Below, in pieces: positions 1 to 64,000 of a stretch of 64,000 nucleotides of DNA (positions are counted from its first letter, which is position 1; each line of letters begins with the position of its first letter). The notes under the pieces are model-generated. The model was not told the DNA's origin and did no database searches. It was given only the letters and a program-made list of their open reading frames with translations. The DNA lies in NCBI RefSeq assembly GCF_000384115.1, contig NZ_KB913029.1, forward strand, positions 1,894,907 through 1,958,906, in the 5' to 3' direction. The DNA is from Sporichthya polymorpha DSM 43042. Its GTDB lineage: Bacteria; Actinomycetota; Actinomycetes; Sporichthyales; Sporichthyaceae. The translations under genes were made by a program, and so were the position numbers.

Positions 1-1134
1 GCGGCCGCGGCGGCGCTGCTGATCGCGTGGGTCGGGTACGAGAACCGGCACCCGGCGCCGCTGGTCGACATGCGCATGATGCGCCGCCGCACCGTGCTCA
101 CCACGAACCTGTCGGCGCTGCTGCTCGGCTTCGGCATGTTCGCCGGGTTCATCCTGCTGCCGAAGTTCGTCCAGGCCCCGGACGGCGCCGGCTACGGCTT
201 CGGATCGAGCGTCACCGAGGCGGGGCTGTTCATGCTCCCGTCGTCGGTCGTCATGCTCTTCGCGGGTCCGGTCGCGGGCTGGATGTGCAACCGCTTCGGC
301 GACCGCGTGCCGCTGCTGCTCGGGACCACGCTCGCGCTGGTCGCCTACGCGTTCCTGACGGTCGCGCACTCCGAGAAGTGGATGATCGTCCTTGCGATCA
401 CGATCTCCGGCCTCGGGATCGGTTTCTCCTTCGCGGCCACCGCGAACCTGATCCTCGGCGCGGTGCAGCCGACCGAGACCGGCGTCGCGATGGGCATGAA
501 CACGATCATGCGCACCGTCGGCGGCGCCGTCGGCGGGCAAATCGGCGCCGCGGTGCTCATGGCGCACACCGGCGACTCCGGGCTCCCGAGCGAGTCGGGG
601 TACACCGTCGCGTTCGGCGTCCTCGCCGGCGGCGTGGCCGTCGCGCTGCTGCTCGTCCTCGCGATCCCGCGTCGGGTCGTGGCCGCGGTTCCGGTCCCGG
701 CTCCCTCGCCGGTGGCCGCGCACCCGGTCGCGGCCGGTCTGGCCGCCGAAGCCGGGGCCGAGCCCGTGCGAGAGAACCTCGTGGGGACGGTTCGGACCGC
801 GACCGGCGCCTCCGCGGCGGACGCGATGGTCACCGTGATCGGCCGGTCCGGTCGGGAGGTGGCGCGGACGCGGACGGCGGCCGACGGCACCTACGGCCTC
901 GACCTGCCGGGGGCGGGGCTCTACTACGTCGTCGCCCAGCTCGAGGGGCAGCACGGCTCGGAGGTCGTTCAGATCGGCGCTCCCGTGGACAGCGGGAGCG
1001 CGGACGGGGAATCGGTGCGGGGTGATCTCGTGTTGTGGGGAGCGAGCCGCCCCGTCGCCATCGACGCGGGGACGGCCACGAGGCCCACGTCACCTTTCCT
1101 TCGGCGGAACGCGGACGTATCCTCACTTAGCTAG
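1..1134 (+). CDS. MFS drug exporter (DHA2 type), N-terminus outside window
   Basis: The reading frame is open from base 1, so this is the C-terminal part (377 codons) of a 14-helix-type major facilitator exporter. It is closely similar in sequence to the two complete MFS genes that follow: all share the stretches TTNLSALLLGFGM, GYGFGSSVTEAGLFMLP and GVAMGMNTIMRTVGG. After the last membrane helices (about visible residue 220) the chain continues into a soluble domain (about residues 259-345) with a GTVRTATGASAADAMVTV-like beta-sandwich pattern, as in carboxypeptidase regulatory-like domains. Such domains normally face outside; here its side depends on helix number. The substrate is unknown. 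Its stop codon lies inside the palindrome at 1127-1138. Confidence 0.9.
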   Translation, partial: AAAAALLIAWVGYENRHPAPLVDMRMMRRRTVLTTNLSALLLGFGMFAGFILLPKFVQAPDGAGYGFGSSVTEAGLFMLPSSVVMLFAGPVAGWMCNRFGDRVPLLLGTTLALVAYAFLTVAHSEKWMIVLAITISGLGIGFSFAATANLILGAVQPTETGVAMGMNTIMRTVGGAVGGQIGAAVLMAHTGDSGLPSESGYTVAFGVLAGGVAVALLLVLAIPRRVVAAVPVPAPSPVAAHPVAAGLAAEAGAEPVRENLVGTVRTATGASAADAMVTVIGRSGREVARTRTAADGTYGLDLPGAGLYYVVAQLEGQHGSEVVQIGAPVDSGSADGESVRGDLVLWGASRPVAIDAGTATRPTSPFLRRNADVSSLS

Positions 1135-1138
1135 CTAA
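1127..1138. promoter_or_regulatory. Perfect 12-bp palindrome, candidate MarR operator
   Basis: TTAGCTAGCTAA is a perfect 12-bp palindrome lying 20 bp before the GTG of the second MFS gene and overlapping the stop codon of the first. MarR proteins typically bind short TA-containing palindromes near the promoters of the exporter operon they control, and a MarR gene sits 1.5 kb downstream in the same operon. Assignment to that MarR is inference. Confidence 0.45.
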
Positions 1139-1158
1139 CACCCGCGAGAGGAACTCCC

Positions 1159-2649
1159 GTGACGCCGCCCGGACACGCTCCCGCGCGGCCGCACCACAAC
1201 CTCACACTCGGGGTGCTCCTGCTGGCCACGCTGTCCTACGCGCTGCAGCAGACCCTGGTCTCGCCGGCGCTACCGGCGATCCAGCGGGACCTGGACACCT
1301 CGACGACCGCGGTCACCTACACGCTCACCGCGTTCCTGCTGTCGGCCTCGGTGGCGACGCCGATCGCCGGCCGGCTCGGGGACATGTTCGGCAAGAAGCG
1401 GATGCTGGTGATCGCCCTCGGGGTCTTCGCCCTCGGCTCGCTGCTCTGCGCGTTCGCCCCGTCGATCGAGTTGCTGATCGCCGGCCGCGCCGTGCAGGGC
1501 GGCGGCGCGGCGGTCTTCCCGCTGTCGTTCGCGATCGTCCGCGACGAGTTCCCGCGCGAGCGCGTGCCGGGCGCGGTCGGGACGCTGTCGGCGACGTTCG
1601 GCATCGGCGGCGGCGCGGGCGTCGTCCTCTCCGGCGTGATCGTCGACCACCTTTCCTACGAATGGGTGTTCCGCTTCGGGTTCCTCGTCGTCGTCGCGGC
1701 GCTGTTCATGGCGTGGCGTTACGTCCCCGAGTCGCCGGTGACGTCCCCGGCGAAGATCGACTGGGGCGGTGCCGTCCTGATGTCGGGCGGGCTGATCGCA
1801 CTGCTCGTCGGCGTCAGCGAGGGCAACCACTGGGGCTGGACCGACGCCCGCATCCTCGGCCTGTTCGCGGCGTCCGCGGTGCTCCTGCTCGCCTGGGGCA
1901 CGTTCGAGTACAAGCACCCCCAGCCGCTGGTCGACATGGCGATGATGCGCGAGCGCACCGTCCTGACGACGAACCTCGCCGGTGTGCTCGTCGGTTTCGG
2001 CATGTTCAGCCTGTTCATCCTCGTGCCGCAGTACGTGCAGGCGCCCTCCTCGACCGGCTACGGGTTCGGCGCCTCGGTCACCGAGGCCGGGCTGTTCCTG
2101 CTGCCGGCGACCGCCGTGACGCTCGTGGCCGGCCCGGTCGCGGGCTGGCTCGGCGGGCGCATCGGACCGCAGATCCCCCTGGCCGGTGGTCTGCTCGTCG
2201 CCCTCGTGGCCTACGTGTTCCTCGCGCTCGAGCACTCCAGCGCGACGTCGATCCTCATCGCCACCGGACTGTTCGGCCTCGGGCTCGGTTTCGCGTTCGC
2301 CTCGATGATCAACGTCATCATCGGCGCGGTGGAGCCGACGAAGACCGGCGTCGCGACCGGCATGAACACCATCATGCGGACGATCGGTGGCTCGCTCGGC
2401 GGGCAGGTGGCGGCGGCGATCCTCACCGGACACCTCGTGAACGGGTACGCCACCGAGCACGGCTTCGCGGTCGCCTTCTGGGTGTGCGCCGCTGCGGTCG
2501 CGGGTGCGTTCGGCGTCGCCCTGCTGATTCCTCGTCAGAAGCCGAGCGCGGAGCCCAAGGTCGCGACCGGCGTCCCGCTCGTCGAGACCGAGACCCCCAC
2601 TGTTCCCCGTGTCGTCGGCGCGGTTCCCCCGCGCCGCCTGGCGAGCTGA
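1159..2649 (+). CDS. MFS transporter, DHA2 family multidrug exporter
   Basis: This is a complete 496-residue proton-driven exporter of the EmrB/QacA (DHA2) type in the cytoplasmic membrane. Motif A appears as GRLGDMFGKKRML near residue 71, and the TTAVTYTLTAFLLSASVATP helix before it is typical. The GTG start at 1159 follows a GAGAGGAA Shine-Dalgarno sequence. Unlike its two neighbours it ends soon after the last helix, without the extra soluble C-terminal domain. It is followed after 14 bp by the MarR gene, so it probably belongs to a self-regulated drug-efflux operon. The transported compounds cannot be inferred. Confidence 0.93.
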   Translation: MTPPGHAPARPHHNLTLGVLLLATLSYALQQTLVSPALPAIQRDLDTSTTAVTYTLTAFLLSASVATPIAGRLGDMFGKKRMLVIALGVFALGSLLCAFAPSIELLIAGRAVQGGGAAVFPLSFAIVRDEFPRERVPGAVGTLSATFGIGGGAGVVLSGVIVDHLSYEWVFRFGFLVVVAALFMAWRYVPESPVTSPAKIDWGGAVLMSGGLIALLVGVSEGNHWGWTDARILGLFAASAVLLLAWGTFEYKHPQPLVDMAMMRERTVLTTNLAGVLVGFGMFSLFILVPQYVQAPSSTGYGFGASVTEAGLFLLPATAVTLVAGPVAGWLGGRIGPQIPLAGGLLVALVAYVFLALEHSSATSILIATGLFGLGLGFAFASMINVIIGAVEPTKTGVATGMNTIMRTIGGSLGGQVAAAILTGHLVNGYATEHGFAVAFWVCAAAVAGAFGVALLIPRQKPSAEPKVATGVPLVETETPTVPRVVGAVPPRRLAS

Positions 2650-2663
2650 CGAAGGAGACCGAG

Positions 2664-3143
2664 ATGCCGAGTGCGAACGCTCCGGTCACCGGGTCGCAGC
2701 CCGACGCGCGCCCCGCTTCCGGTGAGCCCGTCGAGTTCTGGACCGCGTGGGACGAGTTCTTCGCGGCCATGCGCCGGGTCCGCGGTCGTGCCGCCCGCGA
2801 GGACGGCCTGACGATCTCGCAGTTCCGGTTGCTGTGCGCCGTGCAGCGCTGCCCCGACGCCGGGCTGCGCGAGCTGGCCGAGGAGGTCGGGGCGAGCGCG
2901 CCGACCGTCACCCGCATGCTCGCGGGGCTCGAGCGCGACGGCATCGTCACGCGCGAGGCGTCGGCCCGTGGCCAGCGCCGCGTGTGCGTGACGCTGACCG
3001 CGAGCGGCCGTGAGGTGCTCGAGGCCAAGCGTTCGCAGGTCGAGGCCCGGCGGGCCGCGGTGTACTCCTCGCTCAGGCCCGAGGAGCGGGCGCAGTTGCA
3101 GCACCTGTTGCCCCGTCTCGCCGAGGCGCTGGACGCTCTGTGA
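2664..3143 (+). CDS. MarR family transcriptional regulator
   Basis: A 159-residue winged-helix regulator. The DNA-binding part covers about residues 50-115: ISQFRLLCAV, then LRELAEEVGASAPTVTRML (recognition helix) and a wing around RGQRRVCVTLTASG. The ATG at 2664 follows GAAGGAG, giving a good Shine-Dalgarno at the right distance; the frame stays open far upstream but that part is the shadow of the MFS gene. It overlaps the next MFS gene by GTGA, so the regulator is translated together with two exporters. MarR proteins usually repress such operons and let go on binding a phenolic or drug ligand; the ligand here is unknown. Confidence 0.9.
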   Translation: MPSANAPVTGSQPDARPASGEPVEFWTAWDEFFAAMRRVRGRAAREDGLTISQFRLLCAVQRCPDAGLRELAEEVGASAPTVTRMLAGLERDGIVTREASARGQRRVCVTLTASGREVLEAKRSQVEARRAAVYSSLRPEERAQLQHLLPRLAEALDAL

Positions 3144-4957
3144 CCGACACGCACGCTCCGGTCCGCCAGCACTACCGACTCACCCTGGCGATCCTGGTCT
3201 TCTCGTCGATGGCCTACGGCCTGCAGCAGACGCTGGTCGCGCCGGCCCTGCCGGCGATCCAGGAGGATCTCGACGTCTCGACCACCGCGGTCACCTACGT
3301 CCTGACCGCGTTCCTGCTCTCCGCGTCGGTGTCGACGCCGATCATCGGCCGACTCGGCGACATGTTCGGCAAGAAGAAGATGCTCGTCGCGACGCTGGCG
3401 ATGTTCGGCCTCGGGTCGTTGGTGAGTGCCCTCTCGACGTCGATCGAGGTGCTGATCGCCGGCCGGGTCATCCAGGGCGCGGCGGGGGCGATCTTCCCGT
3501 TGGCGTTCGGCATCGTCCGCGACGAGTTCCCGCGCGAGAAGGTCGCCGGCGGCATCGGCCTGGTCAGCGCGATGATCGGCATCGGCGGTGCCACCGGGGT
3601 CGTGTTCTCCGGCGTCATCGTCGACAACCTCGGCTACGAGTGGGTCTTCTGGATCGGGCTGGCGTTCACCAGCTTCACCGTCGTCCTCACGGCCCTGTAC
3701 ATCCCGGAGTCGCCGGTGACGGCGCCGGCGAAGATCGACTGGGGCGGAGCCGCGCTGCTCTCGGGCGGCATGGTCGCGCTGCTGATCGGCGTCAGCGAGG
3801 GCAACTCGTGGGGCTGGCTCGACTCGCGGGTCATCGGGTTGTTCACGGCCGCCGCGCTGCTGCTGGTGTTCTGGGTCGCGTACGAGCAGCGGCACCCGGA
3901 GCCGTTGGTCGACATGCGGATGATGAGCCGCCGGCCGGTGTTCACGACGAACCTGGCGGCCGTGCTGATCGGGTTCGGGATGTACAGCTCGTTCATCCTG
4001 TTCCCGAAGTTCGTCCAGACGCCGTCGGAGGCCGGGTACGGCTTCGGTTCGAGCGTCACCGAGGCGGGCATGTTCCTGCTGCCGAACGCGTGCGCCATGC
4101 TCATCGCGGGCCCGCTGACGGGGCGCCTGACGGCTCGTCACGGGTCGCGGTTCGCCCTGCTGCTCGGCACCGTTCTGGTGCTGGTGTCGTTCATCTTCCT
4201 GGCCGTGTGGCACTCCGACCCGTGGATGATCTACGCGGTCAGCTTCGTCTCCGGCCTCGGCACCGGCTTCGCGTTCTCCGCGATGCCGAACCTGATCATC
4301 GAGGCCGTGGAGCCGACCCAGACCGGCGTCGCCACCGGCATGAACGCAATCATGCGCACGGTCGGCGGAGCGATCGGCGGTCAGGTCGCCGCCGCGGTGC
4401 TGACCGGATACGTCGTCGCGAACACCGGCTTCCCGCGGGAGGCCGGCTACACCCTGACGTTCGTCCTCCTCGCCGCTGCCCTCGGCCTCGCCCTGCTCTG
4501 CGTCCTCGCGATCCCCCGCCCGGGCCGCGAACCCGCCGAGGTCCCGGTCGCCGTCCCGCCGATCGTCGAACCCGCCCTCGCCGAGGCGGTCGAGAACACC
4601 GTCCTCTCACCCGTCGCCCTCACCGGCTCGGTCCGCCGCGGCGGCCTCCCGGTCCCCGGCGCCGTCCTCACCCTCCTCGGCCCCGACGGCCGCGAGGTGA
4701 CCCGGGCCCGCGCCGATGCCGACGGACGGTTCGCCCTCCACCCGGCGGCCGGTCGCTACTACGCCGTCGTCTCCGACACCGGTCGCACCCCGACCGCCCT
4801 AATCGTCGACCTCACCGCCGACCCGGTCGCTGTCGACGTCGAGATGCCCGGCCTCCCGGCGGGATCGGCAGCCCTCCCCGACGTGGCAGGATCGATGCGG
4901 CCGTCGGGTTCGGCGGCCGAGGAGGGCTCGCATAGTGGCCTAGTGCGGCGGTCTTGA
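3140..4957 (+). CDS. MFS transporter with C-terminal carboxypeptidase-regulatory-like domain
   Basis: A 605-residue DHA2-type exporter, paralogous to the two genes upstream. Motif A reads GRLGDMFGKKKML. The transporter ends around residue 455; a beta-sandwich domain follows (about residues 485-575) with GSVRRGGLPVPGAVLTLLG and DADGRFALHPAAGRYYAVV, the usual pattern of carboxypeptidase regulatory-like domains. The GTG start at 3140 overlaps the MarR stop. The last 37 nucleotides lie inside tRNA-Ser(UGA), and the stop codon is the same TGA that forms the tRNA anticodon. The final residues (after about 590) are therefore tRNA-encoded and may be a late read-through extension. Confidence 0.9.
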   Translation: MTDTHAPVRQHYRLTLAILVFSSMAYGLQQTLVAPALPAIQEDLDVSTTAVTYVLTAFLLSASVSTPIIGRLGDMFGKKKMLVATLAMFGLGSLVSALSTSIEVLIAGRVIQGAAGAIFPLAFGIVRDEFPREKVAGGIGLVSAMIGIGGATGVVFSGVIVDNLGYEWVFWIGLAFTSFTVVLTALYIPESPVTAPAKIDWGGAALLSGGMVALLIGVSEGNSWGWLDSRVIGLFTAAALLLVFWVAYEQRHPEPLVDMRMMSRRPVFTTNLAAVLIGFGMYSSFILFPKFVQTPSEAGYGFGSSVTEAGMFLLPNACAMLIAGPLTGRLTARHGSRFALLLGTVLVLVSFIFLAVWHSDPWMIYAVSFVSGLGTGFAFSAMPNLIIEAVEPTQTGVATGMNAIMRTVGGAIGGQVAAAVLTGYVVANTGFPREAGYTLTFVLLAAALGLALLCVLAIPRPGREPAEVPVAVPPIVEPALAEAVENTVLSPVALTGSVRRGGLPVPGAVLTLLGPDGREVTRARADADGRFALHPAAGRYYAVVSDTGRTPTALIVDLTADPVAVDVEMPGLPAGSAALPDVAGSMRPSGSAAEEGSHSGLVRRS

Positions 4958-5009
4958 AAACCGCTAGGGCGAGTGATCGTCCTCCAGGGTTCGAATCCCT
5001 GGCCCTCCG
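4921..5009 (+). tRNA. tRNA-Ser (anticodon UGA)
   Basis: The acceptor arms GGAGGGC (4921-4927) and GCCCTCC (5002-5008) pair fully, followed by discriminator G. The anticodon loop CTTGAAA at 4953-4959 gives UGA. A long variable arm (AGGGCGA/TCGTCCT) marks it as a class II serine tRNA, and the T loop is TTCGAAT. CCA is not encoded. It overlaps the 3' end of the preceding MFS gene on the same strand. Confidence 0.96.
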
Positions 5010-5041
5010 CCGATTTCGAGAGAAACCGATTGACAATCGAT

Positions 5042-5058
5042 AGGTTCCGAGCGAACCT
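5042..5058. promoter_or_regulatory. Inverted repeat before small membrane gene
   Basis: AGGTTC-CGAGC-GAACCT, six-base perfect arms with a 5-nt spacer, ends 6 bp before the ATG of the small membrane protein gene. It could be an operator or a small hairpin; no regulator can be assigned. Confidence 0.3.
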
Positions 5059-5064
5059 CGATAT

Positions 5065-5235
5065 ATGTCGCCACGTGTTCGGGTGCTGGTGCTCCCGGTT
5101 CTGCTGATCGTCCTCGGAGCGTTCCTGGTCGTCGCGGGGGAGGCGGACGACTCCCCGGGGCTCGGGGGGATCGGGCTGATCCTCGCCGCCGCGGCCGCGT
5201 TCTTCGGCTATCGCCGGTACCGGCGGCTCACCTGA
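5065..5235 (+). CDS. Small two-helix membrane protein
   Basis: A 56-codon reading frame (ATG at 5065, TGA at 5233) that encodes two hydrophobic helices: VLVLPVLLIVLGAFLVVAG and IGLILAAAAAFFGY, ending in a basic YRRYRRL tail. That layout resembles many short actinobacterial membrane proteins of unknown role. There is no strong Shine-Dalgarno; an inverted repeat stands where one would be expected. GC-rich third positions support coding. No function can be given. Confidence 0.5.
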   Translation: MSPRVRVLVLPVLLIVLGAFLVVAGEADDSPGLGGIGLILAAAAAFFGYRRYRRLT

Positions 5236-5268
5236 GGCCGGCGTCGAACCGGTCGATCTGACGGGACG

Positions 5269-5877
5269 TCAGACGACGTCAGGCATGCCGGGGAGGCCGT
5301 CGATGCTCCGGGCGTTGGCCTTCGCGCGGTACTCGGCCATCTGGCCGGGGGCGGCGCGATCGCCGAGGACCCGGAGCGTGGTGCGCTCCGCGAGGACGTC
5401 CATCATCGGGACCCCGAAGCCGCAGGCGTCGCTGATTCGCTGCACGTCGACGGTGATCACGGCGCGGGTTCCGGGGTGGGACGGGTGCCGCTTGGCGACC
5501 TCGTCGAACTCCGCGGTGCCGGGCAGGTGGACCGACCCGCGGCCGTGCAGACGCACCACCCGGGGGCTCGCGCCGAACGCGCAGAACATGACGCAGATGC
5601 GGCCGTTCTCACGCAGGTGCGCGATGGTCTCGACCCCGCTGCCGGTGTAGTCGACCCAGCCGACGCGGTGCGGTCCGAGGACCGAGAACGTGTCGTGCCC
5701 GCGCGGCGAGACGTTCACCAGGGCGTCGCCGGCCAATGGCGCCGTCGCCACGAAGAACATCGGCTGCTCGGCGATCCACCCCGCGAGCGTCTCGTCGATC
5801 TCCTCGAACACGGCCCCCACAAGCCCACTGTAGGTCGGGTCCGCGGTCGTCGCGCCGCCCGGCGACTTCGTCGGCAT
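5269..5877 (-). CDS. Pyridoxamine 5'-phosphate oxidase-fold protein (FMN-binding split barrel)
   Basis: A 202-residue protein of the PNPOx-like flavin split-barrel superfamily. The pattern MFFVATAPLAGDALVNVSPRG near residues 40-60, followed by HDTFSVLGPHRVGWVDYTGSG and NGRICVMFCAFGASPRVVRL, is typical of the actinobacterial subgroup whose members bind FMN or F420 and whose substrates are mostly unknown. The ATG at 5877 has no clear Shine-Dalgarno, so a shorter protein starting near residue 23 is possible. It stands alone, convergent to nothing, with a divergent gene 140 bp away. Confidence 0.85.
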   Translation of the reverse strand: MPTKSPGGATTADPTYSGLVGAVFEEIDETLAGWIAEQPMFFVATAPLAGDALVNVSPRGHDTFSVLGPHRVGWVDYTGSGVETIAHLRENGRICVMFCAFGASPRVVRLHGRGSVHLPGTAEFDEVAKRHPSHPGTRAVITVDVQRISDACGFGVPMMDVLAERTTLRVLGDRAAPGQMAEYRAKANARSIDGLPGMPDVV

Positions 5878-6018
5878 TTGTCACACCACGGCCGGAGACG
5901 GACTCACCCACTCGCACCATCGCGCCTGGTGCGCCCTACCGACCCGTGGCAGCGTCCCGGTCCGTCACAACGCCGCCGGGGTGTCCGCGGCGTCCTGGAC
6001 ACGATCTCGGGGGGGATT

Positions 6019-6612
6019 GTGAGTCCGTACGAGCGTCAGATCGATCCGTTGGAGTCCGTGGACCTCACACTGCTGATGGGCGTCCCCGGCCAGGCCGCAC
6101 CGAGTCCGGACGAGACGCTCGAGCGCGTCCTCGGTGCACCGCCGAGCGCTCAGCGCCTCGCGTCCGTCCCGGTCGCGTCCGCGCCGGTCGCCTCAGCATC
6201 GCGCCTCAAGCTCAGCCTCGGCATCGGCGCCGCCGTGGTCCTCGCAGTGGCCGGCCTCCTGGCCGCGGTCTCCCTCGGCGGGAACGGAGACGCGGCCGGC
6301 CGGATCGCCAAGGCGAACGGGGCCGCGACCGCCCAGGTACTCGCCCAGGACCTCGGCGTCGGCCTCGGCACGTACGCCGCCGGCGGGTTGCCGGTCACGT
6401 TGACCAACACCTCGGACCGGACGCTGTCCTACAACGTCACGGTGGAGGCCCTCGACGAGGCCGGCCGGCGGGTGACCCTCGACGCCGTGTTCACCACGGC
6501 GCTGACTCCGAATCAGTCGACGGTCGTCACGCTCTTCTCGCACCACACCGGTGCGACGGCCGCCGCCCTGGGCGCCTCGACGTTCCGTGTGGTGGAGGCC
6601 TCTTCCTACTGA
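6019..6612 (+). CDS. Single-pass membrane protein of unknown function
   Basis: A 197-residue protein starting at GTG 6019 behind a G-rich stretch that can act as Shine-Dalgarno. Residues 1-62 are hydrophilic and rich in Pro, Ala and Ser; one helix at about 65-87 (LGIGAAVVLAVAGLLAAVSL) should anchor it with the C-terminal 110 residues outside. That outer part looks like a beta-sandwich (GGLPVTLTNTSDRTLSYNVTV, then a second strand set). Such FxLYD-like or immunoglobulin-like extracytoplasmic domains are common in actinobacteria. I recognise no enzymatic motif. The next gene, a lipoprotein, follows 68 bp later. Confidence 0.7.
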   Translation: MSPYERQIDPLESVDLTLLMGVPGQAAPSPDETLERVLGAPPSAQRLASVPVASAPVASASRLKLSLGIGAAVVLAVAGLLAAVSLGGNGDAAGRIAKANGAATAQVLAQDLGVGLGTYAAGGLPVTLTNTSDRTLSYNVTVEALDEAGRRVTLDAVFTTALTPNQSTVVTLFSHHTGATAAALGASTFRVVEASSY

Positions 6613-6680
6613 TCGGCGCCGACGGCCCCGGCTGACACGGCGGACACACAGGCGTAACGAGGTCCGGTCACGATGACGGC

Positions 6681-7625
6681 ATGCGCCCCCTCCGTTCGGT
6701 CGTTGCCGCCCTCTGCGCGGCCACCCTGCTCCTGGGGCTGGCCGGGTGCGGCGACGACGGGGCCTCCGCCGCGGACTCGGCCACCGGCGCGAGCCCCCGG
6801 CCCCTGAGCAGCTTCGACCTCGTCGTCGTGGCGAGCGAGTCCAACGACGCGCTCGCCGCCGACCTGTACGGCATCACGCTCGACCCGCTGACGGCCGTCC
6901 GCATCACGCACGACAAGCGGATCTCGACCGTCGACGCCCAGGACGGCCGCGTCGTGGTCGCCGCCGCCGACGGCGCCGTCGACCAACTCGCGTTCGTCAC
7001 CGCCGCCGGGGAGCTCACCGAGATCCCCGGGTTGGGCCGGCCCTTCGCCTACAACCCGTCGTTCGTCGACAACCACACGCTGATGTTCGACGACGTCCTT
7101 GTGCCGGAGGAGGACGTGCAGGTGAACCGCACGCTCCTGTTCGACGAGACGGAACGGGCGAAGTCGACGCTGTTCCAGATCCGGGACAACCTGATCAGCT
7201 CCGCGCCCGGTCCCGAGGGCCAGGTCGCGCTCGTGCGCTCCCGTAAGAACGGCCGGGAGTCCGTCGTCATTCGCGCCGCCGACGGGGCCACGCGCGAGAC
7301 CTCGATCGAAGGGGACATCGGAGAGCTCCTGTGGGGCTCATCGCGCTACATCGCGGTCGCCATGAACAACGTCGAACGCAAGAAGGGTGACGACCCGTCC
7401 GCCGCGGTCATCCTGCTCGACCCGGTCGCGGGCAAGCAGCTGCAGCTCGGACTCTCGCAACCGATCGCGTGGAACCCGGACGCGAGTCGCCTGCTGGTCC
7501 GTCGTACCGGTGACGCCGCAGGTAGTCAGCTCGCCTGGTTCGACCCCACCAACCCCCAGGGGGAACTGACCCGCATCGGCGGCATCACCAATCTGGTGAT
7601 CTACTCCGGCGCCTGGGTGGCCTGA
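6681..7625 (+). CDS. Secreted lipoprotein with beta-propeller-like repeats
   Basis: A 314-residue lipoprotein: basic start MRPLR, hydrophobic stretch, then lipobox LAGC at residues 20-23 for diacylglycerol attachment. The mature part alternates short strand-rich units such as TAVRITHDKRISTVDAQDGRVV and QPIAWNPDASRLLVRRTGD, which recall TolB/WD40-type propeller blades. No catalytic residues are evident, so a sensing or binding role on the outer membrane face is a guess. Its 3' end overlaps the convergent lipoprotein gene by 25 bp. Confidence 0.8.
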   Translation: MRPLRSVVAALCAATLLLGLAGCGDDGASAADSATGASPRPLSSFDLVVVASESNDALAADLYGITLDPLTAVRITHDKRISTVDAQDGRVVVAAADGAVDQLAFVTAAGELTEIPGLGRPFAYNPSFVDNHTLMFDDVLVPEEDVQVNRTLLFDETERAKSTLFQIRDNLISSAPGPEGQVALVRSRKNGRESVVIRAADGATRETSIEGDIGELLWGSSRYIAVAMNNVERKKGDDPSAAVILLDPVAGKQLQLGLSQPIAWNPDASRLLVRRTGDAAGSQLAWFDPTNPQGELTRIGGITNLVIYSGAWVA

Positions 7626-8230
7626 GGCGTCGTCAGCTCGGCCGACGGGGACTCTTCGTCGGAGTGGCCGGAGTCATCGGAGTCATCGGAGTCGTGGGAG
7701 CCGTAGGAGTGACCGTCGCCCTGGGCCTCCTCCTCGGCGGCGCGCGCGAGGTCCTCGTCGGTGACGGCGCTGTTCTCCGCGTCGGAATCCGACGGACCCG
7801 TCTCGTGCTCCATCGACGCCTCGGTCCAGTCGCCCATGCGCTGGGGGCACGCGAGTCCGAGCCGGAGGCCGACCTCGTCGGTGAGGTACTTGGCGGTCGA
7901 GTAGGTCTCCGAGTCCTCGGTGTACGCGGCGTGCGAGGTGCGCAGTTCGGCGAGCTCTTCGGCGGAGCTGCGGCAGAGCGCGCTCAGTCCGGAGCTGAAG
8001 CCGGCCTGTGGCACGAGGACGTCCGGACGCAGACCCAGTTCCTGCGCGGCCTCGAGGTAGTCCTCGTACTCGACGTCGGCCCAGCCGTAGGGGTCGAACG
8101 GGGTCGGCACCGGCGTGGGCGTGGGCTCGACGGACGCGGCCTCGACGGATGCGGAGTCGCCGTCGGAGGAACACGCGCCCAGGCATGCCAACAACGCGAC
8201 CGAAGCCGCGGCAAGCCACGAACGGCGCAT
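7601..8230 (-). CDS. Small lipoprotein with acidic Ser-Asp-rich tail
   Basis: A 209-residue lipoprotein (MRRSWLAAASVALLACLGAC, lipobox LGAC at 17-20). After a short Thr/Pro linker (VEPTPTPVPTPFDPYG) comes a helical domain of about 100 residues with two cysteines (LSALCRSS and LACPQRMG) that may form a disulfide. The last 50 residues are acidic and carry HDSDDSDDSGHSDEE-type repeats. No family is recognised. It runs opposite to the preceding lipoprotein and the two coding ends overlap by 25 bp. Confidence 0.75.
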   Translation of the reverse strand: MRRSWLAAASVALLACLGACSSDGDSASVEAASVEPTPTPVPTPFDPYGWADVEYEDYLEAAQELGLRPDVLVPQAGFSSGLSALCRSSAEELAELRTSHAAYTEDSETYSTAKYLTDEVGLRLGLACPQRMGDWTEASMEHETGPSDSDAENSAVTDEDLARAAEEEAQGDGHSYGSHDSDDSDDSGHSDEESPSAELTTPQATQAPE

Positions 8231-8415
8231 GACAACTCCCCCCGAGCCGAGGGTAAGACGGGTCCGGACGGCCTGTCAGGCGATCCGACAAGGGTCGGCA
8301 GGAACTGCCCGACTGACGTTACCGCTGGTCAGACCGTCAGAAACTCGGACAGATCAGGACTTGACCGGCCCCATTCCGGCGGCCGCACCAAGATCACACA
8401 GACCCGGCGTGCGCC

Positions 8416-8847
8416 TTACTTACGGCCGCGCCGCCCGCGCCGGGCCTGCTCCGCCTTCGCGCAGACGCGCTCGAGATCCGCCCGCATCGAGTCCCGCATC
8501 GACCGGAACAACCAGCCGCCCATCGGGAACGCGGGAATCTGCTCCTCCAGGCCTCCGCGCATCCGCATCGCCAGGCCGCGTTCGGTGACGACGAACTTCT
8601 CCACCTCGGACCACGGCACGCGACGGGTGCGGAACCATCCGACGACCACGACCTCGTCGCCGAGCATCAGCCGCATGCGCGCCGCCCGGTAGGACACGAC
8701 CGCGAGGACCGCGGCGCCGCCGTAGCCGATCACCTTGTCCGACGGATCGGAGCCGAGCTGACCGCCCCACAGCAGGATCAGCGACACCAGCGCCCACGGC
8801 AGGAAGCTGGCCAGCCGCTGCAGTCGTACGGGGGCCAGCGTCTCCAC
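8416..8847 (-). CDS. PH-domain membrane protein
   Basis: A 143-residue protein with two N-terminal helices (about residues 12-28 and 42-56) followed by a short bacterial PH-like domain: MLGDEVVVVGWFRTRRVPWSEVEKFVV is the signature first half seen in low-molecular-weight antigen CFP-6-like proteins. The basic tail RRGRRGRK closes it. It lies 34 bp downstream of the AurF-type oxygenase gene on the same strand and is probably cotranscribed. Membrane-associated, function unknown. Confidence 0.8.
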   Translation of the reverse strand: METLAPVRLQRLASFLPWALVSLILLWGGQLGSDPSDKVIGYGGAAVLAVVSYRAARMRLMLGDEVVVVGWFRTRRVPWSEVEKFVVTERGLAMRMRGGLEEQIPAFPMGGWLFRSMRDSMRADLERVCAKAEQARRGRRGRK

Positions 8848-8881
8848 GGCGCGCAGTCTTGCACGCGCCGCCGGTCAGATG

Positions 8882-9799
8882 TCAGATCAGGTACGCGCGC
8901 TTCCAGATCGCCGTCGACGGGCCACCGATCAGGCCGTTCTCGCGGAGGAAGGCGGTGATCTTCTCCGCCATCCAGCGCCGTGTGTCCTGGTAGTGCGGGT
9001 TGGCCAGCGCGGCCGCGCGGCCCTCGCGCGGCGCGATGCCAACGGAGGCGTACACGCGCGGGTCGATCATCGAGTCGATGATCATGTAGGAGATGACGGC
9101 GCAGACGTGCCGGTGGAACTCGCGGCTCACCGGGTTCATCCCCGCCATGCGGTGCACGACCTCGTCGCGCGCGAACCGCACGTGGCGAGCTTCCTCGATC
9201 ACGTGGATCCGGTTCACCTGACGCATCAGCGGCTGGATGTTCTCGTCGTCCATCATCGCCCGCTGCATGCGGTCGGTCGTCTCCTCGGCGACCAGCACGG
9301 CGCCGAACATCGACGGGCCGCCCATCGTCGCCTTCGCCAGCCGCGAGAGCTCGTGCGTGAGGCGGGCCGGCTTGTAGTGCGGGACGCCGAGCTTGTCCGC
9401 GGCGCGAGCGAACATGATCGAGTGCCGGGTCTCGTCGCCGAGTTCGGTGAGCGCGTACTGCGCGTGTCGGCTGCGCGGGTCCAGGTCGTAGGCGTAGCGG
9501 GCGAGCAGCTGCATGAGGATGAGCTCGAACCACAGCCCGACCTGCATCCCCGACGCGAACTCGTGCTTCGAGAGCTCGACGCGCTGGGAGTGGGTCAGGC
9601 CCTCCCACAGCTCGGTTCCGTAGAGGGACATCCGCTCGAACGGCATGTACGGCAGGTCGTCGACGAGCGGGGCGTCCCAGCCGACCTCGGTGACGGGGTC
9701 GAAGGAGTGCCGGGCCGAGGACTCGAGCAGCCGGCCGGCGACGTGCTCGCGCCGGGTCTCGAGCTCGGTGCCGGACAGCGGGTGAAGCGGCGGGGTCAT
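8882..9799 (-). CDS. AurF-type diiron oxygenase
   Basis: A 305-residue helical diiron protein of the p-aminobenzoate N-oxygenase (AurF) family, which oxidises aryl amines or related substrates using two irons. Metal ligands are visible as paired motifs: WFELILMQLLARY with ELGDETRHSIMFAR (E..ExxxH type), and LVAEETTDRMQ with HVIEEARHVRFARDEV. A longer frame begins at 9826, but that ATG sits inside a palindrome and lacks a ribosome site, whereas the ATG at 9799 is preceded by GGGAGGG; I therefore start here. A TetR gene is divergent. Substrate unknown. Confidence 0.88.
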   Translation of the reverse strand: MTPPLHPLSGTELETRREHVAGRLLESSARHSFDPVTEVGWDAPLVDDLPYMPFERMSLYGTELWEGLTHSQRVELSKHEFASGMQVGLWFELILMQLLARYAYDLDPRSRHAQYALTELGDETRHSIMFARAADKLGVPHYKPARLTHELSRLAKATMGGPSMFGAVLVAEETTDRMQRAMMDDENIQPLMRQVNRIHVIEEARHVRFARDEVVHRMAGMNPVSREFHRHVCAVISYMIIDSMIDPRVYASVGIAPREGRAAALANPHYQDTRRWMAEKITAFLRENGLIGGPSTAIWKRAYLI

Positions 9800-9818
9800 T
9801 CGGCCCTCCCAGTCGAGG

Positions 9819-9866
9819 TGGTACATCGAGTACCACTCTTACCCGGTACACGGTACGCCACGTACC
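9819..9866. promoter_or_regulatory. Two GGTAC-N5-GTACC operators in divergent promoter
   Basis: Two inverted repeats with identical arms and spacer length: TGGTAC-ATCGA-GTACCA at 9819-9835 and GGTAC-GCCAC-GTACC at 9852-9866, centred 32 bp (about three helical turns) apart. They fill the gap between the AurF-type oxygenase and the TetR gene, so they are the likely binding sites of that TetR protein, controlling both directions. Confidence 0.6.
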
Positions 9867-9888
9867 AGTCATTGGCTAGGCTGTTCTC

Positions 9889-10587
9889 GTGACGAGCCCC
9901 GAGCCCCTGTCCGGCCAGGCCGCCCGGTGGGCCGGGCAGCGCGAGCGCCGGCAGGCCGAGTTCGTCGACTCGGCGCTCCGCGTCATTGCGCAGCAGGGCC
10001 CGAGCGCGTCGCTGGAGGACTTCGCCGCCGAGGCCGGCGTCGCGCGCACGCGCGTCTACCGGCACTTCACCGACCGCGCGGACCTCGAACGCGCGATCTC
10101 CGCTCGCGTCGCGGGCATGATCGTCGCCGAACTCGAGCCGCTCTGGCGCCCCGAGGGTTCGGCCCGGCAGATGATCCGCGGCGCGATCGCCGCGCACGTC
10201 GGCTGGCTCGCCGAGAACCGCAACCTCTACGCCTACCTGCGCCGGCACGCGCGGCCGGACGACGACGACGGCGCGCTCGACGGCTACGCGGGGGTGCGCC
10301 GGGCGGTGGCCGACCACCTCACGCGGTTGTTCGGCGCCTACCTCTCGCTGGTGGGCGTCGAGAACCAGACGACCGAGACCATCGCCTACGCGGTCGTGGG
10401 CATGGTCGAGTCGGTCAGTGAACGGTGGACGGAGCAGGGCGGCCCGGAGGGCAGCGCCGACGGTGCCGAGGACGCCGACGTGATCGTCGAGCACCTGTCC
10501 GCGTGGACCTGGGCGATGATCTCGACCGCGCTGGCCAGTGTCGGGGTCGAACTCGACCCCGACCTGCCGCTACCGCCCCTGCTCTGA
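9889..10587 (+). CDS. TetR family regulator (divergent to AurF-type gene)
   Basis: A 232-residue repressor. The N-terminal helix-turn-helix reads QAEFVDSALRVIAQQG, then SLEDFAAEAGVARTRVYRHF (about residues 38-57), with the typical YRHFTDRADLE end of TetR domains. The C-terminal ligand domain is unclassified. It starts at GTG 9889 and is divergent from the oxygenase, with a pair of matched palindromes between them, so it most likely represses the oxygenase and itself. Its 3' end overlaps the convergent MarR-like gene by 18 bp. Confidence 0.9.
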   Translation: MTSPEPLSGQAARWAGQRERRQAEFVDSALRVIAQQGPSASLEDFAAEAGVARTRVYRHFTDRADLERAISARVAGMIVAELEPLWRPEGSARQMIRGAIAAHVGWLAENRNLYAYLRRHARPDDDDGALDGYAGVRRAVADHLTRLFGAYLSLVGVENQTTETIAYAVVGMVESVSERWTEQGGPEGSADGAEDADVIVEHLSAWTWAMISTALASVGVELDPDLPLPPLL

Positions 10588-10998
10588 ACCTTCGAGGTTC
10601 TCGGCCATCCGCGCCAGCGCGGAAACGACCGCCGCGTACTCGTCCGCGGAGAAGCCCTGCGTCACCTGCGCCCGCAGCGTGGCGACGTCGAGGGACACCC
10701 GGGAGTACGCCTCCTCACCGTCGGGGGTGAGGGCGTAGACGTCGCCGTCGATCTCGGCCCAGCCACGCCGGACGAGATCGTCGACGACATCGGTCTGCGT
10801 GACGGAGGCCGGGAGCCAGAACGCCAGCATCGCCTCGGCGATCTGCGCCCGGTTCCGCGGCCCCTCACGCAGGACGTTGAGCACCTGCCAGTGGCGCCGT
10901 CGCATGCCGCTGCGGGCGAGTACGCGGTCGAGCGACTCCTCGAGCAGGTTGTCGAGGTGCTTGATCCAGTACCCGAGCGGCCGATCGGTCGGGATCAA
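10570..10998 (-). CDS. MarR-like winged-helix regulator
   Basis: A 142-residue winged-helix protein: LGYWIKHLDNLLEESLDRVL, then RRHWQVLNVLREGPRNRAQI and a wing region at DGDVYALTPDGEEAYSRV. The WIKHLDNLLE start and length fit small actinobacterial MarR proteins. It overlaps the upstream TetR gene by ATGA (10995-10998), so the two regulators are translationally coupled. No target gene is adjacent in the same operon, so the regulon is unknown. Confidence 0.8.
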   Translation of the reverse strand: MIPTDRPLGYWIKHLDNLLEESLDRVLARSGMRRRHWQVLNVLREGPRNRAQIAEAMLAFWLPASVTQTDVVDDLVRRGWAEIDGDVYALTPDGEEAYSRVSLDVATLRAQVTQGFSADEYAAVVSALARMAENLEGSEQGR

Positions 10999-11579
10999 CC
11001 CGTCGGCTTGCGCCCGGTCAGGCCCCAGTGCACGAGGCGGCGGGCAGCAGCAGCGTCGGACGGTCCGGCCAGCAGCAGCGTGGCGAGGACGTCGGCGTTG
11101 CCCGCGACCTCCTTGGTCTTGCCGCCGACGACGGCGAGACCGGCGGCAGCGTTGCCCACCACGGTCTGGCGAACCTTCGCGAAGCGCTTGTCACCCTCGG
11201 CGGCCGCGGTGTCGATGACCCGCAGCAGCGCCTCGTTCTTCTTCACGTACGCGGCGACGGCGGCGATCACCTGGTCCACCGCGGCACCCGCGTTGCGCGC
11301 ACCGGCGCCTGCGGTCTTCAGGCCGGCGGACTCCTTCGCCGTGTCCTGAGCGAGCGCCAGCACGGCGGTCTCGACGTCGGCGAAGTACTGGTAGAACGTC
11401 GCTGGCGACGTGCCGACCTCGCGCACGACGTCGGTGACCCGCACGTTGCGGTACGACATCGAACCGAGCAGGGTGCTCAGTGCCTCGAGGATGCGGTCCC
11501 GGGTCTCGGTCGCTCGACGCCCGGCGACGCGCTTGTCGACGGTGCGGAGCTTGACTTTCGGAGCGTCAGATTTAGCCAC
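10995..11579 (-). CDS. TetR family regulator
   Basis: A 194-residue TetR-type protein starting with GTG at 11579. The DNA-binding unit is at about residues 20-65: RDRILEALSTLLGSMSYRNV followed by VREVGTSPATFYQYFADVE. The C-terminal part is Ala-rich and helical (DTAKESAGLKTAGAGARNAG), as in mycobacterial TetR proteins. It is the first gene of a two-gene regulator operon; its target is unknown. Confidence 0.88.
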   Translation of the reverse strand: MAKSDAPKVKLRTVDKRVAGRRATETRDRILEALSTLLGSMSYRNVRVTDVVREVGTSPATFYQYFADVETAVLALAQDTAKESAGLKTAGAGARNAGAAVDQVIAAVAAYVKKNEALLRVIDTAAAEGDKRFAKVRQTVVGNAAAGLAVVGGKTKEVAGNADVLATLLLAGPSDAAAARRLVHWGLTGRKPTG

Positions 11580-11661
11580 GAGGGCATCGTAACAACAAGA
11601 TCTGACGACTGATCAACGGCCTGTGGACGATGCGCCACGAGAAGGTGGGAAGGATCGGGGT

Positions 11662-12168
11662 ATGGAGATCTCCGACCTGTTGCGTGAGTTGTACGGCCGG
11701 ATCGCCCCGTTGGCGCGGGATGCGGTCGACGGTCTGGACGCCGATGCGCTGAATGCGCGCCCTGCCCCGACGGCCAATCACATCGGTTGGCTGGTGTGGC
11801 ATCTCACTCGAGTGCTGGACCATCAGGTGGGCGAGGTCTCGGGAAACTCGCAGGTCTGGATTGACGGGGATCACGCCGCCCGACTGGGCCTGGACGCCGA
11901 TCCCGACGACATCGGCTACGGCCACACCTCCGAGCAGGTCGCGGCGGTGCGGCCGCAGAGTCCGGCCGACCTGATCCCTTACCTCGACGCCGTCGACGCA
12001 CGGACCGCCGAGTACCTCGGCTCGCTGACCGGAGCCGACCTCGACCGCGTCGTCGACACCTCCTACGACCCGCCGGTCACCCTCGGGGTCCGGCTGGTCA
12101 GCGTCGCGGACGACTGTCTCCAGCACGCCGGGCAGGCGGCCTACGTGCGGGGTCTGCTTGGCCGCTGA
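11662..12168 (+). CDS. DinB family protein (mycothiol-dependent enzyme fold)
   Basis: A 168-residue four-helix protein of the DinB/DUF664 superfamily. MEISDLLRELYGRIAPLARD, then HIGWLVWHLTRVLDHQVGEV gives the first metal histidines, and the final helix DDCLQHAGQAAYVRGLL the third, the common H..H..H nickel/zinc site. Members include mycothiol-dependent transferases and detoxification enzymes. I start at ATG 11662 because GGAAGGATCGGGG precedes it; an upstream GTG at 11623 is open but less likely. The FhuF-like gene overlaps its end. Confidence 0.85.
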   Translation: MEISDLLRELYGRIAPLARDAVDGLDADALNARPAPTANHIGWLVWHLTRVLDHQVGEVSGNSQVWIDGDHAARLGLDADPDDIGYGHTSEQVAAVRPQSPADLIPYLDAVDARTAEYLGSLTGADLDRVVDTSYDPPVTLGVRLVSVADDCLQHAGQAAYVRGLLGR

Positions 12169-12943
12169 CGTGCGGGTCCTCGACGCGCTCGCCGCCGCCT
12201 CGGAACTCGGACCGTTCTTCGCCCTCGACACCGACCTCCCGCCGGCGACGTCCGCCGACGGCGCCCCGACCTGGCGGCCGTTCTCCGACCTGACCGACGA
12301 CCACGACGTCACGCGCGCCCGGATCGCCGCGATCCGCACCGGCATCGCCGAGCGCGGTGGTCTCCCGCTCGAGGAGGTGCCGCCGCGGGCGGCGGCGTCC
12401 CTCGCTCACCTCGGCCTGGCGTCGCGACTGATCTCGCCGGTTCTCGGGGCCGCGCTGTTGCGGGGCGTCGTCCCTGACCTGCGCGGCCTGTGGTGGCGGG
12501 ACGTGCTCGGCCCCGTCCCGCTCACGCTGCCCCACCCCGGCGGCACCGAGGTCGCGGGCGACGACCCGGTCGCGGTCGCCGACGCCCTGTCCGCCCAGTG
12601 GGCGGCCGGTCCGGTGGCCGCCCTGACCACCGCGATCGCGGCGGCCGGGGGCGTCTCGTCGCGGTTGCTGTGGGGGAACGTGGCGTCCGCGGCGGCGGGT
12701 GCGGTCAAGATGCTCACCGCCGCGTCACCCCAGCACGGCGCGGTCGCGCTCGCGGTCGGCAACCGCCTGGTCGCGCAGGCGCCGCTGGACGGCGCCGGCA
12801 CCTTCACCGGACCAGCATTTCGCCGCAGTACCTGCTGCCTCTACTACCAGGTGCCCGGCGGCGGGTACTGCGGCGACTGTGTTCTGCTGGGGCGTCAGAC
12901 CCCGACGGACTCCCGCGGGGGCGGAGCGACCTCGGGACGCTGA
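12158..12943 (+). CDS. FhuF-like [2Fe-2S] protein
   Basis: About 261 residues with the hallmark C-terminal motif of ferric-siderophore reductase FhuF: STCCLYYQVPGGGYCGDCVL, i.e. CC-x10-C-x2-C, which ligates a 2Fe-2S cluster. FhuF proteins reduce ferric siderophores in the cytoplasm to release iron. The upstream start is uncertain: TTG at 12158 (overlapping the DinB stop) or GTG at 12170 just after it; neither has a good Shine-Dalgarno. Its 3' end overlaps the convergent cbtA by 49 bp. No siderophore genes are nearby. Confidence 0.85.
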   Translation: MAADVRVLDALAAASELGPFFALDTDLPPATSADGAPTWRPFSDLTDDHDVTRARIAAIRTGIAERGGLPLEEVPPRAAASLAHLGLASRLISPVLGAALLRGVVPDLRGLWWRDVLGPVPLTLPHPGGTEVAGDDPVAVADALSAQWAAGPVAALTTAIAAAGGVSSRLLWGNVASAAAGAVKMLTAASPQHGAVALAVGNRLVAQAPLDGAGTFTGPAFRRSTCCLYYQVPGGGYCGDCVLLGRQTPTDSRGGGATSGR

Positions 12944-13764
12944 CCGGAGCGGAGCAGCCGGTCGGCGAGCGGCGCGAACACGACGCCGATCACGCCCCAG
13001 AGCAGAGCCTGCGCGGCGATCGCGTACACGCGGAACTCCGCGAGCACGTCGGCCGGGAAGCCCGGGAACACGATGTTGCCGTCCGGGTCGCGCAGCGCCC
13101 GCGGGGTCTCGGTCGCCCGCTGCCCGCCGTCGGCCAGCTCGTTCGCGTCGAGGTGTCCCAGCGGCGGGAGCAGCAGGAGGGCGACCGTGATGACCGCGAC
13201 GAACCCGGCGCCGGCGAGCAGCGCGGCGTTCCACGTCCCGAACCGCGGCTGCAACCGCTGCCCGACCGCGGTCGCGATCACCGCGGCGAGCACGCCGAGA
13301 ATCAGCGTCAGCAGGAACAGGCCGGCGCGGTCGTCGATCGTGTCGTCGTTGCTGGCGGCCGGCGGGTTCGCCGGGTACCGGATGAACGGGATCAGCGACA
13401 CCGTCACGAACCCGGCCGCGGCCACGAGCAGCGCGAGCTGCCGGGCCCGGATCCGGCCGGTGCGGCCGAGGCAGACGGTGTAGGTCACCGCGTACAGCGC
13501 ACCGAGCGCGAGGCCGAAGGCCACGAGCCCGATGCCGAGACCGAGCGTGGACTGCATGCCCCGGCTGACGACGTCACCGCCGTCGTCGGCGACGACCTCG
13601 AAGCCGGCGGCGCGGTCGAGCGCCTCCTGCGCGGCGGCCAGGCCGTCCTCGTAGGCGATCGCACGGTCGATCAGCGGCTCGGCGAAGATCAGCGCGAAGA
13701 TCCACGCCGCCAGGCCACCGACGGCACCGGCGAGCAGCCCGCTGAAGATGAGTTTCTTCTCCAC
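12895..13764 (-). CDS. cbtA: CbtA, predicted cobalt transporter subunit
   Basis: A 289-residue membrane protein with the N-terminal signature of the CbtA family: EKKLIFSGLLAGAVGGLAAW followed by FALIFAEPLIDRAI, plus further helices near residues 75-95, 112-130, 150-170, 180-200 and 250-270. CbtA pairs with CbtB in B12-controlled predicted cobalt uptake. It lies 29 bp downstream of cbtB and behind a cobalamin riboswitch on the same strand, which supports the assignment strongly. Confidence 0.92.
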   Translation of the reverse strand: MEKKLIFSGLLAGAVGGLAAWIFALIFAEPLIDRAIAYEDGLAAAQEALDRAAGFEVVADDGGDVVSRGMQSTLGLGIGLVAFGLALGALYAVTYTVCLGRTGRIRARQLALLVAAAGFVTVSLIPFIRYPANPPAASNDDTIDDRAGLFLLTLILGVLAAVIATAVGQRLQPRFGTWNAALLAGAGFVAVITVALLLLPPLGHLDANELADGGQRATETPRALRDPDGNIVFPGFPADVLAEFRVYAIAAQALLWGVIGVVFAPLADRLLRSGQRPEVAPPPRESVGV

Positions 13765-13793
13765 GGGTGTCCCCTCAGGTCAGACCCGACGGG

Positions 13794-14015
13794 TCAGTGG
13801 CAGGGGAAGCCGAGGAAGTGGCGCGCGTCGTGGATGAGCTCGTGGACCTGCGCACCGCTGAAGACGGCGGTCGCGCCCTGCTCCACACCGATGAAGTAGT
13901 AGACGATCATCGCGACGACGGTCGTCCCGAGGAGCCACGTCATCGCGGCCGAGGTCGGGAGGACCAGCGGCGTCGCGGTCTCGTGGGTGTGCGCGTTCGG
14001 GGTCGTGCTGCTCAT
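13794..14015 (-). CDS. cbtB: CbtB, small cobalt transporter subunit
   Basis: A 73-residue protein with one membrane helix (SAAMTWLLGTTVVAMIVYYF) and a histidine-rich C-terminus QVHELIHDARHFLGFPCH, the hallmark of CbtB. The longer open frame to 14102 runs into the riboswitch; the ATG at 14015 follows GAGGAGCC, so I start there. It is the promoter-proximal gene of the B12-controlled cbtBA operon and probably contributes the metal-binding site. Confidence 0.93.
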   Translation of the reverse strand: MSSTTPNAHTHETATPLVLPTSAAMTWLLGTTVVAMIVYYFIGVEQGATAVFSGAQVHELIHDARHFLGFPCH

Positions 14016-14049
14016 GTCGGCTCCTCGGGGATCGTGCGTCCCACTGCTT

Positions 14050-14175
14050 GGGGCGGCGTCGTGAGGGCCGGTGTCCTGACTCGCCCCGATCGCTCGGAGC
14101 ACACAGTGGCGCGACCGTGCCGGACTTTCACCGGCTTCCCCGGGCCCTCGCGCGTCTCGACCCTACCGCTCGGGT
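14050..14175 (-). promoter_or_regulatory. Cobalamin riboswitch upstream of cbtBA
   Basis: Read on the minus strand, the leader shows the conserved order GGGGAAGCCGGTGAAAGTCC, then the B12 box GCGCCACTGTG (14102-14112) and GAGTCAGGACACCGGCC near 14070-14087. These match the cobalamin riboswitch core. It ends about 35 nt before cbtB. By family knowledge, adenosylcobalamin binding should lower cbtBA expression, probably through the ribosome site GAGGAG. Outer boundaries are approximate. Confidence 0.93.
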
Positions 14176-14191
14176 TCCCTAGGGTCGAGGC

Positions 14192-15085
14192 GTGCTACGT
14201 CTCCCCATCCCGGTGGTCCGGGCCACACTGCCCCTCGTCCGTGAACTCAGCGTCGCCCCCCGGTTGCCTCGACCGGTGCGCCGGGCCGCGCTCGACCTCG
14301 TCGCCGGCTCGATGCCGCGCCCGGGCGGGACGCGCGCGACGTGGGGTCGCATCGGCGGCGTCCCCGCACTGCGCGTCGACCCGCCCGGAGATCCCAAGCC
14401 GCGGGAGGCCGGCGCCGTCCTCTACTTCCACGGTGGCGGGTACGTGGTGGGGTCGCCGACCTCGCACCGTCCCGGCTTCGTCCGGCTCGCGGTCGGCACC
14501 GGCCTGCCGGTGATCGGCCTGGACTACCGCCTCGCGCCCGAGCACCCGTTCCCGGCCGCCTTCGACGACGGGGTCGCCGCCTACCGCGCGCTGCGCGCGG
14601 GCGGGACGCCGGCCGACCGGATCATCCTCGGCGGCGACTCGGCCGGGGCCGGCATGGCGCTCGCGCTGGCGATGCGCCTGCGGGACGAGGGGGAGCGGCC
14701 GCGCTGCGCCGCGCTCATCTGCCCGTGGGTGGACCTCACCGCCGATGCGTCCTGGCGCTCGGGCGACGACCCGGACCCGCTGCTCAGCCGCGCCGCCGTG
14801 CTCGGGTTCGCCCGCGACTACGTCGGCGGGGCCAGCGACGACTGGCGCGCGTCCCCGCTGCACGCGGACCTTGCCGGTCTGCCGCCGCTCGTGGTGCACA
14901 CCGCCGGCGACGACATCCTGCGCGCCGACGGGTTCGAGCTCGTCGAGCGGGCGCGCGCGGCCGGGGTGAACGTCGACCACCGCGACTACCCCGGCCTCTG
15001 GCACGACTTCCACGCCCTCGCGGGCCTGCTCGGCGCCGGGGACGACGCCCTCGTCGACCTGGTCGAGGCGATCCTGCGCACCTAG
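14192..15085 (+). CDS. Alpha/beta hydrolase (hormone-sensitive lipase family esterase)
   Basis: A 297-residue esterase. The oxyanion-hole motif HGGGY (residues about 81-85) and the nucleophile elbow GDSAG (about 149-153) define the HSL/family IV group; the catalytic Asp and His are in HTAGDDILRADG and LWHDFH. GTG start at 14192, only 20 bp from the 5' end of the divergent riboswitch. Cytoplasmic, acts on short or medium acyl esters; natural substrate unknown. Confidence 0.92.
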   Translation: MLRLPIPVVRATLPLVRELSVAPRLPRPVRRAALDLVAGSMPRPGGTRATWGRIGGVPALRVDPPGDPKPREAGAVLYFHGGGYVVGSPTSHRPGFVRLAVGTGLPVIGLDYRLAPEHPFPAAFDDGVAAYRALRAGGTPADRIILGGDSAGAGMALALAMRLRDEGERPRCAALICPWVDLTADASWRSGDDPDPLLSRAAVLGFARDYVGGASDDWRASPLHADLAGLPPLVVHTAGDDILRADGFELVERARAAGVNVDHRDYPGLWHDFHALAGLLGAGDDALVDLVEAILRT

Positions 15086-15118
15086 GCGACCGGCCGACCG
15101 TCGGGCCGTCGAGGGCGC

Positions 15119-15265
15119 TCAGCCCCCGTGGTGCGGCGGCCGCTGGCGGCGCAGCCACTCCTCGTGGGCGTCGGTGTCGGAGTCGCCGGGACGGTCGTCG
15201 CCCCAGCCGCGGTCGGAGTCGTCCTCGCTGCGGTCGGGGATCACGGGGCGCTCGGGATCGGTCAT
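15119..15265 (-). CDS. Small acidic conserved-type protein, 48 aa
   Basis: A short frame from ATG 15265 to TGA 15119 encoding 48 residues: MTDPERPVIPDRSEDDSDRG, then DDRPGDSDTDAHEEWLRRQR. A GGGAG ribosome site stands 5-6 bp before the ATG, and codon third positions are GC-rich. Short DxD-rich proteins ending in HEEWLRRxRPPHHxx occur widely in actinobacteria; role unknown. It lies downstream of the secreted-protein gene, past its terminator. Confidence 0.6.
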   Translation of the reverse strand: MTDPERPVIPDRSEDDSDRGWGDDRPGDSDTDAHEEWLRRQRPPHHGG

Positions 15266-15316
15266 CTCGCTCCCACGGTACGCCGCCCGCCGGTCGGGAC
15301 CCTGGCCCGGACGACA

Positions 15317-15348
15317 ACGAAGGCCGCGGCGTGCGCCGCGGCCTTCGT
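15317..15348 (-). terminator. Rho-independent-type hairpin
   Basis: Two 15-base perfect arms (ACGAAGGCCGCGGCG and its complement) separated by TG. It follows the stop of the secreted-protein gene on the minus strand by 36 bp and is the likely terminator; no U-tract is needed in many actinobacterial terminators. Confidence 0.7.
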
Positions 15349-15383
15349 CGAGTGGTGTCGGAGGGTTCGGGGTGCCGGTGCGG

Positions 15384-16304
15384 TCAGTCCATCGAGATGA
15401 TGCGGACCATGCCGTCGGCGACGTACGTCGACCCGGGATTGTTCGGGTCCGGGAAGAAGCAGATCAGCGCGTACGTACCGGGCTCCACCGAGTACTTCAG
15501 GAACTGCCGGTTGCCGGGCGAGAGCGTGTCGCCGCCCGCGTAGCCGGACAGGACGAACCCGCCGTCGCCGGTGCCCCGGAACAGGTTCGCGACCTGCTCC
15601 TCGGTCGTGCCCGGCTGGACCTCGAGGAACGCGGCCTGCAGCCACTCGTGGCCCTTGCGTATCGCGTTGACGATCTCGACGGTGCCGGTTGCCGGCAGTC
15701 GGCTCGCGCCCTTGTACTCGTTGTCGCCGGTCATCTTGATGACCGGGACGCCGTCCGGCAGCGCCGCGGGATTCTTGCCCGGGACGATCTTCAGCTTGTA
15801 GAGGTGGCCTCCGGGCGGGCCGACGTTGTCGCTGATGAAGTAGTTGCCGGGCTTGAGGTTGACGATGGCGGTGGCCATCGAGCCCATGCTGGCGTTCGCC
15901 CCGCCGTAGGTGATGGTGTTGCGCTGCATCCGCTTGACGGCCTTCGCGTTCTCCGCGCCGCCCTCGCGGTACATCCGGCCCAGCGCGCGCGTGTCGGCGC
16001 GCATCTGCTTCACGGTGTAGCCGGGCTTGAACTGGAACAGGGAGAGAAGGTGGTCCTCGTCCTCGGCCAGCACGCGCAGGTGGAGCGGACCCGCGGGCTG
16101 CGTCAGCGCGCCCTCGACCACCGTGCGGTCCTCCGAGATCGTGAAGGTGATCAGCGGAGCGTGGTTCTTCTTGGCGACGGCTTTCGTCTCGGCCGCCGGG
16201 GCCGTCTCGACGGCGGTGGCGGTGCCCAGGGGAGCGACCGCCGCCACCAGAGCGACCGCTGTGGTGGCACACACCGTGCGCAAACTTGCGAGCATCACGT
16301 GCAC
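15384..16304 (-). CDS. Secreted protein of unknown function
   Basis: A 306-residue protein with a clear signal peptide (TVCATTAVALVAAVAPLGTA, cleavage expected after about residue 31). The mature chain has two similar beta-rich parts: TAIVNLKPGNYFISDNVGPP with HLYKLKIVPG, and RQFLKYSVEPGTYALICFFPD with VADGMVRII. The 'PGTYALICFFPD' ending recalls cupredoxin-like or bacterial immunoglobulin-like domains, but the copper ligands are not all present. No cysteine pair is obvious. It has its own terminator. Confidence 0.75.
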   Translation of the reverse strand: MHVMLASLRTVCATTAVALVAAVAPLGTATAVETAPAAETKAVAKKNHAPLITFTISEDRTVVEGALTQPAGPLHLRVLAEDEDHLLSLFQFKPGYTVKQMRADTRALGRMYREGGAENAKAVKRMQRNTITYGGANASMGSMATAIVNLKPGNYFISDNVGPPGGHLYKLKIVPGKNPAALPDGVPVIKMTGDNEYKGASRLPATGTVEIVNAIRKGHEWLQAAFLEVQPGTTEEQVANLFRGTGDGGFVLSGYAGGDTLSPGNRQFLKYSVEPGTYALICFFPDPNNPGSTYVADGMVRIISMD

Positions 16305-16445
16305 CCTTCGTCCCTCTGCTCCAGCGTCGCTCCCATTTGCGACCTGGAAGGCCCAACCTAACGCCGATTCCCTTCCCCAGGGAGTCCTCCGTAAGGGGGG
16401 AAATTGGTGTCGGGTATCCCTTTTGGATCAGGGAGGTAGCGGCAG

Positions 16446-17798
16446 GTGCCGAGCGTGGACGGTTTAGCGGATGCCCTGAAAGCGGCGGTAGGTCCCTCTC
16501 ATGTGCACGAGGGGTATTTGTCGTCACATGTCACCGATTGGACGGGTCGATGGACCGGTTCCGCGCCTTTTGTTGTCGCGCCGCACAACGTCGCGGAAAT
16601 TCGAGAGGTCCTGCACATTTGCGTCGACGCCGACGTGAGTGTGGTGCCCCAGGGCGGTAACACCGGACTGGTCGGGGGCGGGGTCCCGGAGGGCGCGGTC
16701 GTGCTCGATCTGCGCCGCCTGAACTCGGTCGAGGTCGACGAGGTCGCCGGCTCGGTCGTGGCCGGCGCGGGTGCCACCGTCGGGGCGGTGCAGGCCGCCG
16801 CCCGCGCTGCGGGGCTGCGCTACGGCGTCGACCTCGCGAGCCGGGACACCGCGACGATCGGCGGCACGATCGCGACCAACGCCGCCGGGCTGCGGGCCGT
16901 CCGGCTCGGGGACACTCGCGCCCAGCTGATCGACGTCGAGGCGGTGCTGACGACGGGCGCGGTGCTCTCCCGGCGGGGCGGGCTGACCCGCGACAACAGT
17001 GGCTACGACCTGCCTCGCTGGATCTGCGGCAGCGAGGGGACGCTCGCGGTCGTGACCGCGGCCCGACTGCGGCTGCTCCCGGACCCCGCCGACCGGGCCA
17101 CCGCGCTGCTCGGCTTCGCCGACCTGTCCGCGGCGGTGGCCGCGGCGGCGATCCTGCGCCGCGAGCCCGCCGTCGAGGTGCTCGAGCTGATGTTCGCCTC
17201 CGGGGTCGAGCTCGTCTGCGAACAGCACGGGATGTCGCCGCCGTTCGCGTCGCAGCCGCCGGTGCTGCTGCTCGTCGAGGTGACCGCGGCCGTCGACGCG
17301 GGCGGGCTGCTCGGTGACCTGGTCGAGCGCGTGCCCGGCGTCGCGGACGCGGCGGCCGGGGTCGACGCCGCGGACGCCCGGCGGCTGTGGGCCTACCGGG
17401 AGCTGCACACCGAGTCGGTCGGCCGCGTCGGGATCCCCCACAAGCTCGACGTCGCGCTGCCGCTGCCCGTCCTCACGCGTTTCGTCGAGGACGTCACCGC
17501 CGAGCTCGCCCGCAGCCGCCCCGACGCCCGGGCGTGGATCTTCGGCCACGTCGGGGAGGGAAACCTGCACCTGAACATCACGGGCCTGGACCCGGCCGAC
17601 GAGGAGGCGGACGACGCGGTGTTGCGGCTGGTCGCGGCGGCCGGTGGGTCGATCAGCGCCGAGCACGGGATCGGGCGCGCGAAGCAGCGGTGGCTGCCGT
17701 TGGTGCGCTCCGCCGAGGAGATCGCGCTGTGGCGCGCGGTGAAAGCGGCGTTCGATCCGACCGGCACGCTCAATCCCGGCGTCCTGCTGCCGAACTGA
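16446..17798 (+). CDS. FAD-linked oxidase (D-2-hydroxyglutarate/D-lactate dehydrogenase-like)
   Basis: A 450-residue flavoprotein of the GlcD/VAO family. The FAD-binding region has VVPQGGNTGLVGGGVPEGAV (about residues 63-82) and TIGGTIATNAAGLRAVRLGD; the C-terminal domain carries GHVGEGNLHLNI and SAEHGIGRAKQRWL, typical metal/substrate histidines of D-2-hydroxyacid dehydrogenases. It starts at GTG 16446 behind GGGAGG. It likely oxidises a D-2-hydroxy acid, passing electrons to a carrier; exact substrate unknown. Confidence 0.92.
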   Translation: MPSVDGLADALKAAVGPSHVHEGYLSSHVTDWTGRWTGSAPFVVAPHNVAEIREVLHICVDADVSVVPQGGNTGLVGGGVPEGAVVLDLRRLNSVEVDEVAGSVVAGAGATVGAVQAAARAAGLRYGVDLASRDTATIGGTIATNAAGLRAVRLGDTRAQLIDVEAVLTTGAVLSRRGGLTRDNSGYDLPRWICGSEGTLAVVTAARLRLLPDPADRATALLGFADLSAAVAAAAILRREPAVEVLELMFASGVELVCEQHGMSPPFASQPPVLLLVEVTAAVDAGGLLGDLVERVPGVADAAAGVDAADARRLWAYRELHTESVGRVGIPHKLDVALPLPVLTRFVEDVTAELARSRPDARAWIFGHVGEGNLHLNITGLDPADEEADDAVLRLVAAAGGSISAEHGIGRAKQRWLPLVRSAEEIALWRAVKAAFDPTGTLNPGVLLPN

Positions 17799-17857
17799 AA
17801 GGCCACGTCTGCGGGCGGTCGTTTGGACCTCTCTCAGCGAAATGACAGGCTGTCGAG

Positions 17858-18952
17858 ATGCCGGAGCTGTGGACCGTGGTGCACCGCGTGAAGTCCGGCC
17901 TGCGGCGGGGACCCGCCGCCGGGGCCGGGCCGCTCGACGCCGCTCTCGGTGTGCTCGACCCGGAGGCCCCGCCCGCGCCGGTCGTCTCCGATGTCGCGTT
18001 GGGCCGGGCCCGCGAACAGCTCGGCGCACTGCTCGGACCGGCCGGGCTCGCGGCCGTGGAGGAGGTGCGCCGCGGCGACGGGCGTCCGATCCTCACCCAC
18101 TACCGCCTCGTGCTCGCCGCCGACCGGCTCACCACCGCCGGGGTCGAGGGCCGCGAGACCGTGGTCAAGGCGCTCAGCGGTGCCTCGCTCGCGCTGAGCA
18201 CGTACCTCGTCGCGATGCTCGCGACCGGCCAGGGACCGCGCGCCGTCGAGCAGCTCGCGGCCGCGGTGGCGCCCCACGCCAAGGACGCGAAGTGGCTGCA
18301 CCGGCACCTCGGCGTGCTCAGCGGTCTGGCGGGTCCGGCGACGTTCGTCGACGACGACGGGGCCCCGCTGCGGTTGCGCCAGCTGAGCCCGACCACCTGC
18401 GGCCCGACCTGCGCGATCCTGACCCGCGTGCTGCTCGACCCGGCGTACGCGCTGTGGCTGACGAGCGGCGAGCACCTGCAGCCGGAGCGTTCGGGCGACG
18501 GACTGCCGTTCGAGCAGCGGTTCCGCAGCCAGCAGCACGCGGTGCACGAGGCGCTCACGCGCAAGGCCCTCGGCCCGGTGCCGTGGCCGCGCGCACTCGG
18601 TTCCCCGCCCTGGGCCCTGGCCGCGTTCCTCAACCGTTTCCCGAATCTGACAGGGGCTCATTACGGCTGGGTCCCGGTCGACAGCAGCGACCCCGTCCAC
18701 CTGCGCCGGTGCCTCGACGCCGTCCTGCGCGGCGTGACCGCCGGTGTCCCGGTGCCGGTCTACGTCGGGCGGCACGTCGACCGGCACGTGGTGCTCGCGA
18801 TCTCCGCGCGCAACGAGGCCGTCGTGGTCTACGACCCGGCGGCCGGGGCGGTCGTCGACGTCCCGCTCGCCGACTGGGAGACCGGCCGCGTCGGCATCGC
18901 GGGCTGGGACCACCTCGAGAGCGTCGTGGTCCCGCGCCTGCTCCTGTACTGA
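17858..18952 (+). CDS. Papain-like/C39-like cysteine protease-fold protein
   Basis: A 364-residue protein I do not find a named family for. The segment LSPTTCGPTCAILTRV (Cys181, Cys185) followed by YVGRHVDRHVVLAISA (His310) and VVVYDPAAGAVVDV (Asp326) matches the Cys-His-Asp order of C39-like and related papain-fold peptidases, where TCG begins the catalytic helix. The N-terminal 170 residues are helical with no signal peptide, so the protein is probably cytoplasmic. It stands alone, convergent with the Eis gene. Whether it cleaves peptides is inference. Confidence 0.7.
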   Translation: MPELWTVVHRVKSGLRRGPAAGAGPLDAALGVLDPEAPPAPVVSDVALGRAREQLGALLGPAGLAAVEEVRRGDGRPILTHYRLVLAADRLTTAGVEGRETVVKALSGASLALSTYLVAMLATGQGPRAVEQLAAAVAPHAKDAKWLHRHLGVLSGLAGPATFVDDDGAPLRLRQLSPTTCGPTCAILTRVLLDPAYALWLTSGEHLQPERSGDGLPFEQRFRSQQHAVHEALTRKALGPVPWPRALGSPPWALAAFLNRFPNLTGAHYGWVPVDSSDPVHLRRCLDAVLRGVTAGVPVPVYVGRHVDRHVVLAISARNEAVVVYDPAAGAVVDVPLADWETGRVGIAGWDHLESVVVPRLLLY

Positions 18953-18967
18953 CAGGTCCTCAGCAGC

Positions 18968-20152
18968 TCAGAAGTAGTCGAGCAGCGAGGGCACCGGACC
19001 CGCGGTCGCGGCGGTGAGGAACGCGTCGGTGCGCTCGTCGCCGCCGGAGAGCAGGTGCGCCCGGCGCAGCACGGTCGGGGTGCGGGCGCCGGCGTAGATC
19101 GCGGCGAGGCCGCCCGGCCCGAGGTGCACGGTGCCGTCGCCGCCGGGGGTGAGCGTCCCGCGGCCGCCGTCGAGCGTGAGGCGGTGCGGCCCGGCGTTCC
19201 ACGGGCACAGCTCGTCGGCGAGGTCGAGGTCGACCGATCCGGCGAGGGCGTGCGGCCAGCCGCGAGTCTCGACCGCGGCGCGGGCGTCGACCAGGCGCAG
19301 CATCCACGGCTGCTCGGAGTGCGTGCGCGCCCCGGCGAGGCCGGTCACGAGCCACGCCGGGTCGTCGGCGCGCAGCCGCAGGTGCAGGGTCGGCGCGACG
19401 CTCCGCCACGTCCCCAGCATCGCGAGCAGCGCGGTGAGCGCCCGTGGGGTGTGGGCGACGAGGTCCGGCACCGCGAGGACGCCGGCGGAGTCGTAGCCGC
19501 CCTCGCGGTCCCAGCTCGCGTAGCCCTCGACCCCGGCCGGGCCCTCCGCGACGGTGAATCCGTCGTGGCCCGACAGCACCGCGCCCGGGGCGTGGTCGAA
19601 CAGCGGTCCGGTGCGCGCGAGCATCCCCGCGCCGTCCGCGGCCCAGGCGCAGTACGCGCCGAGGATCGCGGGGACGTCACCCTCCTCCGCCGGACGCACC
19701 GTCACATTCGCGGGCCGGCGCTCGCCGGCCAGGGCCACGGTCGGGACCGCCGTCCAGCGCAGGACGCCCGTGAGCTCCCACCCGAGCCGCCGGTAGGGGA
19801 CCGCCGTCGTCGGGAACAGCGCGGAGATCGCCGCACCGCGCTCGCGGGCCTGCGCCAGCACCGGGCCCAGCAGCTCGCGCAGCACACCGCCGCCGCGGAA
19901 CTCGGGCGCGATCGCCACTCCCGCGATGCCGACGGCGGGCACGGCGTGGCCACCGTAGAAGTACGAGTGCTCCAGCCCGACGGCCTTGCCGATCAGCCGC
20001 CCGTCGGCGAAGGCGCCGAGCGCGTGCGCCCCCGGGGCCGGGGTGGGTCGCCGGGACGCCGGCCGCTCCACCGGCCCGCCGAAGGCCAACCGCGAGAGCT
20101 GCCAGGCCGCTGCGTCGTCCTGCTCGCCGAGTGCGCGGATCTCGAACGCCAT
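18968..20152 (-). CDS. Eis-like GNAT N-acetyltransferase
   Basis: A 394-residue Eis-type enzyme: N-terminal GNAT domain (AIAPEFRGGGVLRELLGPVL supplies the acetyl-CoA loop), a second degenerate GNAT domain, and an SCP2-like C-terminal domain. The chain ends in SLLDYF; in Eis proteins the free C-terminal carboxylate of Phe is part of the active site, so this end is diagnostic. Tyr in TAVPYRRLGWEL fits the general acid. Family members acetylate lysines or aminoglycoside amines. It is 43 bp downstream of recQ on the same strand. Confidence 0.92.
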   Translation of the reverse strand: MAFEIRALGEQDDAAAWQLSRLAFGGPVERPASRRPTPAPGAHALGAFADGRLIGKAVGLEHSYFYGGHAVPAVGIAGVAIAPEFRGGGVLRELLGPVLAQARERGAAISALFPTTAVPYRRLGWELTGVLRWTAVPTVALAGERRPANVTVRPAEEGDVPAILGAYCAWAADGAGMLARTGPLFDHAPGAVLSGHDGFTVAEGPAGVEGYASWDREGGYDSAGVLAVPDLVAHTPRALTALLAMLGTWRSVAPTLHLRLRADDPAWLVTGLAGARTHSEQPWMLRLVDARAAVETRGWPHALAGSVDLDLADELCPWNAGPHRLTLDGGRGTLTPGGDGTVHLGPGGLAAIYAGARTPTVLRRAHLLSGGDERTDAFLTAATAGPVPSLLDYF

Positions 20153-20195
20153 GCGGTCATCCTTCCGCTTTTCGAGTCCCGCGGTCAGGCGGCGA

Positions 20196-22307
20196 TCACG
20201 GCAACCGATGACCGACCAGCGGGAGGACGGGGCCCGCTCCCGCGTCGCGCAGGAGCGCGGCCGCGACGGTGAGGGTCCAGCCGGTGCGGCTGACGTCGTC
20301 GACGAGCAGCAGCGGCCCGTCCGGCAGCGCCGGCGCGTCGGGGGAGACCGCGAGCCCGGCGAGCAGGCCGGACACCCGGGCCGCGGAGGCGACGTCCGCC
20401 TCGGGCGCCGGACCGCTGACGGTCAGCACATCGAGCAGGGGCAGCCGCCCGACCGAGGCGATGTGCGCCGCCATCCCCGCGACGCGGCGCGGCCGGCGCC
20501 GGCTCGGGACCGGGACGACCGCGACCGGACGCTCGGCCCAGTCCTTCGCCCAGGCCTTGAGGACGTCGACCAACGCCGTGCGCAGTTCCTCGGACGGGTC
20601 GGCGTCGGGGCCGGCGAGCTCGGCGATCAGCTCCAGCCACGCCGGGTCGTCGGCGAAGGCGACCGCGCGGCCGGGCTCCACCCCGGCGAGGCGGCCCTTG
20701 CGCGCGACGCCGGAGGGCCAGATCTTGCGCGGCTCGAGCACGTGGTGCCGTCCCCGCAGGTGCCGGGTGGCGGCGGCCAGCGCCGCCGGGGAGGGCTCCG
20801 CGCCGGGGGCGGGGAGCTCGCCGGTGCAGACCGAGCACCGCCCGCACGGCCCGGCCGCCGGGTCGTCGAGGGCCTCGGTGAGGACCTCCATCAGGCAGCG
20901 CCGGCCGACGGCGTAGGTCCGCATCAGGTCGGCCTCCGCGCGCCGGGCCTCGACGATGCGGTCGTACTTCGCGGCGTCGTAGGTCCAGCCCGTGCCGGTC
21001 GAGCACCAGCCGGAGCCCTTGCGCTCGACCGCGCCGTCGACGTGCAACGTCTTCAGCAGCGCCTCGAGGCGGCCGCGGCGCAGCCCGGTCTCGGCCTCGA
21101 TCGCGGGCACCGACATCGTCGCGTCGGGGCCCTGCGCCTCGGCGAGCGCGTCGAGCAGTCCGAGGACCTGTCGCGCGGCCTGCGGGTCGGGGATCGTGGC
21201 GGTGGCGAAGTAGTCCCAGATCCGCGGGTCCGACTCCGCCGCCGGCAGCAGGACGCCGACGGCCCCCTGCGCGGCGAGCTCCGGCGGCAGGGCGCGGCCC
21301 GCCCGGCCGACCTGCTGGTAGTACGCGACCGGCGAGTCCGGCGACCCGACGTGGACGCAGAAGCCGAGGTCGGGCTTGTCGTAGCCCATGCCGAGGGCGG
21401 AGGTGGCCACCACGGCCTTGAGCTCGTTGGCGCGCAGGGCGGCCTCGATGCGGGCGCGGTCCTCCGGCGGCGTCGCGCCGGTGTACGCGGCGACGTGGTG
21501 GCCCTGGCTGCGGAGGAACTCCGCGAGCGAGGTGGTGGCGTCGACCGTCAGGCCGTAGACGATCCCCGACCCGGGGAGTGTCGCGAGGGCGTCGGCGACC
21601 CACGCGAACCGCTGCACGCCGCCGAGGCCGGGGACCACCGAGAGCTTGAGGGTGGCCCGGGCGAGCGGACCACGCAGCACGAGGGTCGTGGGGCCGAGCT
21701 GGGCGGCGACGTCCTCGGTCACGCGGCCGTTGGCCGTGGCGGTCGTCGCGAGCACCGGCGCACCCTCGGTCAGGCGCGCAAGCAGGCGGGTCAGGCGCTG
21801 GTAGTCGGGCCGGAAGTCGAAGCCCCAGTCGGAGATGCAGTGGGCCTCGTCGATGACGAGCAGGCCGGCTCCGGCGAGCAACGGGAGCGCGCGGTCGGCG
21901 AACTTCGGGTTGGCCAGGCGCTCCGGCGAGACGAGCAGGACGTCGACGCGGTCGGCGGCGAGGTCGTCGAAGATCGCCTGCCAGTCGTCGACGTTCGCCG
22001 AGTTGACGGTGGCCGCGCGCAGCCCGGCCCGTTCGGCGGCGGCGACCTGATCCCGCATCAGCGCGAGCAGCGGCGAGATGACGAGCGTCGGGCCGCGGCC
22101 GGCGGCGCGCAGGGCGGACGCCGCCGCCCAGTAGACCGCGGACTTGCCCCAGCCGGTCGCCTGCACCAACAGGACCCGGCGTCCGGTGAGCAGCGCGTCG
22201 ACGGCCTCGATCTGGTCCGCGCGCGGGCGGGCGTCCGGCCCGGCGAGAGAGGTCAGGACCTGCGTCAGCGCCCGGTCGCCGGCGGACCTGTCGGCGGAGG
22301 GACTCAC
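20196..22307 (-). CDS. RecQ-like DNA helicase fused to phosphoribosyltransferase domain
   Basis: A 703-residue protein. Helicase motifs: Walker A QATGWGKS (about 49-56), LVIDEAHCISDWGFDF (DEAH 153-156), ATTATAN, ALGMGYDKPD and YYQQVGRAGRA, all RecQ type, then a zinc site with CGRCSVC. The last 200 residues form a second domain: AVVPVPSRRRPRRVAGMAAH and GPLLLVDDVSRTGWTLT, the PRPP-binding loop of type I phosphoribosyltransferases as in ComF. GTG start at 22307 overlaps the DUF2277 stop by GTGA; the longer open frame upstream is the shadow of DUF2277. Probably unwinds DNA in repair; role of the PRTase part unknown. Confidence 0.93.
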   Translation of the reverse strand: MSPSADRSAGDRALTQVLTSLAGPDARPRADQIEAVDALLTGRRVLLVQATGWGKSAVYWAAASALRAAGRGPTLVISPLLALMRDQVAAAERAGLRAATVNSANVDDWQAIFDDLAADRVDVLLVSPERLANPKFADRALPLLAGAGLLVIDEAHCISDWGFDFRPDYQRLTRLLARLTEGAPVLATTATANGRVTEDVAAQLGPTTLVLRGPLARATLKLSVVPGLGGVQRFAWVADALATLPGSGIVYGLTVDATTSLAEFLRSQGHHVAAYTGATPPEDRARIEAALRANELKAVVATSALGMGYDKPDLGFCVHVGSPDSPVAYYQQVGRAGRALPPELAAQGAVGVLLPAAESDPRIWDYFATATIPDPQAARQVLGLLDALAEAQGPDATMSVPAIEAETGLRRGRLEALLKTLHVDGAVERKGSGWCSTGTGWTYDAAKYDRIVEARRAEADLMRTYAVGRRCLMEVLTEALDDPAAGPCGRCSVCTGELPAPGAEPSPAALAAATRHLRGRHHVLEPRKIWPSGVARKGRLAGVEPGRAVAFADDPAWLELIAELAGPDADPSEELRTALVDVLKAWAKDWAERPVAVVPVPSRRRPRRVAGMAAHIASVGRLPLLDVLTVSGPAPEADVASAARVSGLLAGLAVSPDAPALPDGPLLLVDDVSRTGWTLTVAAALLRDAGAGPVLPLVGHRLP

Positions 22308-22576
22308 GCGTTGCCGTACCGCACCGCGGCGCGCGCCTTGGCCTTGGCCGCCTCGACCTCGCGGTCCTTCGGTGGCGCGGAGGTGACGAGCTCGTCGAGC
22401 AGCTGGGCCGAGGCGGCCGTCACCGCGGCGACCGCACGCTCGAAGGCAGCGGCGTTGGCGGCGGACGGCTTGGTCGTCCCGCTGATCTTGCGCACGTACT
22501 GCAGCGCGGCGGCGGCGATCTCGTCCTGCGTCGCGGGCGGCGCGAAGTTGTGCAGGGTCCGGATGTTGCGGCACAT
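22304..22576 (-). CDS. DUF2277 family protein
   Basis: A 90-residue protein, MCRNIRTLHNFAPPATQDEI at the start and ALQYVRKISGTTKPS in the middle, matching the small DUF2277 family common in actinobacteria. Helical, no membrane segment, function unknown. It is the first gene of an operon with the RecQ-type helicase (GTGA overlap) and probably Eis, which hints at a link to DNA transactions. The ATG at 22576 begins the conserved MCRNI start. Confidence 0.9.
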   Translation of the reverse strand: MCRNIRTLHNFAPPATQDEIAAAALQYVRKISGTTKPSAANAAAFERAVAAVTAASAQLLDELVTSAPPKDREVEAAKAKARAAVRYGNA

Positions 22577-22691
22577 GCGGCCCACCCTAGGCGTGCGAAC
22601 CGACACCGCGCCCGGCGAGCTTTCGCCCTGTGGACAAACCCGATGATTCGGCCGCCGACCGAGTGGGTATCCCGTCGGAACGTCCTGGGGA

Positions 22692-22709
22692 GGGCGGCGC
22701 CGGGGGGCG
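22692..22709 (+). repeat. 18-bp leader repeat, copy 1
   Basis: GGGCGGCGCCGGGGGGCG occurs here, 15 bp before the first lipoprotein ATG, and again at 24449-24466 before the second lipoprotein. It marks the duplicated unit and may belong to a shared promoter or leader. Confidence 0.6.
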
Positions 22710-22723
22710 CGAGAGGGGGGCGC

Positions 22724-23275
22724 ATGCGCTCGTTTGGGGGGAAGACTGTGTCCGTACGTTCTTGGCGCGGGGTCGCGGCCGGCGTGGCGCTGGCCGTGCC
22801 GTTGGGGCTCGCGGGCTGTTCCGGTGGCACCACGGGGCTGGCCGCCGCCGACGCCACCGGCCTGCACGGCCGGGTGGCCGCGATGCGCGCGGCCGCGGTG
22901 CTCGACAACCCCGACGCGGCGCGCACCGCGCTGGCGCAGTTCCGGGCCGACGTCGCGAGCCTGCTCGAGAGCGGGCAGCTCACGCCCGACCAGGCCGTGA
23001 CGCTGCTCGCCCACGCGGACTCCGTCGCGGAGCAGATCTCCGCCGAGGTCCGCCCGCCGACACCCGAGCCGACCCCGAAGCCGAAGGTCGTGGCGAAGCC
23101 GCAGCCGAAGCGGAAGCAGACCGTCGCCCGGACTCCGGACCGGGACGAGCTGTCCTCGTTCTGGACGCTGCTGCGCAAGCGCATCGAGCAACGGATGGAC
23201 GAAGAAGCCCGCGAGGGGTGGCGGGACCACGACCGCGACCGGGACGACCGCCGCGACGATCGGGGGCGCGCATGA
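22724..23275 (+). CDS. Lipoprotein partner of kinase, copy 1
   Basis: A 183-residue lipoprotein with lipobox LAGC after VAAGVALAVPLG. The body is a helical unit LHGRVAAMRAAAVLDNPDAA followed by LAQFRADVASLLESGQLTPD and LLAHADSVAEQI, then a Thr/Pro/Lys linker and a charged tail (DRDRDDRRDDRGRA). A second copy of this protein lies at 24492. Start is ATG 22724 (GAGAGGGGGG before it) or GTG 22748. It overlaps the kinase gene by ATGA, so the two products are made together; the lipoprotein probably works outside the membrane next to the kinase. Confidence 0.82.
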   Translation: MRSFGGKTVSVRSWRGVAAGVALAVPLGLAGCSGGTTGLAAADATGLHGRVAAMRAAAVLDNPDAARTALAQFRADVASLLESGQLTPDQAVTLLAHADSVAEQISAEVRPPTPEPTPKPKVVAKPQPKRKQTVARTPDRDELSSFWTLLRKRIEQRMDEEAREGWRDHDRDRDDRRDDRGRA

Positions 23276-24336
23276 CCGCCGGAACGGAACCGCTGACCGC
23301 GGGATACGTGCACGTCGTCGCCGGCCAGCGGTTCGGCCGCGACGGCCGGTACCTGTTGCTGCGCCTGCTCGGCACCGGCGGGATGGCCTCGGTGTGGGTC
23401 GCCGACGACACGCGCACGGGCCGCGAGGTGGCGCTGAAGATCCTCTCGGACTCGCTCGCGCTCGACCCCGCGTTCGTCGCGCGGTTCGCGCGGGAGGCGA
23501 AGCTCGCGGCCTCGCTCGACCACCCGGGTGCGGTCCGGATCCTCGACGCCTTCGTCGAGGGCGGGCCCGAGCGGCCCTATCTCGCGATGGAGTACGTCCC
23601 CGGCGGGACGCTGGCCGACCGCATCGAGACCTGCGGGCTGGACCGCTGGGATCTCACCGCGCTCGCGCGCGACCTGCTCGGGACGCTGACGCACCTGCAC
23701 GACGCGGGGGTGCTGCACCGCGACCTCAAGCCGGCCAACGTGCTGCTCGGCACCGACGGCCGGGTGCGGCTCACCGACTTCGGCGTCGCGCAGCTCGCGG
23801 ACGGCACGCGGGTCACCGGCACGGGCGAACTGATCGGCACGCAGCGCTACCTGGCGCCCGAGGTCCTCGCCGGCGGCCCCGCGGACGTTCGCAGCGACCT
23901 GTACTCGTGCGGGGTGCTGCTCGCCGAGTGCGCGGGCGAGGACGTCTCGCCGCCGGTGCAGGCGCTGATCGCCCGGCTCACGCAGGACGACCCGGCGCGG
24001 CGACCGGCGTCGGCCGTCGAGGCGCTCGCCCTGCTCGCGGGCGGGGAGCCGACGTCACCGATCGTCGCCGCGCGGCCGAGCATCCCGGCCCAGGTGCGGC
24101 CGGCGCCGGCACCGACGCTGCCCGTCCGGTCCGCGCCGCCGCTGCGGACGGCCGGACACACGCCGCCGCGAGCGCTGATCGCCGGGGTGGCCGCCGCGGT
24201 CGTGCTGGTCACGGCGGGTGTCGTGCTCAGTTCCGGCAAGTCGGAAGCGCCCCGTGATGTCCCGAATCCGATGCAGGGTTCGCTGTCGCAGCAGTTCGAC
24301 GGGCTGGACGCCGCGATCGAGGCGGTCCGTCGCTGA
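23272..24336 (+). CDS. Transmembrane Ser/Thr protein kinase
   Basis: A 354-residue Hanks-type kinase with all key residues: glycine loop LGTGGMASVW (33-42), VALK lysine 56, HRD 149-151 with HRDLKPAN, DFG 169-171, APE 196-198. A Pro-rich linker (about 250-295) leads to one membrane helix (about 298-318) and a short outer tail ending LSQQFDGLDAAIEAVRR. It is coupled to the lipoprotein upstream and followed by a degenerate copy of the same two-gene unit. Likely a PknB-like sensor kinase, with the lipoprotein as candidate extracellular partner. Confidence 0.93.
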   Translation: MTAGTEPLTAGYVHVVAGQRFGRDGRYLLLRLLGTGGMASVWVADDTRTGREVALKILSDSLALDPAFVARFAREAKLAASLDHPGAVRILDAFVEGGPERPYLAMEYVPGGTLADRIETCGLDRWDLTALARDLLGTLTHLHDAGVLHRDLKPANVLLGTDGRVRLTDFGVAQLADGTRVTGTGELIGTQRYLAPEVLAGGPADVRSDLYSCGVLLAECAGEDVSPPVQALIARLTQDDPARRPASAVEALALLAGGEPTSPIVAARPSIPAQVRPAPAPTLPVRSAPPLRTAGHTPPRALIAGVAAAVVLVTAGVVLSSGKSEAPRDVPNPMQGSLSQQFDGLDAAIEAVRR

Positions 24337-24448
24337 GAGGTGATTCTGAGTGACTTTCACGATGCACACGAATGCCGCAAGTCCCGGGACGAACGGCTCC
24401 GTCTCGTGCTTTCGTGGATGCAGAGACACCGTCAGAACGCCCGGATCC

Positions 24449-24466
24449 GGGCGGCGCCGGGGGGCG
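24449..24466 (+). repeat. 18-bp leader repeat, copy 2
   Basis: Identical to the 18 bases at 22692-22709; stands 25 bp before the second lipoprotein ATG. It shows that the duplication of the lipoprotein-kinase unit included its leader. Confidence 0.6.
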
Positions 24467-24491
24467 TTGTAGGCGACGGAGGGGGACGCGC

Positions 24492-25124
24492 ATGCTTGCG
24501 CGACAAGGTCGACGGCTGCCCGCGTGCGGTCGGATGGTGGTGGCGGGCCTCGCCGTGCTCGCGTTGGCGGGGTGCAACGGCGCCTCGACCACGCTGGGTG
24601 CGGCGTCGCAGGAGCTGCTGCACGAGCGCGTGGCGCAGGTCCGCGCCGCCGCGGACGGCTCCGACCGCGACGCGGCGATCGCGGCGGTGGAGTCGTTCCG
24701 CGCCGAGGTCCAGCGGCTGCTCGCCGCCGGGGAGCTGACCGACAGCGAGGCCGCGGGTCTGCTCGCGCACGCCGACGCGATCGCGACGAAGGTGATGACC
24801 GACGTCGTCGTCCCGACGCCGGAGCCCACTCCGACTGCGACCCCGACTCCCACGCCCGAGCCGGCGCCGGTCGCGGCTCCGGTCACGCCGGCGCTGAGCC
24901 CGGAGCAGATCCTGCAGGGCGAGACCGGTGCCCGGTTCAGCGAGCTGCTCCGCGAGCGGCTCGCGGAGTACATCGAGACGCGGCTCGCGGAGCGTGAGGC
25001 GCAGGAGAAGGCCGAGCGCGAGAAGGCCGAGCGCGAGAAGGCCGAGAAGAAGGCCGAGAAGAAGGCCGACCAGAAGAAGGACCGGGACCGCGATCAGCGT
25101 TCGGGAGGCTCCGGTGCGCACTGA
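24492..25124 (+). CDS. Lipoprotein partner of pseudokinase, copy 2
   Basis: A 210-residue lipoprotein, lipobox LAGC after VVAGLAVLAL. The helical unit LHERVAQVRAAADGSDRDAA and LLAAGELTDSEAAGLLAHAD aligns residue for residue with the first lipoprotein. It then has a (TPEP)n linker, a second helical part (LSPEQILQGETGARFSELL) and a highly charged Glu/Lys/Ala coiled-coil tail (about 170-200). ATG 24492 follows GGAGGGGGA. The pseudokinase frame begins inside its last codons (11-bp overlap), so translation is coupled as in copy 1. Confidence 0.8.
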   Translation: MLARQGRRLPACGRMVVAGLAVLALAGCNGASTTLGAASQELLHERVAQVRAAADGSDRDAAIAAVESFRAEVQRLLAAGELTDSEAAGLLAHADAIATKVMTDVVVPTPEPTPTATPTPTPEPAPVAAPVTPALSPEQILQGETGARFSELLRERLAEYIETRLAEREAQEKAEREKAEREKAEKKAEKKADQKKDRDRDQRSGGSGAH

Positions 25125-25908
25125 CCACCTCGGCGGGACGCTCGCCGACCGGCTCCAGGCCGGCCCGCTCGGGCGGGACGAGCTGACCCAGCTCGCCCGC
25201 GACCTGCTCGACATGCTGGCCCAGCTCCACGCCAAGGGCACCGTGCACCGGGATCTGCGTCCCGACACCGTCCGCCTCGACGGCGAGGGCCGGCTGCACA
25301 GCTCGAAGATCGGCACCCAGCGCGGGCCCGCTCCGAGCGGCGACGACGTCAGCGCCGACCTGCTCGCCTGCGGGCAGGTGCTCTCCGCCGCCGCGGGCCC
25401 GTACGCCTCCGCGCCGGTGCTGGTCCTGATCGGCATGCTCACCGCCGACGAGTCCGTCCTCCGTCCCGGCTCCGCGGCCGAGGCCCTCGCCCTCCTCGGC
25501 GGCGCCCCGGTCCCGCGGGCCCGGACCGTCGACGACGTCCCGTTCCCGCCGGTCGCGGCTGTTCCCGTCGCCGAACCGCCGCCGCTGTTCCCGCTCGCGG
25601 CCCCGGCCGCTGCTCCGCAAGCTCAGCCGACCCCGGCCGCCACCGAGTTGCCGCTGGCGCTGCCGACCGCCGCTCCGGTGCCGGCCGCTCCGCTCCCGCC
25701 GGAGTATCGCTACCGGCGCCGCCCGAGCGCGAAGATCGTCCTCGCCGTCGTCGGGGTGCTGCTGGCGGTCGGCGCCACCGTCGGTGTGGTCGTCGCGACC
25801 ACCGGCGGCAGCGACGACCCCGGCACCGAGATCCCCCCGCCCGCGGCGACCTCGCTCGACCAGCAGCTCTCCGACCTCGACGGCGTCATCGACACCCTCG
25901 GCGACTGA
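25114..25908 (+). CDS. Pseudokinase-like membrane protein
   Basis: A 264-residue relative of the kinase at 23272 that starts within the kinase C-lobe. The N-lobe, glycine loop and catalytic lysine are absent. HRD remains (45-47) but reads HRDLRPDT instead of HRDLKPAN, and the DFG site is replaced by LHSSKIG. Matching landmarks include GGTLADRL, LARDLLDMLAQLH and, at the end, SLDQQLSDLDGVIDTLG. A Pro/Ala linker leads to one helix at about 207-231. GTG 25114 follows GGGAGG. It cannot bind ATP in the usual way and is probably a regulatory or scaffold partner, or a decaying copy. Confidence 0.8.
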   Translation: MRTDHLGGTLADRLQAGPLGRDELTQLARDLLDMLAQLHAKGTVHRDLRPDTVRLDGEGRLHSSKIGTQRGPAPSGDDVSADLLACGQVLSAAAGPYASAPVLVLIGMLTADESVLRPGSAAEALALLGGAPVPRARTVDDVPFPPVAAVPVAEPPPLFPLAAPAAAPQAQPTPAATELPLALPTAAPVPAAPLPPEYRYRRRPSAKIVLAVVGVLLAVGATVGVVVATTGGSDDPGTEIPPPAATSLDQQLSDLDGVIDTLGD

Positions 25909-25932
25909 CGGGCCGTCAGCGCCGCACTCGCA

Positions 25933-26604
25933 TCAGCGGGAGCGGTGGCGGTCGGGGACGATCGTGCCCTTGTCGATGACGAGGATCCGGTCGCTGGCCT
26001 CCTCGTGCACCTGCTGGAACTGCTCGGCGACGAGGACGGCGACCCCGTCGTCCGCGATCTCGCGGAGCGTGGCGTAGACCGCGTCGACGACGACCGGAGC
26101 AAGGCCCTGGGACGGCTCCTCGACCAGGAGGAGCTTCGGGGCGGACATCAGCGCCCGGGCGATCGCGACCATCTGCTGCTCGCCGCCGGACAGCGTCCCG
26201 GCCTTCTGGCTCAGTCGCTCGGCGAGGACGGGGAACAGGGCGAACGCGCGGTCGAGTCCGTCGCGCTTACGGGCGCGCGGCAGGGAGGCCGCGCCCATCA
26301 GCAGGTTCTCCTCGGTCGTGAGGTTGGCGAAGATGCGCCGGCCCTCGGGGGACAGGCCGATGCCGGCGGCGACGCGGCGGTGCGGCGACCACGCCGAGAT
26401 GCCGACGCCGTCGAGGCGGATGTAGCCACCGATCACCGGGACCGTGCCGACGATCGTCTTCAGCAGCGTCGACTTGCCGGCGCCGTTCGCGCCGAGCAGG
26501 GACACGACCTCGCCGGCACGGACCTCGAGCGTCACCTTGTGCAGCACGGCCTGCCCGCTGTAGCCCGCGACCAGGTTCTCGACCGCGAGGATCGCGTCAG
26601 TCAC
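25933..26604 (-). CDS. livF: Branched-chain amino acid-type ABC transporter ATPase (LivF-like)
   Basis: A 223-residue ABC ATPase of the LivF class. Walker A LLGANGAGKSTLLK, Q loop region, signature TLSGGEQQMVAIARAL and Walker B KLLLVEEPSQGLAP are all present; the Glu before the Walker B end and the LSGGEQQ signature are intact. GTG start at 26604 overlaps the end of the LivM-LivG gene by 8 bp. It would power uptake of a hydrophobic amino acid or a related small carboxylate or amide. Confidence 0.94.
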   Translation of the reverse strand: MTDAILAVENLVAGYSGQAVLHKVTLEVRAGEVVSLLGANGAGKSTLLKTIVGTVPVIGGYIRLDGVGISAWSPHRRVAAGIGLSPEGRRIFANLTTEENLLMGAASLPRARKRDGLDRAFALFPVLAERLSQKAGTLSGGEQQMVAIARALMSAPKLLLVEEPSQGLAPVVVDAVYATLREIADDGVAVLVAEQFQQVHEEASDRILVIDKGTIVPDRHRSR

Positions 26605-28579
26605 GGACGCGCTCCAGGCCCTCGAGGTAGTCCAGCCGCGTGCCCAGGTAGCGCTGCTGCACCTCGGTGTTGGCTGCGATCTCGGCCGGCGTGCCCGACG
26701 CGAGCACCCGGCCCTCGGCGAGGACGTGGACGAGGTCGCAGCTGTCGAGCACGGCCTTCACGTAGTGCTCGACGATGAGCACCGAGAGCCCGAGGTCGCT
26801 GTGCAACCGGCGGATCAGCGAGAACATCGCCGACGACGAGGCGGGGTCGAGCCCGGCCGCGGGCTCGTCGAGCAGCAGGAGCCGCGGGCCGGCCACCAGC
26901 GCGCGGGCGATCTCGACCCGGCGCCGGGCGGAGAACTCCAGCGTCCCGACCCGTTCGTCCCAGTAGGTGTGGACGTCGAGCAGCCGCGCCGCCGCGTACC
27001 CGGCCTCCTCGGCCTCGCGCAGCGCGGCCCACGCCGACGGGCGACCCGCGACGAACGACGCGGTCCGCGCGCGCACCGACGCCCACGCCCCGCCGCAGAT
27101 GTTGTCGCCCGCGGTGAGCTCACCGATCACGCGCGTGTTCTGGAACGTCCGGGTCATGCCGAGCCGCGAGCGGTCCCACGCGTTCGTGCGGGTGACATCG
27201 CGACCGAACAGCTCGACGGTGCCGGTGTCCGGCGCGGTGAATCCGGAGACGACGTCGAACAGCGTCGTCTTGCCCGCGCCGTTGGGACCGATCAGGCCGA
27301 CCATCCGCCCGACCGGCACCTCGATGCTCGCCCCGGTCAGCGCGGAGATCGGCCCGAACGCCAGGCGCACGTCGGTGGTCCGCAGCGCGATCCCGCGCTC
27401 GGGCCGTGGCGGCAGCCAGCGCTCGAGAACCTCGAGGCACGCGGTGCGCTCGGCGGAGCTCAGGACGCTGGTGTTCTCGTCCGCCAGCCCCGCGGACTCC
27501 CGCAGCACCGCGGTCGCCATCCGCTTGCGCCGCGTCCGCTGCCGGCGCTTGCCGAACCGGCGGCGCCGCTCCAGGTCCTGCATCCGTCCGCCGACGCCGC
27601 GGGCCCCGAACAGCGCGCCGAACCCGAGCGCGACGGAGGCGATGAAACTCTGCTCGATGTCCCAGCGCTCGAGCTCGATCGGCATGACGTACAGGTAGGC
27701 CGCGACGACGATCACCGCCGCCATCGAGTCGACGCCCGCGAGGACCGGGATGCAGAGCAGCAGCAGCGAGGTCTCGACGTCCCAGCCGAGGAACAGCGGC
27801 GGCGTCACGTAGAACATCGCGCCGAGGACGCCGCCGGTCCCGGCGAGGAACCCGGCGAGGGTGAACGCCAGCACCCGGAACCGCACCGGCGGGATGCCGA
27901 GCGCCGCCGCGGACTGGCGGTTCGACCCGACGACGAGGAACGCGAGCCCGGCGGGACTGCGCCGCAGCCGGATCAGCAGCACGAGCACGACCGCCAGCCA
28001 GGCGAGGGCGAAGAAGTAGAACGTCCGGTCGTCGACGAGGTCGACGCCGAACGGCTCCGGTCTCGGGTTCACCAGCGGCGCCCCGCCGTTGCCGCCGGAG
28101 ACCCCGCCCGACAGGTAGCCGATCGGGTAGATCGTCTTCTCGATCGTCACCTGCAGGCCGAGCGTCAGGATGACGAGGTAGATCGACGGCAGCCGGCCGG
28201 AGACGAGGGCGAGCCCGGCCATGAACGCCGTGGCGATCGCGACCGCGATCAGCGCCGCGACGATCCACGGCAGGCCCTTGCCCTGGTCGTCGCGGTCGAG
28301 CCAGTTGAAGTAGTACATCGCCGAGGCGAACACCCCGGCCGAGGCGAGCGAGATCTCCCGCGCCCACCCCTGCAGCACGAGCAGCCCGAGGCCGAGGATC
28401 GCGACCGGGATCGCGGCCGTGAGCCCGAAGACCCGGTAGTCCGCCATCACCAGGCCCCACATGACGAGCAACCCGGCGAGAACCAGTGAGGCGGGACTGC
28501 TCATCGCCCGCACGACCGGGCGGGACTTCGTCTCCAGGCCGTCGAAGATGCCCGGGGCCGTGCCGGCTGGGCGGCTCAC
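26597..28579 (-). CDS. LivM permease fused to LivG ATPase
   Basis: A 660-residue fusion. Residues about 20-330 form a LivM-type permease (VLAGLLVMWGLVMADYRVFG, LVILTLGLQVTIEKTIYP, and about ten helices). After a basic linker (about 335-360, RRRRFGKRRQRTRRKR) comes a LivG ATPase: Walker A GLIGPNGAGKTTLFD near 428, TFQNTRVIGELTAGDN, EFSARRRVEIARAL as signature (LSGG replaced by EFSAR) and LLLLDEPAAGLDP. GTG 28579 overlaps livH by GTGA; the open frame further upstream overlaps livH and is not coding. Part of a complete membrane/ATPase set without a binding protein nearby. Confidence 0.93.
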   Translation of the reverse strand: MSRPAGTAPGIFDGLETKSRPVVRAMSSPASLVLAGLLVMWGLVMADYRVFGLTAAIPVAILGLGLLVLQGWAREISLASAGVFASAMYYFNWLDRDDQGKGLPWIVAALIAVAIATAFMAGLALVSGRLPSIYLVILTLGLQVTIEKTIYPIGYLSGGVSGGNGGAPLVNPRPEPFGVDLVDDRTFYFFALAWLAVVLVLLIRLRRSPAGLAFLVVGSNRQSAAALGIPPVRFRVLAFTLAGFLAGTGGVLGAMFYVTPPLFLGWDVETSLLLLCIPVLAGVDSMAAVIVVAAYLYVMPIELERWDIEQSFIASVALGFGALFGARGVGGRMQDLERRRRFGKRRQRTRRKRMATAVLRESAGLADENTSVLSSAERTACLEVLERWLPPRPERGIALRTTDVRLAFGPISALTGASIEVPVGRMVGLIGPNGAGKTTLFDVVSGFTAPDTGTVELFGRDVTRTNAWDRSRLGMTRTFQNTRVIGELTAGDNICGGAWASVRARTASFVAGRPSAWAALREAEEAGYAAARLLDVHTYWDERVGTLEFSARRRVEIARALVAGPRLLLLDEPAAGLDPASSSAMFSLIRRLHSDLGLSVLIVEHYVKAVLDSCDLVHVLAEGRVLASGTPAEIAANTEVQQRYLGTRLDYLEGLERVRD

Positions 28580-29523
28580 GCCTGCCGCCGCTCGAGCAGG
28601 AAGAACGTCTCGCGCCGGAACCGGGCCGCGATCACGATCAGCGCCAGCAGGGTGCCGGACAGCGTGATCTCGCGCGTCCCCGCGGTGACCTCGCCGAAGA
28701 ACCCGACGACCAGGGCCGTCTCGAGGATGCCGTAGACGACCGCCCCGGCGAGCGCGAGCGGCAGGCTCCGCAGCCCGCCGACGACGGCGATGAGCATCCC
28801 GCGGACCATCAGAAGCAGCAGCCCGTCGACGGGCTCGGCGACGGCGGCCGCGTACATCGCGCCGGCAAGGGCGGCGACCGCGCCGGAGACCCCGTAGACC
28901 CCGGTGCCGATCAGGCGCAGCTTCGCGCCGCACCACACGCTGGCCTCGACGTCGTCGGCGATCGCGCGGATGGCCAACCCGGTGTAGGTGCGGGACAGGA
29001 ACAGCGCGAGCGCGGCGACGAGCACGCACAGCACGACGAACGCCGCCAGGCGGTGATGCGTGACGACGACGTCGCCCACCCGGGTCCCGCCGTCCCCGAA
29101 CGGGCTCGGTGTGCTCGAGAGCCCGCCCGGGCGGATGTAGTAGCCGGACAGGTTGCCGATGACCAGCAGCCCCGCGATCGAGACGACCGTCAACGTCATG
29201 CCGGGCAGCTCGGCCATCCAGCGCGACATGACCAGCGCCCCGAACGCGACCCCGACCACCGCGCCGCCGCCGATCGTGAGCAGCAGCGCGAGCTTCGTCG
29301 CGACGATCGGATCGTTGCGCCCGAAGTCCTCCGCGGTGGTGCCGGCCGGGCCCCGCGCCAGGTAGGCGTAGGTCAGGGCGCCGAAGATCGCGATGCCGCC
29401 GTGGACGAAGGCGATGGTCCGGCTGATGCGGTAGGTGAGCACGATCGCGACCGGGAGCATGCCGTAGAGCGCCGCCACGGTCAGGCCGAGGACGACGATC
29501 TCCGGGACGAGATCCAGCTGCAC
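28576..29523 (-). CDS. livH: Branched-chain amino acid-type ABC permease (LivH-like)
   Basis: A 315-residue inner-membrane permease of the LivH family: VLGLTVAALYGMLPVAIVLT at the start and FVHGGIAIFGALTYAY, the region where LivH proteins carry the conserved 'G..N.AHG' segment, here in variant form. About eight helices. First gene of the livH-livMG-livF operon, each joined by overlaps. No periplasmic LivK is in the window, so the substrate-binding protein is encoded elsewhere. Confidence 0.92.
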   Translation of the reverse strand: MQLDLVPEIVVLGLTVAALYGMLPVAIVLTYRISRTIAFVHGGIAIFGALTYAYLARGPAGTTAEDFGRNDPIVATKLALLLTIGGGAVVGVAFGALVMSRWMAELPGMTLTVVSIAGLLVIGNLSGYYIRPGGLSSTPSPFGDGGTRVGDVVVTHHRLAAFVVLCVLVAALALFLSRTYTGLAIRAIADDVEASVWCGAKLRLIGTGVYGVSGAVAALAGAMYAAAVAEPVDGLLLLMVRGMLIAVVGGLRSLPLALAGAVVYGILETALVVGFFGEVTAGTREITLSGTLLALIVIAARFRRETFFLLERRQA

Positions 29524-29803
29524 GCGGATCGGGACCTTCCTCGAGCTGCCTCGGGGAATCTACCTGTATGTCCGGGGTGCGCCGGCTCCGTCGGAGCTCG
29601 CGCCTTGACACCGCTCCGGGCCCGGAGTGGGCTGGTCGCCGGGCACTGTCAGCGGGGCTTGATCGTTGGCGTGGTGGGAGATTCGGGCGCCGGAGCAATC
29701 CGTGGCCCGACGGACTTGCGGATTTCACTCCGGCGCAACACATCCGTGCGGTTCGCGAGCAACTCTGGAGTACGGACAGGTCGGAGGGGGAAGGAGTCTG
29801 GGC

Positions 29804-30145
29804 ATGACAGCGATGACGTGGCTAGAACGGGAGTACTGGTCCCAGCCTCGCCCCGTCGTACCCGCCTCCCGTCCGGGTGGTGCGGCGCCGGCGTTGAAGA
29901 CCGTGCCGAAGACCGCGCCGACACCCCGGTTCGAGCGGCAGGGGTCCGAGCTGGTTCTCGTGGTGCCGATCTCGGCCACCGAGGCCGCGCACGGGGCTCT
30001 GATCAAGGTGCCCGCACCGGGCACGGTCGTGCGGCTCCGGGTTCCCCCGGGGACCACGACCGGTCGCCGGTTCCGGGTTCCGCGGGTGAGCGCCCCGGCG
30101 CCGGACGGATTCGGCGACCTCACGGTCGTCGTCGAGGTGTACTGA
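29804..30145 (+). CDS. Stand-alone DnaJ C-terminal-domain-like protein
   Basis: A 113-residue protein. The first 45 residues are unremarkable; residues about 50-113 match the second beta-barrel of the DnaJ peptide-binding region: LVLVVPISATEAAHGALIKV, then VRLRVPPGTTTGRRFRVP and GDLTVVVEVY. The J domain, Gly/Phe region and zinc fingers of DnaJ are absent. ATG 29804 lies 8 bp after AAGGAG. Likely a small peptide-binding protein in the cytoplasm; cannot stimulate DnaK by itself without a J domain. Confidence 0.75.
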   Translation: MTAMTWLEREYWSQPRPVVPASRPGGAAPALKTVPKTAPTPRFERQGSELVLVVPISATEAAHGALIKVPAPGTVVRLRVPPGTTTGRRFRVPRVSAPAPDGFGDLTVVVEVY

Positions 30146-30170
30146 CCACTCCCGTTACCCAACGGACAAC

Positions 30171-30201
30171 GAACGGCCCCCGCCACCGGCGGGGGCCGTT
30201 C
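30171..30201. terminator. Bidirectional terminator hairpin
   Basis: Arms GAACGGCCCCCGCC and GGCGGGGGCCGTTC pair perfectly around ACC. The hairpin lies between two convergent genes (ends at 30145 and 30224) and can serve both. Confidence 0.85.
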
Positions 30202-30223
30202 TCATGTCTCGGCGGACCGGTCC

Positions 30224-30556
30224 CTAGTTCTGCATGTCGTCCTGCGCGTCCTCGGCCGTGTCCTCGGCCTTGTCCTCCGCGTCGTCCTTCGCGTCCTTGG
30301 CCTTCTCCTTGGCCTCCTCCGCGGCGTCCTCGGTGGCGTCCTCGGCGTCGTTCTTGGCGTCCTCCGCCTCGTCCTGGGCGTCGCCGGCCTTGTCCTCGAC
30401 CTCGTTCTGGACGTCGTCGGTCGTGTCGGTGATCTGCTGACCGACGTCCGGGTTCTCGTCCTCGTCGTCCCCGCAGCCCGCCAGCAGGCCGCTGCCGAGG
30501 ATGACGGCGGCGGCGGCGACGGCGACGGTGCGGCGGGCGAGGGGCGACCGGGGCAT
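30224..30556 (-). CDS. Acidic, repeat-rich lipoprotein
   Basis: A 110-residue lipoprotein (AVAAAAVILGSGLLAGC, lipobox LAGC). The mature chain is almost only Asp, Glu, Lys and Ala in 11-residue-like repeats (EDKAGDAQDEAEDAKNDAED), predicting an amphipathic, possibly disordered helix like LEA or apolipoprotein-type proteins. ATG 30556 follows GGAGGAA; the upstream extension to 30616 lacks a site. Role unknown, perhaps envelope protection. Confidence 0.75.
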   Translation of the reverse strand: MPRSPLARRTVAVAAAAVILGSGLLAGCGDDEDENPDVGQQITDTTDDVQNEVEDKAGDAQDEAEDAKNDAEDATEDAAEEAKEKAKDAKDDAEDKAEDTAEDAQDDMQN

Positions 30557-30671
30557 GAGTTCCTCCGAAGGGCGGGTGCGTGTCCCCGCCGGACTGCCCC
30601 GGCCGCGAGCAGTCACACCTGACTACTCCCTGGGTGTGGCCCCCTCGGCGGCGCTCCTCACGTCCCCCTGG

Positions 30672-32279
30672 TCACTTCCTCTTCGACAGGTCCCCGAGCA
30701 GCGTCTGGGCAGCGAGCTTGCCCGGGAGCGAGCACACGCCACCGGTCGGGTGCGTGCCGGCGCCGGAGAGGTAGAGACCCTTCAGCGGCGTCCGGTACCG
30801 ACCGAAACCGGGGGCGGGGCGCATCGGCCCGAACCGGGTGATCAGCGGGTCGACGTGGTACACGTTCCCGGCCGGGGCGTTGAAGCGCGCCTCCAGATCG
30901 GGGCCGCACAGCACGGTCCGCCCGATCTCGTACGTGTCGAGGCCGACGTAGTACTGGGCGGCGTCCTTGATGACCGCCTGGCCGACCTCGTGCCGGACCT
31001 GCTCCCACGGGACGACCGGGTTGACCGGCGGGATGCCGGACCACAGCCAGAAGGTGTCGCCGCCCTCGGGGGCCTGGGTCGGGTCGACCCGGCTCGGGAC
31101 GATCGAGCAGTGCACCGGCATCGGCGAGTACCACTCGCCGCGGACGGTGGTGTCCCAGGCGGCGCTCTGCTCCTCCAGCGTCGCCCAGGCGACGAGGATC
31201 CCGGTCGGGTCGAGCTTGTCCTTACGCCACTGCCGGTGCTTCTCCATCGTGATCTTGCCGCTGGTCGCGACGTTGATCTTCAGCGACGTCGCGTGGGTCT
31301 TGCGGATCGGGATGTCCTTGGCGCGCGCCTCGAGCTTGGAACCGAACGTCCCCGGCGGGAGCAGCTTGGTCAGGGTGACGATCGGGTTGCACGTCGTCAC
31401 CACGGCCTCGCGGGCGCGGATCGTCTCGCCGGACTCCAGCACCACCGCGGCGACGCGGTCGCCCTCGACCGTGAGCTCGGCGACCGGCGCGGAGAGGCGG
31501 ACCTCGCCGCCGTGCGCGACGAAGCAGGCGTGCAGCGCCTTCGGCAGGGCGGCGGTGCCGCCGATCGGCATCGCGTTCGCGACGCGCTGGACGATGCCGA
31601 GATAGATCATCGCCCAGGCGGTCATGTCGAGCTTGAGCTGCGAGAAGGCGGCCATCGCCGACAGGGCGCCCTTGGGCAGCGGGGACTCAAAGGTCTCGTC
31701 GAGGAACTCGAAGTGCGACGCCCCGACGATGTGCTTGAGGCCCCACATCTTCCGCAGGTGCGGGACGGCCTTCGCGGTCTCCTTCAGCAGCTCCTTGCTC
31801 AGCGGCCGCGTCGGGTGAACCTTCATGTACTCGATGACCGGACCCATCGCGTAGTACATGGCGTTGGACATCTCCAGCCACGCCCGCGCGTCCTTCGGGG
31901 AGAAGTACCGCAGCTCGTCGGCGGTCTTGCTCGCGTCCTTCCAGATCGCGAGTGAGCTGCCGTCAGGAGCGAGCTGGATGTGCGCCGGGTCGACCGGGAT
32001 CTCGCGCAGCCCGTACTTGTACAGCTCCAGCTCCTCCGCGACGCCCGAGAGCCGGAAGATGCCGGTGAGCTGGATCGCGCCCTCGTTGAACAGGTGGTTC
32101 GGCGCCTCCGGGAGCGTCGCGTTCGTGGCGGTCATGCCGCCGAACTGCGGCGACGCCTCGACGATCAGCACCCGCTTGCCGGCCTTGGCCAGGTAGCAGC
32201 CGGCGGTGAGGCCGTTGTGGCCCGCGCCGACGATGACGACGTCGTAGTGCCGAGAGGACTGCTGCTGCGGTGTGGTCAT
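30672..32279 (-). CDS. FAD-dependent oxidoreductase, phytoene desaturase-like
   Basis: A 535-residue flavoprotein. The N-terminal dinucleotide fold reads DVVIVGAGHNGLTAGCYLAK (about 13-32) with EAS after it, and the C-terminus has LSGAGTHPTGGVCSLPG, the second FAD motif of carotenoid desaturase and PYROXD2-type enzymes. ATG 32279 is preceded by GGAGGATG; the open frame to 32309 starts inside the promoter dyad, so I exclude it. Divergent to a TetR gene, so it is probably its target. Substrate is unknown; no carotenoid genes are nearby. Confidence 0.9.
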   Translation of the reverse strand: MTTPQQQSSRHYDVVIVGAGHNGLTAGCYLAKAGKRVLIVEASPQFGGMTATNATLPEAPNHLFNEGAIQLTGIFRLSGVAEELELYKYGLREIPVDPAHIQLAPDGSSLAIWKDASKTADELRYFSPKDARAWLEMSNAMYYAMGPVIEYMKVHPTRPLSKELLKETAKAVPHLRKMWGLKHIVGASHFEFLDETFESPLPKGALSAMAAFSQLKLDMTAWAMIYLGIVQRVANAMPIGGTAALPKALHACFVAHGGEVRLSAPVAELTVEGDRVAAVVLESGETIRAREAVVTTCNPIVTLTKLLPPGTFGSKLEARAKDIPIRKTHATSLKINVATSGKITMEKHRQWRKDKLDPTGILVAWATLEEQSAAWDTTVRGEWYSPMPVHCSIVPSRVDPTQAPEGGDTFWLWSGIPPVNPVVPWEQVRHEVGQAVIKDAAQYYVGLDTYEIGRTVLCGPDLEARFNAPAGNVYHVDPLITRFGPMRPAPGFGRYRTPLKGLYLSGAGTHPTGGVCSLPGKLAAQTLLGDLSKRK

Positions 32280-32299
32280 GCGCACATCCTCCGCCAACC

Positions 32300-32313
32300 T
32301 GATTCGCAAATCA
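32300..32313. promoter_or_regulatory. Inverted repeat in divergent oxidoreductase/TetR promoter
   Basis: TGATT-CGCA-AATCA, in a distinctly AT-rich gap between the oxidoreductase start (32279) and the TetR start (32351). Candidate TetR operator. Confidence 0.45.
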
Positions 32314-32350
32314 AGTTTGAAAGTTCATTCGTCTGTGAGATCGTGCGGGC

Positions 32351-33001
32351 GTGGAAAGAGCGGAACCTGCAGACGCGCCCAAAGAGGGGCGCCGCGAGCG
32401 CCGCAAGACCGAGGCGCGCGAGCGTCTCCTGGCGGCGGCGCGTCAGGTGCTCGCCGACGGCGGCGAGGCCAACCTGCGGATCGGCGACGTCACCGAGCGC
32501 GCCGACATCGGGTTCGGGACCTTCTACAGCCACTTCGAGTCCAAGGAGGCCCTCGTCGAGGCCGTCCTGCTCGAGGTGATGGCGAGCGTGTCCGCGATGA
32601 TCGGGACCAAGGCGCTGGAGTTCGACGACGCCGCCGAGACCGCCGCGTTCGCCTACCGCCGCTTCGTCCACTTCGCCGCCGAGCAGCCCGAGCTCGCCGC
32701 AGTGATGACCAAGCTCGAGGGCGCGGACGCGAAGTTCGAGGACTCCCTGCTCCCGTACGCGCGCAAGACCCTCGAGCGCGGCATCGAGTCCGGCCGCTTC
32801 GACATCGGGGACCTCGAGCTGGCGTTGACGTCGGTCTCCGCGGCCGGGTTCGCCGCGATCAAGGGCGTCCTCGCCGGCCGCTTCGGCCCCGACGCCGACT
32901 CCGCCGGCGCCGAGATGATGCTCCGCGCCTTCGGCGTCCCCGCCGCCGAGGCCCGCGAGATCGCCCACCGCCCGATCCCCGCGCTCGACCTCGACGCCTG
33001 A
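32351..33001 (+). CDS. TetR family regulator
   Basis: A 216-residue regulator, GTG start at 32351. The DNA-binding domain spans about residues 15-62: RRKTEARERLLAAARQVLAD then IGDVTERADIGFGTFYSHFE and SKEALVEAVL. The remainder is helical and rich in Ala. It is divergent to the FAD oxidoreductase; 27 bp after its stop the MTHFR-like gene begins, possibly in the same transcript. Confidence 0.9.
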   Translation: MERAEPADAPKEGRRERRKTEARERLLAAARQVLADGGEANLRIGDVTERADIGFGTFYSHFESKEALVEAVLLEVMASVSAMIGTKALEFDDAAETAAFAYRRFVHFAAEQPELAAVMTKLEGADAKFEDSLLPYARKTLERGIESGRFDIGDLELALTSVSAAGFAAIKGVLAGRFGPDADSAGAEMMLRAFGVPAAEAREIAHRPIPALDLDA

Positions 33002-33027
33002 CCCTGCGCGAGGACTAGGTTCCTCCC

Positions 33028-33819
33028 GTGCCTGACGTACCTGCCGAGTCGTTCCGGCTGATCTGCGAGGTCGAGCCGCCGACGCGGCCGGACCTCAAGC
33101 ACGTCCGCCACCAGATCGGGGTGCTCGCGCCGATCGCGGACGCGTTCCTGATCCCGGACAACCACATCGGGCGCGCGACGGTGTCGAGCATCGCGGTCGC
33201 CCACGAGGTCGAGGCGATGGGCGGCCGGTCGGTGGCGTGCGTCAACGCCCGCGACCGGAACCTGCTCGGGTTCCGCCGCGACCTGCTCACCGCGGCCGCG
33301 TACGGGGTCGACCAGTTCCTGTTCGTCCACGGTGACAAGCCGACGGCCGGCGACCGGACCAGCGAGCTCACCGTGGGCGCGATGCTCGAGGAGGCGCGTT
33401 CCACGACGGACCGCCAGGCGTTCGCCGGGGTCGGCCCGTTCCGCCTCGGAGTCACCGCCGGGCTCGGGCGCCGGTTCCCGCGCTGGAAGCAGCAGGCTGA
33501 CTTCGTCTTCGTCCAGGTGAGCTACTCGGTCGACGCCCTGCTGCGGTGGCGGGACGAGAACCCCGTCGACCTGCCGGTCTACGCCGGGGTGATGGTGCTC
33601 GCCAGCGTGACCATGGCCGAGCGGCTCCGGGCGTCGATCCCCGACATCCACATCCCGGCCGAGCTCGTCGAGCGCGTCCGCCAGGACCCGGCTGCCGGCG
33701 TGGACGCCGCCTGCGAACAGGTCCTCGCCCTCCGCGACAGCGGCGCCTTCGCCGGCGTCCACCTCATCCCGGTCAGTCGCTACCGCGAGGTGAGCGCCCG
33801 CCTTGAGGGCGCCTTCTGA
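33028..33819 (+). CDS. Methylenetetrahydrofolate reductase-like protein
   Basis: A 263-residue TIM-barrel protein related to MetF: FRLICEVEPPTRPDLKHVRH at the start holds the catalytic Glu region, QFLFVHGDKPTAGDRTSE is the GD.P loop, and ADFVFVQVSYSVDALLRW the conserved Q motif. The protein is shorter than typical MetF (about 290-300) and the usual FAD-binding sequence is divergent, so it may be one of the MTHFR-like paralogs of unknown activity that act in one-carbon pathways. GTG start. It is the last chromosomal gene before the island. Confidence 0.82.
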   Translation: MPDVPAESFRLICEVEPPTRPDLKHVRHQIGVLAPIADAFLIPDNHIGRATVSSIAVAHEVEAMGGRSVACVNARDRNLLGFRRDLLTAAAYGVDQFLFVHGDKPTAGDRTSELTVGAMLEEARSTTDRQAFAGVGPFRLGVTAGLGRRFPRWKQQADFVFVQVSYSVDALLRWRDENPVDLPVYAGVMVLASVTMAERLRASIPDIHIPAELVERVRQDPAAGVDAACEQVLALRDSGAFAGVHLIPVSRYREVSARLEGAF

Positions 33820-33825
33820 ACCGGG

Positions 33826-34044
33826 TCAGACGTCGACGATCGTCGCGGTCGACCCGATGGCGTCGAGCAGCTGGGTGATGTCGGGCCGGTCGCTGGTCAC
33901 GATCACCGCGTCGCTGGGCGCCGCGTCCACGACCGCGCCGGCGACCAGGTCCGAGCCGGCCGCCCGAGCCAGAATCGCGCCGACCCGATGAGCGGCCGCC
34001 TCATCGAGGGGGATGACCTCGCACGCCGGTTGCGACAGCCTCAC
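33826..34044 (-). pseudogene. PIN-domain toxin remnant (C-terminal half)
   Basis: 72 codons that align with the last half of the PIN-domain protein at 37101: CEVIPLDEAAAHRVGAILAR versus CEVVPLDEAGAHRVGSVLAR, and VTSDRPDI..LLDAIGSTATIVDV in both. The N-terminal half with the first catalytic Asp is missing, so it is not a working toxin. It abuts the stop of the next PIN gene by a GTGA overlap, as if joined by deletion. Confidence 0.7.
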
Positions 34045-34454
34045 CCGGACAACTCGCCTCGGCCGGGACTCGCGACCGGCAGGCCCATACTTTGGCCCGC
34101 CTCAAGGAGGCGCTGGTCGTAGGTGACGAAGGCGTCCAGTCGCTTCCCGAAGACCGCACTCGCGGTCGCGAGGTGAATCGCGTCAGGACCGCGCAGGTTC
34201 GGATCGGGATGTGCAGCTGCGGTGGCGCGAACGACGTCGTCGATCTCGTACCGGGCGAGGCGGGCGATCACGGCGGGCACAGCACCGAGCAGCGCCGGCT
34301 CGGTGCGGCGCAGGGCGCGCGGAAGCTCCACCTCCACCAACACCGAGGTCACCCACGGCGCGGGGGAGCGTGCGTCCAGCCAGTCCGCCAACGCCTCGGA
34401 CTCCGGCTCCGGGCGCACCAACTTCACCAGGGCCGCGGTGTCCAGGTAGAGCAT
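34041..34454 (-). CDS. PIN-domain toxin (VapC-like), copy 1
   Basis: A 137-residue PIN ribonuclease: MLYLDTAALVKLVRPEPESE supplies the first catalytic Asp (Asp5), VTSVLVEVELPRAL the Glu region, and PDAIHLATASAV plus FVTYDQRLLEAG the further acidic residues. Such toxins cut tRNA or other RNA. It overlaps its antitoxin by ATGA. A copy at 49482 differs at only a few residues. Confidence 0.92.
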   Translation of the reverse strand: MLYLDTAALVKLVRPEPESEALADWLDARSPAPWVTSVLVEVELPRALRRTEPALLGAVPAVIARLARYEIDDVVRATAAAHPDPNLRGPDAIHLATASAVFGKRLDAFVTYDQRLLEAGQSMGLPVASPGRGELSG

Positions 34455-34726
34455 CAGTACCGCTCGTCGTCACGGAGTCGGCGCAGTAGGTCTCCGGCCT
34501 CGTCCTCGGTGCGCACGGGCCCGGAGGGGCGGGGCGCCGGCCCGGACGTGGTGGCCGGACGCAGCCGTCCCGTGCCGATCAGCTCGGCCAAGGGGTGGTT
34601 CTCCGCCGGGATCAACCGCGCGATCACGGTGCCGCGTTCGGTTACTTCGATCGCCTCGCCACGCTTGACCCGTGCTAGCACCCCGGCGGTGTTCTGGTTG
34701 AGCTCACGCACCGGCACCTCAGCCAT
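34454..34726 (-). CDS. Phd/YefM-type antitoxin, copy 1
   Basis: A 90-residue antitoxin. The N-terminus MAEVPVRELNQNTAGVLARV and AIEVTERGTVIARLIPAE is the Phd/YefM DNA-binding fold; the C-terminal 40 residues (Pro-rich, then TEDEAGDLLRRLRDDERY) should wrap the toxin. Start ATG 34726. The promoter just upstream has two TAGTAC repeats, probably its own operator. Nearly identical to the gene at 49895. Confidence 0.9.
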   Translation of the reverse strand: MAEVPVRELNQNTAGVLARVKRGEAIEVTERGTVIARLIPAENHPLAELIGTGRLRPATTSGPAPRPSGPVRTEDEAGDLLRRLRDDERY

Positions 34727-34736
34727 GGCCCGAGTG

Positions 34737-34755
34737 TAGTACAAAAACCTAGTAC
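34737..34755 (-). promoter_or_regulatory. TAGTAC direct repeats upstream of antitoxin, copy 1
   Basis: TAGTAC at 34737-34742 and again at 34750-34755, 13 bp apart, ending 11 bp before the antitoxin ATG. The same arrangement precedes the copy at 50178-50196. Typical place for autoregulation by the toxin-antitoxin complex. Confidence 0.5.
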
Positions 34756-34783
34756 ATGGGTCAGCGGCAATGGCGACTGGGGG

Positions 34784-34804
34784 CCAAGACGCCGGGTGAC
34801 CCTG
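34784..34804. repeat. Candidate left att repeat of decayed element
   Basis: CCAAGACGCCGGGTGACCCTG, matching 39386-39406 with one mismatch (16 bases identical at 34789-34804). Confidence 0.5.
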
Positions 34805-34915
34805 TGCCGCTCCGGCGGACGTCGACGGACGACCACGAATGAGACCGGAATGAGACCAGACCGGTCGCGGTGGTGATCCCGCGCCCTGGTCGGCGGCGCG
34901 GCCTACACTCAAGAC

Positions 34916-35161
34916 GTGACCAGCGAGGCGCATGACCTCCTCCAGCACGCTCTGGCGCTGCCCCCCGGTGAGCGGGCCGGCGTCGCCGCGGTGCTGCTGG
35001 CGAGCCTGGACGGCGAGGCCGACGACGACCCGCAGCTCGTCGATGACGCCTGGGCCTCGGAACTGGCTGCTCGCGCGCGCCGCGTCGTGGACGGCGACTC
35101 GGTCGGCACTCCCTGGCAAGACGTCCGCGACGGCCTGGCCGCGCGTCTCGCCGAGCGGTGA
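34916..35161 (+). CDS. Addiction module antitoxin (unstable antitoxin family)
   Basis: An 81-residue helical protein of the short addiction-module component type: SEAHDLLQHALALPPGERAG with ALLASLDGEADDD and ending SVGTPWQDVRDGLAARLAE, which matches the usual E.SW..V...L pattern of ParD-like unstable antitoxins. GTG start at 34916. It overlaps the downstream ParE-containing gene by 4 bp (35158-35161), the standard antitoxin-first arrangement. Confidence 0.85.
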   Translation: MTSEAHDLLQHALALPPGERAGVAAVLLASLDGEADDDPQLVDDAWASELAARARRVVDGDSVGTPWQDVRDGLAARLAER

Positions 35162-36465
35162 AGCGCAGCGTCCTCTTCGAGTCGGAGGCCGCTGCCGAAC
35201 TCACCGACGCGGCGCACTGGTACGACGATCAGCATCCCGTCCTCGGGTCGGCCTTCCTTGCGGCGGTCGAGGCTGCGGTCCTCGGCATCGACCTTTGGCC
35301 CGATGCGGCGCCTTTGGTCTCTGGCCTGCCGGGAGATCTGCCGGTGCGTCAGGCCGCGGTTCGCCGGTTCCCGTATCGGGTGGCCTACCTGGTGGTCGAT
35401 GACGTGATCCGCGTCCTCGCGGTCGCGCACACGCGGCGCAAGCCGCGCTATTGGACCGACCGCACCGGCGCGGTGTCCGCTGCCCCGCCGCTCAGCGCAC
35501 TGATCACCGTCCTGTCCGTGCCCGATTGCCCGAACGCGTCGTTGTTGGTCGCCCGCCTGCGTGAGGCGGGGCCTGGGCGCACACCGGCGATCGACGTTGT
35601 CGTCGTGGAGGACGAGGCCGAGGCGTGGGCGTGGGGGATGTGCGGATCACCGACGTTGCTGGTGGACGGAATTGACCCCTTCGCCGGGGACGGTGCCCAA
35701 CCGTCACTATCGTGCCGTCTCTACCCAGGCGCGGACGGGCGAATGTGGGGTGCACCGAGCGTCGAGGAGCTGCGAGCGGTGATCGCTCCACGGCCCGCCG
35801 AGCCAACGGGCACGACCTCTTTGCTCGACCCGGTTGTGCGCGGTGGCCAGGGCCGGTTGGCTCCGACGGATGCAGGGATGCGCGCTGTGCAACAGGCGGT
35901 TCTTCGCTCCCTAGCGTCCTCCGGAACATTGCCGAACGACCGGGCACTGGACGCGGCGGCCGGGCCGGGGCGCAGCGGGCGTGCGGTCCTAGCTGCGCTC
36001 GCAGAGCAAGACTTCGTTTCCATCGACGACGGCGGTGTCCGTGCGGCCTACCCGTTCTCCCTGCGGCAGACCCGGCATCAGGTGGCGATCGAGGGCGGCC
36101 CGACGGTGTGGGCGATGTGCGCGATCGACGCGCTCGGCGTGGGACCCATGCTCGGCCGAGCGACGGCCATCACTTCCTCCGATCCCGTCAGTGGCCAGAC
36201 GATCATCATCACCGCGACGCCGAACGCCGCGACCGAATGGGAGCCAGCCGGCACAGTGGTCCTCGTCGGCCGTCGCGCGGAGAAGGGGCCGGCCTCCGCG
36301 GTCTGCTGCGACGTCATCAACTTCTTCGCCTCAGCCCACACCGCCGCCCGCTGGGCAGCCTTGCACCTCGAAGCGCCCGGCGCCGTTCTCGGTCGTGCCG
36401 ACGCGATGGAAATCAGCCGAGCGACCTTCGGTCACCTGCTGGAGGCTGAGCCAGCTCCAGGCTGA
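35158..36465 (+). CDS. ParE toxin fused to thioredoxin-like/alkylmercury lyase (MerB) protein
   Basis: A 435-residue three-part fusion. Residues 1-102: ParE/RelE toxin (SEAAAELTDAAHWYDDQHPV, PYRVAYLVVDDVIRVLAVAH). Residues about 115-205: thioredoxin-like part (ITVLSVPDCPNASLLVARL, WGMCGSPTLLVDGIDPFAG). Residues about 230-435: MerB, with VWAMCAIDALG placing Cys321 and Asp324 like Cys96/Asp99 of MerB, and VCCDVINFF with Cys383/384 like Cys159. A lone relative without ParE is at 44569. An internal GTG at 35472 could start the MerB part separately. MerB breaks the C-Hg bond of organomercurials. Confidence 0.85.
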   Translation: MKRSVLFESEAAAELTDAAHWYDDQHPVLGSAFLAAVEAAVLGIDLWPDAAPLVSGLPGDLPVRQAAVRRFPYRVAYLVVDDVIRVLAVAHTRRKPRYWTDRTGAVSAAPPLSALITVLSVPDCPNASLLVARLREAGPGRTPAIDVVVVEDEAEAWAWGMCGSPTLLVDGIDPFAGDGAQPSLSCRLYPGADGRMWGAPSVEELRAVIAPRPAEPTGTTSLLDPVVRGGQGRLAPTDAGMRAVQQAVLRSLASSGTLPNDRALDAAAGPGRSGRAVLAALAEQDFVSIDDGGVRAAYPFSLRQTRHQVAIEGGPTVWAMCAIDALGVGPMLGRATAITSSDPVSGQTIIITATPNAATEWEPAGTVVLVGRRAEKGPASAVCCDVINFFASAHTAARWAALHLEAPGAVLGRADAMEISRATFGHLLEAEPAPG

Positions 36466-36609
36466 TCAAGGCGGGTCGCCGCAGCGGCCGCCCCAGGTTC
36501 CGGTATCAGCAGCGGGGTCGTGCGCACGTAGATAACCATGCCGATGACCTCGACCAGCGTCTGGGTGACTACCACCGCGGCGGCGAGGGTGAAGGCGTCT
36601 GGCAGGGCC
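36432..36609 (-). pseudogene. Possible arsenic-resistance transporter remnant (C-terminus)
   Basis: In one minus-strand frame, residues read ALPDAFTLAAAVVVTQTLVE, then IGMVIYVRTTPLLIPEPG, which resembles the last helix and tail of ACR3-like/bile-acid symporter arsenic transporters. The frame upstream turns into the complement of the relaxase remnant, so at most 60 residues survive. It overlaps the end of the fusion gene. Weak assignment. Confidence 0.35.
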
Positions 36610-37097
36610 ACGGAGTGCGGCTTCCGGCGCGCTACGTCGCCGAGCATGTCGAACTCGGCTATGCCAGCACCGTCCATCGCGCGCAGGGCGCCACCGTCGA
36701 CACCGCCCACCTCGTCGCCGGCCCCGGTATGGACCGCCAATCCCTCTACGTCGCAATGGCCCGCGGCCGCGAGGCAAACCACGCCTACATACCGCTCGAC
36801 GTCCCCGCTGAAGAGCACCTCAGCGAGCCGTACGTGACTGGCCGTCAGATTCTTGACCACGCGCTGGCCACCGACGGCCGCGACCACTCCGCCACCGTCA
36901 CCATGGGCCGTCGGCAAGATGCGGCGTTCTCGCAGCAGCGACTGGCGTCGATCCGCGAGACTCTGTCCGGCGCCAAATTGCCCGAGGTCGCCGCCGAAGT
37001 CGATCGGCTCATCGCGCTCCGCCGCGCAGATCGCGCCGCCCCACATTCAGCTACTCGGCCATCACCCGGGAAGGGCCACGACCCGATCGGCCGGTGA
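36606..37097 (+). pseudogene. MobF relaxase C-terminal remnant
   Basis: About 160 codons homologous to the helicase end of the relaxase at 46255: LPARYVAEHVELGYASTVHR, then AQGATVDTAHLVAGPGMDRQ and LYVAMARGREANHAYI versus YVGMTRGREANHVYV. This is the last conserved helicase motif of TraA-type relaxases; relaxase and Walker parts are missing. It shows that the decayed element once carried its own mobilization protein. Confidence 0.8.
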
Positions 37098-37100
37098 GGG

Positions 37101-37478
37101 TCAGACGTCGACGATCGTCGCGGTCGAACCGATGGCGTCGAGCAGGCGGGAGATGTCGGGCCGGTCGCTGGTCACGATCATCGCCTCGGCAGATGCCGCG
37201 TCGACGACAGCGCCGTCGGCGAGGTCGGTGCTGGACGCACGGGCCAGGACCGAGCCGACCCGGTGCGCTCCTGCCTCGTCCAGGGGAACGACCTCGCAGC
37301 CGCGCAGAAGGCGCCGTAAAGACGCCTGCCGGGGTGACCGACTGACCTGGGCCACCACCGGTGCAGGCACTGCGGGGATGATGCCGCGCTGCAGGCGGAC
37401 CTTGTGGTCGGCCCAGAACTCCCGGTCGTTGCGATCGGCGGCGATCAGAGCCCCAGCGTCGTAGACGACTTCGCTCAC
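37101..37478 (-). CDS. PIN-domain toxin
   Basis: A 125-residue PIN protein: SEVVYDAGALIAADRNDREF holds the first catalytic Asp, VVAQVSRSPRQASLRRLL the middle, and DGAVVDAASAEAMIVTSDRPD the late acidic residues. GTG 37478 overlaps the antitoxin stop (GTGA). A truncated relative lies at 33826. The longer open frame to 37565 is the antitoxin complement. Confidence 0.87.
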   Translation of the reverse strand: MSEVVYDAGALIAADRNDREFWADHKVRLQRGIIPAVPAPVVAQVSRSPRQASLRRLLRGCEVVPLDEAGAHRVGSVLARASSTDLADGAVVDAASAEAMIVTSDRPDISRLLDAIGSTATIVDV

Positions 37479-37732
37479 GCCGAGCGGCGTCCGGCCGTGC
37501 CGGTCACGCGCTGGCGGGCGGCTTCGAGCTCGGCCTCGGTCAGCTGACCGTGCTCGGCCTCCCACTCCGCGACCGCGGCCAGGCCGTCGCGGACCGCCAA
37601 GGCCCGCCGTGCCGCGGCGGTCATCCAGGCGGACACGCTCGAACCCTCCGCTTTCGCGGCCTCCAGGACCTGTTCGTAGACGTCCGGGTCAACGGTGATG
37701 GCGAGTTTCGGCGCCGGGTTCCCACGAGGCAT
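37475..37732 (-). CDS. Ribbon-helix-helix antitoxin
   Basis: An 85-residue CopG/ribbon-helix-helix type protein: the strand KLAITVDPDVYEQVLEAAKA followed by SSVSAWMTAAARRAL is the classic DNA-binding core, and the C-terminal EAELEAARQRVTG helix would bind the toxin. It is first in the operon with the PIN toxin and should repress it. Confidence 0.88.
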   Translation of the reverse strand: MPRGNPAPKLAITVDPDVYEQVLEAAKAEGSSVSAWMTAAARRALAVRDGLAAVAEWEAEHGQLTEAELEAARQRVTGTAGRRSA

Positions 37733-37877
37733 GGACCTAAGTCTACTACCAAACTCCTACCGATTCAGGGTCAGTGAATCGGTCGCTCGCGTCGATTGCC
37801 TCGCCCTTCGTACCCACATATACGTGCGGACCTGGCCGAATACAGGCGGGCCGGGCCGGGGTTGGGGAGGAGTTCAG

Positions 37878-38117
37878 ATGCATCCACAGGCAGCGAACGC
37901 GATCTCGATTGAGGCAGCGCCAACGCCCAGAATCGTCCTGACGGTCGAGCAGGCCGCCGAGTCGCTCGGCATCGGCCGCACGCTGATGTACGAGCTGATC
38001 AGCACCGGAACGGTGGAGTCAGTCCTGATCGGCAGACTTCGCCGCATCCCCGCAGGTGCGCTTGCCGACTACGTTGAGCGACTCCGCGCCGCGAACCGAC
38101 ACGAGGGAGCTGCCTGA
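37878..38117 (+). CDS. Excisionase-like helix-turn-helix protein (decayed element)
   Basis: A 79-residue AlpA/MerR-fold DNA-binding protein: VLTVEQAAESLGIGRTLMYE, then LIGRLRRIPAGALADYVERL, the standard excisionase layout. ATG 37878 follows GGGGAGGAG. It overlaps the integrase start (38117), as in the intact neighbour, and would direct excision. Confidence 0.87.
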   Translation: MHPQAANAISIEAAPTPRIVLTVEQAAESLGIGRTLMYELISTGTVESVLIGRLRRIPAGALADYVERLRAANRHEGAA

Positions 38118-39364
38118 TGAGCGAGCCCCTCACGCGCCGGCCGAACGGCGCCTCGTCCACCTACTTGGGCGCCGACGGCTATTGGCACGGCCGCATCACC
38201 GTCGGCATCCCGGACGGTGGCAAGCCGGATCGCCGCCATGTCCGCGGCAAGACCCAGGCAGTCGTCATCCGCAAGGTGCGGGAGCTCGAAAGGCCCGGGA
38301 TGCGGGGTCGGTGCGCAAGGCCGGCGACGCCTGGACGGTTGAGGCCTGGCTCACGCATTGGGTCGAGAACATCGCCGCCGCCCACGTGCGTCCGAACACC
38401 CTCTCCGCATACCGGGTCGCCGTGAATGTCCACCTGATACCCGGAATCGGACGGCACCGCCTCGCGAAGCTCGAACCGGAGCACCTGGAGAAGCTTTACG
38501 CCCGCATGATTGCGAACGGCAGCAAGCCCGCGACCGCCCACCAGGTGCACCGGACCATCCGCACCGCCCTCAACGAGGCACAGCGCCGCCGGCACCTGGT
38601 GACGATCAACCCCGCCACCATCGCCAAGGCGCCGACCCTGGGCGATGACGAAGTCGAGCCGTACTCGGTCGACGAGGTCAAGCACCTCCTGGTCGCCGCA
38701 GCCGACCGCCGGAACGCCGCGCGCTGGGCGGTCGCGCTGGCTCTCGGACTCCGCCAGGGCGAGGCGCTGGGCCTCAAATGGACGGACGTGGACCTGGAGG
38801 CCGGGCTGCTGACCGTCCGGCGAGCCCGCCAACGGCCTCGATGGAAGCACGGATGCGACGAGCCGTGCGGGCACCCGCGGGCCGGGGACTGCCCGCAGCG
38901 GATAGCCCTGCGCGACGACACGGCCGACACGAAGTCCCCGCGCCGGCCGCCGCACCGTCGGGCTGCCGGATGAGCTGGTCGCCGTCCTCCGCCGCCACCG
39001 CGCGCTGCAGGCGGCCGAGCGCATCAAGGCCGGGCAGCTCTGGACTGACGGCGGGTGGCTGTTCGCGACCCCAACGGGGCAGCCGGTCAACCCGCGCACC
39101 GACTACACCGACTGGAAGCGGCTCCTGAAGGACACCGGCCTCCGGGAAAGCCGCCTGCACGATGCCCGCCACACGGCCGCGACCGTCCTCCTGCTGCTCG
39201 GGGTGTCCGAGCGCGCCGTGATGGGCCTGATGGGGTGGTCGAACACCGCGATGGCCGCGCGCTACCAGCACATGACCGGAGCGGTGCAGCGCGACGTCGC
39301 GGATCGTCTCGGCGTTCTGCTCTGGGGAACTGAGACCGCGGAGGGCATCGCCGAGGGCAAATGA
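38117..39364 (+). pseudogene. Tyrosine integrase with two compensating frameshifts
   Basis: An integrase of about 415 codons read through three frames. Frame change 1 at about 38291 (GAAAGG where GAAAAGG restores KARDAGSVRKAGDAW), change 2 at about 38936 (TCCCCG where one C too many; TCCCG restores SRAGRRTVGLPDEL). Catalytic residues survive: Arg in LALGLRQGEALGLKW, HxxR in LHDARHTAATVL, Tyr in AARYQHMTGA. Both shifts sit in homopolymers, so sequencing error is possible, but as given the gene is broken. Confidence 0.85.
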
Positions 39365-39385
39365 GACCGGAACTGAGACCGGACA

Positions 39386-39406
39386 CCAAAACGCCGGGTG
39401 ACCCTG
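39386..39406. repeat. Candidate right att repeat of decayed element
   Basis: CCAAAACGCCGGGTGACCCTG, 22 bp after the integrase stop; same sequence with one change at 34784-34804. Confidence 0.5.
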
Positions 39407-39425
39407 ATCGAGTCGCCCGGCGTTT
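39389..39425 (+). terminator. Terminator of decayed integrase gene
   Basis: AAACGCCGGG and CCCGGCGTTT pair over 10 bases around a 17-nt loop, ending in TTT. It overlaps the right att repeat. Confidence 0.6.
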
Positions 39426-39435
39426 GTGCTGGTCA

Positions 39436-39461
39436 GCTGGCGGTGGCGGTGGGATTTGAAC
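39436..39461. repeat. attL, tRNA 3'-end fragment
   Basis: 26 bases from GCTGGCGG to ATTTGAAC identical to 52619-52644. After this point the match to the tRNA stops (CTCTGG against CCCACGG). Confidence 0.9.
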
Positions 39462-39586
39462 TCTGGCAGCGGTTCAATCCGCTAGTGACCGTAGGTTTCT
39501 TACAGTCTGTGTTTCTGCAGCTCAGGGCCGTTTTGCAAGCATCGCGCCTCGCTGAGCCAGACCGCTGATAGCCGCCAATTTCCGCA

Positions 39587-39615
39587 GTTTCTGTGACCAC
39601 CGTGTGACCAGCAGG
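39587..39615. repeat. Paired TGTGACCA motifs, left end (arm-type sites)
   Basis: GTTTCTGTGACCAC then TGTGACCAGCAGG after 2 bases, 126 bp inside attL. The same pair stands at 52530-52559, 60 bp inside attR. Candidate integrase or excisionase arm-binding sites. Confidence 0.55.
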
Positions 39616-39692
39616 TCAGGCTCCCGTTGGGTCCCCCGCGGACGCGGGCGGTCACCCTGCGAGGGCACCCAACCCTTGATTGGATGCACCGT

Positions 39693-39709
39693 TTGGACGT
39701 AACGTCCAA
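39693..39709. promoter_or_regulatory. TTGGACG-TAA-CGTCCAA operator before TetR
   Basis: A 17-bp inverted repeat with perfect 7-base arms 31 bp before the TetR GTG; a further half site (ACGTCCAA) follows at 39715-39722. Probably the TetR autoregulatory site controlling the TetR-MmpL operon. Confidence 0.6.
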
Positions 39710-39739
39710 GCATGACGTCCAAGGTTTGGGGCTGACGGC

Positions 39740-40324
39740 GTGCGTCCGCAGCCGGCGTGGCTGCTGAGTTCCGCCCGCGCGTTGGCGGAGGTCTTTGTCC
39801 GCAAGGGCTTCGGCGCCACCCGCATGGACGATCTCGTGATGGCCTCCGGGGTGCCGAGGGCGACGCTCTACTACCACTTCCGGGGCAAGGAGGCCGTCCT
39901 GGGCTGGCTCATGCACTCCACCGCCGGGAACCTCGCTTCCGCAGTCGCGGAGGCGACGAGGGGCCCCGGTTCGAGCCGCGACCGTCTCGAGGGCGTGATC
40001 CGGGCGATGCTCGCCACGGTCGCGGAGTACCCGGAGGCGTGCCGGGTCCTGATCGGGAACCTGGAGCAGGCGGGTCAGCTGACGGACACCGTGGCGGAGC
40101 TCGTCCCTGCCTTTCACCTACCGGTGATGGCGCTGCTGGAGGAGGGCGTCGCGGACGGCTCCCTGCGGGAGCTGAGCGATCCGGCGGCGACAGCGTCGGC
40201 GATCTTCGGTGCGGTGGCGATCGCGGCGTTGCAGGCCTTGGTCGTCGAGGGCGAGCTGCCAACTCAGGTGTTGGGCGATTCTGTGGTGGAGGTGCTGCTG
40301 GGCGGACTTGAGGCTCGGCGGTGA
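39740..40324 (+). CDS. TetR family regulator of MmpL operon
   Basis: A 194-residue regulator starting at GTG 39740. DNA-binding region: ALAEVFVRKGFGATRMDDLV then ASGVPRATLYYHFRGKEAVL, with the C-terminal TetR_C fold FGAVAIAALQALVVEGELP. Overlaps the MmpL gene by GTGA and has a strong palindrome upstream, so it likely represses its own operon until a ligand, perhaps a lipid, binds. Confidence 0.9.
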   Translation: MRPQPAWLLSSARALAEVFVRKGFGATRMDDLVMASGVPRATLYYHFRGKEAVLGWLMHSTAGNLASAVAEATRGPGSSRDRLEGVIRAMLATVAEYPEACRVLIGNLEQAGQLTDTVAELVPAFHLPVMALLEEGVADGSLRELSDPAATASAIFGAVAIAALQALVVEGELPTQVLGDSVVEVLLGGLEARR

Positions 40325-43300
40325 AGGCCCACGCGCGTTTCGTGGAGCGTCACGCAAGGTGGGTGGCGCTGATCTGGATCGTGGGCGCGGTCTGGATCAC
40401 CCTGGCCGCACCGAGCGTGCGGGATCTCGGCACCGCTGACCAGACTGCTTTCGTACCCGCCGACGCGCCCTCCGGGCAGGCGGATGCCCTGCTGCGGTCG
40501 GCCTTCCCGGACGACCCGACCCGCGATCCCGCGGTGATCGTGCTGGGCCGCGGTGGCGGGCTTCAGCCGACGGACCGCGCCTACATCGCGGAGCTTGCGC
40601 AGTTCCTGGGTTCGCCGGCGGCCGCGACCCATGTCAAGGGCGTGCAGTCGGCGGCGTCCAACCCGGAGCTCAGCCCGGTCCTGCAGTCCCCGGACGGGGC
40701 CGCGGAACTGATCATCGTCAGCATCCACGCCCAGATCTTCTCGGTCTCCTCTGAACGGACCGTCAGTTTCCTGCGCGATCACGTGGCCGCCACCGCTCCG
40801 CCGGGCCTGCAGGTCGAGGTGACCGGGCTGGCCGCTCTCGGCGCCGATCAGGCCACCGCGACCGTGGAGGCCTTCGACAAGACCGCCGTCGCCACCATCG
40901 TGCTGGTGCTGCTGATCCTGGTGGTGGTCTACCGATCCGCCGTCGCCCCGCTCATCTCCCTGGTCACCATCGGCTGCGCGTTCCTGGTCGCGCGGGGTCT
41001 GGCCGGCTACGCAGCGCAGGGCGGCCTGGAGGTGCACAGCCTGGCCGAGACCTTCATGATCGTGATGGCCTTCGGCGCCGGCACCGACTACGCGATGTTC
41101 GTCTTGTCCCGTTACCGCGAGGAAGCCCGGAGCGCCGACGAGGCCAGCGATGACTCCCGCCTGGTCCGCGCCACGTCGGCGGTATCGCCGACGGTGGTCG
41201 CGTCTGCCGCGACGGTCACCGTGGGGTTCCTCGCGTTCCTCGCGGGCGAACTGGGGATCGTGCATTCCTTCGGCCCCGTGCTCGGCGTGGCCGTCGCCGT
41301 CACCGGCCTTGCCTCACTCACCCTCACCCCGGCGCTGATCAGACTGGCCGGGCGCGCGGTGTTCTGGCCCACCGGCCCGAACCCGACCCGCACCGACCGC
41401 ATGGAAGCCAGGTGGCGGAGCGTCGCGGACCTCGTGGGGCGCCGCCCGGTGGCCGTGCTGTTGGTCAGCGTCGCGGTCCTCGCGCTACCGGCAGCGGCCG
41501 CGACCCAGACCAAGACCTCCTTCGACATCCCCTCGGAACTACCCGCCGACGCCGAGGCCCGGCAGGGCTTCGAACTGCTCGCCGCCCACTACCCCCCAGG
41601 GGCGCTGGCGCCGGCGTTCGTGGTGATCTCCGCCGACCAATCACTGCTCGAGCGCGATCGCCTGGCCGCGATCGACCGGCTCACCGACCGTCTGCGGGCC
41701 GTGCCCGGCGTGGCGGAGGTCCGCTCCGTCACCCAGCCCGCCGGTGCGCCCCTGACCAACCAGAGCCTCGCCGAGTTCACCGGCGGCGAAACCGATCTCA
41801 ACGCCCTCGGCATCGACCCGAACCGCACCGACGTTGGTCCCTTACTTGGCGCACTGTCCTCCCCCGAAGGACTGCGCATCTCCGGCGCCCTGCTCCGGCA
41901 ATACCCGGACTTCAGGGAGCGCCTCGGGTACTTCCTGGGCACGGATGACCGGACCACCCGGATCGTGGTGGCCTTCGACTCCAGCCCCTACGCCCAGGAC
42001 GTACTCAACTCTGTCCGCGACCTGGACAACGTCGCCGCGGACGCTCTCGCCGGCAGCGAGGTCACCGACGCCCGCATCGCGATCGGTGGCCCCAGCGCGT
42101 ACTTCGCCGACATCGACACCCTGATCAACGGTGACCTGCGCACCGTCGGGGCGCTGGTCATCGCGCTGATCATGATCGTGCTCGCGCTGCTGGTCCGCTC
42201 CGTGATCGCGCCGCTCTACCTGCTGTTCAGCGTGCTGCTGTCGATGTTCGCCGCGTTGGGCATCACCACCCTGGTATTCCAGGGGATGCTCGGCCACGAG
42301 GGCCTGGCCTTCTACCTGCCGATCCTGCTGTTCGTGATGCTGATCGCCTTGGGCTCGGACTACAACATCTTCATCGTCGGGCGCATCCGCGAAGAACTCG
42401 ACGCCGGACACAGCGTGCGTGAGGCCACCACCCGCGCCCTGGTCAGCACCGGGCCGACCATCACCGCCGCCGGTTTCGTCCTGGCCGGCACCTTCGCAGC
42501 TTTGCTGATCACACCACTTCCGAGTGTCCGTCAGATCGGATTCGGCGTGGCGGTCGGTGTCCTGATCGACACCTTCATCGTGCGCTCACTCCTCGTGCCG
42601 GCGGCCACCGTCCTGCTCGGGCGCTTCGCCTTCTGGCCCTCCACCGGACTGGCCCGAACCGGCACCCGGCCGCGGCTGGCGATCGCCGGGTCCATGGCCG
42701 GGCTCCTCGCCCTGGCCATCGCCCTGCCAGGGCTGGCCTTCGCCGTCCGCGAGGACCTCGGAGTCACCCAGGTCCCGCCCCCAGCGGCCGCCGCTGCCGC
42801 TGCTGGAGCCGTTGCACCCCAAGCCACCGCCGCGGCACCGACCACCACACCGAAGGCGACTGCCAGGGCCCGACCCACGGCCGCGCCAACGGTCTCGCCA
42901 GCGCCGAAGAAGAAGAAGCGCTCCGTCGAGCCATCCCCAGCTCCCCAGCCGACTCAGCGGCCCGGGGTGGCTACTCCCACCAGGATCGCCGCACCGCTGG
43001 AAGGACGTTGGACTTACCGGGTCGAGGGCACACGGAAGGTCGGCGCCGCCGGTTCGGACCAGCCCTTCGCCGAGGACGCAGACACCGTCGTCACCCGAAC
43101 CGGCGGCGGGCCGGACCGACCAGAATTCGCCCTCCACACCGAGACCAGCTTCGCCACCACCGACGAAACCCGCCGCTACACCAGCGGATCAGTCGATGCG
43201 CTCAGCCTCAAAGCCAATGCCCTCGGACTCTCCTACGGCGGAACCTTCGACCCCCCGCAACAACTGATCCGGCGCCCTATCCGCATAGGCGAGTCCTGGA

Positions 43301-43656
43301 CCAGCCGATGGAAGGCCGGCGGAACCCGGGGCGAGAGCACCTCCACGGTGACCGGCACCCGTCCGGTCACCATCGAGGGCCGGCGCCTCGACTGCTACAT
43401 CATCGAGCGAACCACCACCATGTCCGGCGACGTCACCGGTACCCAGCGCCAGCGCACCTGCTGGCTACCCACCCTCGGCATGCCCGCCATCGACGAACAG
43501 GAACTCCAAGGCACCTACCAAGGCATCACCTTCAAAGCCCGCGCCACGATGACCCTCACCGAACCCCCGGCAGGCAGCCCCGAACGCCAGGTCCAGGACA
43601 GTCGCCCCGACCTCGCCTCCCGAGAAACGGTGCGCAGGTCCTCGCGCGTGCACTGA
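40321..43656 (+). CDS. MmpL-type RND transporter with extra C-terminal domain
   Basis: A 1111-residue MMPL-family lipid or drug transporter. Two repeats of helix bundles: TVATIVLVLLILVVVYRSAV region with MAFGAGTDYAMFVLSRYREE (first GxDY...R motif), and LIALGSDYNIFIVGRIREEL (second). Proton-relay Asp-Tyr pairs are intact. After the last helix (about 800) follow a Pro/Ala/Thr linker with basic KKKKRS and a 215-residue domain (PLEGRWTYRVEGTRKVGAAG onwards; GESWTSRWKAGGTR) predicted beta-rich. This tail is not in standard MmpL. Coupled to TetR and followed by an SCP2-like gene. Confidence 0.92.
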   Translation: MKAHARFVERHARWVALIWIVGAVWITLAAPSVRDLGTADQTAFVPADAPSGQADALLRSAFPDDPTRDPAVIVLGRGGGLQPTDRAYIAELAQFLGSPAAATHVKGVQSAASNPELSPVLQSPDGAAELIIVSIHAQIFSVSSERTVSFLRDHVAATAPPGLQVEVTGLAALGADQATATVEAFDKTAVATIVLVLLILVVVYRSAVAPLISLVTIGCAFLVARGLAGYAAQGGLEVHSLAETFMIVMAFGAGTDYAMFVLSRYREEARSADEASDDSRLVRATSAVSPTVVASAATVTVGFLAFLAGELGIVHSFGPVLGVAVAVTGLASLTLTPALIRLAGRAVFWPTGPNPTRTDRMEARWRSVADLVGRRPVAVLLVSVAVLALPAAAATQTKTSFDIPSELPADAEARQGFELLAAHYPPGALAPAFVVISADQSLLERDRLAAIDRLTDRLRAVPGVAEVRSVTQPAGAPLTNQSLAEFTGGETDLNALGIDPNRTDVGPLLGALSSPEGLRISGALLRQYPDFRERLGYFLGTDDRTTRIVVAFDSSPYAQDVLNSVRDLDNVAADALAGSEVTDARIAIGGPSAYFADIDTLINGDLRTVGALVIALIMIVLALLVRSVIAPLYLLFSVLLSMFAALGITTLVFQGMLGHEGLAFYLPILLFVMLIALGSDYNIFIVGRIREELDAGHSVREATTRALVSTGPTITAAGFVLAGTFAALLITPLPSVRQIGFGVAVGVLIDTFIVRSLLVPAATVLLGRFAFWPSTGLARTGTRPRLAIAGSMAGLLALAIALPGLAFAVREDLGVTQVPPPAAAAAAAGAVAPQATAAAPTTTPKATARARPTAAPTVSPAPKKKKRSVEPSPAPQPTQRPGVATPTRIAAPLEGRWTYRVEGTRKVGAAGSDQPFAEDADTVVTRTGGGPDRPEFALHTETSFATTDETRRYTSGSVDALSLKANALGLSYGGTFDPPQQLIRRPIRIGESWTSRWKAGGTRGESTSTVTGTRPVTIEGRRLDCYIIERTTTMSGDVTGTQRQRTCWLPTLGMPAIDEQELQGTYQGITFKARATMTLTEPPAGSPERQVQDSRPDLASRETVRRSSRVH

Positions 43657-43681
43657 GTCCCAGCACGGAAGGAGCAGCACA

Positions 43682-44070
43682 ATGCAGTTCGGGACTATCC
43701 ACATGTGTGAGGCGATGGCCGACTGCTCAGCGCCGATCCGACGTGGGCCGACAAGGGCAGGGACCTCTCCTGCACGATGACCTTCATGTTTCAGGCACCG
43801 ATCGACAGCGCGTTCTTCGTCCGCTTCGACGCGGGCAAGATCACCGACATCCGCGAGCTGTCTCCGGGGGTCTCAGCACCCAGCGACTTCGTCATCTCGG
43901 GAGCTCCGGAGGTCTGGCGCGCGGTTCTCGGGCGGAAGATGGCGCCGGTCTTCGCCTTGACGCGCGGCCAACTCAGAGTCAAAGGCAAGAAGTCCAGCCT
44001 GTTGAAGCGCATGCCGGCCTTCCGTTACATCCTCGATTCCATGGCAAGCATGGACTTGAGCGGCCGGTAG
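43682..44070 (+). pseudogene. SCP2 sterol-binding-domain gene with single frameshift
   Basis: ATG 43682 behind GGAAGGAG starts MQFGTIHMCEAMAD, then the frame breaks; one missing C near 43723 would join it to LLSADPTWADKGRDLSCTMT and FMFQAPIDSAFFVRFDAGKI. The downstream part (97 codons from ATG 43777) matches SCP2-like lipid-transfer proteins (APEVWRAVLGRKMAPVFALT, MPAFRYILDSMASMDL). Restored, it would be about 129 residues. Either a real break or a base-calling gap. Its position after MmpL suggests lipid handling. Confidence 0.75.
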
Positions 44071-44090
44071 CAGACGCGGACTGGGCAAGC

Positions 44091-44486
44091 TCACCTCGCG
44101 AGGATCGTGCAGATGTCCGCCTCAGCGCAGGTGTCCGCATCCACGGCGGCGGCCCGGTCGGCAAGGTTGCGCAGAACGGCCCGTGTCGCTCGCAGTTCGA
44201 TGATGCGCCGATCGATGTCGCGCAAGTGCCGCGCGATGAGACGCCTCACCTGATCGCAGGGAGCGACGCCTGCGTCGCGAAGCTCAAGGACGGAGCGAAG
44301 CTCCGCGAGGGTGAGGCCGGCGGACTGCGCGTCACGGATGAACTTCAGCCGGGCGGTGGTGTGCTCCGGATAGTCGCGATATCCGCCGGCGGTCCGGGGC
44401 GGTGGAGAGAGAAGGCCGCTCTGCTCGTAGAACCGGATCGTCTTGGTCGTCAACCCGGTAGCGGTGGCGAGGGCCCCGATCTGCAT
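44091..44486 (-). CDS. merR: MerR family metal-responsive regulator
   Basis: A 131-residue MerR protein: MQIGALATATGLTTKTIRFY, then EQSGLLSPPPRTAGGYRDY, the canonical helix-turn-helix, followed by the dimer helix. Three cysteines (APCDQVRR, DADTCAEADICTIL) can bind a soft metal; their spacing differs from classical MerR (Cys-x5-Cys at the end), so the ligand may be Hg(II) or another thiophilic ion. ATG 44486; the frame beyond is open but antisense. Divergent to merB with a MerR-type promoter between. Confidence 0.9.
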   Translation of the reverse strand: MQIGALATATGLTTKTIRFYEQSGLLSPPPRTAGGYRDYPEHTTARLKFIRDAQSAGLTLAELRSVLELRDAGVAPCDQVRRLIARHLRDIDRRIIELRATRAVLRNLADRAAAVDADTCAEADICTILAR

Positions 44487-44502
44487 CTCCGAAGCGTAGG
44501 CC

Positions 44503-44534
44503 TTGACCTTCCATCGCACTGGAACGTCTAGCTT
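44503..44534 (+). promoter_or_regulatory. MerR-type promoter with 20-bp spacer
   Basis: TTGACC (-35, 44503-44508) and TAGCTT (-10, 44529-44534) are separated by 20 bp, as in MerR-activated promoters, and the spacer holds the dyad CCTTCCA-TCGCAC-TGGAACG. Located between merR and merB, it fits metal-induced transcription of merB. Confidence 0.8.
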
Positions 44535-44568
44535 CAAGCCCCTCGGAACCGCGCAAGGGAGCGGCGAT

Positions 44569-45534
44569 ATGCAGATCACGATCCTCGCCCTACCGGACTG
44601 CCCGAACGCGCCGGTCGTCACCGAACGGATCCGGGCCGCCCTTGCCGGGCAGGTCGCCTCGATCGAGCTGATCGAGATCGTCGACGAGCGGGACGCGGCG
44701 CGGTGGGGCATGGCCGGGTCCCCGACGATTCTCGTTGACGGGTTCGACCTCTTCGCCGCGCCCAGCACCGCAGGCTCGCTTTCGTGTCGGCTCTATCGGA
44801 CGGCCGACGGGGCGATTGCGGGGAGTCCGAGCGTGGACGAGCTGCGGCGCGTACTCATCGCCATGCCTGCTCCTCCTCGCCCGGCCGGGATGTCCTGGCT
44901 CGGCCCGGCCGGGCGCGCGGGACAGGGGCGTCTGGCGCCGGCCGAGCGGGGTTTGCGCCAGGTGCAGCAGGCGGTCCTGCGGTCGCTGGGTTGCACGGGG
45001 CGTCTGCCAGAACCTGCGGTCCTGGACCAGCTCGTCGTCCCGTTCTCGCGGACCGTGGCCGACGTGCTCCGTGAACTTGCGGCGGGCGATTTCCTGGCCC
45101 TTGACGATCACGGCGGGATCCGTGCGGCGTATCCGTTCTCCATCGCCCCGACGCGCCATCGCGTGCAGGTCAAGGACGGGCCCGCGGTGTGGGCGATGTG
45201 CGCTGTTGACTCGCTCGGCGTCGCGCCGATGCTGGGCCGCAACGTGACGATCACCTCCCCCGACCCGATCACCGGCGAGACGATCACGATCCTTGCGAGT
45301 CCGAGCACGACCATCTGGGAACCGTCCACTGCGGTCGTCTTCGCCGGTGGTCGGACCGGACATGGACCAGCCGAGACGGCCTGCTGCGACAGCATCAACT
45401 GCTTCGCCTCGCCCAACAGCGCAACCCGGTGGGCAGCCCTTCATCCCGACGTCGTCGGTGTCCAGCTGGACCAGGCGGCCGCCGTCGACCTGGGGCGCCG
45501 AATCTTCGGCGATCTGCTCAACACTGACGCGTAA
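44569..45534 (+). CDS. merB: Thioredoxin-like/alkylmercury lyase (MerB) protein
   Basis: A 321-residue protein with a thioredoxin-like N-terminal part (ITILALPDCPNAPVVTERIR, WGMAGSPTILVDGFDLFAA) and a MerB domain: VWAMCAVDSLG gives Cys211 and Asp214, ACCDSINCFAS gives Cys272/273; these match the Cys/Asp/Cys triad that splits carbon-mercury bonds. ATG 44569 follows AAGGGAG. Controlled by the divergent MerR. Same family as the ParE-fused protein at 35158. No merA is seen, so the released Hg(II) must be handled elsewhere. Confidence 0.92.
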   Translation: MQITILALPDCPNAPVVTERIRAALAGQVASIELIEIVDERDAARWGMAGSPTILVDGFDLFAAPSTAGSLSCRLYRTADGAIAGSPSVDELRRVLIAMPAPPRPAGMSWLGPAGRAGQGRLAPAERGLRQVQQAVLRSLGCTGRLPEPAVLDQLVVPFSRTVADVLRELAAGDFLALDDHGGIRAAYPFSIAPTRHRVQVKDGPAVWAMCAVDSLGVAPMLGRNVTITSPDPITGETITILASPSTTIWEPSTAVVFAGGRTGHGPAETACCDSINCFASPNSATRWAALHPDVVGVQLDQAAAVDLGRRIFGDLLNTDA

Positions 45535-46254
45535 GCACCAGCCGAGTTCATGCCCCCAGCTCGGCGGTCAGCCGGGCCAGGTCGATGCCTCTTGCCTCGA
45601 AAAACAGGCGCAACGGATTCGGCCGGCCGGGCGCCTTCGATCACCGCGAACCATGATTCGCCCCACCGCCCCACCGCCCCACCGCCCCACCGCCCCACCG
45701 CCCCACCGCCCCGCCGCCCCACGAAGCCGCCACGCGATGATCCGCAGAGTGGAGGACGGACCCGAGGACGTCACGGCGCACCCTTCTATAGGGGAATCAG
45801 CATCTGTAGGGACTGTTGGCCACCCGAGGGTGACGGTTTGGAACGGTGAACCCCACCACCGTCACGTCCCCCCACCCTGGCGGTCGCGCGAGGGAGGGCG
45901 ATGGCGGATCCGTGGTCTCAGTTGTGGTCTCCATCGCCCACGTCCGACCCGCCCATCGGCACCCGCCGACCGCGCAGCTGGGCGCGGAGAGCCTGGCTTC
46001 GGGAACCGCCCGAGATGGAAGCGGCCGCTCCGCACGCCGTCAGGGCGCGGGCGACACGCCCGAGCAAAATCGCTCGGAAGGAAACATCAATCCATAACCC
46101 TTACTCGCCAATAATCACCGCCACTAACCTCAACTAACCGACCCACAGCATTCCCGATGTTCAAGTAACAACTTCCCCGCAAAACTTGCAGACATGTGCA
46201 TTCTTTGAATGTACGGTGGTCGCCGTCCGGCTTTATCGGGGAGGCGTCGCGGCG
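45535..46254. other. Intergenic region with octamer repeats and possible transfer origin
   Basis: About 720 bp without a convincing gene. It contains a CCCCACCG array (45661-45716) and, at 46080-46200, a clearly AT-richer stretch just before the relaxase, the usual place of an origin of transfer. Possible short frames (for example 45901-46137, 78 codons, GAGGGAGGGCG before the ATG) lack any recognisable domain and I do not call them. Confidence 0.45.
45661..45716 (+). repeat. Tandem octamer array CCCCACCG
   Basis: Six perfect copies of CCCCACCG followed by CCCCGCCG, a 56-base simple-sequence tract downstream of merB. Prone to slippage. Confidence 0.95.
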
Positions 46255-49200
46255 GTGTTGAGTTCGGCGAAGATCGGGACCGCTTCGTGGCGGTACTACA
46301 CCGCCGGCGTCGCTTGCGCGGCCACCGAGTACTACCTGGGGATCGGGGAGGCTCCCGGGCGTTGGCACGGCCGCGGCTTGGCCGAGCTCGGCCTCGAACC
46401 CGGCGGCGTGGTGACTGAGGCACAGCTGGAGGCGTTGTTCGCGCGCGGCCTGCACCCGATGACCGGACAACGGTTAGGCCGGGCCTGGCGCGTCGACGGG
46501 ATCACTGGGTTCGACCTCACGTTCTCGGCGCCGAAGAGCGCCAGTTCCCTGTGGGCGCTGGGAGATCCGGCGGTCGCGGCGGCTGCGATGAGTGCACACC
46601 GTGCCGCGGTTGCAGCGGGGCTTGCCTATCTCGACTCCCATGCCGGGTTGTCGCGGCGCGGCACCGACGGGCCCGAACAGATCAGCACCCAGGGCTTGGC
46701 CGTCGCCCTCTTCGACCATCGGACTAGCCGGTGCGGGGATCCGCAGCTGCACACCCATGCGCTCGTGATCAACAAGGTCCGCTGCGCGGACGGGGTCTGG
46801 CGAACCTTGGATGCGAGCGAGCTGTATCACCACAAGAAGAGCGCCGGAATGATCTACCAGGCCGCCTTGCGAGACGAGCTCACTGAGCGACTTGGCGTCG
46901 AATTCGCCATGGTGAATGAACATGGCCAGGCCGAAATCGCCGGTGTCCCAGAACAGCTGCTGAAATTGTGGAGCAAACGCACCGCGGAAATCGAAGGTGA
47001 CGCGAGCCCAAAGATCGCGGAATTCGAGAAGGCCCTCGGCCGGGAACTGACGGCGAGTGAGCGGATAGCGGTGGTGAAGACCGCGGTCCTGAAGACGCGG
47101 CCGGGCAAGAACCACCCCGCCTTATCCGAGTTGTCCGCACTGCACGAGGCGTGGGCGGCCGAGGCGGCCCGCGCCGGATTCACCGGCACGGGCTTGATGG
47201 ACGCCATCCGAGCAGCGGCCCATGCCCCGCCGCCGGGTGTCGAGGATGAGGCGGGATTGCTCGCTGAGGCGGTTCGTGCGGCCGGGCGGGTGCGGGCGGT
47301 GTTCTCCCGCGCGGATGTCGCCGGCCAGGTCGCGGCCCGACTGCCCGCGACCGCCGGGTCGGCGGCGAGCACACTCGCCCGGGTCGAGGCGCTCACCGGC
47401 CAGGCGCTGGAACTGAGCGAGGCGGTCTCGGTCGGGGAGCACCCGAAGGGCGTCACGGCGCGGGCGTCGGATGGCCGGTGGGCCAGCGCCGAGGTCCTCG
47501 CGGCCGAAGCCCGGATCCTCTCCTTCGCCGAGCGGGGCCGCGCCGGTGGCTATGGGACGGTCCCGGCCGAGATCGGCACGCTTGCCCTGATCGCGCGCGG
47601 CCTGGATGCCGGCCAGCACAACGCGGCGCGGCACCTGATCTTGGGCGGGGACTTTGTGACCGTTCTGACCGCGCCGGCTGGGGCCGGGAAAACGACGTGC
47701 CTGGGCGCGGCCGCCTTGGCATGGCAGGACGCCGGGTACCGGATGGTCGGGCTCGCGCCCTCGGCGCGGGCGGCGGCCGAGCTCGCCTCCGCCACCGGCG
47801 GTCGGGCCGACACCCTCGCCAAATGGCTGCACAACATCGGTCGCCTGCGAACGCTGCCGGCTCCAGAGCGGGCCTGGTCCATCCCCGACGACCGCACCGT
47901 GCTGATCGTCGATGAAGCATCGATGGCCTCGACCCTGGACCTGGACCTGCTCATCAGTGTCGCGGCCCGGACCGCGGCGAAGGTCGTGCTGGTCGGTGAC
48001 CCCGCCCAGATCGGGGTCGTCAACGGCCCCGGCGGGATGCTCGCCGCCCTGGCCAACGCCGGGCACGGGGTCGAACTCGCCGCCATCCACCGCTTCCATG
48101 AGGACTGGGAACGCGACGCCTCCCTCGCGCTACGCAGACGTGACCCGAGGGTCCTCGACGTCTACGCCGCGGCCGGGCGGATCCATTCGTGCGGCTCGGG
48201 TGAGGACGCGCTCGACGCGGTCTACGCGCACTGGGCGCAGCACAGGTGGGGAAAGGGGGCGTTGATGATGGCGCGCACCCGCGCCGACGTCGACGCCCTC
48301 AACGCCCGTGCCCGCGCCGCCGCCCAAGCCGTCGGCGAAGTGCACGGACCCGTCGTGAAGATCGGTGAGCGGGACTGGCAAGCCGGCGACCTGCTCCGTA
48401 CCCGCCGCAACGATCGAAGCCTGCCCATCGCCGACGGGCACGTTCGCAACGGTGACCGGTACCGCGTCCTCGACACCCAAGGCCCCGGTGGTGGGCTGAT
48501 CGTGGAAGACCTCAACGGACGAGGACGCACCGTGCTGCCCCCTGCCTACGTCGCCGCGCACGCCGACTACGGGTGGGCCATCACCATCGACGCCGCCCAA
48601 GGTGCCACCACCGACCTCGGGATCGTGCTGGCCCGCCCGGGCATCGATCGTGAACACCTCTACGTCGGCATGACCCGAGGTCGCGAGGCCAACCACGTCT
48701 ACGTCACCACCGACCCCGCCACCGAACCCGACCACCACCACAGCCCGCGCCCCGACCACGAACGTCGGCCCCAAGGCTTCGATGCCGAGCGCAGCCCCGA
48801 GGACCGCGCCCGCGATCTCCTCGCTGCGGCGCTCGCGACCAGCGGCGCACAGGACGCCGCCCACACCGCCCGCGACGCGGCCCGAACCCGCGCCGCCGAA
48901 CACGCCCGCACCGAAGCCGCCCGCCGAGCGGCCGCCGAACGCGAAGCCGCACCCGTGGAGCCGGCGATACCGCCCGAGCACGCCGCACGCCTCCTGCTCC
49001 TGGCCCAACGACGAGCCGAGGCCGAACAGCTCCGCGCCGAGCAACAGCTCCATCGCCAACAGCTCCAGCAGGCCAACGCCGAACTCGCGGACCTGCCCCG
49101 CTTCTCCCGCAGCCGGCGCGCGAACTTGACCACCACGATCGGCGAACATCAAAGCGCGCTGACGCAGTCCCTCCCGGTACAGGCGCGGCTGAGCACCGAG

Positions 49201-49452
49201 ATCAACGAACTCGACCGCCAAGTCGAACGCGACGCCCGAGAGCTGCAGGACACCGCCAACCGAAGTAGCACGCGACGTCCGGGCCGCAACGTGTTCGGTC
49301 GGCCGACCTTGGAACTGGCCCGGCCCCGACCGATCACCGCCGCCGCTGACATGCGAGATGAACTAGAGCTGCAACGCAGCCGGGACCTGCACTACGAGCG
49401 CGAACGCAGCCTGGCCCGTGAACGCGACGACGGTCGTGGCCTGAGCCGCTGA
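46255..49452 (+). CDS. MobF-family relaxase/helicase (TraA-like)
   Basis: A 1065-residue relaxase. N-terminal relaxase part: LSSAKIGTASWRYYTAGVAC (tyrosines near residue 14), FDLTFSAPKSASSLWALGDP and the metal motif GDPQLHTHALV near 165. Helicase part: Walker A TAPAGAGKTTCLG about 472, Walker B VLIVDEASMAS about 545, and GATTDLG..YVGMTRGREANHVYV. The C-terminal 250 residues are a charged coiled coil. I start at GTG 46255 because family proteins begin at this MLSxAKIG-like point and GGGGAGG precedes. It would nick the transfer origin and unwind for mobilization. Confidence 0.93.
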   Translation: MLSSAKIGTASWRYYTAGVACAATEYYLGIGEAPGRWHGRGLAELGLEPGGVVTEAQLEALFARGLHPMTGQRLGRAWRVDGITGFDLTFSAPKSASSLWALGDPAVAAAAMSAHRAAVAAGLAYLDSHAGLSRRGTDGPEQISTQGLAVALFDHRTSRCGDPQLHTHALVINKVRCADGVWRTLDASELYHHKKSAGMIYQAALRDELTERLGVEFAMVNEHGQAEIAGVPEQLLKLWSKRTAEIEGDASPKIAEFEKALGRELTASERIAVVKTAVLKTRPGKNHPALSELSALHEAWAAEAARAGFTGTGLMDAIRAAAHAPPPGVEDEAGLLAEAVRAAGRVRAVFSRADVAGQVAARLPATAGSAASTLARVEALTGQALELSEAVSVGEHPKGVTARASDGRWASAEVLAAEARILSFAERGRAGGYGTVPAEIGTLALIARGLDAGQHNAARHLILGGDFVTVLTAPAGAGKTTCLGAAALAWQDAGYRMVGLAPSARAAAELASATGGRADTLAKWLHNIGRLRTLPAPERAWSIPDDRTVLIVDEASMASTLDLDLLISVAARTAAKVVLVGDPAQIGVVNGPGGMLAALANAGHGVELAAIHRFHEDWERDASLALRRRDPRVLDVYAAAGRIHSCGSGEDALDAVYAHWAQHRWGKGALMMARTRADVDALNARARAAAQAVGEVHGPVVKIGERDWQAGDLLRTRRNDRSLPIADGHVRNGDRYRVLDTQGPGGGLIVEDLNGRGRTVLPPAYVAAHADYGWAITIDAAQGATTDLGIVLARPGIDREHLYVGMTRGREANHVYVTTDPATEPDHHHSPRPDHERRPQGFDAERSPEDRARDLLAAALATSGAQDAAHTARDAARTRAAEHARTEAARRAAAEREAAPVEPAIPPEHAARLLLLAQRRAEAEQLRAEQQLHRQQLQQANAELADLPRFSRSRRANLTTTIGEHQSALTQSLPVQARLSTEINELDRQVERDARELQDTANRSSTRRPGRNVFGRPTLELARPRPITAAADMRDELELQRSRDLHYERERSLARERDDGRGLSR

Positions 49453-49481
49453 CCGACCTCAGACGCCCGGAGCCGGCAGCC

Positions 49482-49895
49482 TCACTCCGACGATTCGGGT
49501 CGACCGGGACTCGCGATCGGCAGGCCCATGCTTTGGGCCGCCTCAAGGAGGCGCTGGTCGTAGGTGAGGAAGGCGTCCAGTCGGGTCCCGAAGACCGCAC
49601 TCGCGGTCGCGAGGTGAATCGCGTCAAGACTGCGCAGGTTCGGATCGGGATATGCGGCCGCGGTGGCGCGAACGACTTCGTCGATCTCGTAGCGGGCGAG
49701 GCGGGCGATCACGGCGGGCACACCGCCGAGCAGCGCCGGCTCATTGCGGCGCAGGGCGCGAGGAAGCTCCACTTCCACCAACACCGAGGACACCCAAGGC
49801 GCGGGAGAGCGTGCGTCCAGCCAGTCCGCCAACGCCTCGGACTCCGGCTCCGGGCGCACCAACTTCACCAGGGCCGCGGTGTCCAGGTAGAGCAT
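49482..49895 (-). CDS. PIN-domain toxin (VapC-like), copy 2
   Basis: A 137-residue PIN toxin almost identical to 34041-34454 (for example VSSVLVEVELPRALRRNEPA for VTSVLVEVELPRALRRTEPA). Catalytic Asp5 in MLYLDTAALVK and Asp in LDAIHLATASAV are kept. Overlaps its antitoxin by ATGA. Confidence 0.92.
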   Translation of the reverse strand: MLYLDTAALVKLVRPEPESEALADWLDARSPAPWVSSVLVEVELPRALRRNEPALLGGVPAVIARLARYEIDEVVRATAAAYPDPNLRSLDAIHLATASAVFGTRLDAFLTYDQRLLEAAQSMGLPIASPGRPESSE

Positions 49896-50167
49896 CAGTA
49901 CCGCTCGTCGTCACGGAGTCGGCGCAGCAACTCCCCGGCTTCGTCCTCGGTGCGCACCGGCCCCGAGGGGCGGGGCGCCGGCCCGGAGGTGGTGGCCGGG
50001 CGCAGCCGTCCCGTGCCGATCAGCTCGGCCAAGGGGTGGTTCTCCGCCGGGATCAACCGCGCAATCACGGTGCCGCGTTCGGTCACCTCGATCGCCTCGC
50101 CACGCTTGACCCGCGCCAGCACCCCGGCGGTGTCCTGGTTGAGCTCACGCACGGGGACCTCAGTCAT
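49895..50167 (-). CDS. Phd/YefM-type antitoxin, copy 2
   Basis: A 90-residue antitoxin, MTEVPVRELNQDTAGVLARV at the start, differing at a few positions from 34454-34726. ATG at 50167; the frame to 50224 has no ribosome site. The same TAGTAC operator pair precedes it. Element-borne addiction system that may protect against loss of the mobilizable element. Confidence 0.9.
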   Translation of the reverse strand: MTEVPVRELNQDTAGVLARVKRGEAIEVTERGTVIARLIPAENHPLAELIGTGRLRPATTSGPAPRPSGPVRTEDEAGELLRRLRDDERY

Positions 50168-50177
50168 GGCCAAAGTG

Positions 50178-50196
50178 TAGTACAAAAATCTAGTAC
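50178..50196 (-). promoter_or_regulatory. TAGTAC direct repeats upstream of antitoxin, copy 2
   Basis: TAGTAC at 50178-50183 and 50191-50196, 13 bp apart, matching the first copy in sequence and distance to the ATG. Confidence 0.5.
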
Positions 50197-50223
50197 ATGG
50201 TGCAGGGTCGGGACAGGTGGCCA

Positions 50224-50910
50224 TTAGGCCCCGGGAGTCTTGCGGCGCCGGGCTGCGGGCGGGACCGCGTAGTCATGGTCGTTGAGCTTCTCGGCGACCA
50301 GCCCGCGGATCCCCACCTTGCGCAGGTGGTCGAAGAACTGGCCCATCTCGTCGGCAGTGGCGTCGACCTTGTCGGCGTAGTCGTCGAGCAGCGCGAGCAG
50401 CATCTCTTTGCGGCGATGCCGGTAGTCGCGCAAGGTGAGTGCGGTCGGAGCACCGAACACCCGGGCCAACGTGTCGTCAACCTCCGAGGGCTCGGTCATC
50501 CCGAGCTCGCGGAACCGGGCGTAGAGCTCGTCGAGCTGATCCTCGCGACCCAAGGCGAGGGTGTAGAGCTCGTTCACGCGGTCCGAGGTTCCCTGCAGCC
50601 GGCGGGCGTCCTGCGGTGGGGGCAGGAAGAACCACATCAGGGGGACATCGAACGCGCAGGTGAACGCGAGGATCTCCTGGGCATCGAACTCGCGGCGCTT
50701 GTCCCCGCCGTAGGACCGCTCCAGTGCAGAAATGCTGGCCTGGGTGAGGCGCTGGCCTAAGAACGGCTCGAGTGCTACCGCGGCCTCGTCCTGGGTCAGC
50801 CCGCGCAGCTCGCGGGCCCGGCGGAAGTTGTAGGCGATGACCTCGTTGAGGTTCACCGGCGGTGGCTCCTGCGGCGACGGGGTGCGTTTGCGTCCGGGCA
50901 TGTCCACCAC
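50224..50910 (-). CDS. XRE-type helix-turn-helix repressor
   Basis: A 228-residue protein with an N-terminal Cro/C1 domain: VIAYNFRRARELRGLTQDEA, then RLTQASISALERSYGGDKRR and LAFTCAFDVPLMWFFLP (about residues 23-95). The remaining C-terminal helices (YRHRRKEMLLALLDDYADKV) probably mediate dimerisation. GTG start at 50910 or ATG 50901. It is divergent from the excisionase gene, separated by a large symmetric dyad, and likely keeps the element quiet by repressing xis-int. Confidence 0.88.
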   Translation of the reverse strand: MVDMPGRKRTPSPQEPPPVNLNEVIAYNFRRARELRGLTQDEAAVALEPFLGQRLTQASISALERSYGGDKRREFDAQEILAFTCAFDVPLMWFFLPPPQDARRLQGTSDRVNELYTLALGREDQLDELYARFRELGMTEPSEVDDTLARVFGAPTALTLRDYRHRRKEMLLALLDDYADKVDATADEMGQFFDHLRKVGIRGLVAEKLNDHDYAVPPAARRRKTPGA

Positions 50911-50918
50911 CGTACACG

Positions 50919-51014
50919 CTCCCCAGCTTATGTCGATAGTTGCTGCAGGAAGTCATGAGCGGTATTGTCTGGGCATCGTGGCGTAACAAAGTGCAGCAAC
51001 TATCACCTGGGGAG
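50919..51014. promoter_or_regulatory. Symmetric dyad between XRE repressor and excisionase
   Basis: An inner 13-bp perfect inverted repeat GATAGTTGCTGCA (50935-50947) / TGCAGCAACTATC (50992-51004) is flanked by CTCCCCAG (50919-50926) / CTGGGGAG (51007-51014), which include the ribosome sites of the two divergent genes. The inner arms are placed as operators on both promoters. Confidence 0.7.
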
Positions 51015-51019
51015 GGCTC

Positions 51020-51211
51020 ATGGAACTTCTCACCGTCCAGCAGGCCGCACAGCGACTCGGCACTTCGGTCCGGTTCGTGTGGCGGTTGCGCGCCGAGCGG
51101 CGTATCGCGGTGGTCAAACTCGGCAAGCACGTTCGGATCGACAGCGACGACCTCGACGCGTACATCAACGCCGGCCGGCAGGAACCTGGTCAGAACGAAG
51201 CCGGCCGCTAG
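51020..51211 (+). CDS. xis: Excisionase-like helix-turn-helix protein
   Basis: A 63-residue AlpA/excisionase protein: MELLTVQQAAQRLGTSVRFV, then VVKLGKHVRIDSDDLDAYIN. GGGGAGGG ends 5 bp before the ATG. It precedes the integrase by 115 bp and should promote excision of the element. Confidence 0.9.
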   Translation: MELLTVQQAAQRLGTSVRFVWRLRAERRIAVVKLGKHVRIDSDDLDAYINAGRQEPGQNEAGR

Positions 51212-51326
51212 GGAAGTCCCCGACAGGAATCATGGCCAGACTGGGCGTTCGGCGGTCGTTGGCAGGCTTCGGCCGTTCCAGCGATCGTCGGACCAACCCA
51301 TCCCTTCTTCCGTGTGGGGGTCATTC

Positions 51327-52529
51327 ATGCCATCAACCGGCACTGGACGCCGAGGCAGCGTCCGCCAAGCGGCAAACGGGACCTGGTACCTCGTCGTCGA
51401 CATCGGAGTCGGGGCCGACCGCGAACAGACCCGCCGTCGCGGCTTCCCCTCGCAGAAGGCCGCCCAGGCCGAACTCACGCGCATCCTGGGCTCGCTGGAA
51501 CAACGGACCTACGTCGCCCCGCAACGGCAGACGTTGGCCGACTTCCTGACCCAGACCTGGCTGCCTGCGGTCGAGCACACCATCAAGCCGGGGACTTTCG
51601 AGTCCTACCGCCGCAACGTGCGGCTGCACATCGCCGGGCGCCCCATCGGGCGACGACTGTTGCAAGAGGTCGACCCGACTCAGTTGAACGCGTTGTACGG
51701 GGCGCTGCTGGCCGGCGATGACGCGCATCGGGCGCTCAGCCCGCGCTCGGTGGCCTACATCGCGGCGATCCTGCACCGGGCCTTCCGGGATGCAGTTCGC
51801 TGGCAGGCGGTCGTCCGCAACCCAGCCGACGCCGCCGATCCGCCGCGCGCCGCTCGCCGGAACGATTTGGCGACCTGGAGCGGGGCCCAGTTGCACACAT
51901 TCCTGGACTCCGTCGATAAGGACCGCCTGCGGGTGTGCTGGTGGCTGCTGGCCACCACGGGCATGCGCCGAGGGGAGGTCCTCGGGCTGCGGTGGGCTGA
52001 CGTCGATCTGGATGCCGGCACGCTGCGCGTCGTCCGAACGCTCATCACGACCGATGTTCAGCGCAAAGGCGCGCCCGGCATGGCGTGGGGGACGCCCAAG
52101 ACCGCCAAGGGTCGCCGGATCGTGGCCCTGGATCCCGCCACCGTGGCCGCCCTTCGCCTGCACCGCACGCGCCAGCTGGAGGAGCGGTTGCGCTTCGGAG
52201 AGGGCTACGACGACCAGGACCTGGTGGTGTGCGCAGCCGACGGCACGCCGATCCATCCCAAGGCCATCAGCTACCAGTTCGGTAAGGCCGCACGCGCTGC
52301 CGGCCTTCCCCGGATCCGACTCCACGATCTCCGCCACACCCACGCGACTCTTGCTCTCAAGGCCGGCGTGCACCCGCGCATCGTTCAGGAGCGGCTCGGG
52401 CACGCGAACGTGTCAATCACGTTGGACACCTACTCACACGTCGATCTCGACATGCAGGCCGCCGCCGCAGCTCGGGTCGCGGCACTGATCGTGCCCGCGG
52501 CTAACCCTGCTTCGCCCCAGGCGCCCTGA
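51327..52529 (+). CDS. int: Tyrosine integrase (intact)
   Basis: A 400-residue site-specific recombinase. Arm-binding part (ANGTWYLVVDIGVG), core-binding domain (TLADFLTQTWLPAVEHTIKP), catalytic Arg in TGMRRGEVLGLRWADV, HxxR in LHDLRHTHATLAL and Tyr in TLDTYSHVDLDM. ATG 51327; the preceding 130 codons of open frame hold no signal. Stop lies 89 bp from attR, and it presumably recombines at the 3' end of tRNA-Ser(CGA). Confidence 0.94.
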   Translation: MPSTGTGRRGSVRQAANGTWYLVVDIGVGADREQTRRRGFPSQKAAQAELTRILGSLEQRTYVAPQRQTLADFLTQTWLPAVEHTIKPGTFESYRRNVRLHIAGRPIGRRLLQEVDPTQLNALYGALLAGDDAHRALSPRSVAYIAAILHRAFRDAVRWQAVVRNPADAADPPRAARRNDLATWSGAQLHTFLDSVDKDRLRVCWWLLATTGMRRGEVLGLRWADVDLDAGTLRVVRTLITTDVQRKGAPGMAWGTPKTAKGRRIVALDPATVAALRLHRTRQLEERLRFGEGYDDQDLVVCAADGTPIHPKAISYQFGKAARAAGLPRIRLHDLRHTHATLALKAGVHPRIVQERLGHANVSITLDTYSHVDLDMQAAAAARVAALIVPAANPASPQAP

Positions 52530-52559
52530 GTTTCTGTGACCACTTCTGTGACCAGCAGG
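52530..52559. repeat. Paired TGTGACCA motifs, right end (arm-type sites)
   Basis: GTTTCTGTGACCAC, three bases, TGTGACCAGCAGG, starting right after the integrase stop. Mirrors the motif pair at 39587-39615 in the same orientation. Confidence 0.55.
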
Positions 52560-52618
52560 CCGTTTTAAGCAGTCCGGCGACGCATCCCGAGGCTCTCACC
52601 TGCGGAAACGTCGCCGGG

Positions 52619-52644
52619 GCTGGCGGTGGCGGTGGGATTTGAAC
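52619..52644. repeat. attR, within tRNA-Ser(CGA) 3' end
   Basis: The 26-base direct repeat of 39436-39461; its last 21 bases are the tRNA T-arm and acceptor end. Confidence 0.9.
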
Positions 52645-52708
52645 CCACGGATGCTTGCACATCACACGCTTTCGAGGCGTGCTCCTTCGGCCGCTCGGAC
52701 ACGCCACC
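52624..52708 (-). tRNA. tRNA-Ser (anticodon CGA)
   Basis: Minus strand: acceptor GGTGGCG pairs with CGCCACC (plus 52625-52631), discriminator G, anticodon loop CTCGAAA giving CGA, long variable arm typical of serine tRNAs, T loop TTCAAAT. It is the integration target of the mobilizable element. Confidence 0.96.
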
Positions 52709-52734
52709 GCCGGAGACGATATCAAGCGCCGAGG

Positions 52735-53094
52735 TCAGGCCGGACGGCCTCGTCCCGGTCGGCGCAGGGGGGTGCCCGCGCGGTCGAGCATGGTCATGCC
52801 CGCGACGAAGGCCGCGGCGCCCACGGCGCCGATCCCGACGACGTACCACCACAGGTTCCCGCCGGCGGTGTAGACGCTCGGGCCGTACCACTCGAGCTCC
52901 TGGACGAAGATCACCATCACGATGTTCGCCATCAGTTGCCAGAACAGCAGCGCGAGCACGAGGGCGGCGACGATCGCGAACGCGACGGCGAGCAGCACCC
53001 CGCCGATCCCGGCCAGCACGACCGCGGGCCAGGGCCGCTTCTTCCTCGGCGTCGGCGCCGAGTCCTCCGCCGGCGGCGGACCCCACCCGCTCAC
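52735..53094 (-). CDS. Small membrane protein
   Basis: A 119-residue protein with three hydrophobic segments (VVLAGIGGVLLAVAFAIVAA, LFWQLMANIVMVIFV, WYVVGIGAVGAAAFVAG) and a Pro/Lys-rich start (SGWGPPPAEDSAPTPRKKR). GTG 53094 overlaps the tadA stop by GTGA, so it is cotranslated with tadA. Function unknown. Confidence 0.8.
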   Translation of the reverse strand: MSGWGPPPAEDSAPTPRKKRPWPAVVLAGIGGVLLAVAFAIVAALVLALLFWQLMANIVMVIFVQELEWYGPSVYTAGGNLWWYVVGIGAVGAAAFVAGMTMLDRAGTPLRRPGRGRPA

Positions 53095-53588
53095 GAGACG
53101 TCCTTCATGCCCGCACCGCCCGGGCCCGACAGCCGGTGCCCGGCGAAGAACTCCGACAGCACCGCGGCGCACTCGGCGTCGAGGACGCCGGTGATGACCT
53201 CGGGCCGGTGGTTGAGCCGGCGGTCGCGCAGGACGTCCCAGAGCGATTCCACGGCACCCGCCTTCGGGTCGGTCGCGCCGTAGACGACGCGGGCCAGTCG
53301 GGACAGTCCGATCGCGCCGGCGCACATCGTGCACGGCTCGAGGGTGACGACGAGGGTGCAGCCCGCGAGGCGCCACTCGCCGCGGGCGGCCGCGGCCTCG
53401 CGAAGGGCGAGGATCTCCGCGTGGGCGGTCGGGTCGCCGTCGGCCTCGCGCCGGTTGCGGCCGCGGCCGATCACCGCCCCATCGGCGTCGAGTACGACGG
53501 CGCCGACGGGGATGTCGCCGGTCGCGACCGCGGCGCGGGCCTCCGCGAGCGCGTCGCGCATCGCGGGCTCCCAGGCGGTCCGCACCAC
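53091..53588 (-). CDS. tadA: tRNA-specific adenosine deaminase TadA
   Basis: A 165-residue deaminase that makes inosine at the wobble base of tRNA-Arg(ACG). Zinc/active-site motifs are complete: HAEIL (His and Glu), LEPCTMCAGAI (two Cys). VVYGATDPKAGAVESLWDVL and NHRPEV are standard for TadA. GTG start at 53588. In one operon with the two associated proteins upstream. Confidence 0.95.
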   Translation of the reverse strand: MVRTAWEPAMRDALAEARAAVATGDIPVGAVVLDADGAVIGRGRNRREADGDPTAHAEILALREAAAARGEWRLAGCTLVVTLEPCTMCAGAIGLSRLARVVYGATDPKAGAVESLWDVLRDRRLNHRPEVITGVLDAECAAVLSEFFAGHRLSGPGGAGMKDVS

Positions 53589-53590
53589 GT

Positions 53591-54148
53591 TCAGCGCACG
53601 GACTCCAGCGCCTCGCCCGCCCCGGCCGCCTCGGCCAGCGCGGTCAGGATCTCCGACGGCAACATGCCCTCCTTCGAGCAGAGGGAGAGCAGCGTCTCGC
53701 CGTCGGTGCCGAGGTCGGTGAGCAACTCGGTGTCGCCGACCGGCCCGGCGTCGAGGTCCTCGGGCTCGTCGTCCGCGTCGTCGTCGACGGCGTCGCTGTC
53801 CTCGGGCTCGACGTCGAGCTCCTCGACGGCGAGCGCGGCCCCGGTGCCACCCGCGGCCTCGAGCAGCATCTCGGCGTAGGCCGAGTGGCCCACGGCGTCG
53901 CTGTCCGAGACGAAGACCCGGGGGTCCTCCTCCCCGTCGACGCGGACGACCGCGAACCAGGCGTCCTCCTGCTCGAAGAAGAGCAGCGAGGTCGATTCCG
54001 GATCGGCGTCCGCCGACGACTCACGCATCGCGTCGGCGAGGTCGGTCAGGTCCTCGATCTCGTCGAGATCGATCTCGTTGGCGTCCCACCCGTCCTCGGT
54101 ACGGGTCAGCACGGCGGCGAAGTACCCCACGTTCTCGCTCCCCAGCAA
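53591..54148 (-). CDS. tRNA adenosine deaminase-associated protein
   Basis: A 185-residue protein of the family found beside tadA in actinobacteria: YFAAVLTRTEDGWDANEIDL, then SLLFFEQEDAWFAVVRVDGE and VFVSDSDAVGHSAYAEMLL. A very acidic linker (about 110-145) leads to a helical end with LLSLCSKEGMLPSEILTAL. Ends 3 bp before tadA. Role is unknown, perhaps modulating the deaminase. Confidence 0.9.
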   Translation of the reverse strand: MLGSENVGYFAAVLTRTEDGWDANEIDLDEIEDLTDLADAMRESSADADPESTSLLFFEQEDAWFAVVRVDGEEDPRVFVSDSDAVGHSAYAEMLLEAAGGTGAALAVEELDVEPEDSDAVDDDADDEPEDLDAGPVGDTELLTDLGTDGETLLSLCSKEGMLPSEILTALAEAAGAGEALESVR

Positions 54149-54151
54149 GCG

Positions 54152-54640
54152 TCAATCGGCCAGCGCGGCATTCAGTGCGCGACGGTACGGCTCCGCGAAG
54201 CCGAGTCGCGCGGCGATGCTGTCGAGCATCTCATCCGGATACAGGTCGAGGTCGTCGCACAACGCGCCGAGCTCCATGGCGGAGAGCCCCAGATCCGCGA
54301 AGATCTGGAGGTTCCCGGCCGGCTGCACCCGTTCGTCCTCGTCGGGTCCGGGCAACGGGAGGTCGAGCGCCTCGAGGACCTCGCCGGCGACGGGCGACTC
54401 CCCGGCGGCCGTGACGTCCGACAGCAACAGCGAGACGTCGGACCCCTGCACCCGCACCGCGACGAAGAAGTCGTCCTCGATCGAGACGAACCCGATCGCG
54501 TCCCCGTCGGCCGCCTGACGCCGCGTTGCCTCGACCAGCGAGTCGAGGTCCTGGCCGACCGAAGTGGACAGCGCGGTGGCCTGCCAGCGGTCGTCCTCCC
54601 GGTAGACGACCACCGCGAAATCAGTCGCTTCGCTCGGCAT
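54152..54640 (-). CDS. tRNA adenosine deaminase-associated protein, second paralog
   Basis: A 162-residue paralog of the preceding gene: DFAVVVYREDDRWQATALST, GFVSIEDDFFVAVRVQGSDV, LLLSDVTAAGESPVAGEVL and a helical end LGALCDDLDLYPDEMLDSI. It lacks the long acidic linker. It is first in the operon; ATG 54640, as the frame beyond is the antisense of upp. Confidence 0.88.
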   Translation of the reverse strand: MPSEATDFAVVVYREDDRWQATALSTSVGQDLDSLVEATRRQAADGDAIGFVSIEDDFFVAVRVQGSDVSLLLSDVTAAGESPVAGEVLEALDLPLPGPDEDERVQPAGNLQIFADLGLSAMELGALCDDLDLYPDEMLDSIAARLGFAEPYRRALNAALAD

Positions 54641-54769
54641 AACCGACTCCTGCCCCAACGGGTGATCCCGATCCTGACAGATCCGAGCCCCGCCGGGCAG
54701 GGGCGCAAACCTCCGACCGTGCCCGACCGTCGATCCGACCCTCGGCCCTACCCGTGAGAGTCTGCGGCC

Positions 54770-55444
54770 ATGTCGGATTCCCCGGACTCGCCGGCGGGGG
54801 CCCTGCGCGCCCACGTGGTCGACCATCCGCTGGTCGCGCACAAGCTCACGGCGCTCCGCGACGCCGCCACCCCGGCCCCCACGTTCCGGCTGCTCTGCGA
54901 CGAACTCGTGACCCTGCTGGCCTACGAGGCGACCCGGGACGTGCGGGTCGAACCCGTCACCGTGCAGACGCCGCTGGCGCCGGCGGCGGGGGTCCGCCTG
55001 GCGGCGCCCAAGCCGCTCGTCGTGCCGATCCTGCGGGCCGGGCTCGGGATGCTCGACGGGATGATGCGACTGCTGCCGACCGCCGAGGTCGGGTTCCTCG
55101 GCCTGGTCCGCGACGAGAAGACGTTGCTCGCGAGCACCTACGCCGAACGGCTGCCCGCCGACCTGTCCGGCCGGCAGTGCTTCGTGCTCGACCCGATGCT
55201 CGCGACCGGCGGCACGCTCGTCATGGCGGCGCAGTACCTCCTCGAGCGCGGCGCCGAGTCGGTCTGCGCGCTGTGCCTGCTCGCCGCGCCCGAGGGCCTG
55301 GCTCACGTCGAGGAGGCCCTGGGATCTGACGCGAAGTCAGTCTCGGTCGTCGTCGCCGGGCTCGACGAGCGGCTCAACGACGTCGGCTACATCGTCCCCG
55401 GGCTGGGGGACGCCGGCGACCGCTTGTTCGGTCTCGCGGACTAG
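54770..55444 (+). CDS. upp: Uracil phosphoribosyltransferase
   Basis: A 224-residue pyrimidine salvage enzyme turning uracil and PRPP into [23 protein letters not shown] and [19 protein letters not shown] contain the PRPP loop, and the C-terminal [15 protein letters not shown] binds uracil. ATG 54770. Its last 108 bp overlap the convergent transhydrogenase gene. Confidence 0.96.
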
Positions 55445-55930
55445 CACGAGCAGGAGCTCAAGCGCGTCGCCGAGCAGCACGGTGGCGCGGCGCAGGACCC
55501 GGTTCTCGACCCCCGCGAACCCCGGACCGGCCGACCGCAGCAGCGCAACGACCCGGTGTGCCCGCTCCACCGGGAACACCGGCATCCTCAGGGCCGGGTT
55601 CACGACGTCGTTGGCCCCGACGAGCAGGGCGACGTCGACGCCGTCGAACTCCGCGGTGTCGCCGTCCCGCAGGTCCGACCACGCCACGCCCGCCGCGTCG
55701 AGCAGGACGTTGAGCTGCCCCGGCATCCGGCCCGCGACCGGGTGCACCGCGATCTCGACCGTCGTTCCGCGCCGTCGCAACGTCCCCGCGAGGTGGGCGA
55801 GCGCGTGCTGCGCCTGCGCCACCGCGAGGCCGTACCCGGGGACGAGCACGACGCGGCGGGCGCGGGCGAGCTCGTCGGCGACGGCGGCGATGTCGGCGAT
55901 GTCGGCGACCGCCAGGGGGTCGGGGCTCAC
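55337..55930 (-). CDS. NAD(P) transhydrogenase domain III only (PntB C-terminal domain)
   Basis: A 197-residue soluble protein equal to the NADP(H)-binding domain III of Pnt[61 protein letters not shown] and [20 protein letters not shown] all match in order. The membrane domain II that normally makes up the first two thirds of PntB is absent: there is no hydrophobic segment. GTG 55930 overlaps pntA by GTGA. Without domain II it cannot couple to protons. The last 45 or so residues (about 150-197) run past GDA as an acidic tail overlapping upp. Confidence 0.85.
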
Positions 55931-57057
55931 CGCAGCAGCTCCGCGGCCGGGCCCCGGATCACGCCGGCGTGGGTGACGCAGCAGGCGGCGAGGATCTCGT
56001 CGTCGAGGTCGGGGGAGCGCACGCCCTCGGGGCCGAGGTGCTCGAGCAACGCGACGACGTTGGCGGCGTAGAGACGGCTCGCGGTCTCCGGCAACTGGCT
56101 CGGCACGTCCGCGCCGCCCCAGAGCAGGACGCCGTCGCCGACGATCTCCTCCACCCCCGGCCGCACGCCCTCGACGTTCCCGCCGGACTCGGCCGCGAGG
56201 TCGACCACCACCGATCCGGGCCGCATCGCCGCGACCATCGCCCGGGTGACGAGGATCGGCGCCGCGTGGCCGGGGACCGCCGCGGTCGTGAGAACGGCGT
56301 CGGCGGTGGCGACGTGCGGGGCGAGAAGCTCGGCCTGGCGGGTCGCCCGGTCGGGGTCCATCACCCGGGCGTAGCCGGCGGCGCCGGTCAGCGGCGGCAG
56401 CCCGAGGTCGAGAAACTCCGCCCCGAGGCTGCGCACCTCCTCCGGTGCCGAGGCCCGGACGTCGTAGGCCGCCACCTCGGCTCCGAGTCGGCGGGCGGTG
56501 GCGATCGCCTGCAGGCCGGCCACCCCGGCGCCGAGGACGACCACCCGCGCCGGGGGCAGCGTCCCGGCTGCGGTGACGAACCCGGGGAAGAAGCGCGGCA
56601 GCCGCTCGGCGGCGACGAGCGCCCCCCGGTACCCGGTGACCAGAGCCTGCGAGGTGAGCGCGTCCATCGGCTGGGCCGCGGAGGTGCGCGGCAGCAGGTC
56701 GAGCGAGAGCGCGGTGACGCCCTGGGCGCGCATCAGCTCGACCAGATCGCGCTCCTCGGACACCGGGAGGAAGGAGATGGTCAGCGCGCCGGGCGCGAGC
56801 CGGCGGACGTCGTCCGGGCGCGGCGGCCTCACCGAGAGCAGCACGTCGGCACCCACAACGGGGTCCGGCGTCACCCGAACGGCGGCGTTTGTGTACGCGA
56901 CGTCGGGAGATGATCTTGCGAGGCCGGCCCCGGCTGCGACCGCGACCCTGAAGCCCCGCGCTCGCAGCCGGCCGGCCAATTCCGGGACCAGGGCCACCCG
57001 TCGCTCACCCGGGCGGGACTCGGCCACCACAGCAACCGACGGGGAGGAGCTGGACAC
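55927..57057 (-). CDS. pntA: NAD(P) transhydrogenase domain I (PntA alpha)
   Basis: A 376-residue NAD(H)-binding domain I, related to alanine dehydrogenase: ESRPGERRVALVPELAGRLR at the start, PMDALTSQALVTGYRGAL, and the dinucleotide fold VVVLGAGVAGLQAIATARRL with YDVR after it. It ends after domain I, without the helices some PntA proteins carry. GTG start or ATG region at 57057. Paired with a domain III protein downstream; no domain II gene lies on either side. Confidence 0.9.
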   Translation of the reverse strand: MSSSSPSVAVVAESRPGERRVALVPELAGRLRARGFRVAVAAGAGLARSSPDVAYTNAAVRVTPDPVVGADVLLSVRPPRPDDVRRLAPGALTISFLPVSEERDLVELMRAQGVTALSLDLLPRTSAAQPMDALTSQALVTGYRGALVAAERLPRFFPGFVTAAGTLPPARVVVLGAGVAGLQAIATARRLGAEVAAYDVRASAPEEVRSLGAEFLDLGLPPLTGAAGYARVMDPDRATRQAELLAPHVATADAVLTTAAVPGHAAPILVTRAMVAAMRPGSVVVDLAAESGGNVEGVRPGVEEIVGDGVLLWGGADVPSQLPETASRLYAANVVALLEHLGPEGVRSPDLDDEILAACCVTHAGVIRGPAAELLR

Positions 57058-57204
57058 GTGCCGACGCTAGCTCCCCCGCTGTTCGCCACGCGGACAGACC
57101 GTGTTACTCCTGTGGTCATTGTGACATGTGAGGTCTTGTCGTAGTGTGCGCCGTGTACGCTCGGACCAAGATCATCCGCGTCCATCGATCGCTGGGGGAA
57201 AGAC

Positions 57205-57390
57205 GTGTCGGCGTTGCGTAAGCATCCAGTCGTCGCGCTCGCGCTGCTGGTCTTCGTCCTGGTGGCCCTGACCCAGCAGCCCGCGCGGTCCGCCGAGGCC
57301 GTCGGCAACGCCTGGGACGGGCTGTCGGGCGGCACGACGTCCTTCGTCGACAGCTTCTTCACCTTCACCGAGAACCTCGGCGGCAGCTGA
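57205..57390 (+). CDS. Short exported or membrane-anchored protein
   Basis: A 61-residue protein: basic start MSALRKH, one hydrophobic helix VVALALLVFVLVALTQQ with a possible signal cleavage after ARSAEA, and a C-terminal part DGLSGGTTSFVDSFFTFTEN. GTG 57205 follows GGGGGAAAG. It precedes a PH-domain membrane protein by 48 bp. Small proteins with this layout accompany such genes in actinobacteria; function unknown. Confidence 0.75.
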   Translation: MSALRKHPVVALALLVFVLVALTQQPARSAEAVGNAWDGLSGGTTSFVDSFFTFTENLGGS

Positions 57391-57438
57391 CGTCGCCGGC
57401 GCGCCCGCCGGTCGGCCCGCTGCCAGAAGTCGCCTGCC

Positions 57439-58074
57439 GTGACCGCCACCGTCGCCCCGCCCCGGACGCCCGGGACGTACCTGGTCGGTAAGTACCTGCT
57501 GCCCGCGGAGCGGGTGGTCATCGTGCAGCGCCGCCACTACGCGGCGATGGCGATGCCTTTGGCCGTCTTCTTCGGCGGGTTCGCGGTCGCGCTGTTCCTC
57601 GACATCGCGCTGCCGACCTCGGCCGCGGGCATCCGTGACCTGATCTGGCTCGCCTGGTCCGGCACCTGCTTCTACCTGGCCTGGGCGCTGCTCGACTGGT
57701 GGTTCTACCGGTTCGTCATCACCAACAAGCGGGTGATGCTCGTCCACGGCATCATCCTGCGGCAGGTCGACATGATGCCGATGGGCAAGGTCACCGACAT
57801 GCGCTACGAGCGCTCGGTGCCCGGCCGGCTGCTCGGCTACGGCGCCTTCATCATGGAGTCTGCCGGTAAGGACCAGGCCCTGTCCCGCGTGCCGTTCATC
57901 TCCCAGCCCGACTGGCTGTACCGCGAGATCTGCGCGATGTTGTTCACCCCGGACCTGATCGCCGTCGCCCCGGCCGACGAGGACGACGGCTCGGGGGCGG
58001 GCCCCGGCGCCTATCGCGTCGGCTGGGTCGGCTTCGGTCCCGACGACGAGGATCCGGATGCCGAGGCGCGCTGA
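57439..58074 (+). CDS. PH-domain (bPH2-like) membrane protein
   Basis: A 211-residue protein with two helices (about 38-60 and 75-95) followed by a bacterial PH domain: FYRFVITNKRVMLVHGIILR, then VDMMPMGKVTDMRYERSVPG, LLGYGAFIMESAGKDQALSR and a PFISQPDWLYREI end, all typical of the YdbS/YvbH-like group. A Gly/Asp-rich tail of 40 residues follows. Probably membrane-bound; role unknown. Confidence 0.9.
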   Translation: MTATVAPPRTPGTYLVGKYLLPAERVVIVQRRHYAAMAMPLAVFFGGFAVALFLDIALPTSAAGIRDLIWLAWSGTCFYLAWALLDWWFYRFVITNKRVMLVHGIILRQVDMMPMGKVTDMRYERSVPGRLLGYGAFIMESAGKDQALSRVPFISQPDWLYREICAMLFTPDLIAVAPADEDDGSGAGPGAYRVGWVGFGPDDEDPDAEAR

Positions 58075-58364
58075 CCGCGCGCCCGCCGGTGGCCCGGCGT
58101 CGGACGAAGTCGAACCTTCTTTGCCTAACGCACCGTAATCTCCCTCGCATTCGAGGCGTCCGGAGCGTCACCGCCGCGTGGCCCTGGTCACATTGGTCAC
58201 TCAACCCACAGTTACCACAGCGGGCACGCCCGTACTGGGGCGGAACGGGCACGTCACAGTTTTTCGCGTTTCCCTGCGCCAATGGGGGGGGAAGGTGCAC
58301 GATCAGTAATGCCTGGTCGAACGGCCTAGGGAGGGGTCGTCCGATCGACTGAGGGTGGGGTTCT

Positions 58365-58381
58365 GATTACTTGTCGTAATC
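58365..58381. promoter_or_regulatory. GATTAC-TTGTC-GTAATC palindrome
   Basis: Perfect 6-base arms with a 5-nt spacer in an AT-rich part of the 1.3-kb gap; candidate operator for an unknown regulator. Confidence 0.4.
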
Positions 58382-58756
58382 GCTGATGACCGAGTGAACT
58401 TTGGTCGTTTCCGGAGACTTTGAACGGTCATCTCCGTTGGCTGGGTGGAAGGCCCATTTGGGCGCAGCTACTCTCCAACAGACCGATCGCCTCACTTGCA
58501 CCGTTAATCCCTTTTATCCCTATCGACACAAGGGGCTGACGGACAGGGAGGCACCCCTCCGCTCACCCGAGCGGAAGGACCTGGGGAGGAAGCACGATGG
58601 ACGCGGAGAGCAGGCAGATGCGCCTCACTTCGCGCTCCCGCGCGTGCGGACCGAACCGGACGGTCGTCTCCGGCGCAGCCTCGGCTGCGGCGGGGCGTAC
58701 TCGCTCGACTCGTCCTACTCCGGCCGGCTGCCCGACTCCGGTGGCTCGGTGGGAGG

Positions 58757-58817
58757 CCGCGGGGGGCGCGGTAGGGATCGTCGCTGCAGGGGGTTTCGGC
58801 AGCGATCGGGCCAGGGG
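58757..58817 (+). ncRNA. Shared leader element, copy 1 (upstream of chaplin-like gene 1)
   Basis: A 61-nt segment strongly similar to 60765-60825. Both contain the hairpin CGCTGC-AGGGGGTNTCG-GCAGCG (58782-58804 here) and end CGGGCCAGGG. Here it lies about 590 nt before the gene, against 114 nt in copy 2. Likely part of a transcribed leader; class unknown. Confidence 0.4.
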
Positions 58818-59405
58818 AGCGGGTCCACAGGACCTCAACGCCTGGCGGAGGAGAGCACGGATCGGTGTTCACGGGTTGTCCGGGCGTACCGGGCGGCGGG
58901 AACGGTACGGGTTGGTGCAAATCCGAACCAACCTCAGTAACGGTCCCACCCCTGAATGCGAATGTATGTCCATGTATGGAATCGAGGGACGGGTTGTTCC
59001 GGGCGCCACCGCGGTGACCGGCTACTCGGTCTCATCGGCTGTCCGGGCCGCTTACGCGGCGGCCGGGAAGGTCGGTGAACCCGCCCGAGGTGTGATGGGC
59101 GGTCTTCTCCAGCCGACGACCCCGTCGGTTGAGCCCCCGGTGTCGTCATTGAACGGGTCTTGCGGGACCCCGACGACGACGGCACCTGCCCCGATCGGCG
59201 TTCTGGCAACGGGAGTGTCGCCCCGCGTCAGCGCGGCAGGAGCCGCGGTCGGCGCCGAGCCGGCAGGACGGTAGCCCCACTGGGTTGACCGTCCGAACGG
59301 CCGCAAGGCCGGTCGGTCCTGCACACGGGGCAGGGCCGGAAGAGCAATACCGCACCACACCTGACCCTGATAACGACCCAACGTGAACTCGAAGGAGGGG
59401 CTTCA

Positions 59406-60344
59406 ATGCGAGCCTCGAAGAAGGTCAAGGGAGCCGTGCTCCTTTCCGCGGGTGCCGCCCTCGTGCTTGGCGCCCCCACCGTCCACGCTGACTCCAAGGC
59501 GGACGGCAACAACGGCCTGGTCTCCGGCCTCAACCTGCTCAACGACGTTCAGCTGAACGTTCCCGTCACCGTCGGTGGCGCGGGCGTCCTCGGCGTCGGC
59601 GAGGGCAAGAACACCGTGAAGACCACGAACGAGGGCAGCGGCTCGGGCTCCGGCTCCAGCGGCTCCTCCTCCGCCGACGACAACGACGGCCTGGTCTCGG
59701 GCGCCAACGTCGGCAACAACCTCCAGGCCAACGTGCCGGTCACCGTGTGCGGCGTGGGCGCCCTGCTCGCCCGCGGCGAGGGTGACTGCGAGGTTCGCTC
59801 CTCGAACAGCGGCGGCGGCGGTGGCTCGTCCTCGGCCGACGACAACGAGGGCCTGGTTGCCGGCGCGAACGCGCTGAACAACGCGCAGCTGAACGTCCCC
59901 GTGACGGTCTGCGGCCTGGGCGTCCTCGGCAACGCCGACTGCGAGGCGGACGTCACGGCGTCGAACTCCGGCAACGGCGACAGCGACGACGACGACCTGG
60001 ACGGCGACGACAGCGACCTGCTCGGCTCGAGCGGCGACAGCAGCTCGGACGGCAACAGCGGTCTGGTCTCCGGCCTGAACCTGCTCAACGGCCTGGACGC
60101 CAACATTCCGGTCACCGTCTGCGGCCTGGCCGTCCTCGGCGACGCGGACGCGACCTGCGAGGTCGAGGCGACCAACACCAACGGCGACGGTGACGTTCTC
60201 GGCGAGAGCCGCGACCGCAACTCCGCCGTCCGCGGCGCGACCCTCCCGCACACCGGTGCGGCCGGCCTCGCGCTCATCCCGTTCGGCCTGGCCCTCGTGG
60301 CCGGTGGCGTCGCCCTGCGTCGCCGCGTCGGCTCGGAGAGCTGA
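59406..60344 (+). CDS. Chaplin-like LPHTG cell-wall-anchored protein 1
   Basis: A 312-residue secreted protein. Signal peptide (KKVKGAVLLSAGAALVLGAP, cleaved after VHA) then four repeats of the type NNLQANVPVTVCGVGALLAR, each 'N..L..NVPVTVCG..VLG' followed by a Ser/Gly/Asp-rich spacer. Repeats 2-4 have two cysteines (VCG and DCE or TCE), as in chaplins, which coat aerial surfaces of filamentous actinobacteria. The C-terminus LPHTG, a hydrophobic helix and RRRVGSES form a sortase signal. GGAGGGG precedes the ATG. Paralogous to 60939. Confidence 0.85.
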   Translation: MRASKKVKGAVLLSAGAALVLGAPTVHADSKADGNNGLVSGLNLLNDVQLNVPVTVGGAGVLGVGEGKNTVKTTNEGSGSGSGSSGSSSADDNDGLVSGANVGNNLQANVPVTVCGVGALLARGEGDCEVRSSNSGGGGGSSSADDNEGLVAGANALNNAQLNVPVTVCGLGVLGNADCEADVTASNSGNGDSDDDDLDGDDSDLLGSSGDSSSDGNSGLVSGLNLLNGLDANIPVTVCGLAVLGDADATCEVEATNTNGDGDVLGESRDRNSAVRGATLPHTGAAGLALIPFGLALVAGGVALRRRVGSES

Positions 60345-60476
60345 CACCGACGGAACAAGCTCAGATCCGCTCACGCCGGGAACACTCTTCCCGGGCGGGC
60401 ACCCCCCCGGCCTGTCCGGGAAGACCTGGCACGCGTGGATCTGATGTGAGGCACCGGAAGCGGTGACCCTGGGCCC

Positions 60477-60508
60477 GGGCCCGGATCGGCAGTAGCCGAT
60501 CCGGGCCC
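60477..60508 (+). terminator. Terminator of chaplin-like gene 1
   Basis: GGGCCCGGATCGGC-AGTA-GCCGATCCGGGCCC, a perfect 14-bp hairpin followed by TGGTCGTTT. A weaker relative stands at 62084-62115 after the second gene. Confidence 0.85.
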
Positions 60509-60764
60509 TGGTCGTTTAACCCCGCGCTGAACCGCGCGGCGGAGCCGGCGCCGGGGATCCCGTTTCGACCGGTCCTAATGGCAAAGACTTGGTTGGGTGC
60601 CGCCGGTTCGTCCGGGCGTGCCCCATTTGCCCCGGGCGACACGCAGCAACGCAGTCATTGACCTGCGCCCGTGAAGGGAACCGGTGCACCATCAACTGCG
60701 TCTCAGCACGCAAGTTCGGTTCTTCATTCCGTGCCAAACGCCTCTGGCGCCCGGTGCGGAGCCG

Positions 60765-60825
60765 CCCCGGGGGGAGCGGTCAGGACCGGTCGCTGCAGGG
60801 GGTATCGGCAGCGAGCGGGCCAGGG
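60765..60825 (+). ncRNA. Shared leader element, copy 2 (upstream of chaplin-like gene 2)
   Basis: 61 nt similar to 58757-58817, with the hairpin CGCTGC (60791-60796) / GCAGCG (60808-60813). It lies 114 nt before the ATG of the second gene. Confidence 0.4.
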
Positions 60826-60938
60826 TTGAGGGTTCGGAAGACCCAATTTCTGGCAGGACCGAAAAACATCCGGAACAAAGGTCGGGGCCCCCGTCGACCG
60901 ACATGACGACTCACGTGAAACCAAAAGGAGGGGCCTCG

Positions 60939-61892
60939 ATGCGAGCCTCGAAGAAGGTCAAGGGAGCTGTGCTCCTGTCCGCGGGTGCCGCACTCGTGCT
61001 CGGCGCCCCCAGCGTCCACGCCGACTCGTCCGCTGACAACAACAGCGGGCTGCTGGGTGGCCTGAACCTGCTCAACGGCGTTCAGCTGAACCTGCCGGTC
61101 ACCGTCGGCGGCGCGGGCGTTCTGGGTGTCGGCGACGGCAGCCCGGTCGTCTCGACCGGCAACAAGGCCGGCTCGACGAGCACCAGCGGCAGCACGAGCA
61201 ACAGCGGCGGTGGCGCCAAGTCCTCCGCGAACAACAACCGCGGCCTGCTCGGCGGCGTGAACCTCGGCAACAACCTCCAGGCGAACGTCCCCGTCACCGT
61301 GTGTGGCGTCGGCGCGCTGCTCGCCAGGGGCACCGGCGACTGTGAGGTCAAGTCCGCGAACACCGCGGGCGGTGGCGGCGGTGCGTCGTCCTCGGCCAAC
61401 GGCAACAGCGGCCTGGTCGGCGGTCTCAACGCCCTGAACAACGCGCAGCTCAACGTTCCGGTCACCGTCTGCGGCCTGGCCGTCCTCGGCGACGCGAACT
61501 GCGACGCGGCGGTCGGCGCGGCCAACTCGGCCGGCGGCGGCAGCGGCTCGGGCAACGGCGGCGGCGCCTCCAGCTCCGCCAACGGCAACAGCGGCCTCCT
61601 GGGTGGCCTGAACCTGCTGAACAACCTGCAGGCCAACATCCCGGTGACCGTTTGCGGCCTGGCCGTGCTCGGTGACGCCGACGCGAACTGCGAGGTTGAG
61701 GCCACCAACGTCGCCGGCCCGTCCGACGAGGACGAGGGCGACGTGGCGGGCGAGTCCCGTGACCGCAACTCCGCGGTCCGTGGCGCGACCCTGCCGCACA
61801 CCGGTGCGGCCAGCCTCGCCCTGATTCCGTTCGGCCTGGCCCTCGTTGCCGGTGGCGTGGCGCTCCGTCGCCGCGTCGGCGCCGAGAGCTGA
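60939..61892 (+). CDS. Chaplin-like LPHTG cell-wall-anchored protein 2
   Basis: A 317-residue paralog of 59406: nearly the same signal peptide, then four chaplin-like repeats (NGVQLNLPVTVGGAGVLG; NNLQANVPVTVCGVGALLAR; NNAQLNVPVTVCGLAVLG; NNLQANIPVTVCGLAVLG) with Ser/Gly/Asn spacers, the last three with Cys pairs, and the sortase signal LPHTG - helix - RRRVGAES. AAAGGAGGGG precedes the ATG. Should be attached to peptidoglycan by a sortase encoded elsewhere and may help form a hydrophobic surface. Confidence 0.85.
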   Translation: MRASKKVKGAVLLSAGAALVLGAPSVHADSSADNNSGLLGGLNLLNGVQLNLPVTVGGAGVLGVGDGSPVVSTGNKAGSTSTSGSTSNSGGGAKSSANNNRGLLGGVNLGNNLQANVPVTVCGVGALLARGTGDCEVKSANTAGGGGGASSSANGNSGLVGGLNALNNAQLNVPVTVCGLAVLGDANCDAAVGAANSAGGGSGSGNGGGASSSANGNSGLLGGLNLLNNLQANIPVTVCGLAVLGDADANCEVEATNVAGPSDEDEGDVAGESRDRNSAVRGATLPHTGAASLALIPFGLALVAGGVALRRRVGAES

Positions 61893-62083
61893 GCTCGCGG
61901 ATCGACTGAAAGCGCAGTACAAGCTCAGAACCGAGAACGCCGGGAACACTCTTCCCGGGCGGGCACCCCCCCGGCCTACCCGGGGAGACCCGGCAGGCGG
62001 TTCTGATGGCGATCAGTGCCTGACACCGGCTGATCGTCGGAGCGGTACAAGTAAGGCACCGGAAGCGGTGACCCTGGGCCCGG

Positions 62084-62115
62084 GCCCGGAGACGGCGGCA
62101 ACGCCCGATCCGGGC
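62084..62115 (+). terminator. Weak terminator hairpin of chaplin-like gene 2
   Basis: GCCCGGA (62084-62090) and TCCGGGC (62109-62115) can pair around an 18-nt loop, in the duplicated downstream sequence. Confidence 0.5.
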
Positions 62116-62136
62116 TCCGGGTCGTTAAGGACCCCA

Positions 62137-62180
62137 ACGTCCGACGATGTGGCTGCCATCGCGACCACATCGTCGGACGT
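62137..62180. repeat. 16-bp perfect inverted repeat before GNAT gene
   Basis: ACGTCCGACGATGTGG (62137-62152) and CCACATCGTCGGACGT (62165-62180), 12-nt loop. It lies 17 bp before the GNAT start, so it could be a second terminator of the surface-protein gene, an operator or an attenuator. Confidence 0.7.
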
Positions 62181-62196
62181 CCGCATTAATGGGGAC

Positions 62197-62682
62197 GTGT
62201 TCGAGCCCGCGACGATCCGGACGGCCCGGCTGGTGCTGGAGCCGGCCGGCCTCGACGTCGCTCGCTCCGTACTCGCCGGCGACGGACCCGCCGCGGCGCG
62301 CGGGTGGCCCGGGCCCGAGGCGCTGCAAGCCTTCCGGTTCGCCGTCGACTTCGGCGGCGACCCGGGGTGGTTGATCCTTCTCGACGGCCAGGTGGTCGGG
62401 GAGTGCGGGACCCACGGCCCGCCGGATCTCGAGGGGGTCGTCGAGATCCGGTACGGCATCGCGGTCTCCGCGCGGGGCCAGGGCCTCGGGTCGGAGGCGT
62501 GCGCCGCGCTGACGGAGTGGCTGCTCGGCCGGCCCGGCGTTGCTCGCGTGGCCGCCTCAACCGACACCGCCGCGAACCCCGCCTCCCGCCGCGTGCTCGA
62601 GCGCAGCGGGTTCCTGCTGGATCACCTCGACGGGGCGACAGCCTGGTACGTCCGGTACGAACAGACTGACGTACCAGACTGA
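62197..62682 (+). CDS. GNAT family N-acetyltransferase
   Basis: A 161-residue acetyltransferase of the RimJ/RimL-like group: TIRTARLVLEPAGLDVARSV at the start, WLILLDGQVVGECGTHGPPD, VEIRYGIAVSARGQGLGSEA as the acetyl-CoA loop, and TDTAANPASRRVLERSGFLL. The GTG at 62197 is chosen because the family start lies here; the open frame upstream covers the inverted repeat. Substrate unknown. Confidence 0.85.
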   Translation: MFEPATIRTARLVLEPAGLDVARSVLAGDGPAAARGWPGPEALQAFRFAVDFGGDPGWLILLDGQVVGECGTHGPPDLEGVVEIRYGIAVSARGQGLGSEACAALTEWLLGRPGVARVAASTDTAANPASRRVLERSGFLLDHLDGATAWYVRYEQTDVPD

Positions 62683-62694
62683 CGCTGCGTCAGG

Positions 62695-62937
62695 TCAGAG
62701 GTCGAGCGCGCCGAGCTCGCCGAGGAGGGCTTCGGAACGCGCGTCACGCTCGACGGTCCGCTCGACCTGGGACGGCAGCTGCGCGGCCTGGCGCTCGGAC
62801 AGGGTGCTGACGTCCGCGAGGTCGTCGATCTCCGAGAGCACGACCAGACCGTAGGCGAGCGGGCCGAGTTCGCCCAGCATGTCGGGCGCCGGCGTGCGGT
62901 CGGCGTCCGTCGGCAGAACGTTGGGGCTGTCGGTCAT
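62695..62937 (-). CDS. Small acidic protein of unknown function
   Basis: An 80-residue helical protein: MTDSPNVLPTDADRTPAPDM, then LGPLAYGLVVLSEIDDLADV and a Gln/Glu-rich end. GGAAGGACCTCC precedes its ATG. No family recognised. It is downstream of the pilus-like gene on the same strand. Confidence 0.6.
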   Translation of the reverse strand: MTDSPNVLPTDADRTPAPDMLGELGPLAYGLVVLSEIDDLADVSTLSERQAAQLPSQVERTVERDARSEALLGELGALDL

Positions 62938-62959
62938 CGGAGGTCCTTCCGTGGACGGG

Positions 62960-63376
62960 TTACCAGTCGGGGCGCGAGACGCGGACGCTGACCGTGGCGT
63001 CGGTCAGGGTCTTCAGCCCCGGGATGTGCTTGAAAAGCATCGTCGGCGCCGAGCGGTGAGCGGTGAGCTCCACCGAACCATCGGCGTAGACGGTGAAGGT
63101 CTGAGGATCGATTGTCATGCGGTGCAGGTCGGCGACGGCGTTCGCGGCGTTGTAGGCCGTCTCGGCCGTCCGCGGGGTTGCCATGTCCCGGCCGTCGACG
63201 GCCATCACCCCGGCCCGGGCCGCCTCGTTGGCGTTGTCCGGGACCGAGACCTTGACCAGTGCGACCGACGCCAGGTCCGCTCCCCCCACGACGAGGAGGG
63301 CGACGATCGGCAACCCGGTGAGGAGCTTGCGGCCGGGTATGTAGACCCGCGGGCGTCGGGCGACGGTGCCGGACAC
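62960..63376 (-). CDS. Single-helix exported protein, possibly TadE/TadG-like
   Basis: A 138-residue protein with one helix near the start (LLTGLPIVALLVVGGADLAS, about 18-37) and a basic cytoplasmic N-terminus. The region VPDNANEAARAGVMAV is similar to the part after the helix in TadE/TadG pilus-assembly proteins, and the remainder is beta-rich (TFTVYADGSVELTAHRSAPT). Placed between the small protein and the prepilin on the same strand. Assignment to the Tad system is tentative. Confidence 0.6.
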   Translation of the reverse strand: MSGTVARRPRVYIPGRKLLTGLPIVALLVVGGADLASVALVKVSVPDNANEAARAGVMAVDGRDMATPRTAETAYNAANAVADLHRMTIDPQTFTVYADGSVELTAHRSAPTMLFKHIPGLKTLTDATVSVRVSRPDW

Positions 63377-63410
63377 GGAGCCTCCAGGTCGATCGTGTGG
63401 TGGAAGTGAA

Positions 63411-63447
63411 GCTCCGGGGAGACAGAGCTGAGCTGTCTCCCCGGAGC
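63411..63447 (-). terminator. Strong terminator after prepilin gene
   Basis: GCTCCGGGGAGACAG (63411-63425) and CTGTCTCCCCGGAGC (63433-63447), 15-bp perfect arms with a 7-nt loop, 25 bp downstream of the prepilin stop on the minus strand. Confidence 0.85.
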
Positions 63448-63471
63448 CAGTTGGAGCGGTACGGAGGCTGA

Positions 63472-63960
63472 TCAGCCCCCGGCCGGCGGGTCGGTGGTGT
63501 AGGCGGTGCAGTCGCTGTTCGCGGGCTGCAGGCCGCCGGCGTCGCTCTTCCAGACGTAGCCGTTCGTGGTCTCCGAGCCCTTGGTGCTGACGACCTGGAC
63601 ACAGAACGCGGTCACGGCGCCGTTGTACTTGATCGCCTTGACCCAGTTGTTCGGCGAGAGCTTGACGGTCTCACCGGCGATGACGATCGACCCACCGGTG
63701 CTCGTCGCAGAGGTCGTGTTCGTGATCTCCGGCGCGTTCGGGTACGCGGCGGTGTCGGTGAACGCCGTCTCGAGGGCGGTGGCGACGCTGCGGACGTCGG
63801 ACTTGACCGAGGCGTCGGCGGCCTTCTTGCGCTGGTTGAGGAAGATCGGGATCGCGACCGCGGCGAGGATGCCGATGATCACGATGACGACCAGGAGTTC
63901 GATGAGGGTGAAGCCCTTGTCGTTCTCCCGGTTCAGGGACTTGCGGAGTGCGGTGTACAT
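63472..63960 (-). CDS. Type IV prepilin (PilA-like)
   Basis: A 162-residue prepilin. Short basic leader ending KG, then the type III signal FTLIELLVVIVIIGILAAVA with Glu5 of the mature chain, cut by a prepilin peptidase between Gly and Phe (about residues 16/17). The C-terminal part (AYPNAPEITNTTSATSTGGS, FCVQVVSTKGSETTNGYVW) holds two cysteines, FCV and SDC, for the D-region disulfide. Subunit of a type IV pilus or competence-like pseudopilus. ATG 63960 lies 40 bp from the window edge. Confidence 0.93.
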   Translation of the reverse strand: MYTALRKSLNRENDKGFTLIELLVVIVIIGILAAVAIPIFLNQRKKAADASVKSDVRSVATALETAFTDTAAYPNAPEITNTTSATSTGGSIVIAGETVKLSPNNWVKAIKYNGAVTAFCVQVVSTKGSETTNGYVWKSDAGGLQPANSDCTAYTTDPPAGG

Positions 63961-64000
63961 GGAACTCCCTGGCGGGTTGGAGGGGTGAGCCGTACTACGG

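Follow-up and report, generated by a model that had tools for sequence, protein, structure and literature searches.

Tandem lipoprotein-kinase units in Sporichthya and a conserved kinase C-lobe remnant that may belong to a split sensor

Closest described systems

In the GlnH-GlnX-PknG system, the nearest functional analogue of the locus described here, a lipoprotein encoded together with the kinase (GlnH) senses the outside and controls a Ser/Thr kinase across the membrane; this feature of GlnH is the likeness (PMC6069109, PMC9769921). GlnH is a solute-binding protein, whereas the lipoprotein domain at our locus is predicted to be a small helical bundle (PMC6069109, PMC9769921). PknG is cytosolic and needs the separate membrane protein GlnX, whereas here the kinase itself crosses the membrane.

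The second kinase gene of our locus, kin2, resembles the MviN pseudokinase domain of the ActPs3 family in being actinobacterial, non-catalytic and membrane-linked, with an activation-loop deletion (PMC12599244). However, MviN keeps both lobes and dimerizes via conserved N-lobe residues (PMC12599244), whereas kin2 lacks that lobe altogether and is paired with a lipoprotein. We rejected membership of kin2 in ActPs3 because an N-lobe dimer interface is impossible in a protein that lacks the lobe. About 60% of ActPs1 pseudokinases are without helix G, as are kin1 and kin2, and ActPs1 proteins are two-lobed, have all three catalytic motifs substituted and often carry PQQ repeats (PMC12599244). Unlike these, kin1 is catalytically complete and kin2 is without an N-lobe. 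None of the seven bacterial pseudokinase families in a 2025 review is described as N-lobe-less, and lipoproteins go unmentioned there (PMC12599244).

Layout of the locus and its products

Two tandem lipoprotein-kinase units lie at positions 22724-25908 of the window (the whole 64,000-nucleotide stretch of DNA analysed) in the 5.5 Mb single-contig genome of Sporichthya polymorpha DSM 43042 (G000). Their four genes, lpp1, kin1, lpp2 and kin2, share one direction (Table 1). The initial annotation had proposed a tandem duplication marked by an 18-base leader repeat, and every feature it described is present. The 18-mer GGGCGGCGCCGGGGGGCG is exact at both 22692 and 24449; allowing up to one mismatch, a search of all 5.5 Mb gave no further copy, so the repeat is not due to chance. 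DNA homology between the units covers the leader, the lipoprotein domain and the C-lobe, and picks up again in kin2 precisely at the kin1 hinge (GGTLADR). The overlap of lpp1 and kin1 is 4 nt (ATGA); kin2 starts with a GTG within lpp2, overlapping it by 11 nt, and a third species (G001) has an ATG at the same position. An 886-aa open frame upstream (19986-22646, plus strand) runs antisense to recQ (20196-22574, minus strand) and is most likely a high-GC shadow frame.

Table 1. Features of the locus, with positions in the window.
Feature	Position	Strand	Description
Unit 1 promoter	22645..22670	+	Putative SigB-type promoter GATTCG-N14-GGGTAT
Unit 1 leader hairpins	22681..22710	+	Two predicted tandem hairpins, including the 18-base repeat (22692-22709)
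lpp1	22724..23275	+	Predicted lipoprotein; LAGC lipobox, helical domain, charged tail
kin1	23272..24336	+	Predicted transmembrane Hanks-type Ser/Thr kinase; full catalytic motif set, no alphaG
kin1 membrane helix	24172..24228	+	
kin1 tail helix	24277..24333	+	Extracytoplasmic, GSLSQQFDGLDAAIEAVRR
Unit 2 leader hairpins	24438..24467	+	
lpp2	24492..25124	+	Predicted lipoprotein; three-helix domain (about 24600-24803), Pro/Thr linker, long charged helix
kin2	25114..25908	+	Kinase remnant reduced to C-lobe, membrane helix and tail; begins at the hinge
kin2 C-lobe	25129..25506	+	No DFG, APE or alphaG
kin2 membrane helix	25735..25791	+	
kin2 tail helix	25855..25902	+	TSLDQQLSDLDGVIDTLG, identical in the closest species (G002)

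The kin1 product scored 146 bits against the Pkinase profile (cut-off 31.7), in an alignment that spans the N-lobe and most of the C-lobe, and its sequence contains GTGGMA, VALK, HRDLKPAN, DFG and APE. Profile score and the Lys, HRD, DFG and APE motifs together place it among the Hanks-type Ser/Thr kinases. It is not a PASTA kinase of the PknB/Stk1 kind: it reached 224 bits against NF033483, where the cut-off is 450, gave no PASTA match and has an outer part of 35 residues. A single membrane helix and a tail of 35-38 residues are common to kin1 and kin2. Helix alphaG is missing from both and from two related Sporichthya paralogues; all Sporichthya kinases of the kin1/kin2 clade lack it (paralogues at L043 and L044), kin1 despite its intact catalytic motifs.

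The initial annotation also described the second kinase as having lost the N-lobe, the catalytic Lys and DFG, with HRDLRPDT in place of HRDLKPAN, and the kin2 sequence bears this out. Its N-terminus, GGTLADRL, is the hinge of kin1, and neither blastn nor tblastn detected an N-lobe remnant upstream at the DNA or protein level. With the N-lobe absent, kin2 has no Gly-rich loop, beta3 Lys or alphaC; HSSKIG stands at the DFG position, and the APE segment is missing in G000 and G002, while G001 retains YLAPEV. Against Pkinase, kin2 scored 18.2 bits, aligned to profile positions 82-134 only. We rejected it as a Hanks-type Ser/Thr kinase on this sub-threshold score and the missing N-lobe and catalytic Lys and DFG. 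Having lost DFG and the N-lobe, the half that binds ATP, kin2 cannot be an ordinary ATP-using kinase. In the broad sense it counts as a bacterial pseudokinase, since Lys and DFG are absent, the HRD Asp is present and it forms a clade with kin1. It is more exactly termed a "kinase C-lobe remnant", as kin2 is without the usual two-lobed pseudokinase domain. In the predicted structure a C-lobe with pLDDT mostly 90-97 is followed by one helix in the membrane and one in the tail, and structural matches of the C-lobe model are kinase folds. Because full kinases were in the predictor's input alignment, a good fold was partly expected, and the model indicates compatibility with a folded C-lobe rather than proof of one.

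Both lpp1 and lpp2 carry a LAGC lipobox and are on this basis predicted lipoproteins; the lipobox Cys is invariant in an alignment of 25 such sequences. The model of lpp2 has a three-helix domain. In a fold comparison aimed at the FIMAH family (PF22888), it aligned with the GH92 enzyme 7nsn (Z 9.2, rmsd 2.1, 74 residues), but the scores of bS20 and further helical bundles are the same, so these structural matches do not exclude other folds; a search of solved structures by sequence gave weak bS20 matches only. By profile score lpp1 and lpp2 were not assigned to FIMAH, with 15.0 and 17.0 bits against a gathering score of 24.8; 13 of the 25 lipoproteins match PF22888 weakly (best 4.7e-4). That a missing first FIMAH helix might come from the kinase tail is a guess, since the fused kinase-lipoprotein proteins described below have no FIMAH match. 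A GlnH-like solute-binding protein was likewise rejected (no SBP_bac_3 Pfam match, three-helix model), as were NCBIfam matches, which were to unrelated low-complexity-rich models far under the cut-off.

The promoter pattern of unit 1 resembles promoters of Streptomyces SigB homologues (PMC8346170). A scan of both strands of the 64 kb for the pattern GnnT-N15/16-GGGTAY gave a single match, the putative unit 1 promoter itself, and a promoter of this GATTCG-N14-GGGTAT type is kept in unit 1 of G002 and in the single unit of G001. In G000 and G002, unit 2 lacks precisely the GGGTA -10 stretch (at about 24426, just upstream of the leader hairpins), a loss that would fit co-transcription with unit 1. 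Unit 2 of G001 has its own GGGTAC element. All leaders can form two adjacent hairpins, whose base pairs hold in 4 of 4 distinct sequences; at three pairs both bases have changed, which is suggestive of conserved hairpins among these four sequences. Searches of the locus found no Rfam family above threshold and no sigma-70 promoter; terminator-like matches were discounted, all being on the minus strand within coding DNA.

Retention of the second unit in Sporichthya

An N-lobe-less kin2 ortholog occurs in all three Sporichthya genomes compared (G000, G001, G002), one of which is a low-coverage MAG. Unit 2 has open frames in the three species, with indels in multiples of three. We estimated omega by pairwise codon maximum likelihood (GY94-type, F3x4, own script) against G002, the closest species. 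Values were 0.050 for kin2 (C-lobe 0.043), 0.064 for lpp2, 0.042 for kin1 and 0.087 for lpp1, and likelihood-ratio tests against omega = 1 gave 122 for kin2 and 82 for lpp2. The neighbouring ABC and recQ genes gave 0.017 and 0.005. Against G001, kin2 omega was 0.086, a comparison in which synonymous changes in lpp2 are saturated. Purifying selection on unit 2, weaker than on housekeeping genes, is strongly supported. The prediction that the second pair is retained rather than decaying at random thus held: in the two relatives compared, unit 2 is neither missing, frameshifted nor neutral.

That kin2 is a decaying pseudogene, in frame by chance, could be argued from the loss of the N-lobe and DFG, of the APE segment too in G000 and G002, and from its long stem branch. 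We consider this very improbable given the low omega, the test statistic and the frame kept in three species; on these grounds, and for lack of an N-lobe remnant, we rejected decay and a hidden frameshift alike. A sequencing or assembly error hiding the N-lobe is more improbable still, as three independent genomes share the identical N-lobe-less start and no trace of the lobe was found at either level.

In the kinase tree, the three kin2 sequences cluster together (100/100) and kin1 joins them (99/98); further paralogues are formate-dehydrogenase-linked kinases and one soluble kinase. The paralogous lipoprotein-kinase unit (L043 4197-5900, G000:C1 about 5298200-5299900; also L040 and L042) adjoins formate dehydrogenase and moeA-like genes and is kept in all three genomes. 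The related kinase without alphaG, membrane helix or lipoprotein neighbour is at L044, about 4900-5690 (G000:C1:556890-557771), and at L041.

The order in G001 (Sporichthya MAG MGR_bin378) is recQ - lpp2 - kin2, with one leader and no unit 1, on a 3,139 bp contig at 2.5x coverage whose end cuts kin2 before the membrane helix. No kin1 ortholog was found in this 94% complete assembly. Unit 1 was probably lost in the G001 lineage, because kin1 cannot descend from a gene without an N-lobe. This arrangement bears on the proposal in the initial annotation that the lipoproteins are outer-face sensors of an active/inactive kinase pair, a proposal that our results support only in part. If kin2 worked only with neighbouring kin1, one would point to the tandem layout, the sister relationship of kin1 and kin2, the shared leader and the lost -10 element of unit 2 in G000 and G002, which suggests co-transcription; yet in the MAG unit 2 adjoins recQ by itself and has a GGGTAC element, and the assembly yielded no kin1 ortholog. 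A dedicated pair is therefore rather unlikely in our view: kin2 need not be a partner of kin1 alone and may act with another kinase.

Kinase-lipoprotein pairing across actinobacteria and the role of kin2

The part of that proposal that gained support is the lipoprotein as outer-face partner of the kinase, through class-wide adjacency and natural fusions. We ran a lipoprotein-domain profile (A4) against 394 genomes of the class and examined 17 loci outside the genus at E < 1e-8 (L061, L071-L086), leaving out one equally strong match (G281:C62). A transmembrane Ser/Thr kinase adjoins the lipoprotein in 17/17. The kinase domain is in view at 16 of them; at L080 the kinase gene is truncated by the contig start, and the membrane helix and tail are visible. 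At 15 of the 16 junctions that could be measured, the stop of the kinase gene shares 4 nt with the start of the lipoprotein gene. The kinase gene comes first at these loci and the lipoprotein gene second, opposite to Sporichthya, and the kinases end in a short extracytoplasmic helix such as TLGDHLQELQKSVAP or PLEKDMQDLEKLVRR. A4 includes six sequences from other genera, which a genus-only profile (A1) had found, and the loci of these six are therefore not independent of the A4 search; neither search selected for a neighbouring kinase.

Three genomes (L090, L092, L095) encode fusions, single proteins of about 506 residues in the order kinase, membrane helix, tail motif VPSVGGKVGNDLNTLTDLV, lipoprotein-type domain and Pro-rich end, which match the lipoprotein-domain profile at E 3e-6 to 2e-5. 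The fusions and the strict adjacency lead us to infer that the kinase tail and the lipoprotein domain act together. The pairing is a widespread actinobacterial module. It seems to be undescribed so far; we found no description in a literature search covering few subscription papers.

Each unit would then be a split receptor, with a small helical domain on an outer-face lipoprotein and a single-pass kinase whose sole outer part is the short tail helix. Tail and lipoprotein may bind each other and relay a signal from the envelope into the cell. The unit was duplicated in the Sporichthya ancestor, after which kin2 lost its N-lobe and DFG, while purifying selection continued on the C-lobe, membrane helix, tail and lipoprotein. 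The C-lobe may bind an active kinase from its own clade, or that kinase's substrates, and thereby buffer or direct them. Candidate partners are kin1 and the formate-dehydrogenase-linked paralogue; all three species carry the latter. That G001 has kept unit 2 in the absence of unit 1 speaks for a partner besides kin1. The HRD loop of kin2 drifts between orthologues (HRDLRPDT versus HCDLNPVS), while HSSKIG.QRG and DASAPVLVLIGMLTA, plus the tail in G000 and G002, are conserved. Such drift with other C-lobe motifs kept is expected of a non-catalytic role, and lost constraint on the HRD loop in an otherwise conserved C-lobe points to binding.

Selection might instead act on lpp2, the membrane anchor and the tail, leaving the C-lobe as a passive scaffold or phosphorylation target like the pseudokinase tail of MviN. 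Strong conservation of lpp2, the membrane helix and the tail fits this, and MviN provides a precedent for scaffolding (PMC12599244), but the low omega of the C-lobe itself and its conserved kin2-specific motifs make a passive C-lobe unlikely. On balance we lean towards kin2 as a non-catalytic receptor within a split tail-and-lipoprotein sensor, modulating related active kinases.

The activators of bacterial transmembrane Ser/Thr kinases are, to our knowledge, largely unknown. A conserved, translationally coupled lipoprotein, together with natural fusions, offers a concrete and testable sensor for a whole class of such kinases. As a C-lobe only that is nonetheless under strong purifying selection, kin2 provides a clean test, set up by nature, of the non-catalytic functions of kinase domains. 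More tentatively, actinobacteria might hold widespread split-receptor kinases whose sensor is complete only when the tail helix joins the lipoprotein, with Sporichthya kin2 perhaps a membrane-bound C-lobe left after loss of the catalytic half, tuning its active sisters.

Follow-up and report, generated by a model that had tools for sequence, protein, structure and literature searches.

A ParE toxin gene that continues in frame into a thioredoxin-like and MerB chain at the edge of a mobile-element block in Sporichthya polymorpha

Within a 64,000-nucleotide stretch of the genome of Sporichthya polymorpha DSM 43042 (contig NZ_KB913029.1, positions 1,894,907 to 1,958,906; termed here the window), the gene for a ParE-type toxin does not end where the toxin ends, and instead reads on into a chain made up of a thioredoxin (Trx)-like domain and a domain of the organomercurial lyase MerB. 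The gene consists of one unbroken frame, from a GTG start to a TGA stop, whose product comprises, from the N- to the C-terminus: (i) the ParE domain, (ii) a short linker, (iii) the Trx-like domain, and (iv) the MerB catalytic domain (Table 1). Because this frame runs on for 331 codons past ParE, the toxin is not a separate small protein here, unlike its counterpart in the congener used for comparison (termed here G002; the genome under study is G000). The original prediction, which was made from the letters of the window, described an in-frame fusion of ParE to Trx-MerB with an antitoxin gene at 34916, and both stand: the frame is open over all of its 435 codons, Pfam recognizes ParE_toxin and MerB domains within it, and an open reading frame with a PF09720 domain lies directly upstream. 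That prediction also had the free-standing relative at 44569 starting exactly where the ParE part of the fusion ends; this is off by the ten linker residues, for which alignment to both the ParE and the trx-MerB families revealed no counterpart in either.

Table 1. Features of the fusion gene and of its surroundings, in window coordinates
Feature	Position	Strand	Basis or remark
Second block absent from G002, from MTHFR-like gene to antitoxin	33820..34812		PIN/Phd pair and fragment of the 37101 protein
Conserved toxin-antitoxin promoter region	34813..34915	+	About 90% identical to G002
Antitoxin, putative addiction module component, 81 aa	34916..35161	+	PF09720 (Pfam)
Whole fusion gene, 435 aa	35158..36465	+	ORF reading and Pfam/NCBIfam profiles
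ParE toxin domain, residues 1-104	35158..35469	+	PF05016; 90% DNA identity to free parE of G002; 8c26 closest solved structure
Linker AVSAAPPLSA, residues 105-114	35470..35499	+	Ala/Pro-rich; contains GTG 35473
Thioredoxin-like domain, residues 115-206	35500..35775	+	NF049942 below cut-off; Cys124/Cys186 conserved
MerB catalytic domain, residues 300-425	36055..36432	+	PF03243; alignment to 1s6l; Foldseek match of predicted model
Block missing from G002, from parE codon 104 to the shared tail	35470..39354		Comparison with G002; 3.9 kb
Tyrosine integrase remnant	38117..39363	+	Middle part out of frame with both ends
26-bp copy of tRNA-Ser 3' end, attachment-site repeat	39436..39461	+	Repeat match
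Divergent merR-type regulator of free copy 44569	44091..44486	-	Pfam/NCBIfam; MerR-type operator from 44503
Free-standing trx-MerB relative, 321 aa	44569..45534	+	ORF and Pfam
Same 26 bp at 3' end of tRNA-Ser(CGA)	52619..52644	+	tRNA at 52621-52708, - strand

The ParE-Trx-MerB fusion is a real and correctly read gene fusion, so far found in one genome and with a well-resolved origin. That sequencing or assembly joined two separate genes is highly improbable: although the fusion occurs in a single assembly, the window lies inside one 5.5-Mb contig and contains no N, the junction DNA is found at a single place in the genome, and there is no near-identical copy of either half by which the assembly might have been misled.

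The N-terminal half matches the ParE_toxin profile over residues 5-95, with a score of 27.3 bits within the fusion and of 31.4 bits when the domain is taken alone (Pfam cut-off 23), and all ten of the aligned ParE relatives are members of the same Pfam family. Its closest clear relative of solved structure is M. tuberculosis ParE2; matches of this half to haemoglobin structures were set aside as chance similarities between short helical stretches. In the predicted model of the fusion protein the ParE half has a pLDDT below 50 and is unreliable, so no structural claim is drawn from it. As in an ordinary two-gene toxin-antitoxin operon, the end of the antitoxin gene and the beginning of the fusion gene share 4 nucleotides, GTGA, in which the stop codon of the one runs into the GTG of the other, and homologous antitoxins are found directly upstream of ParE in other related loci. 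The locus resembles known parDE modules with a PF09720 antitoxin and a PF05016 toxin (the free copy of G002; M. tuberculosis ParE2, 8c26) in the order antitoxin-toxin, in this overlap, in possessing a complete PF05016 domain that extends to the RxxRRKPxYWxxR motif at its C-terminus, and, as regards the G002 copy, in location. It differs from them in that the toxin frame continues into Trx-MerB and in that the family-invariant Gly28 is a valine.

Relative to G002, dN/dS is 0.16 for the antitoxin and 0.19 for the ParE part, and these low values indicate that both have been constrained over most of the divergence between the two genomes. In a leave-one-out comparison, the Gly28Val replacement is the only departure of the ParE half from the 17 positions that are otherwise invariant in the family. 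On a tree nearly all of the amino-acid change in ParE falls on the branch of the fusion (0.106, versus about 0 for G002); parsimony can place only three of the nine changes (at positions 4, 28 and 59) on the lineage of the fusion, which gives a hint of a relaxing toxin and is too few for a test. There is, then, a hint that the ParE half of the fusion may be a weakening toxin; alternatively, given its dN/dS, it may be fully active and under selection.

In the C-terminal half, the MerB profile (PF03243) scores 116.4 bits over residues 300-425 (Pfam cut-off 27), and the fold predicted for the protein matches MerB in Foldseek searches, in which matches to the thioredoxin fold are weak. The catalytic residues are kept, as had been predicted: in the alignment to a MerB of solved structure (1s6l), Cys321, Asp324 and Cys383/384 stand opposite Cys96, Asp99 and Cys159/160. 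Compared with canonical MerB (R831b; 1s6l/3f0o), with which it shares Cys96/Asp99/Cys159 and the fold, the fusion has an added N-terminal Trx-like domain and an aspartate (Asp342) at the position of canonical Cys117, and this aspartate is invariant in the trx-MerB family. This places the fusion in the '117alt' variant class, whose activity had not yet been assayed as of PMC8261052, so that lyase activity of its MerB half is likely rather than certain. The NCBIfam MerB equivalog models NF033555 and NF009710 are missed (77 and 74 bits, against cut-offs of 200 and 193), and the free trx-MerB relatives likewise fall below both cut-offs.

For the Trx-like domain, the thioredoxin-like DF family model NF049942 (NCBIfam) gives 42.8 bits at residues 116-206 against a cut-off of 70, which amounts to similarity only. 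Across an 11-sequence alignment, Cys124 and Cys186 of this domain are invariant, and are plausible mercury ligands to judge from their conservation. The Trx-like domains of actinobacterial MerB-like proteins in general share these two cysteines (in fusion numbering) and have no CxxC motif; such domains may have a role in mercury relay.

The layout of Trx-like domain followed by MerB is that of the actinobacterial trx-MerB proteins, which are annotated as 'alkylmercury lyase family' and which include the free copy at 44569, proteins of Streptomyces and Rhodococcus plasmids, and those of L025-L033. The free copy is 52-53% identical to the fusion, aligning with it from residue 115/116 onward. All family-invariant positions are kept in the fusion: by leave-one-out comparison, and leaving aside the starting methionine, its Trx-MerB half breaks none of 42 positions at which the twelve other members of the family do not vary. 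Two features of the free proteins are missing from the fusion, a start codon belonging to trx-MerB itself and the merR gene that usually lies next to it.

The 1.3-kb frame of the fusion is moreover clean, whereas its mobile-element neighbors are truncated or frameshifted, which suggests, without proving, that selection maintains it; the intactness could instead reflect recency. These observations bear on the possibility that the fusion is a recent accident, that neither half is beneficial and that it will decay. Its presence in one genome only, its surroundings of mobile-element debris, and the potential redundancy of one MerB copy among several speak for such a neutral passenger, but both the unbroken family-invariant positions and the clean reading frame beside a frameshifted integrase speak against it, and we regard it as unlikely. 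The genome is unusually rich in organomercury genes: five MerB copies, including that of the fusion, occur at 205910, 533855, 1857151, 1930961 and 1940042 of contig C1, two of which adjoin genes that score over the MerA cut-off (532186 and 1855059). Since four MerB copies remain besides that of the fusion, along with the two MerA genes, organomercury detoxification in this organism does not depend on the fusion gene.

The origin of the joint can be traced through comparison with G002, which is collinear with the window over 25540-33819 (91% identity) and again over 34813-35469 (90%), the latter segment comprising the promoter, the antitoxin gene and parE. In G002 the parDE pair follows the same MTHFR-like gene as in the window, and its parE is free, encoding 113 residues and ending in ...RTGWGDEPNASE-stop. 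Homology between the two genomes ends sharply at 35469, that is, after codon 104 of the fusion, and restarts at 39355. Because other ParE relatives finish within a few residues of this codon, the whole toxin domain has been kept. Homology to trx-MerB begins at 35500, where codon 2 falls in the free relatives; the MerB start codon is lost, with the GTG CTG ATC of the free relative L003 corresponding to GCA CTG ATC in the fusion.

The original prediction attributed the joint to loss of a stop codon at the border of two genes. It arose instead by DNA rearrangement, as the DNA that follows codon 104 has no relationship to what lies 3' of the free parE in G002; of the 312 bp of that flank, only a 25-bp match is found elsewhere in G000. 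Two further routes were considered and rejected. The junction has no 12-mer in common with the remainder of the island, while a repeat of the tRNA-Ser end does occur at 39436, and this speaks against a site-specific insertion at the parE 3' end as the direct cause. Nor does an exchange by homologous recombination involving the window's two merB copies account for the joint: they are only about 67% identical at the DNA level, and the upstream region of the free copy is absent from the fusion. The nine-residue tail of parE in G002, WGDEPNASE (L099, 10026-10055), which starts at the very codon of the fusion joint, was not seen in other ParE relatives; since the G002 tail is thus also unlike the family, rearrangement at this boundary may have taken place in each of the two lineages. 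With two genomes compared, the 3.9-kb block was either gained in G000 or lost in G002.

This block contains, besides trx-merB, a fragment of a relaxase/helicase gene, the gene for an RHH protein with a PIN-like neighbor, and a frameshifted tyrosine integrase gene, which is either a pseudogene with two frameshifts or the result of sequence errors. The relaxase/helicase C-terminal fragment (36621-36790) has many relatives (67-80% DNA identity) across G000 and its congeners. Upstream of the antitoxin lies the second block that is absent from G002. Its genes for a PIN toxin and a Phd-type antitoxin (34015-34759) recur at 49455-50200 as a 92% identical copy, one copy lying outside and the other inside the tRNA-bounded element described below. 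The same block carries, at 33826-34044, a 72-residue fragment with 83% DNA identity to the 3' portion of gene 37101-37565, the product of which is PIN-like by eye and has no Pfam match; the likeness suggests an earlier duplication or replacement.

The 39.4-52.6 kb segment, which is bracketed by the 26-bp repeat of the tRNA-Ser 3' end, has an intact integrase gene (51327-52529) beside the tRNA gene and a TrwC/TraA relaxase gene (46186-49452). It is an integrated mobile element, part of which is common to G002. Between the free trx-merB gene and the relaxase gene, a short tandem array of CGCCCCAC (an 8-bp unit) occupies 45651-45730. Insertions lie in layers across this region, which is an integration hotspot at tRNA-Ser; it is the border of one such insertion that forms the fusion joint.

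The only recognizable expression signals of the fusion are those of the toxin-antitoxin operon, which are conserved in G002. By eye, a TACACT at 34904-34909, six nucleotides ahead of the GTG of the antitoxin gene, looks like the -10 box of a leaderless transcript. For the free proteins the arrangement is another one: in 10 of the 13 free full-length trx-MerB relatives compared, merR lies directly upstream (divergently in seven of these 10, going by coordinates), and a MerR-type operator (CTTGACCTTCC...) precedes those whose upstream DNA was inspected. Between 30000 and 40000 of the window no match to MerR was found.

Leaderless or Shine-Dalgarno (SD)-independent starts are common in actinobacteria, and one frame might therefore yield two products, ParE (or the entire fusion) and a Trx-MerB protein translated from an internal start. 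The original prediction had proposed such a start at a GTG placed at 35472, the correct coordinate of which is 35473, and this codon does lie only nine codons ahead of where the free relatives begin. It has no SD signal, however: its anti-SD duplex energy, -3.0 kcal/mol, equals the local median, as compared with -7.3 at the start of the free merB gene (44569), and candidate starts at codons 115-130 are worse still. Better SD-like sites (codons 78-83) lie within ParE, the start codon of MerB itself is gone, and the ParE frame has no closing stop. Separate synthesis of Trx-MerB from GTG 35473 or another in-frame codon is hence distinctly improbable. The simplest expectation from the arrangement of the genes is that a single polypeptide would be made by translational coupling to the antitoxin.

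The search for homologs with the same fusion, which the original prediction had proposed as a check, found none in any of the collections covered. Absence from all other genomes, which that prediction had listed among the grounds for its refutation, is thus what these collections show, and it makes the fusion a singleton, though not an unreal one. Whole-protein searches of 98 relatives and of 396 genomes across the phylum (about 490 genomes), a GTDB pattern scan (which reaches close relatives only) and a search of 72,556 plasmids, where no record covers 80% of the query, all failed to reveal a second fusion. Nor did IMG/VR contain one; it held one weak relative of ParE and none of trx-MerB. 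A MerB profile search of 394 members of the class showed only expected architectures in the five long frames inspected. The fusion was thus not seen to recur in two independent genomes, by which a conserved gene fusion is recognized. Among the papers covered, a literature search found no description of ParE with MerB.

Each half does have precedents in longer chains, inasmuch as multidomain RelE/ParE toxins and fusion of MerB to MerA are already known. In Gerdes 2025 (PMC11980606), multidomain members of the RelE/ParE superfamily have, as does the present fusion, a RelE/ParE-fold domain in a longer chain beside an antitoxin gene. The forms presented there include toxin-antitoxin fusions and fusions to PIN-like or membrane domains, and the paper nowhere contains the word 'mercury'. 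In MerBA, an organomercurial lyase-mercuric reductase (plasmid records H26-H31), MerB is likewise part of a multifunctional single chain; its partner there is a pathway enzyme, MerA, and the pairing is functional, whereas in the fusion the partner is a toxin.

Might the pairing of toxin and lyase nonetheless be a functional one, with the toxin modulated by the lyase part as the original prediction had suggested? The tether could make the lyase addictive, or mercury on Trx-MerB could alter toxin activity or antitoxin binding, in which case the protein would act as an organomercury-sensing toxin. Both halves and the antitoxin have been kept, with low dN/dS for toxin and antitoxin, and a C-terminal attachment could, by analogy with M. 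tuberculosis ParE2, affect the state of the toxin: the C-terminal residues of ParE2 are required for toxicity and sit in a groove occupied by the antitoxin (PMC10899793). A useful coupling should recur, though, and no second occurrence was found in any collection searched; it is in the ParE half, moreover, that departure from the family is seen (Gly28Val), and the model, unreliable in its ParE part, gives no evidence of contact between the halves. We accordingly regard a coupled device of this kind as quite unlikely. Its more specific form, in which mercury on Trx-MerB would change how active ParE is or how it binds the antitoxin, with the operon thereby detoxifying organomercury while tying its own retention to it, we consider very unlikely.

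As no other genome searched has the fusion, an accident confined to one lineage, by which a detoxification gene came under a new promoter, is the most likely account of it. In the fuller form of this reading, to which we give moderate preference, the fusion would be an accidental but intact one at a mobile-element scar; the toxin-antitoxin promoter would drive its expression as a single chain, in which the lyase is kept and the toxin is held by its antitoxin and perhaps weakened. The comparison with G002 shows an ancestral chromosomal toxin-antitoxin pair, still free there, that lost the last codons of parE where, inside the tRNA-Ser hotspot, a mobile-element block with trx-merB was joined to it in frame at codon 104, removing the start codon of MerB. 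What follows from this may be pictured thus. Transcription from the toxin-antitoxin promoter, with translation coupled to that of the antitoxin, would give a single ParE-linker-Trx-MerB chain. The antitoxin would bind the ParE domain as usual, thereby both neutralizing the toxin and repressing the operon, and the MerB half would serve as an organomercurial lyase for which Cys124 and Cys186 are plausible Hg(II) acceptors. Expression of Trx-MerB would now proceed without induction by MerR, and ParE would be mainly a tolerated, possibly weakening, N-terminal part.

If the fusion is only an accident of one genome, then it amounts to little beyond a clear case of how DNA accretes at a tRNA hotspot. 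Comparison with a congener has nonetheless caught it at a stage at which its parts can still be identified: a free toxin at the same locus, the scar of a mobile element and free relatives of the enzyme. It also provides a natural C-terminal extension of a ParE toxin, which deserves notice given that the C-terminus of M. tuberculosis ParE2 is needed for toxicity (PMC10899793). More generally, it illustrates a route by which a cargo gene can be captured by a toxin-antitoxin promoter, such that induction by metal is exchanged for the autoregulation of the toxin-antitoxin operon, and by which the captured gene would become hard to lose while the antitoxin gene has to be retained.
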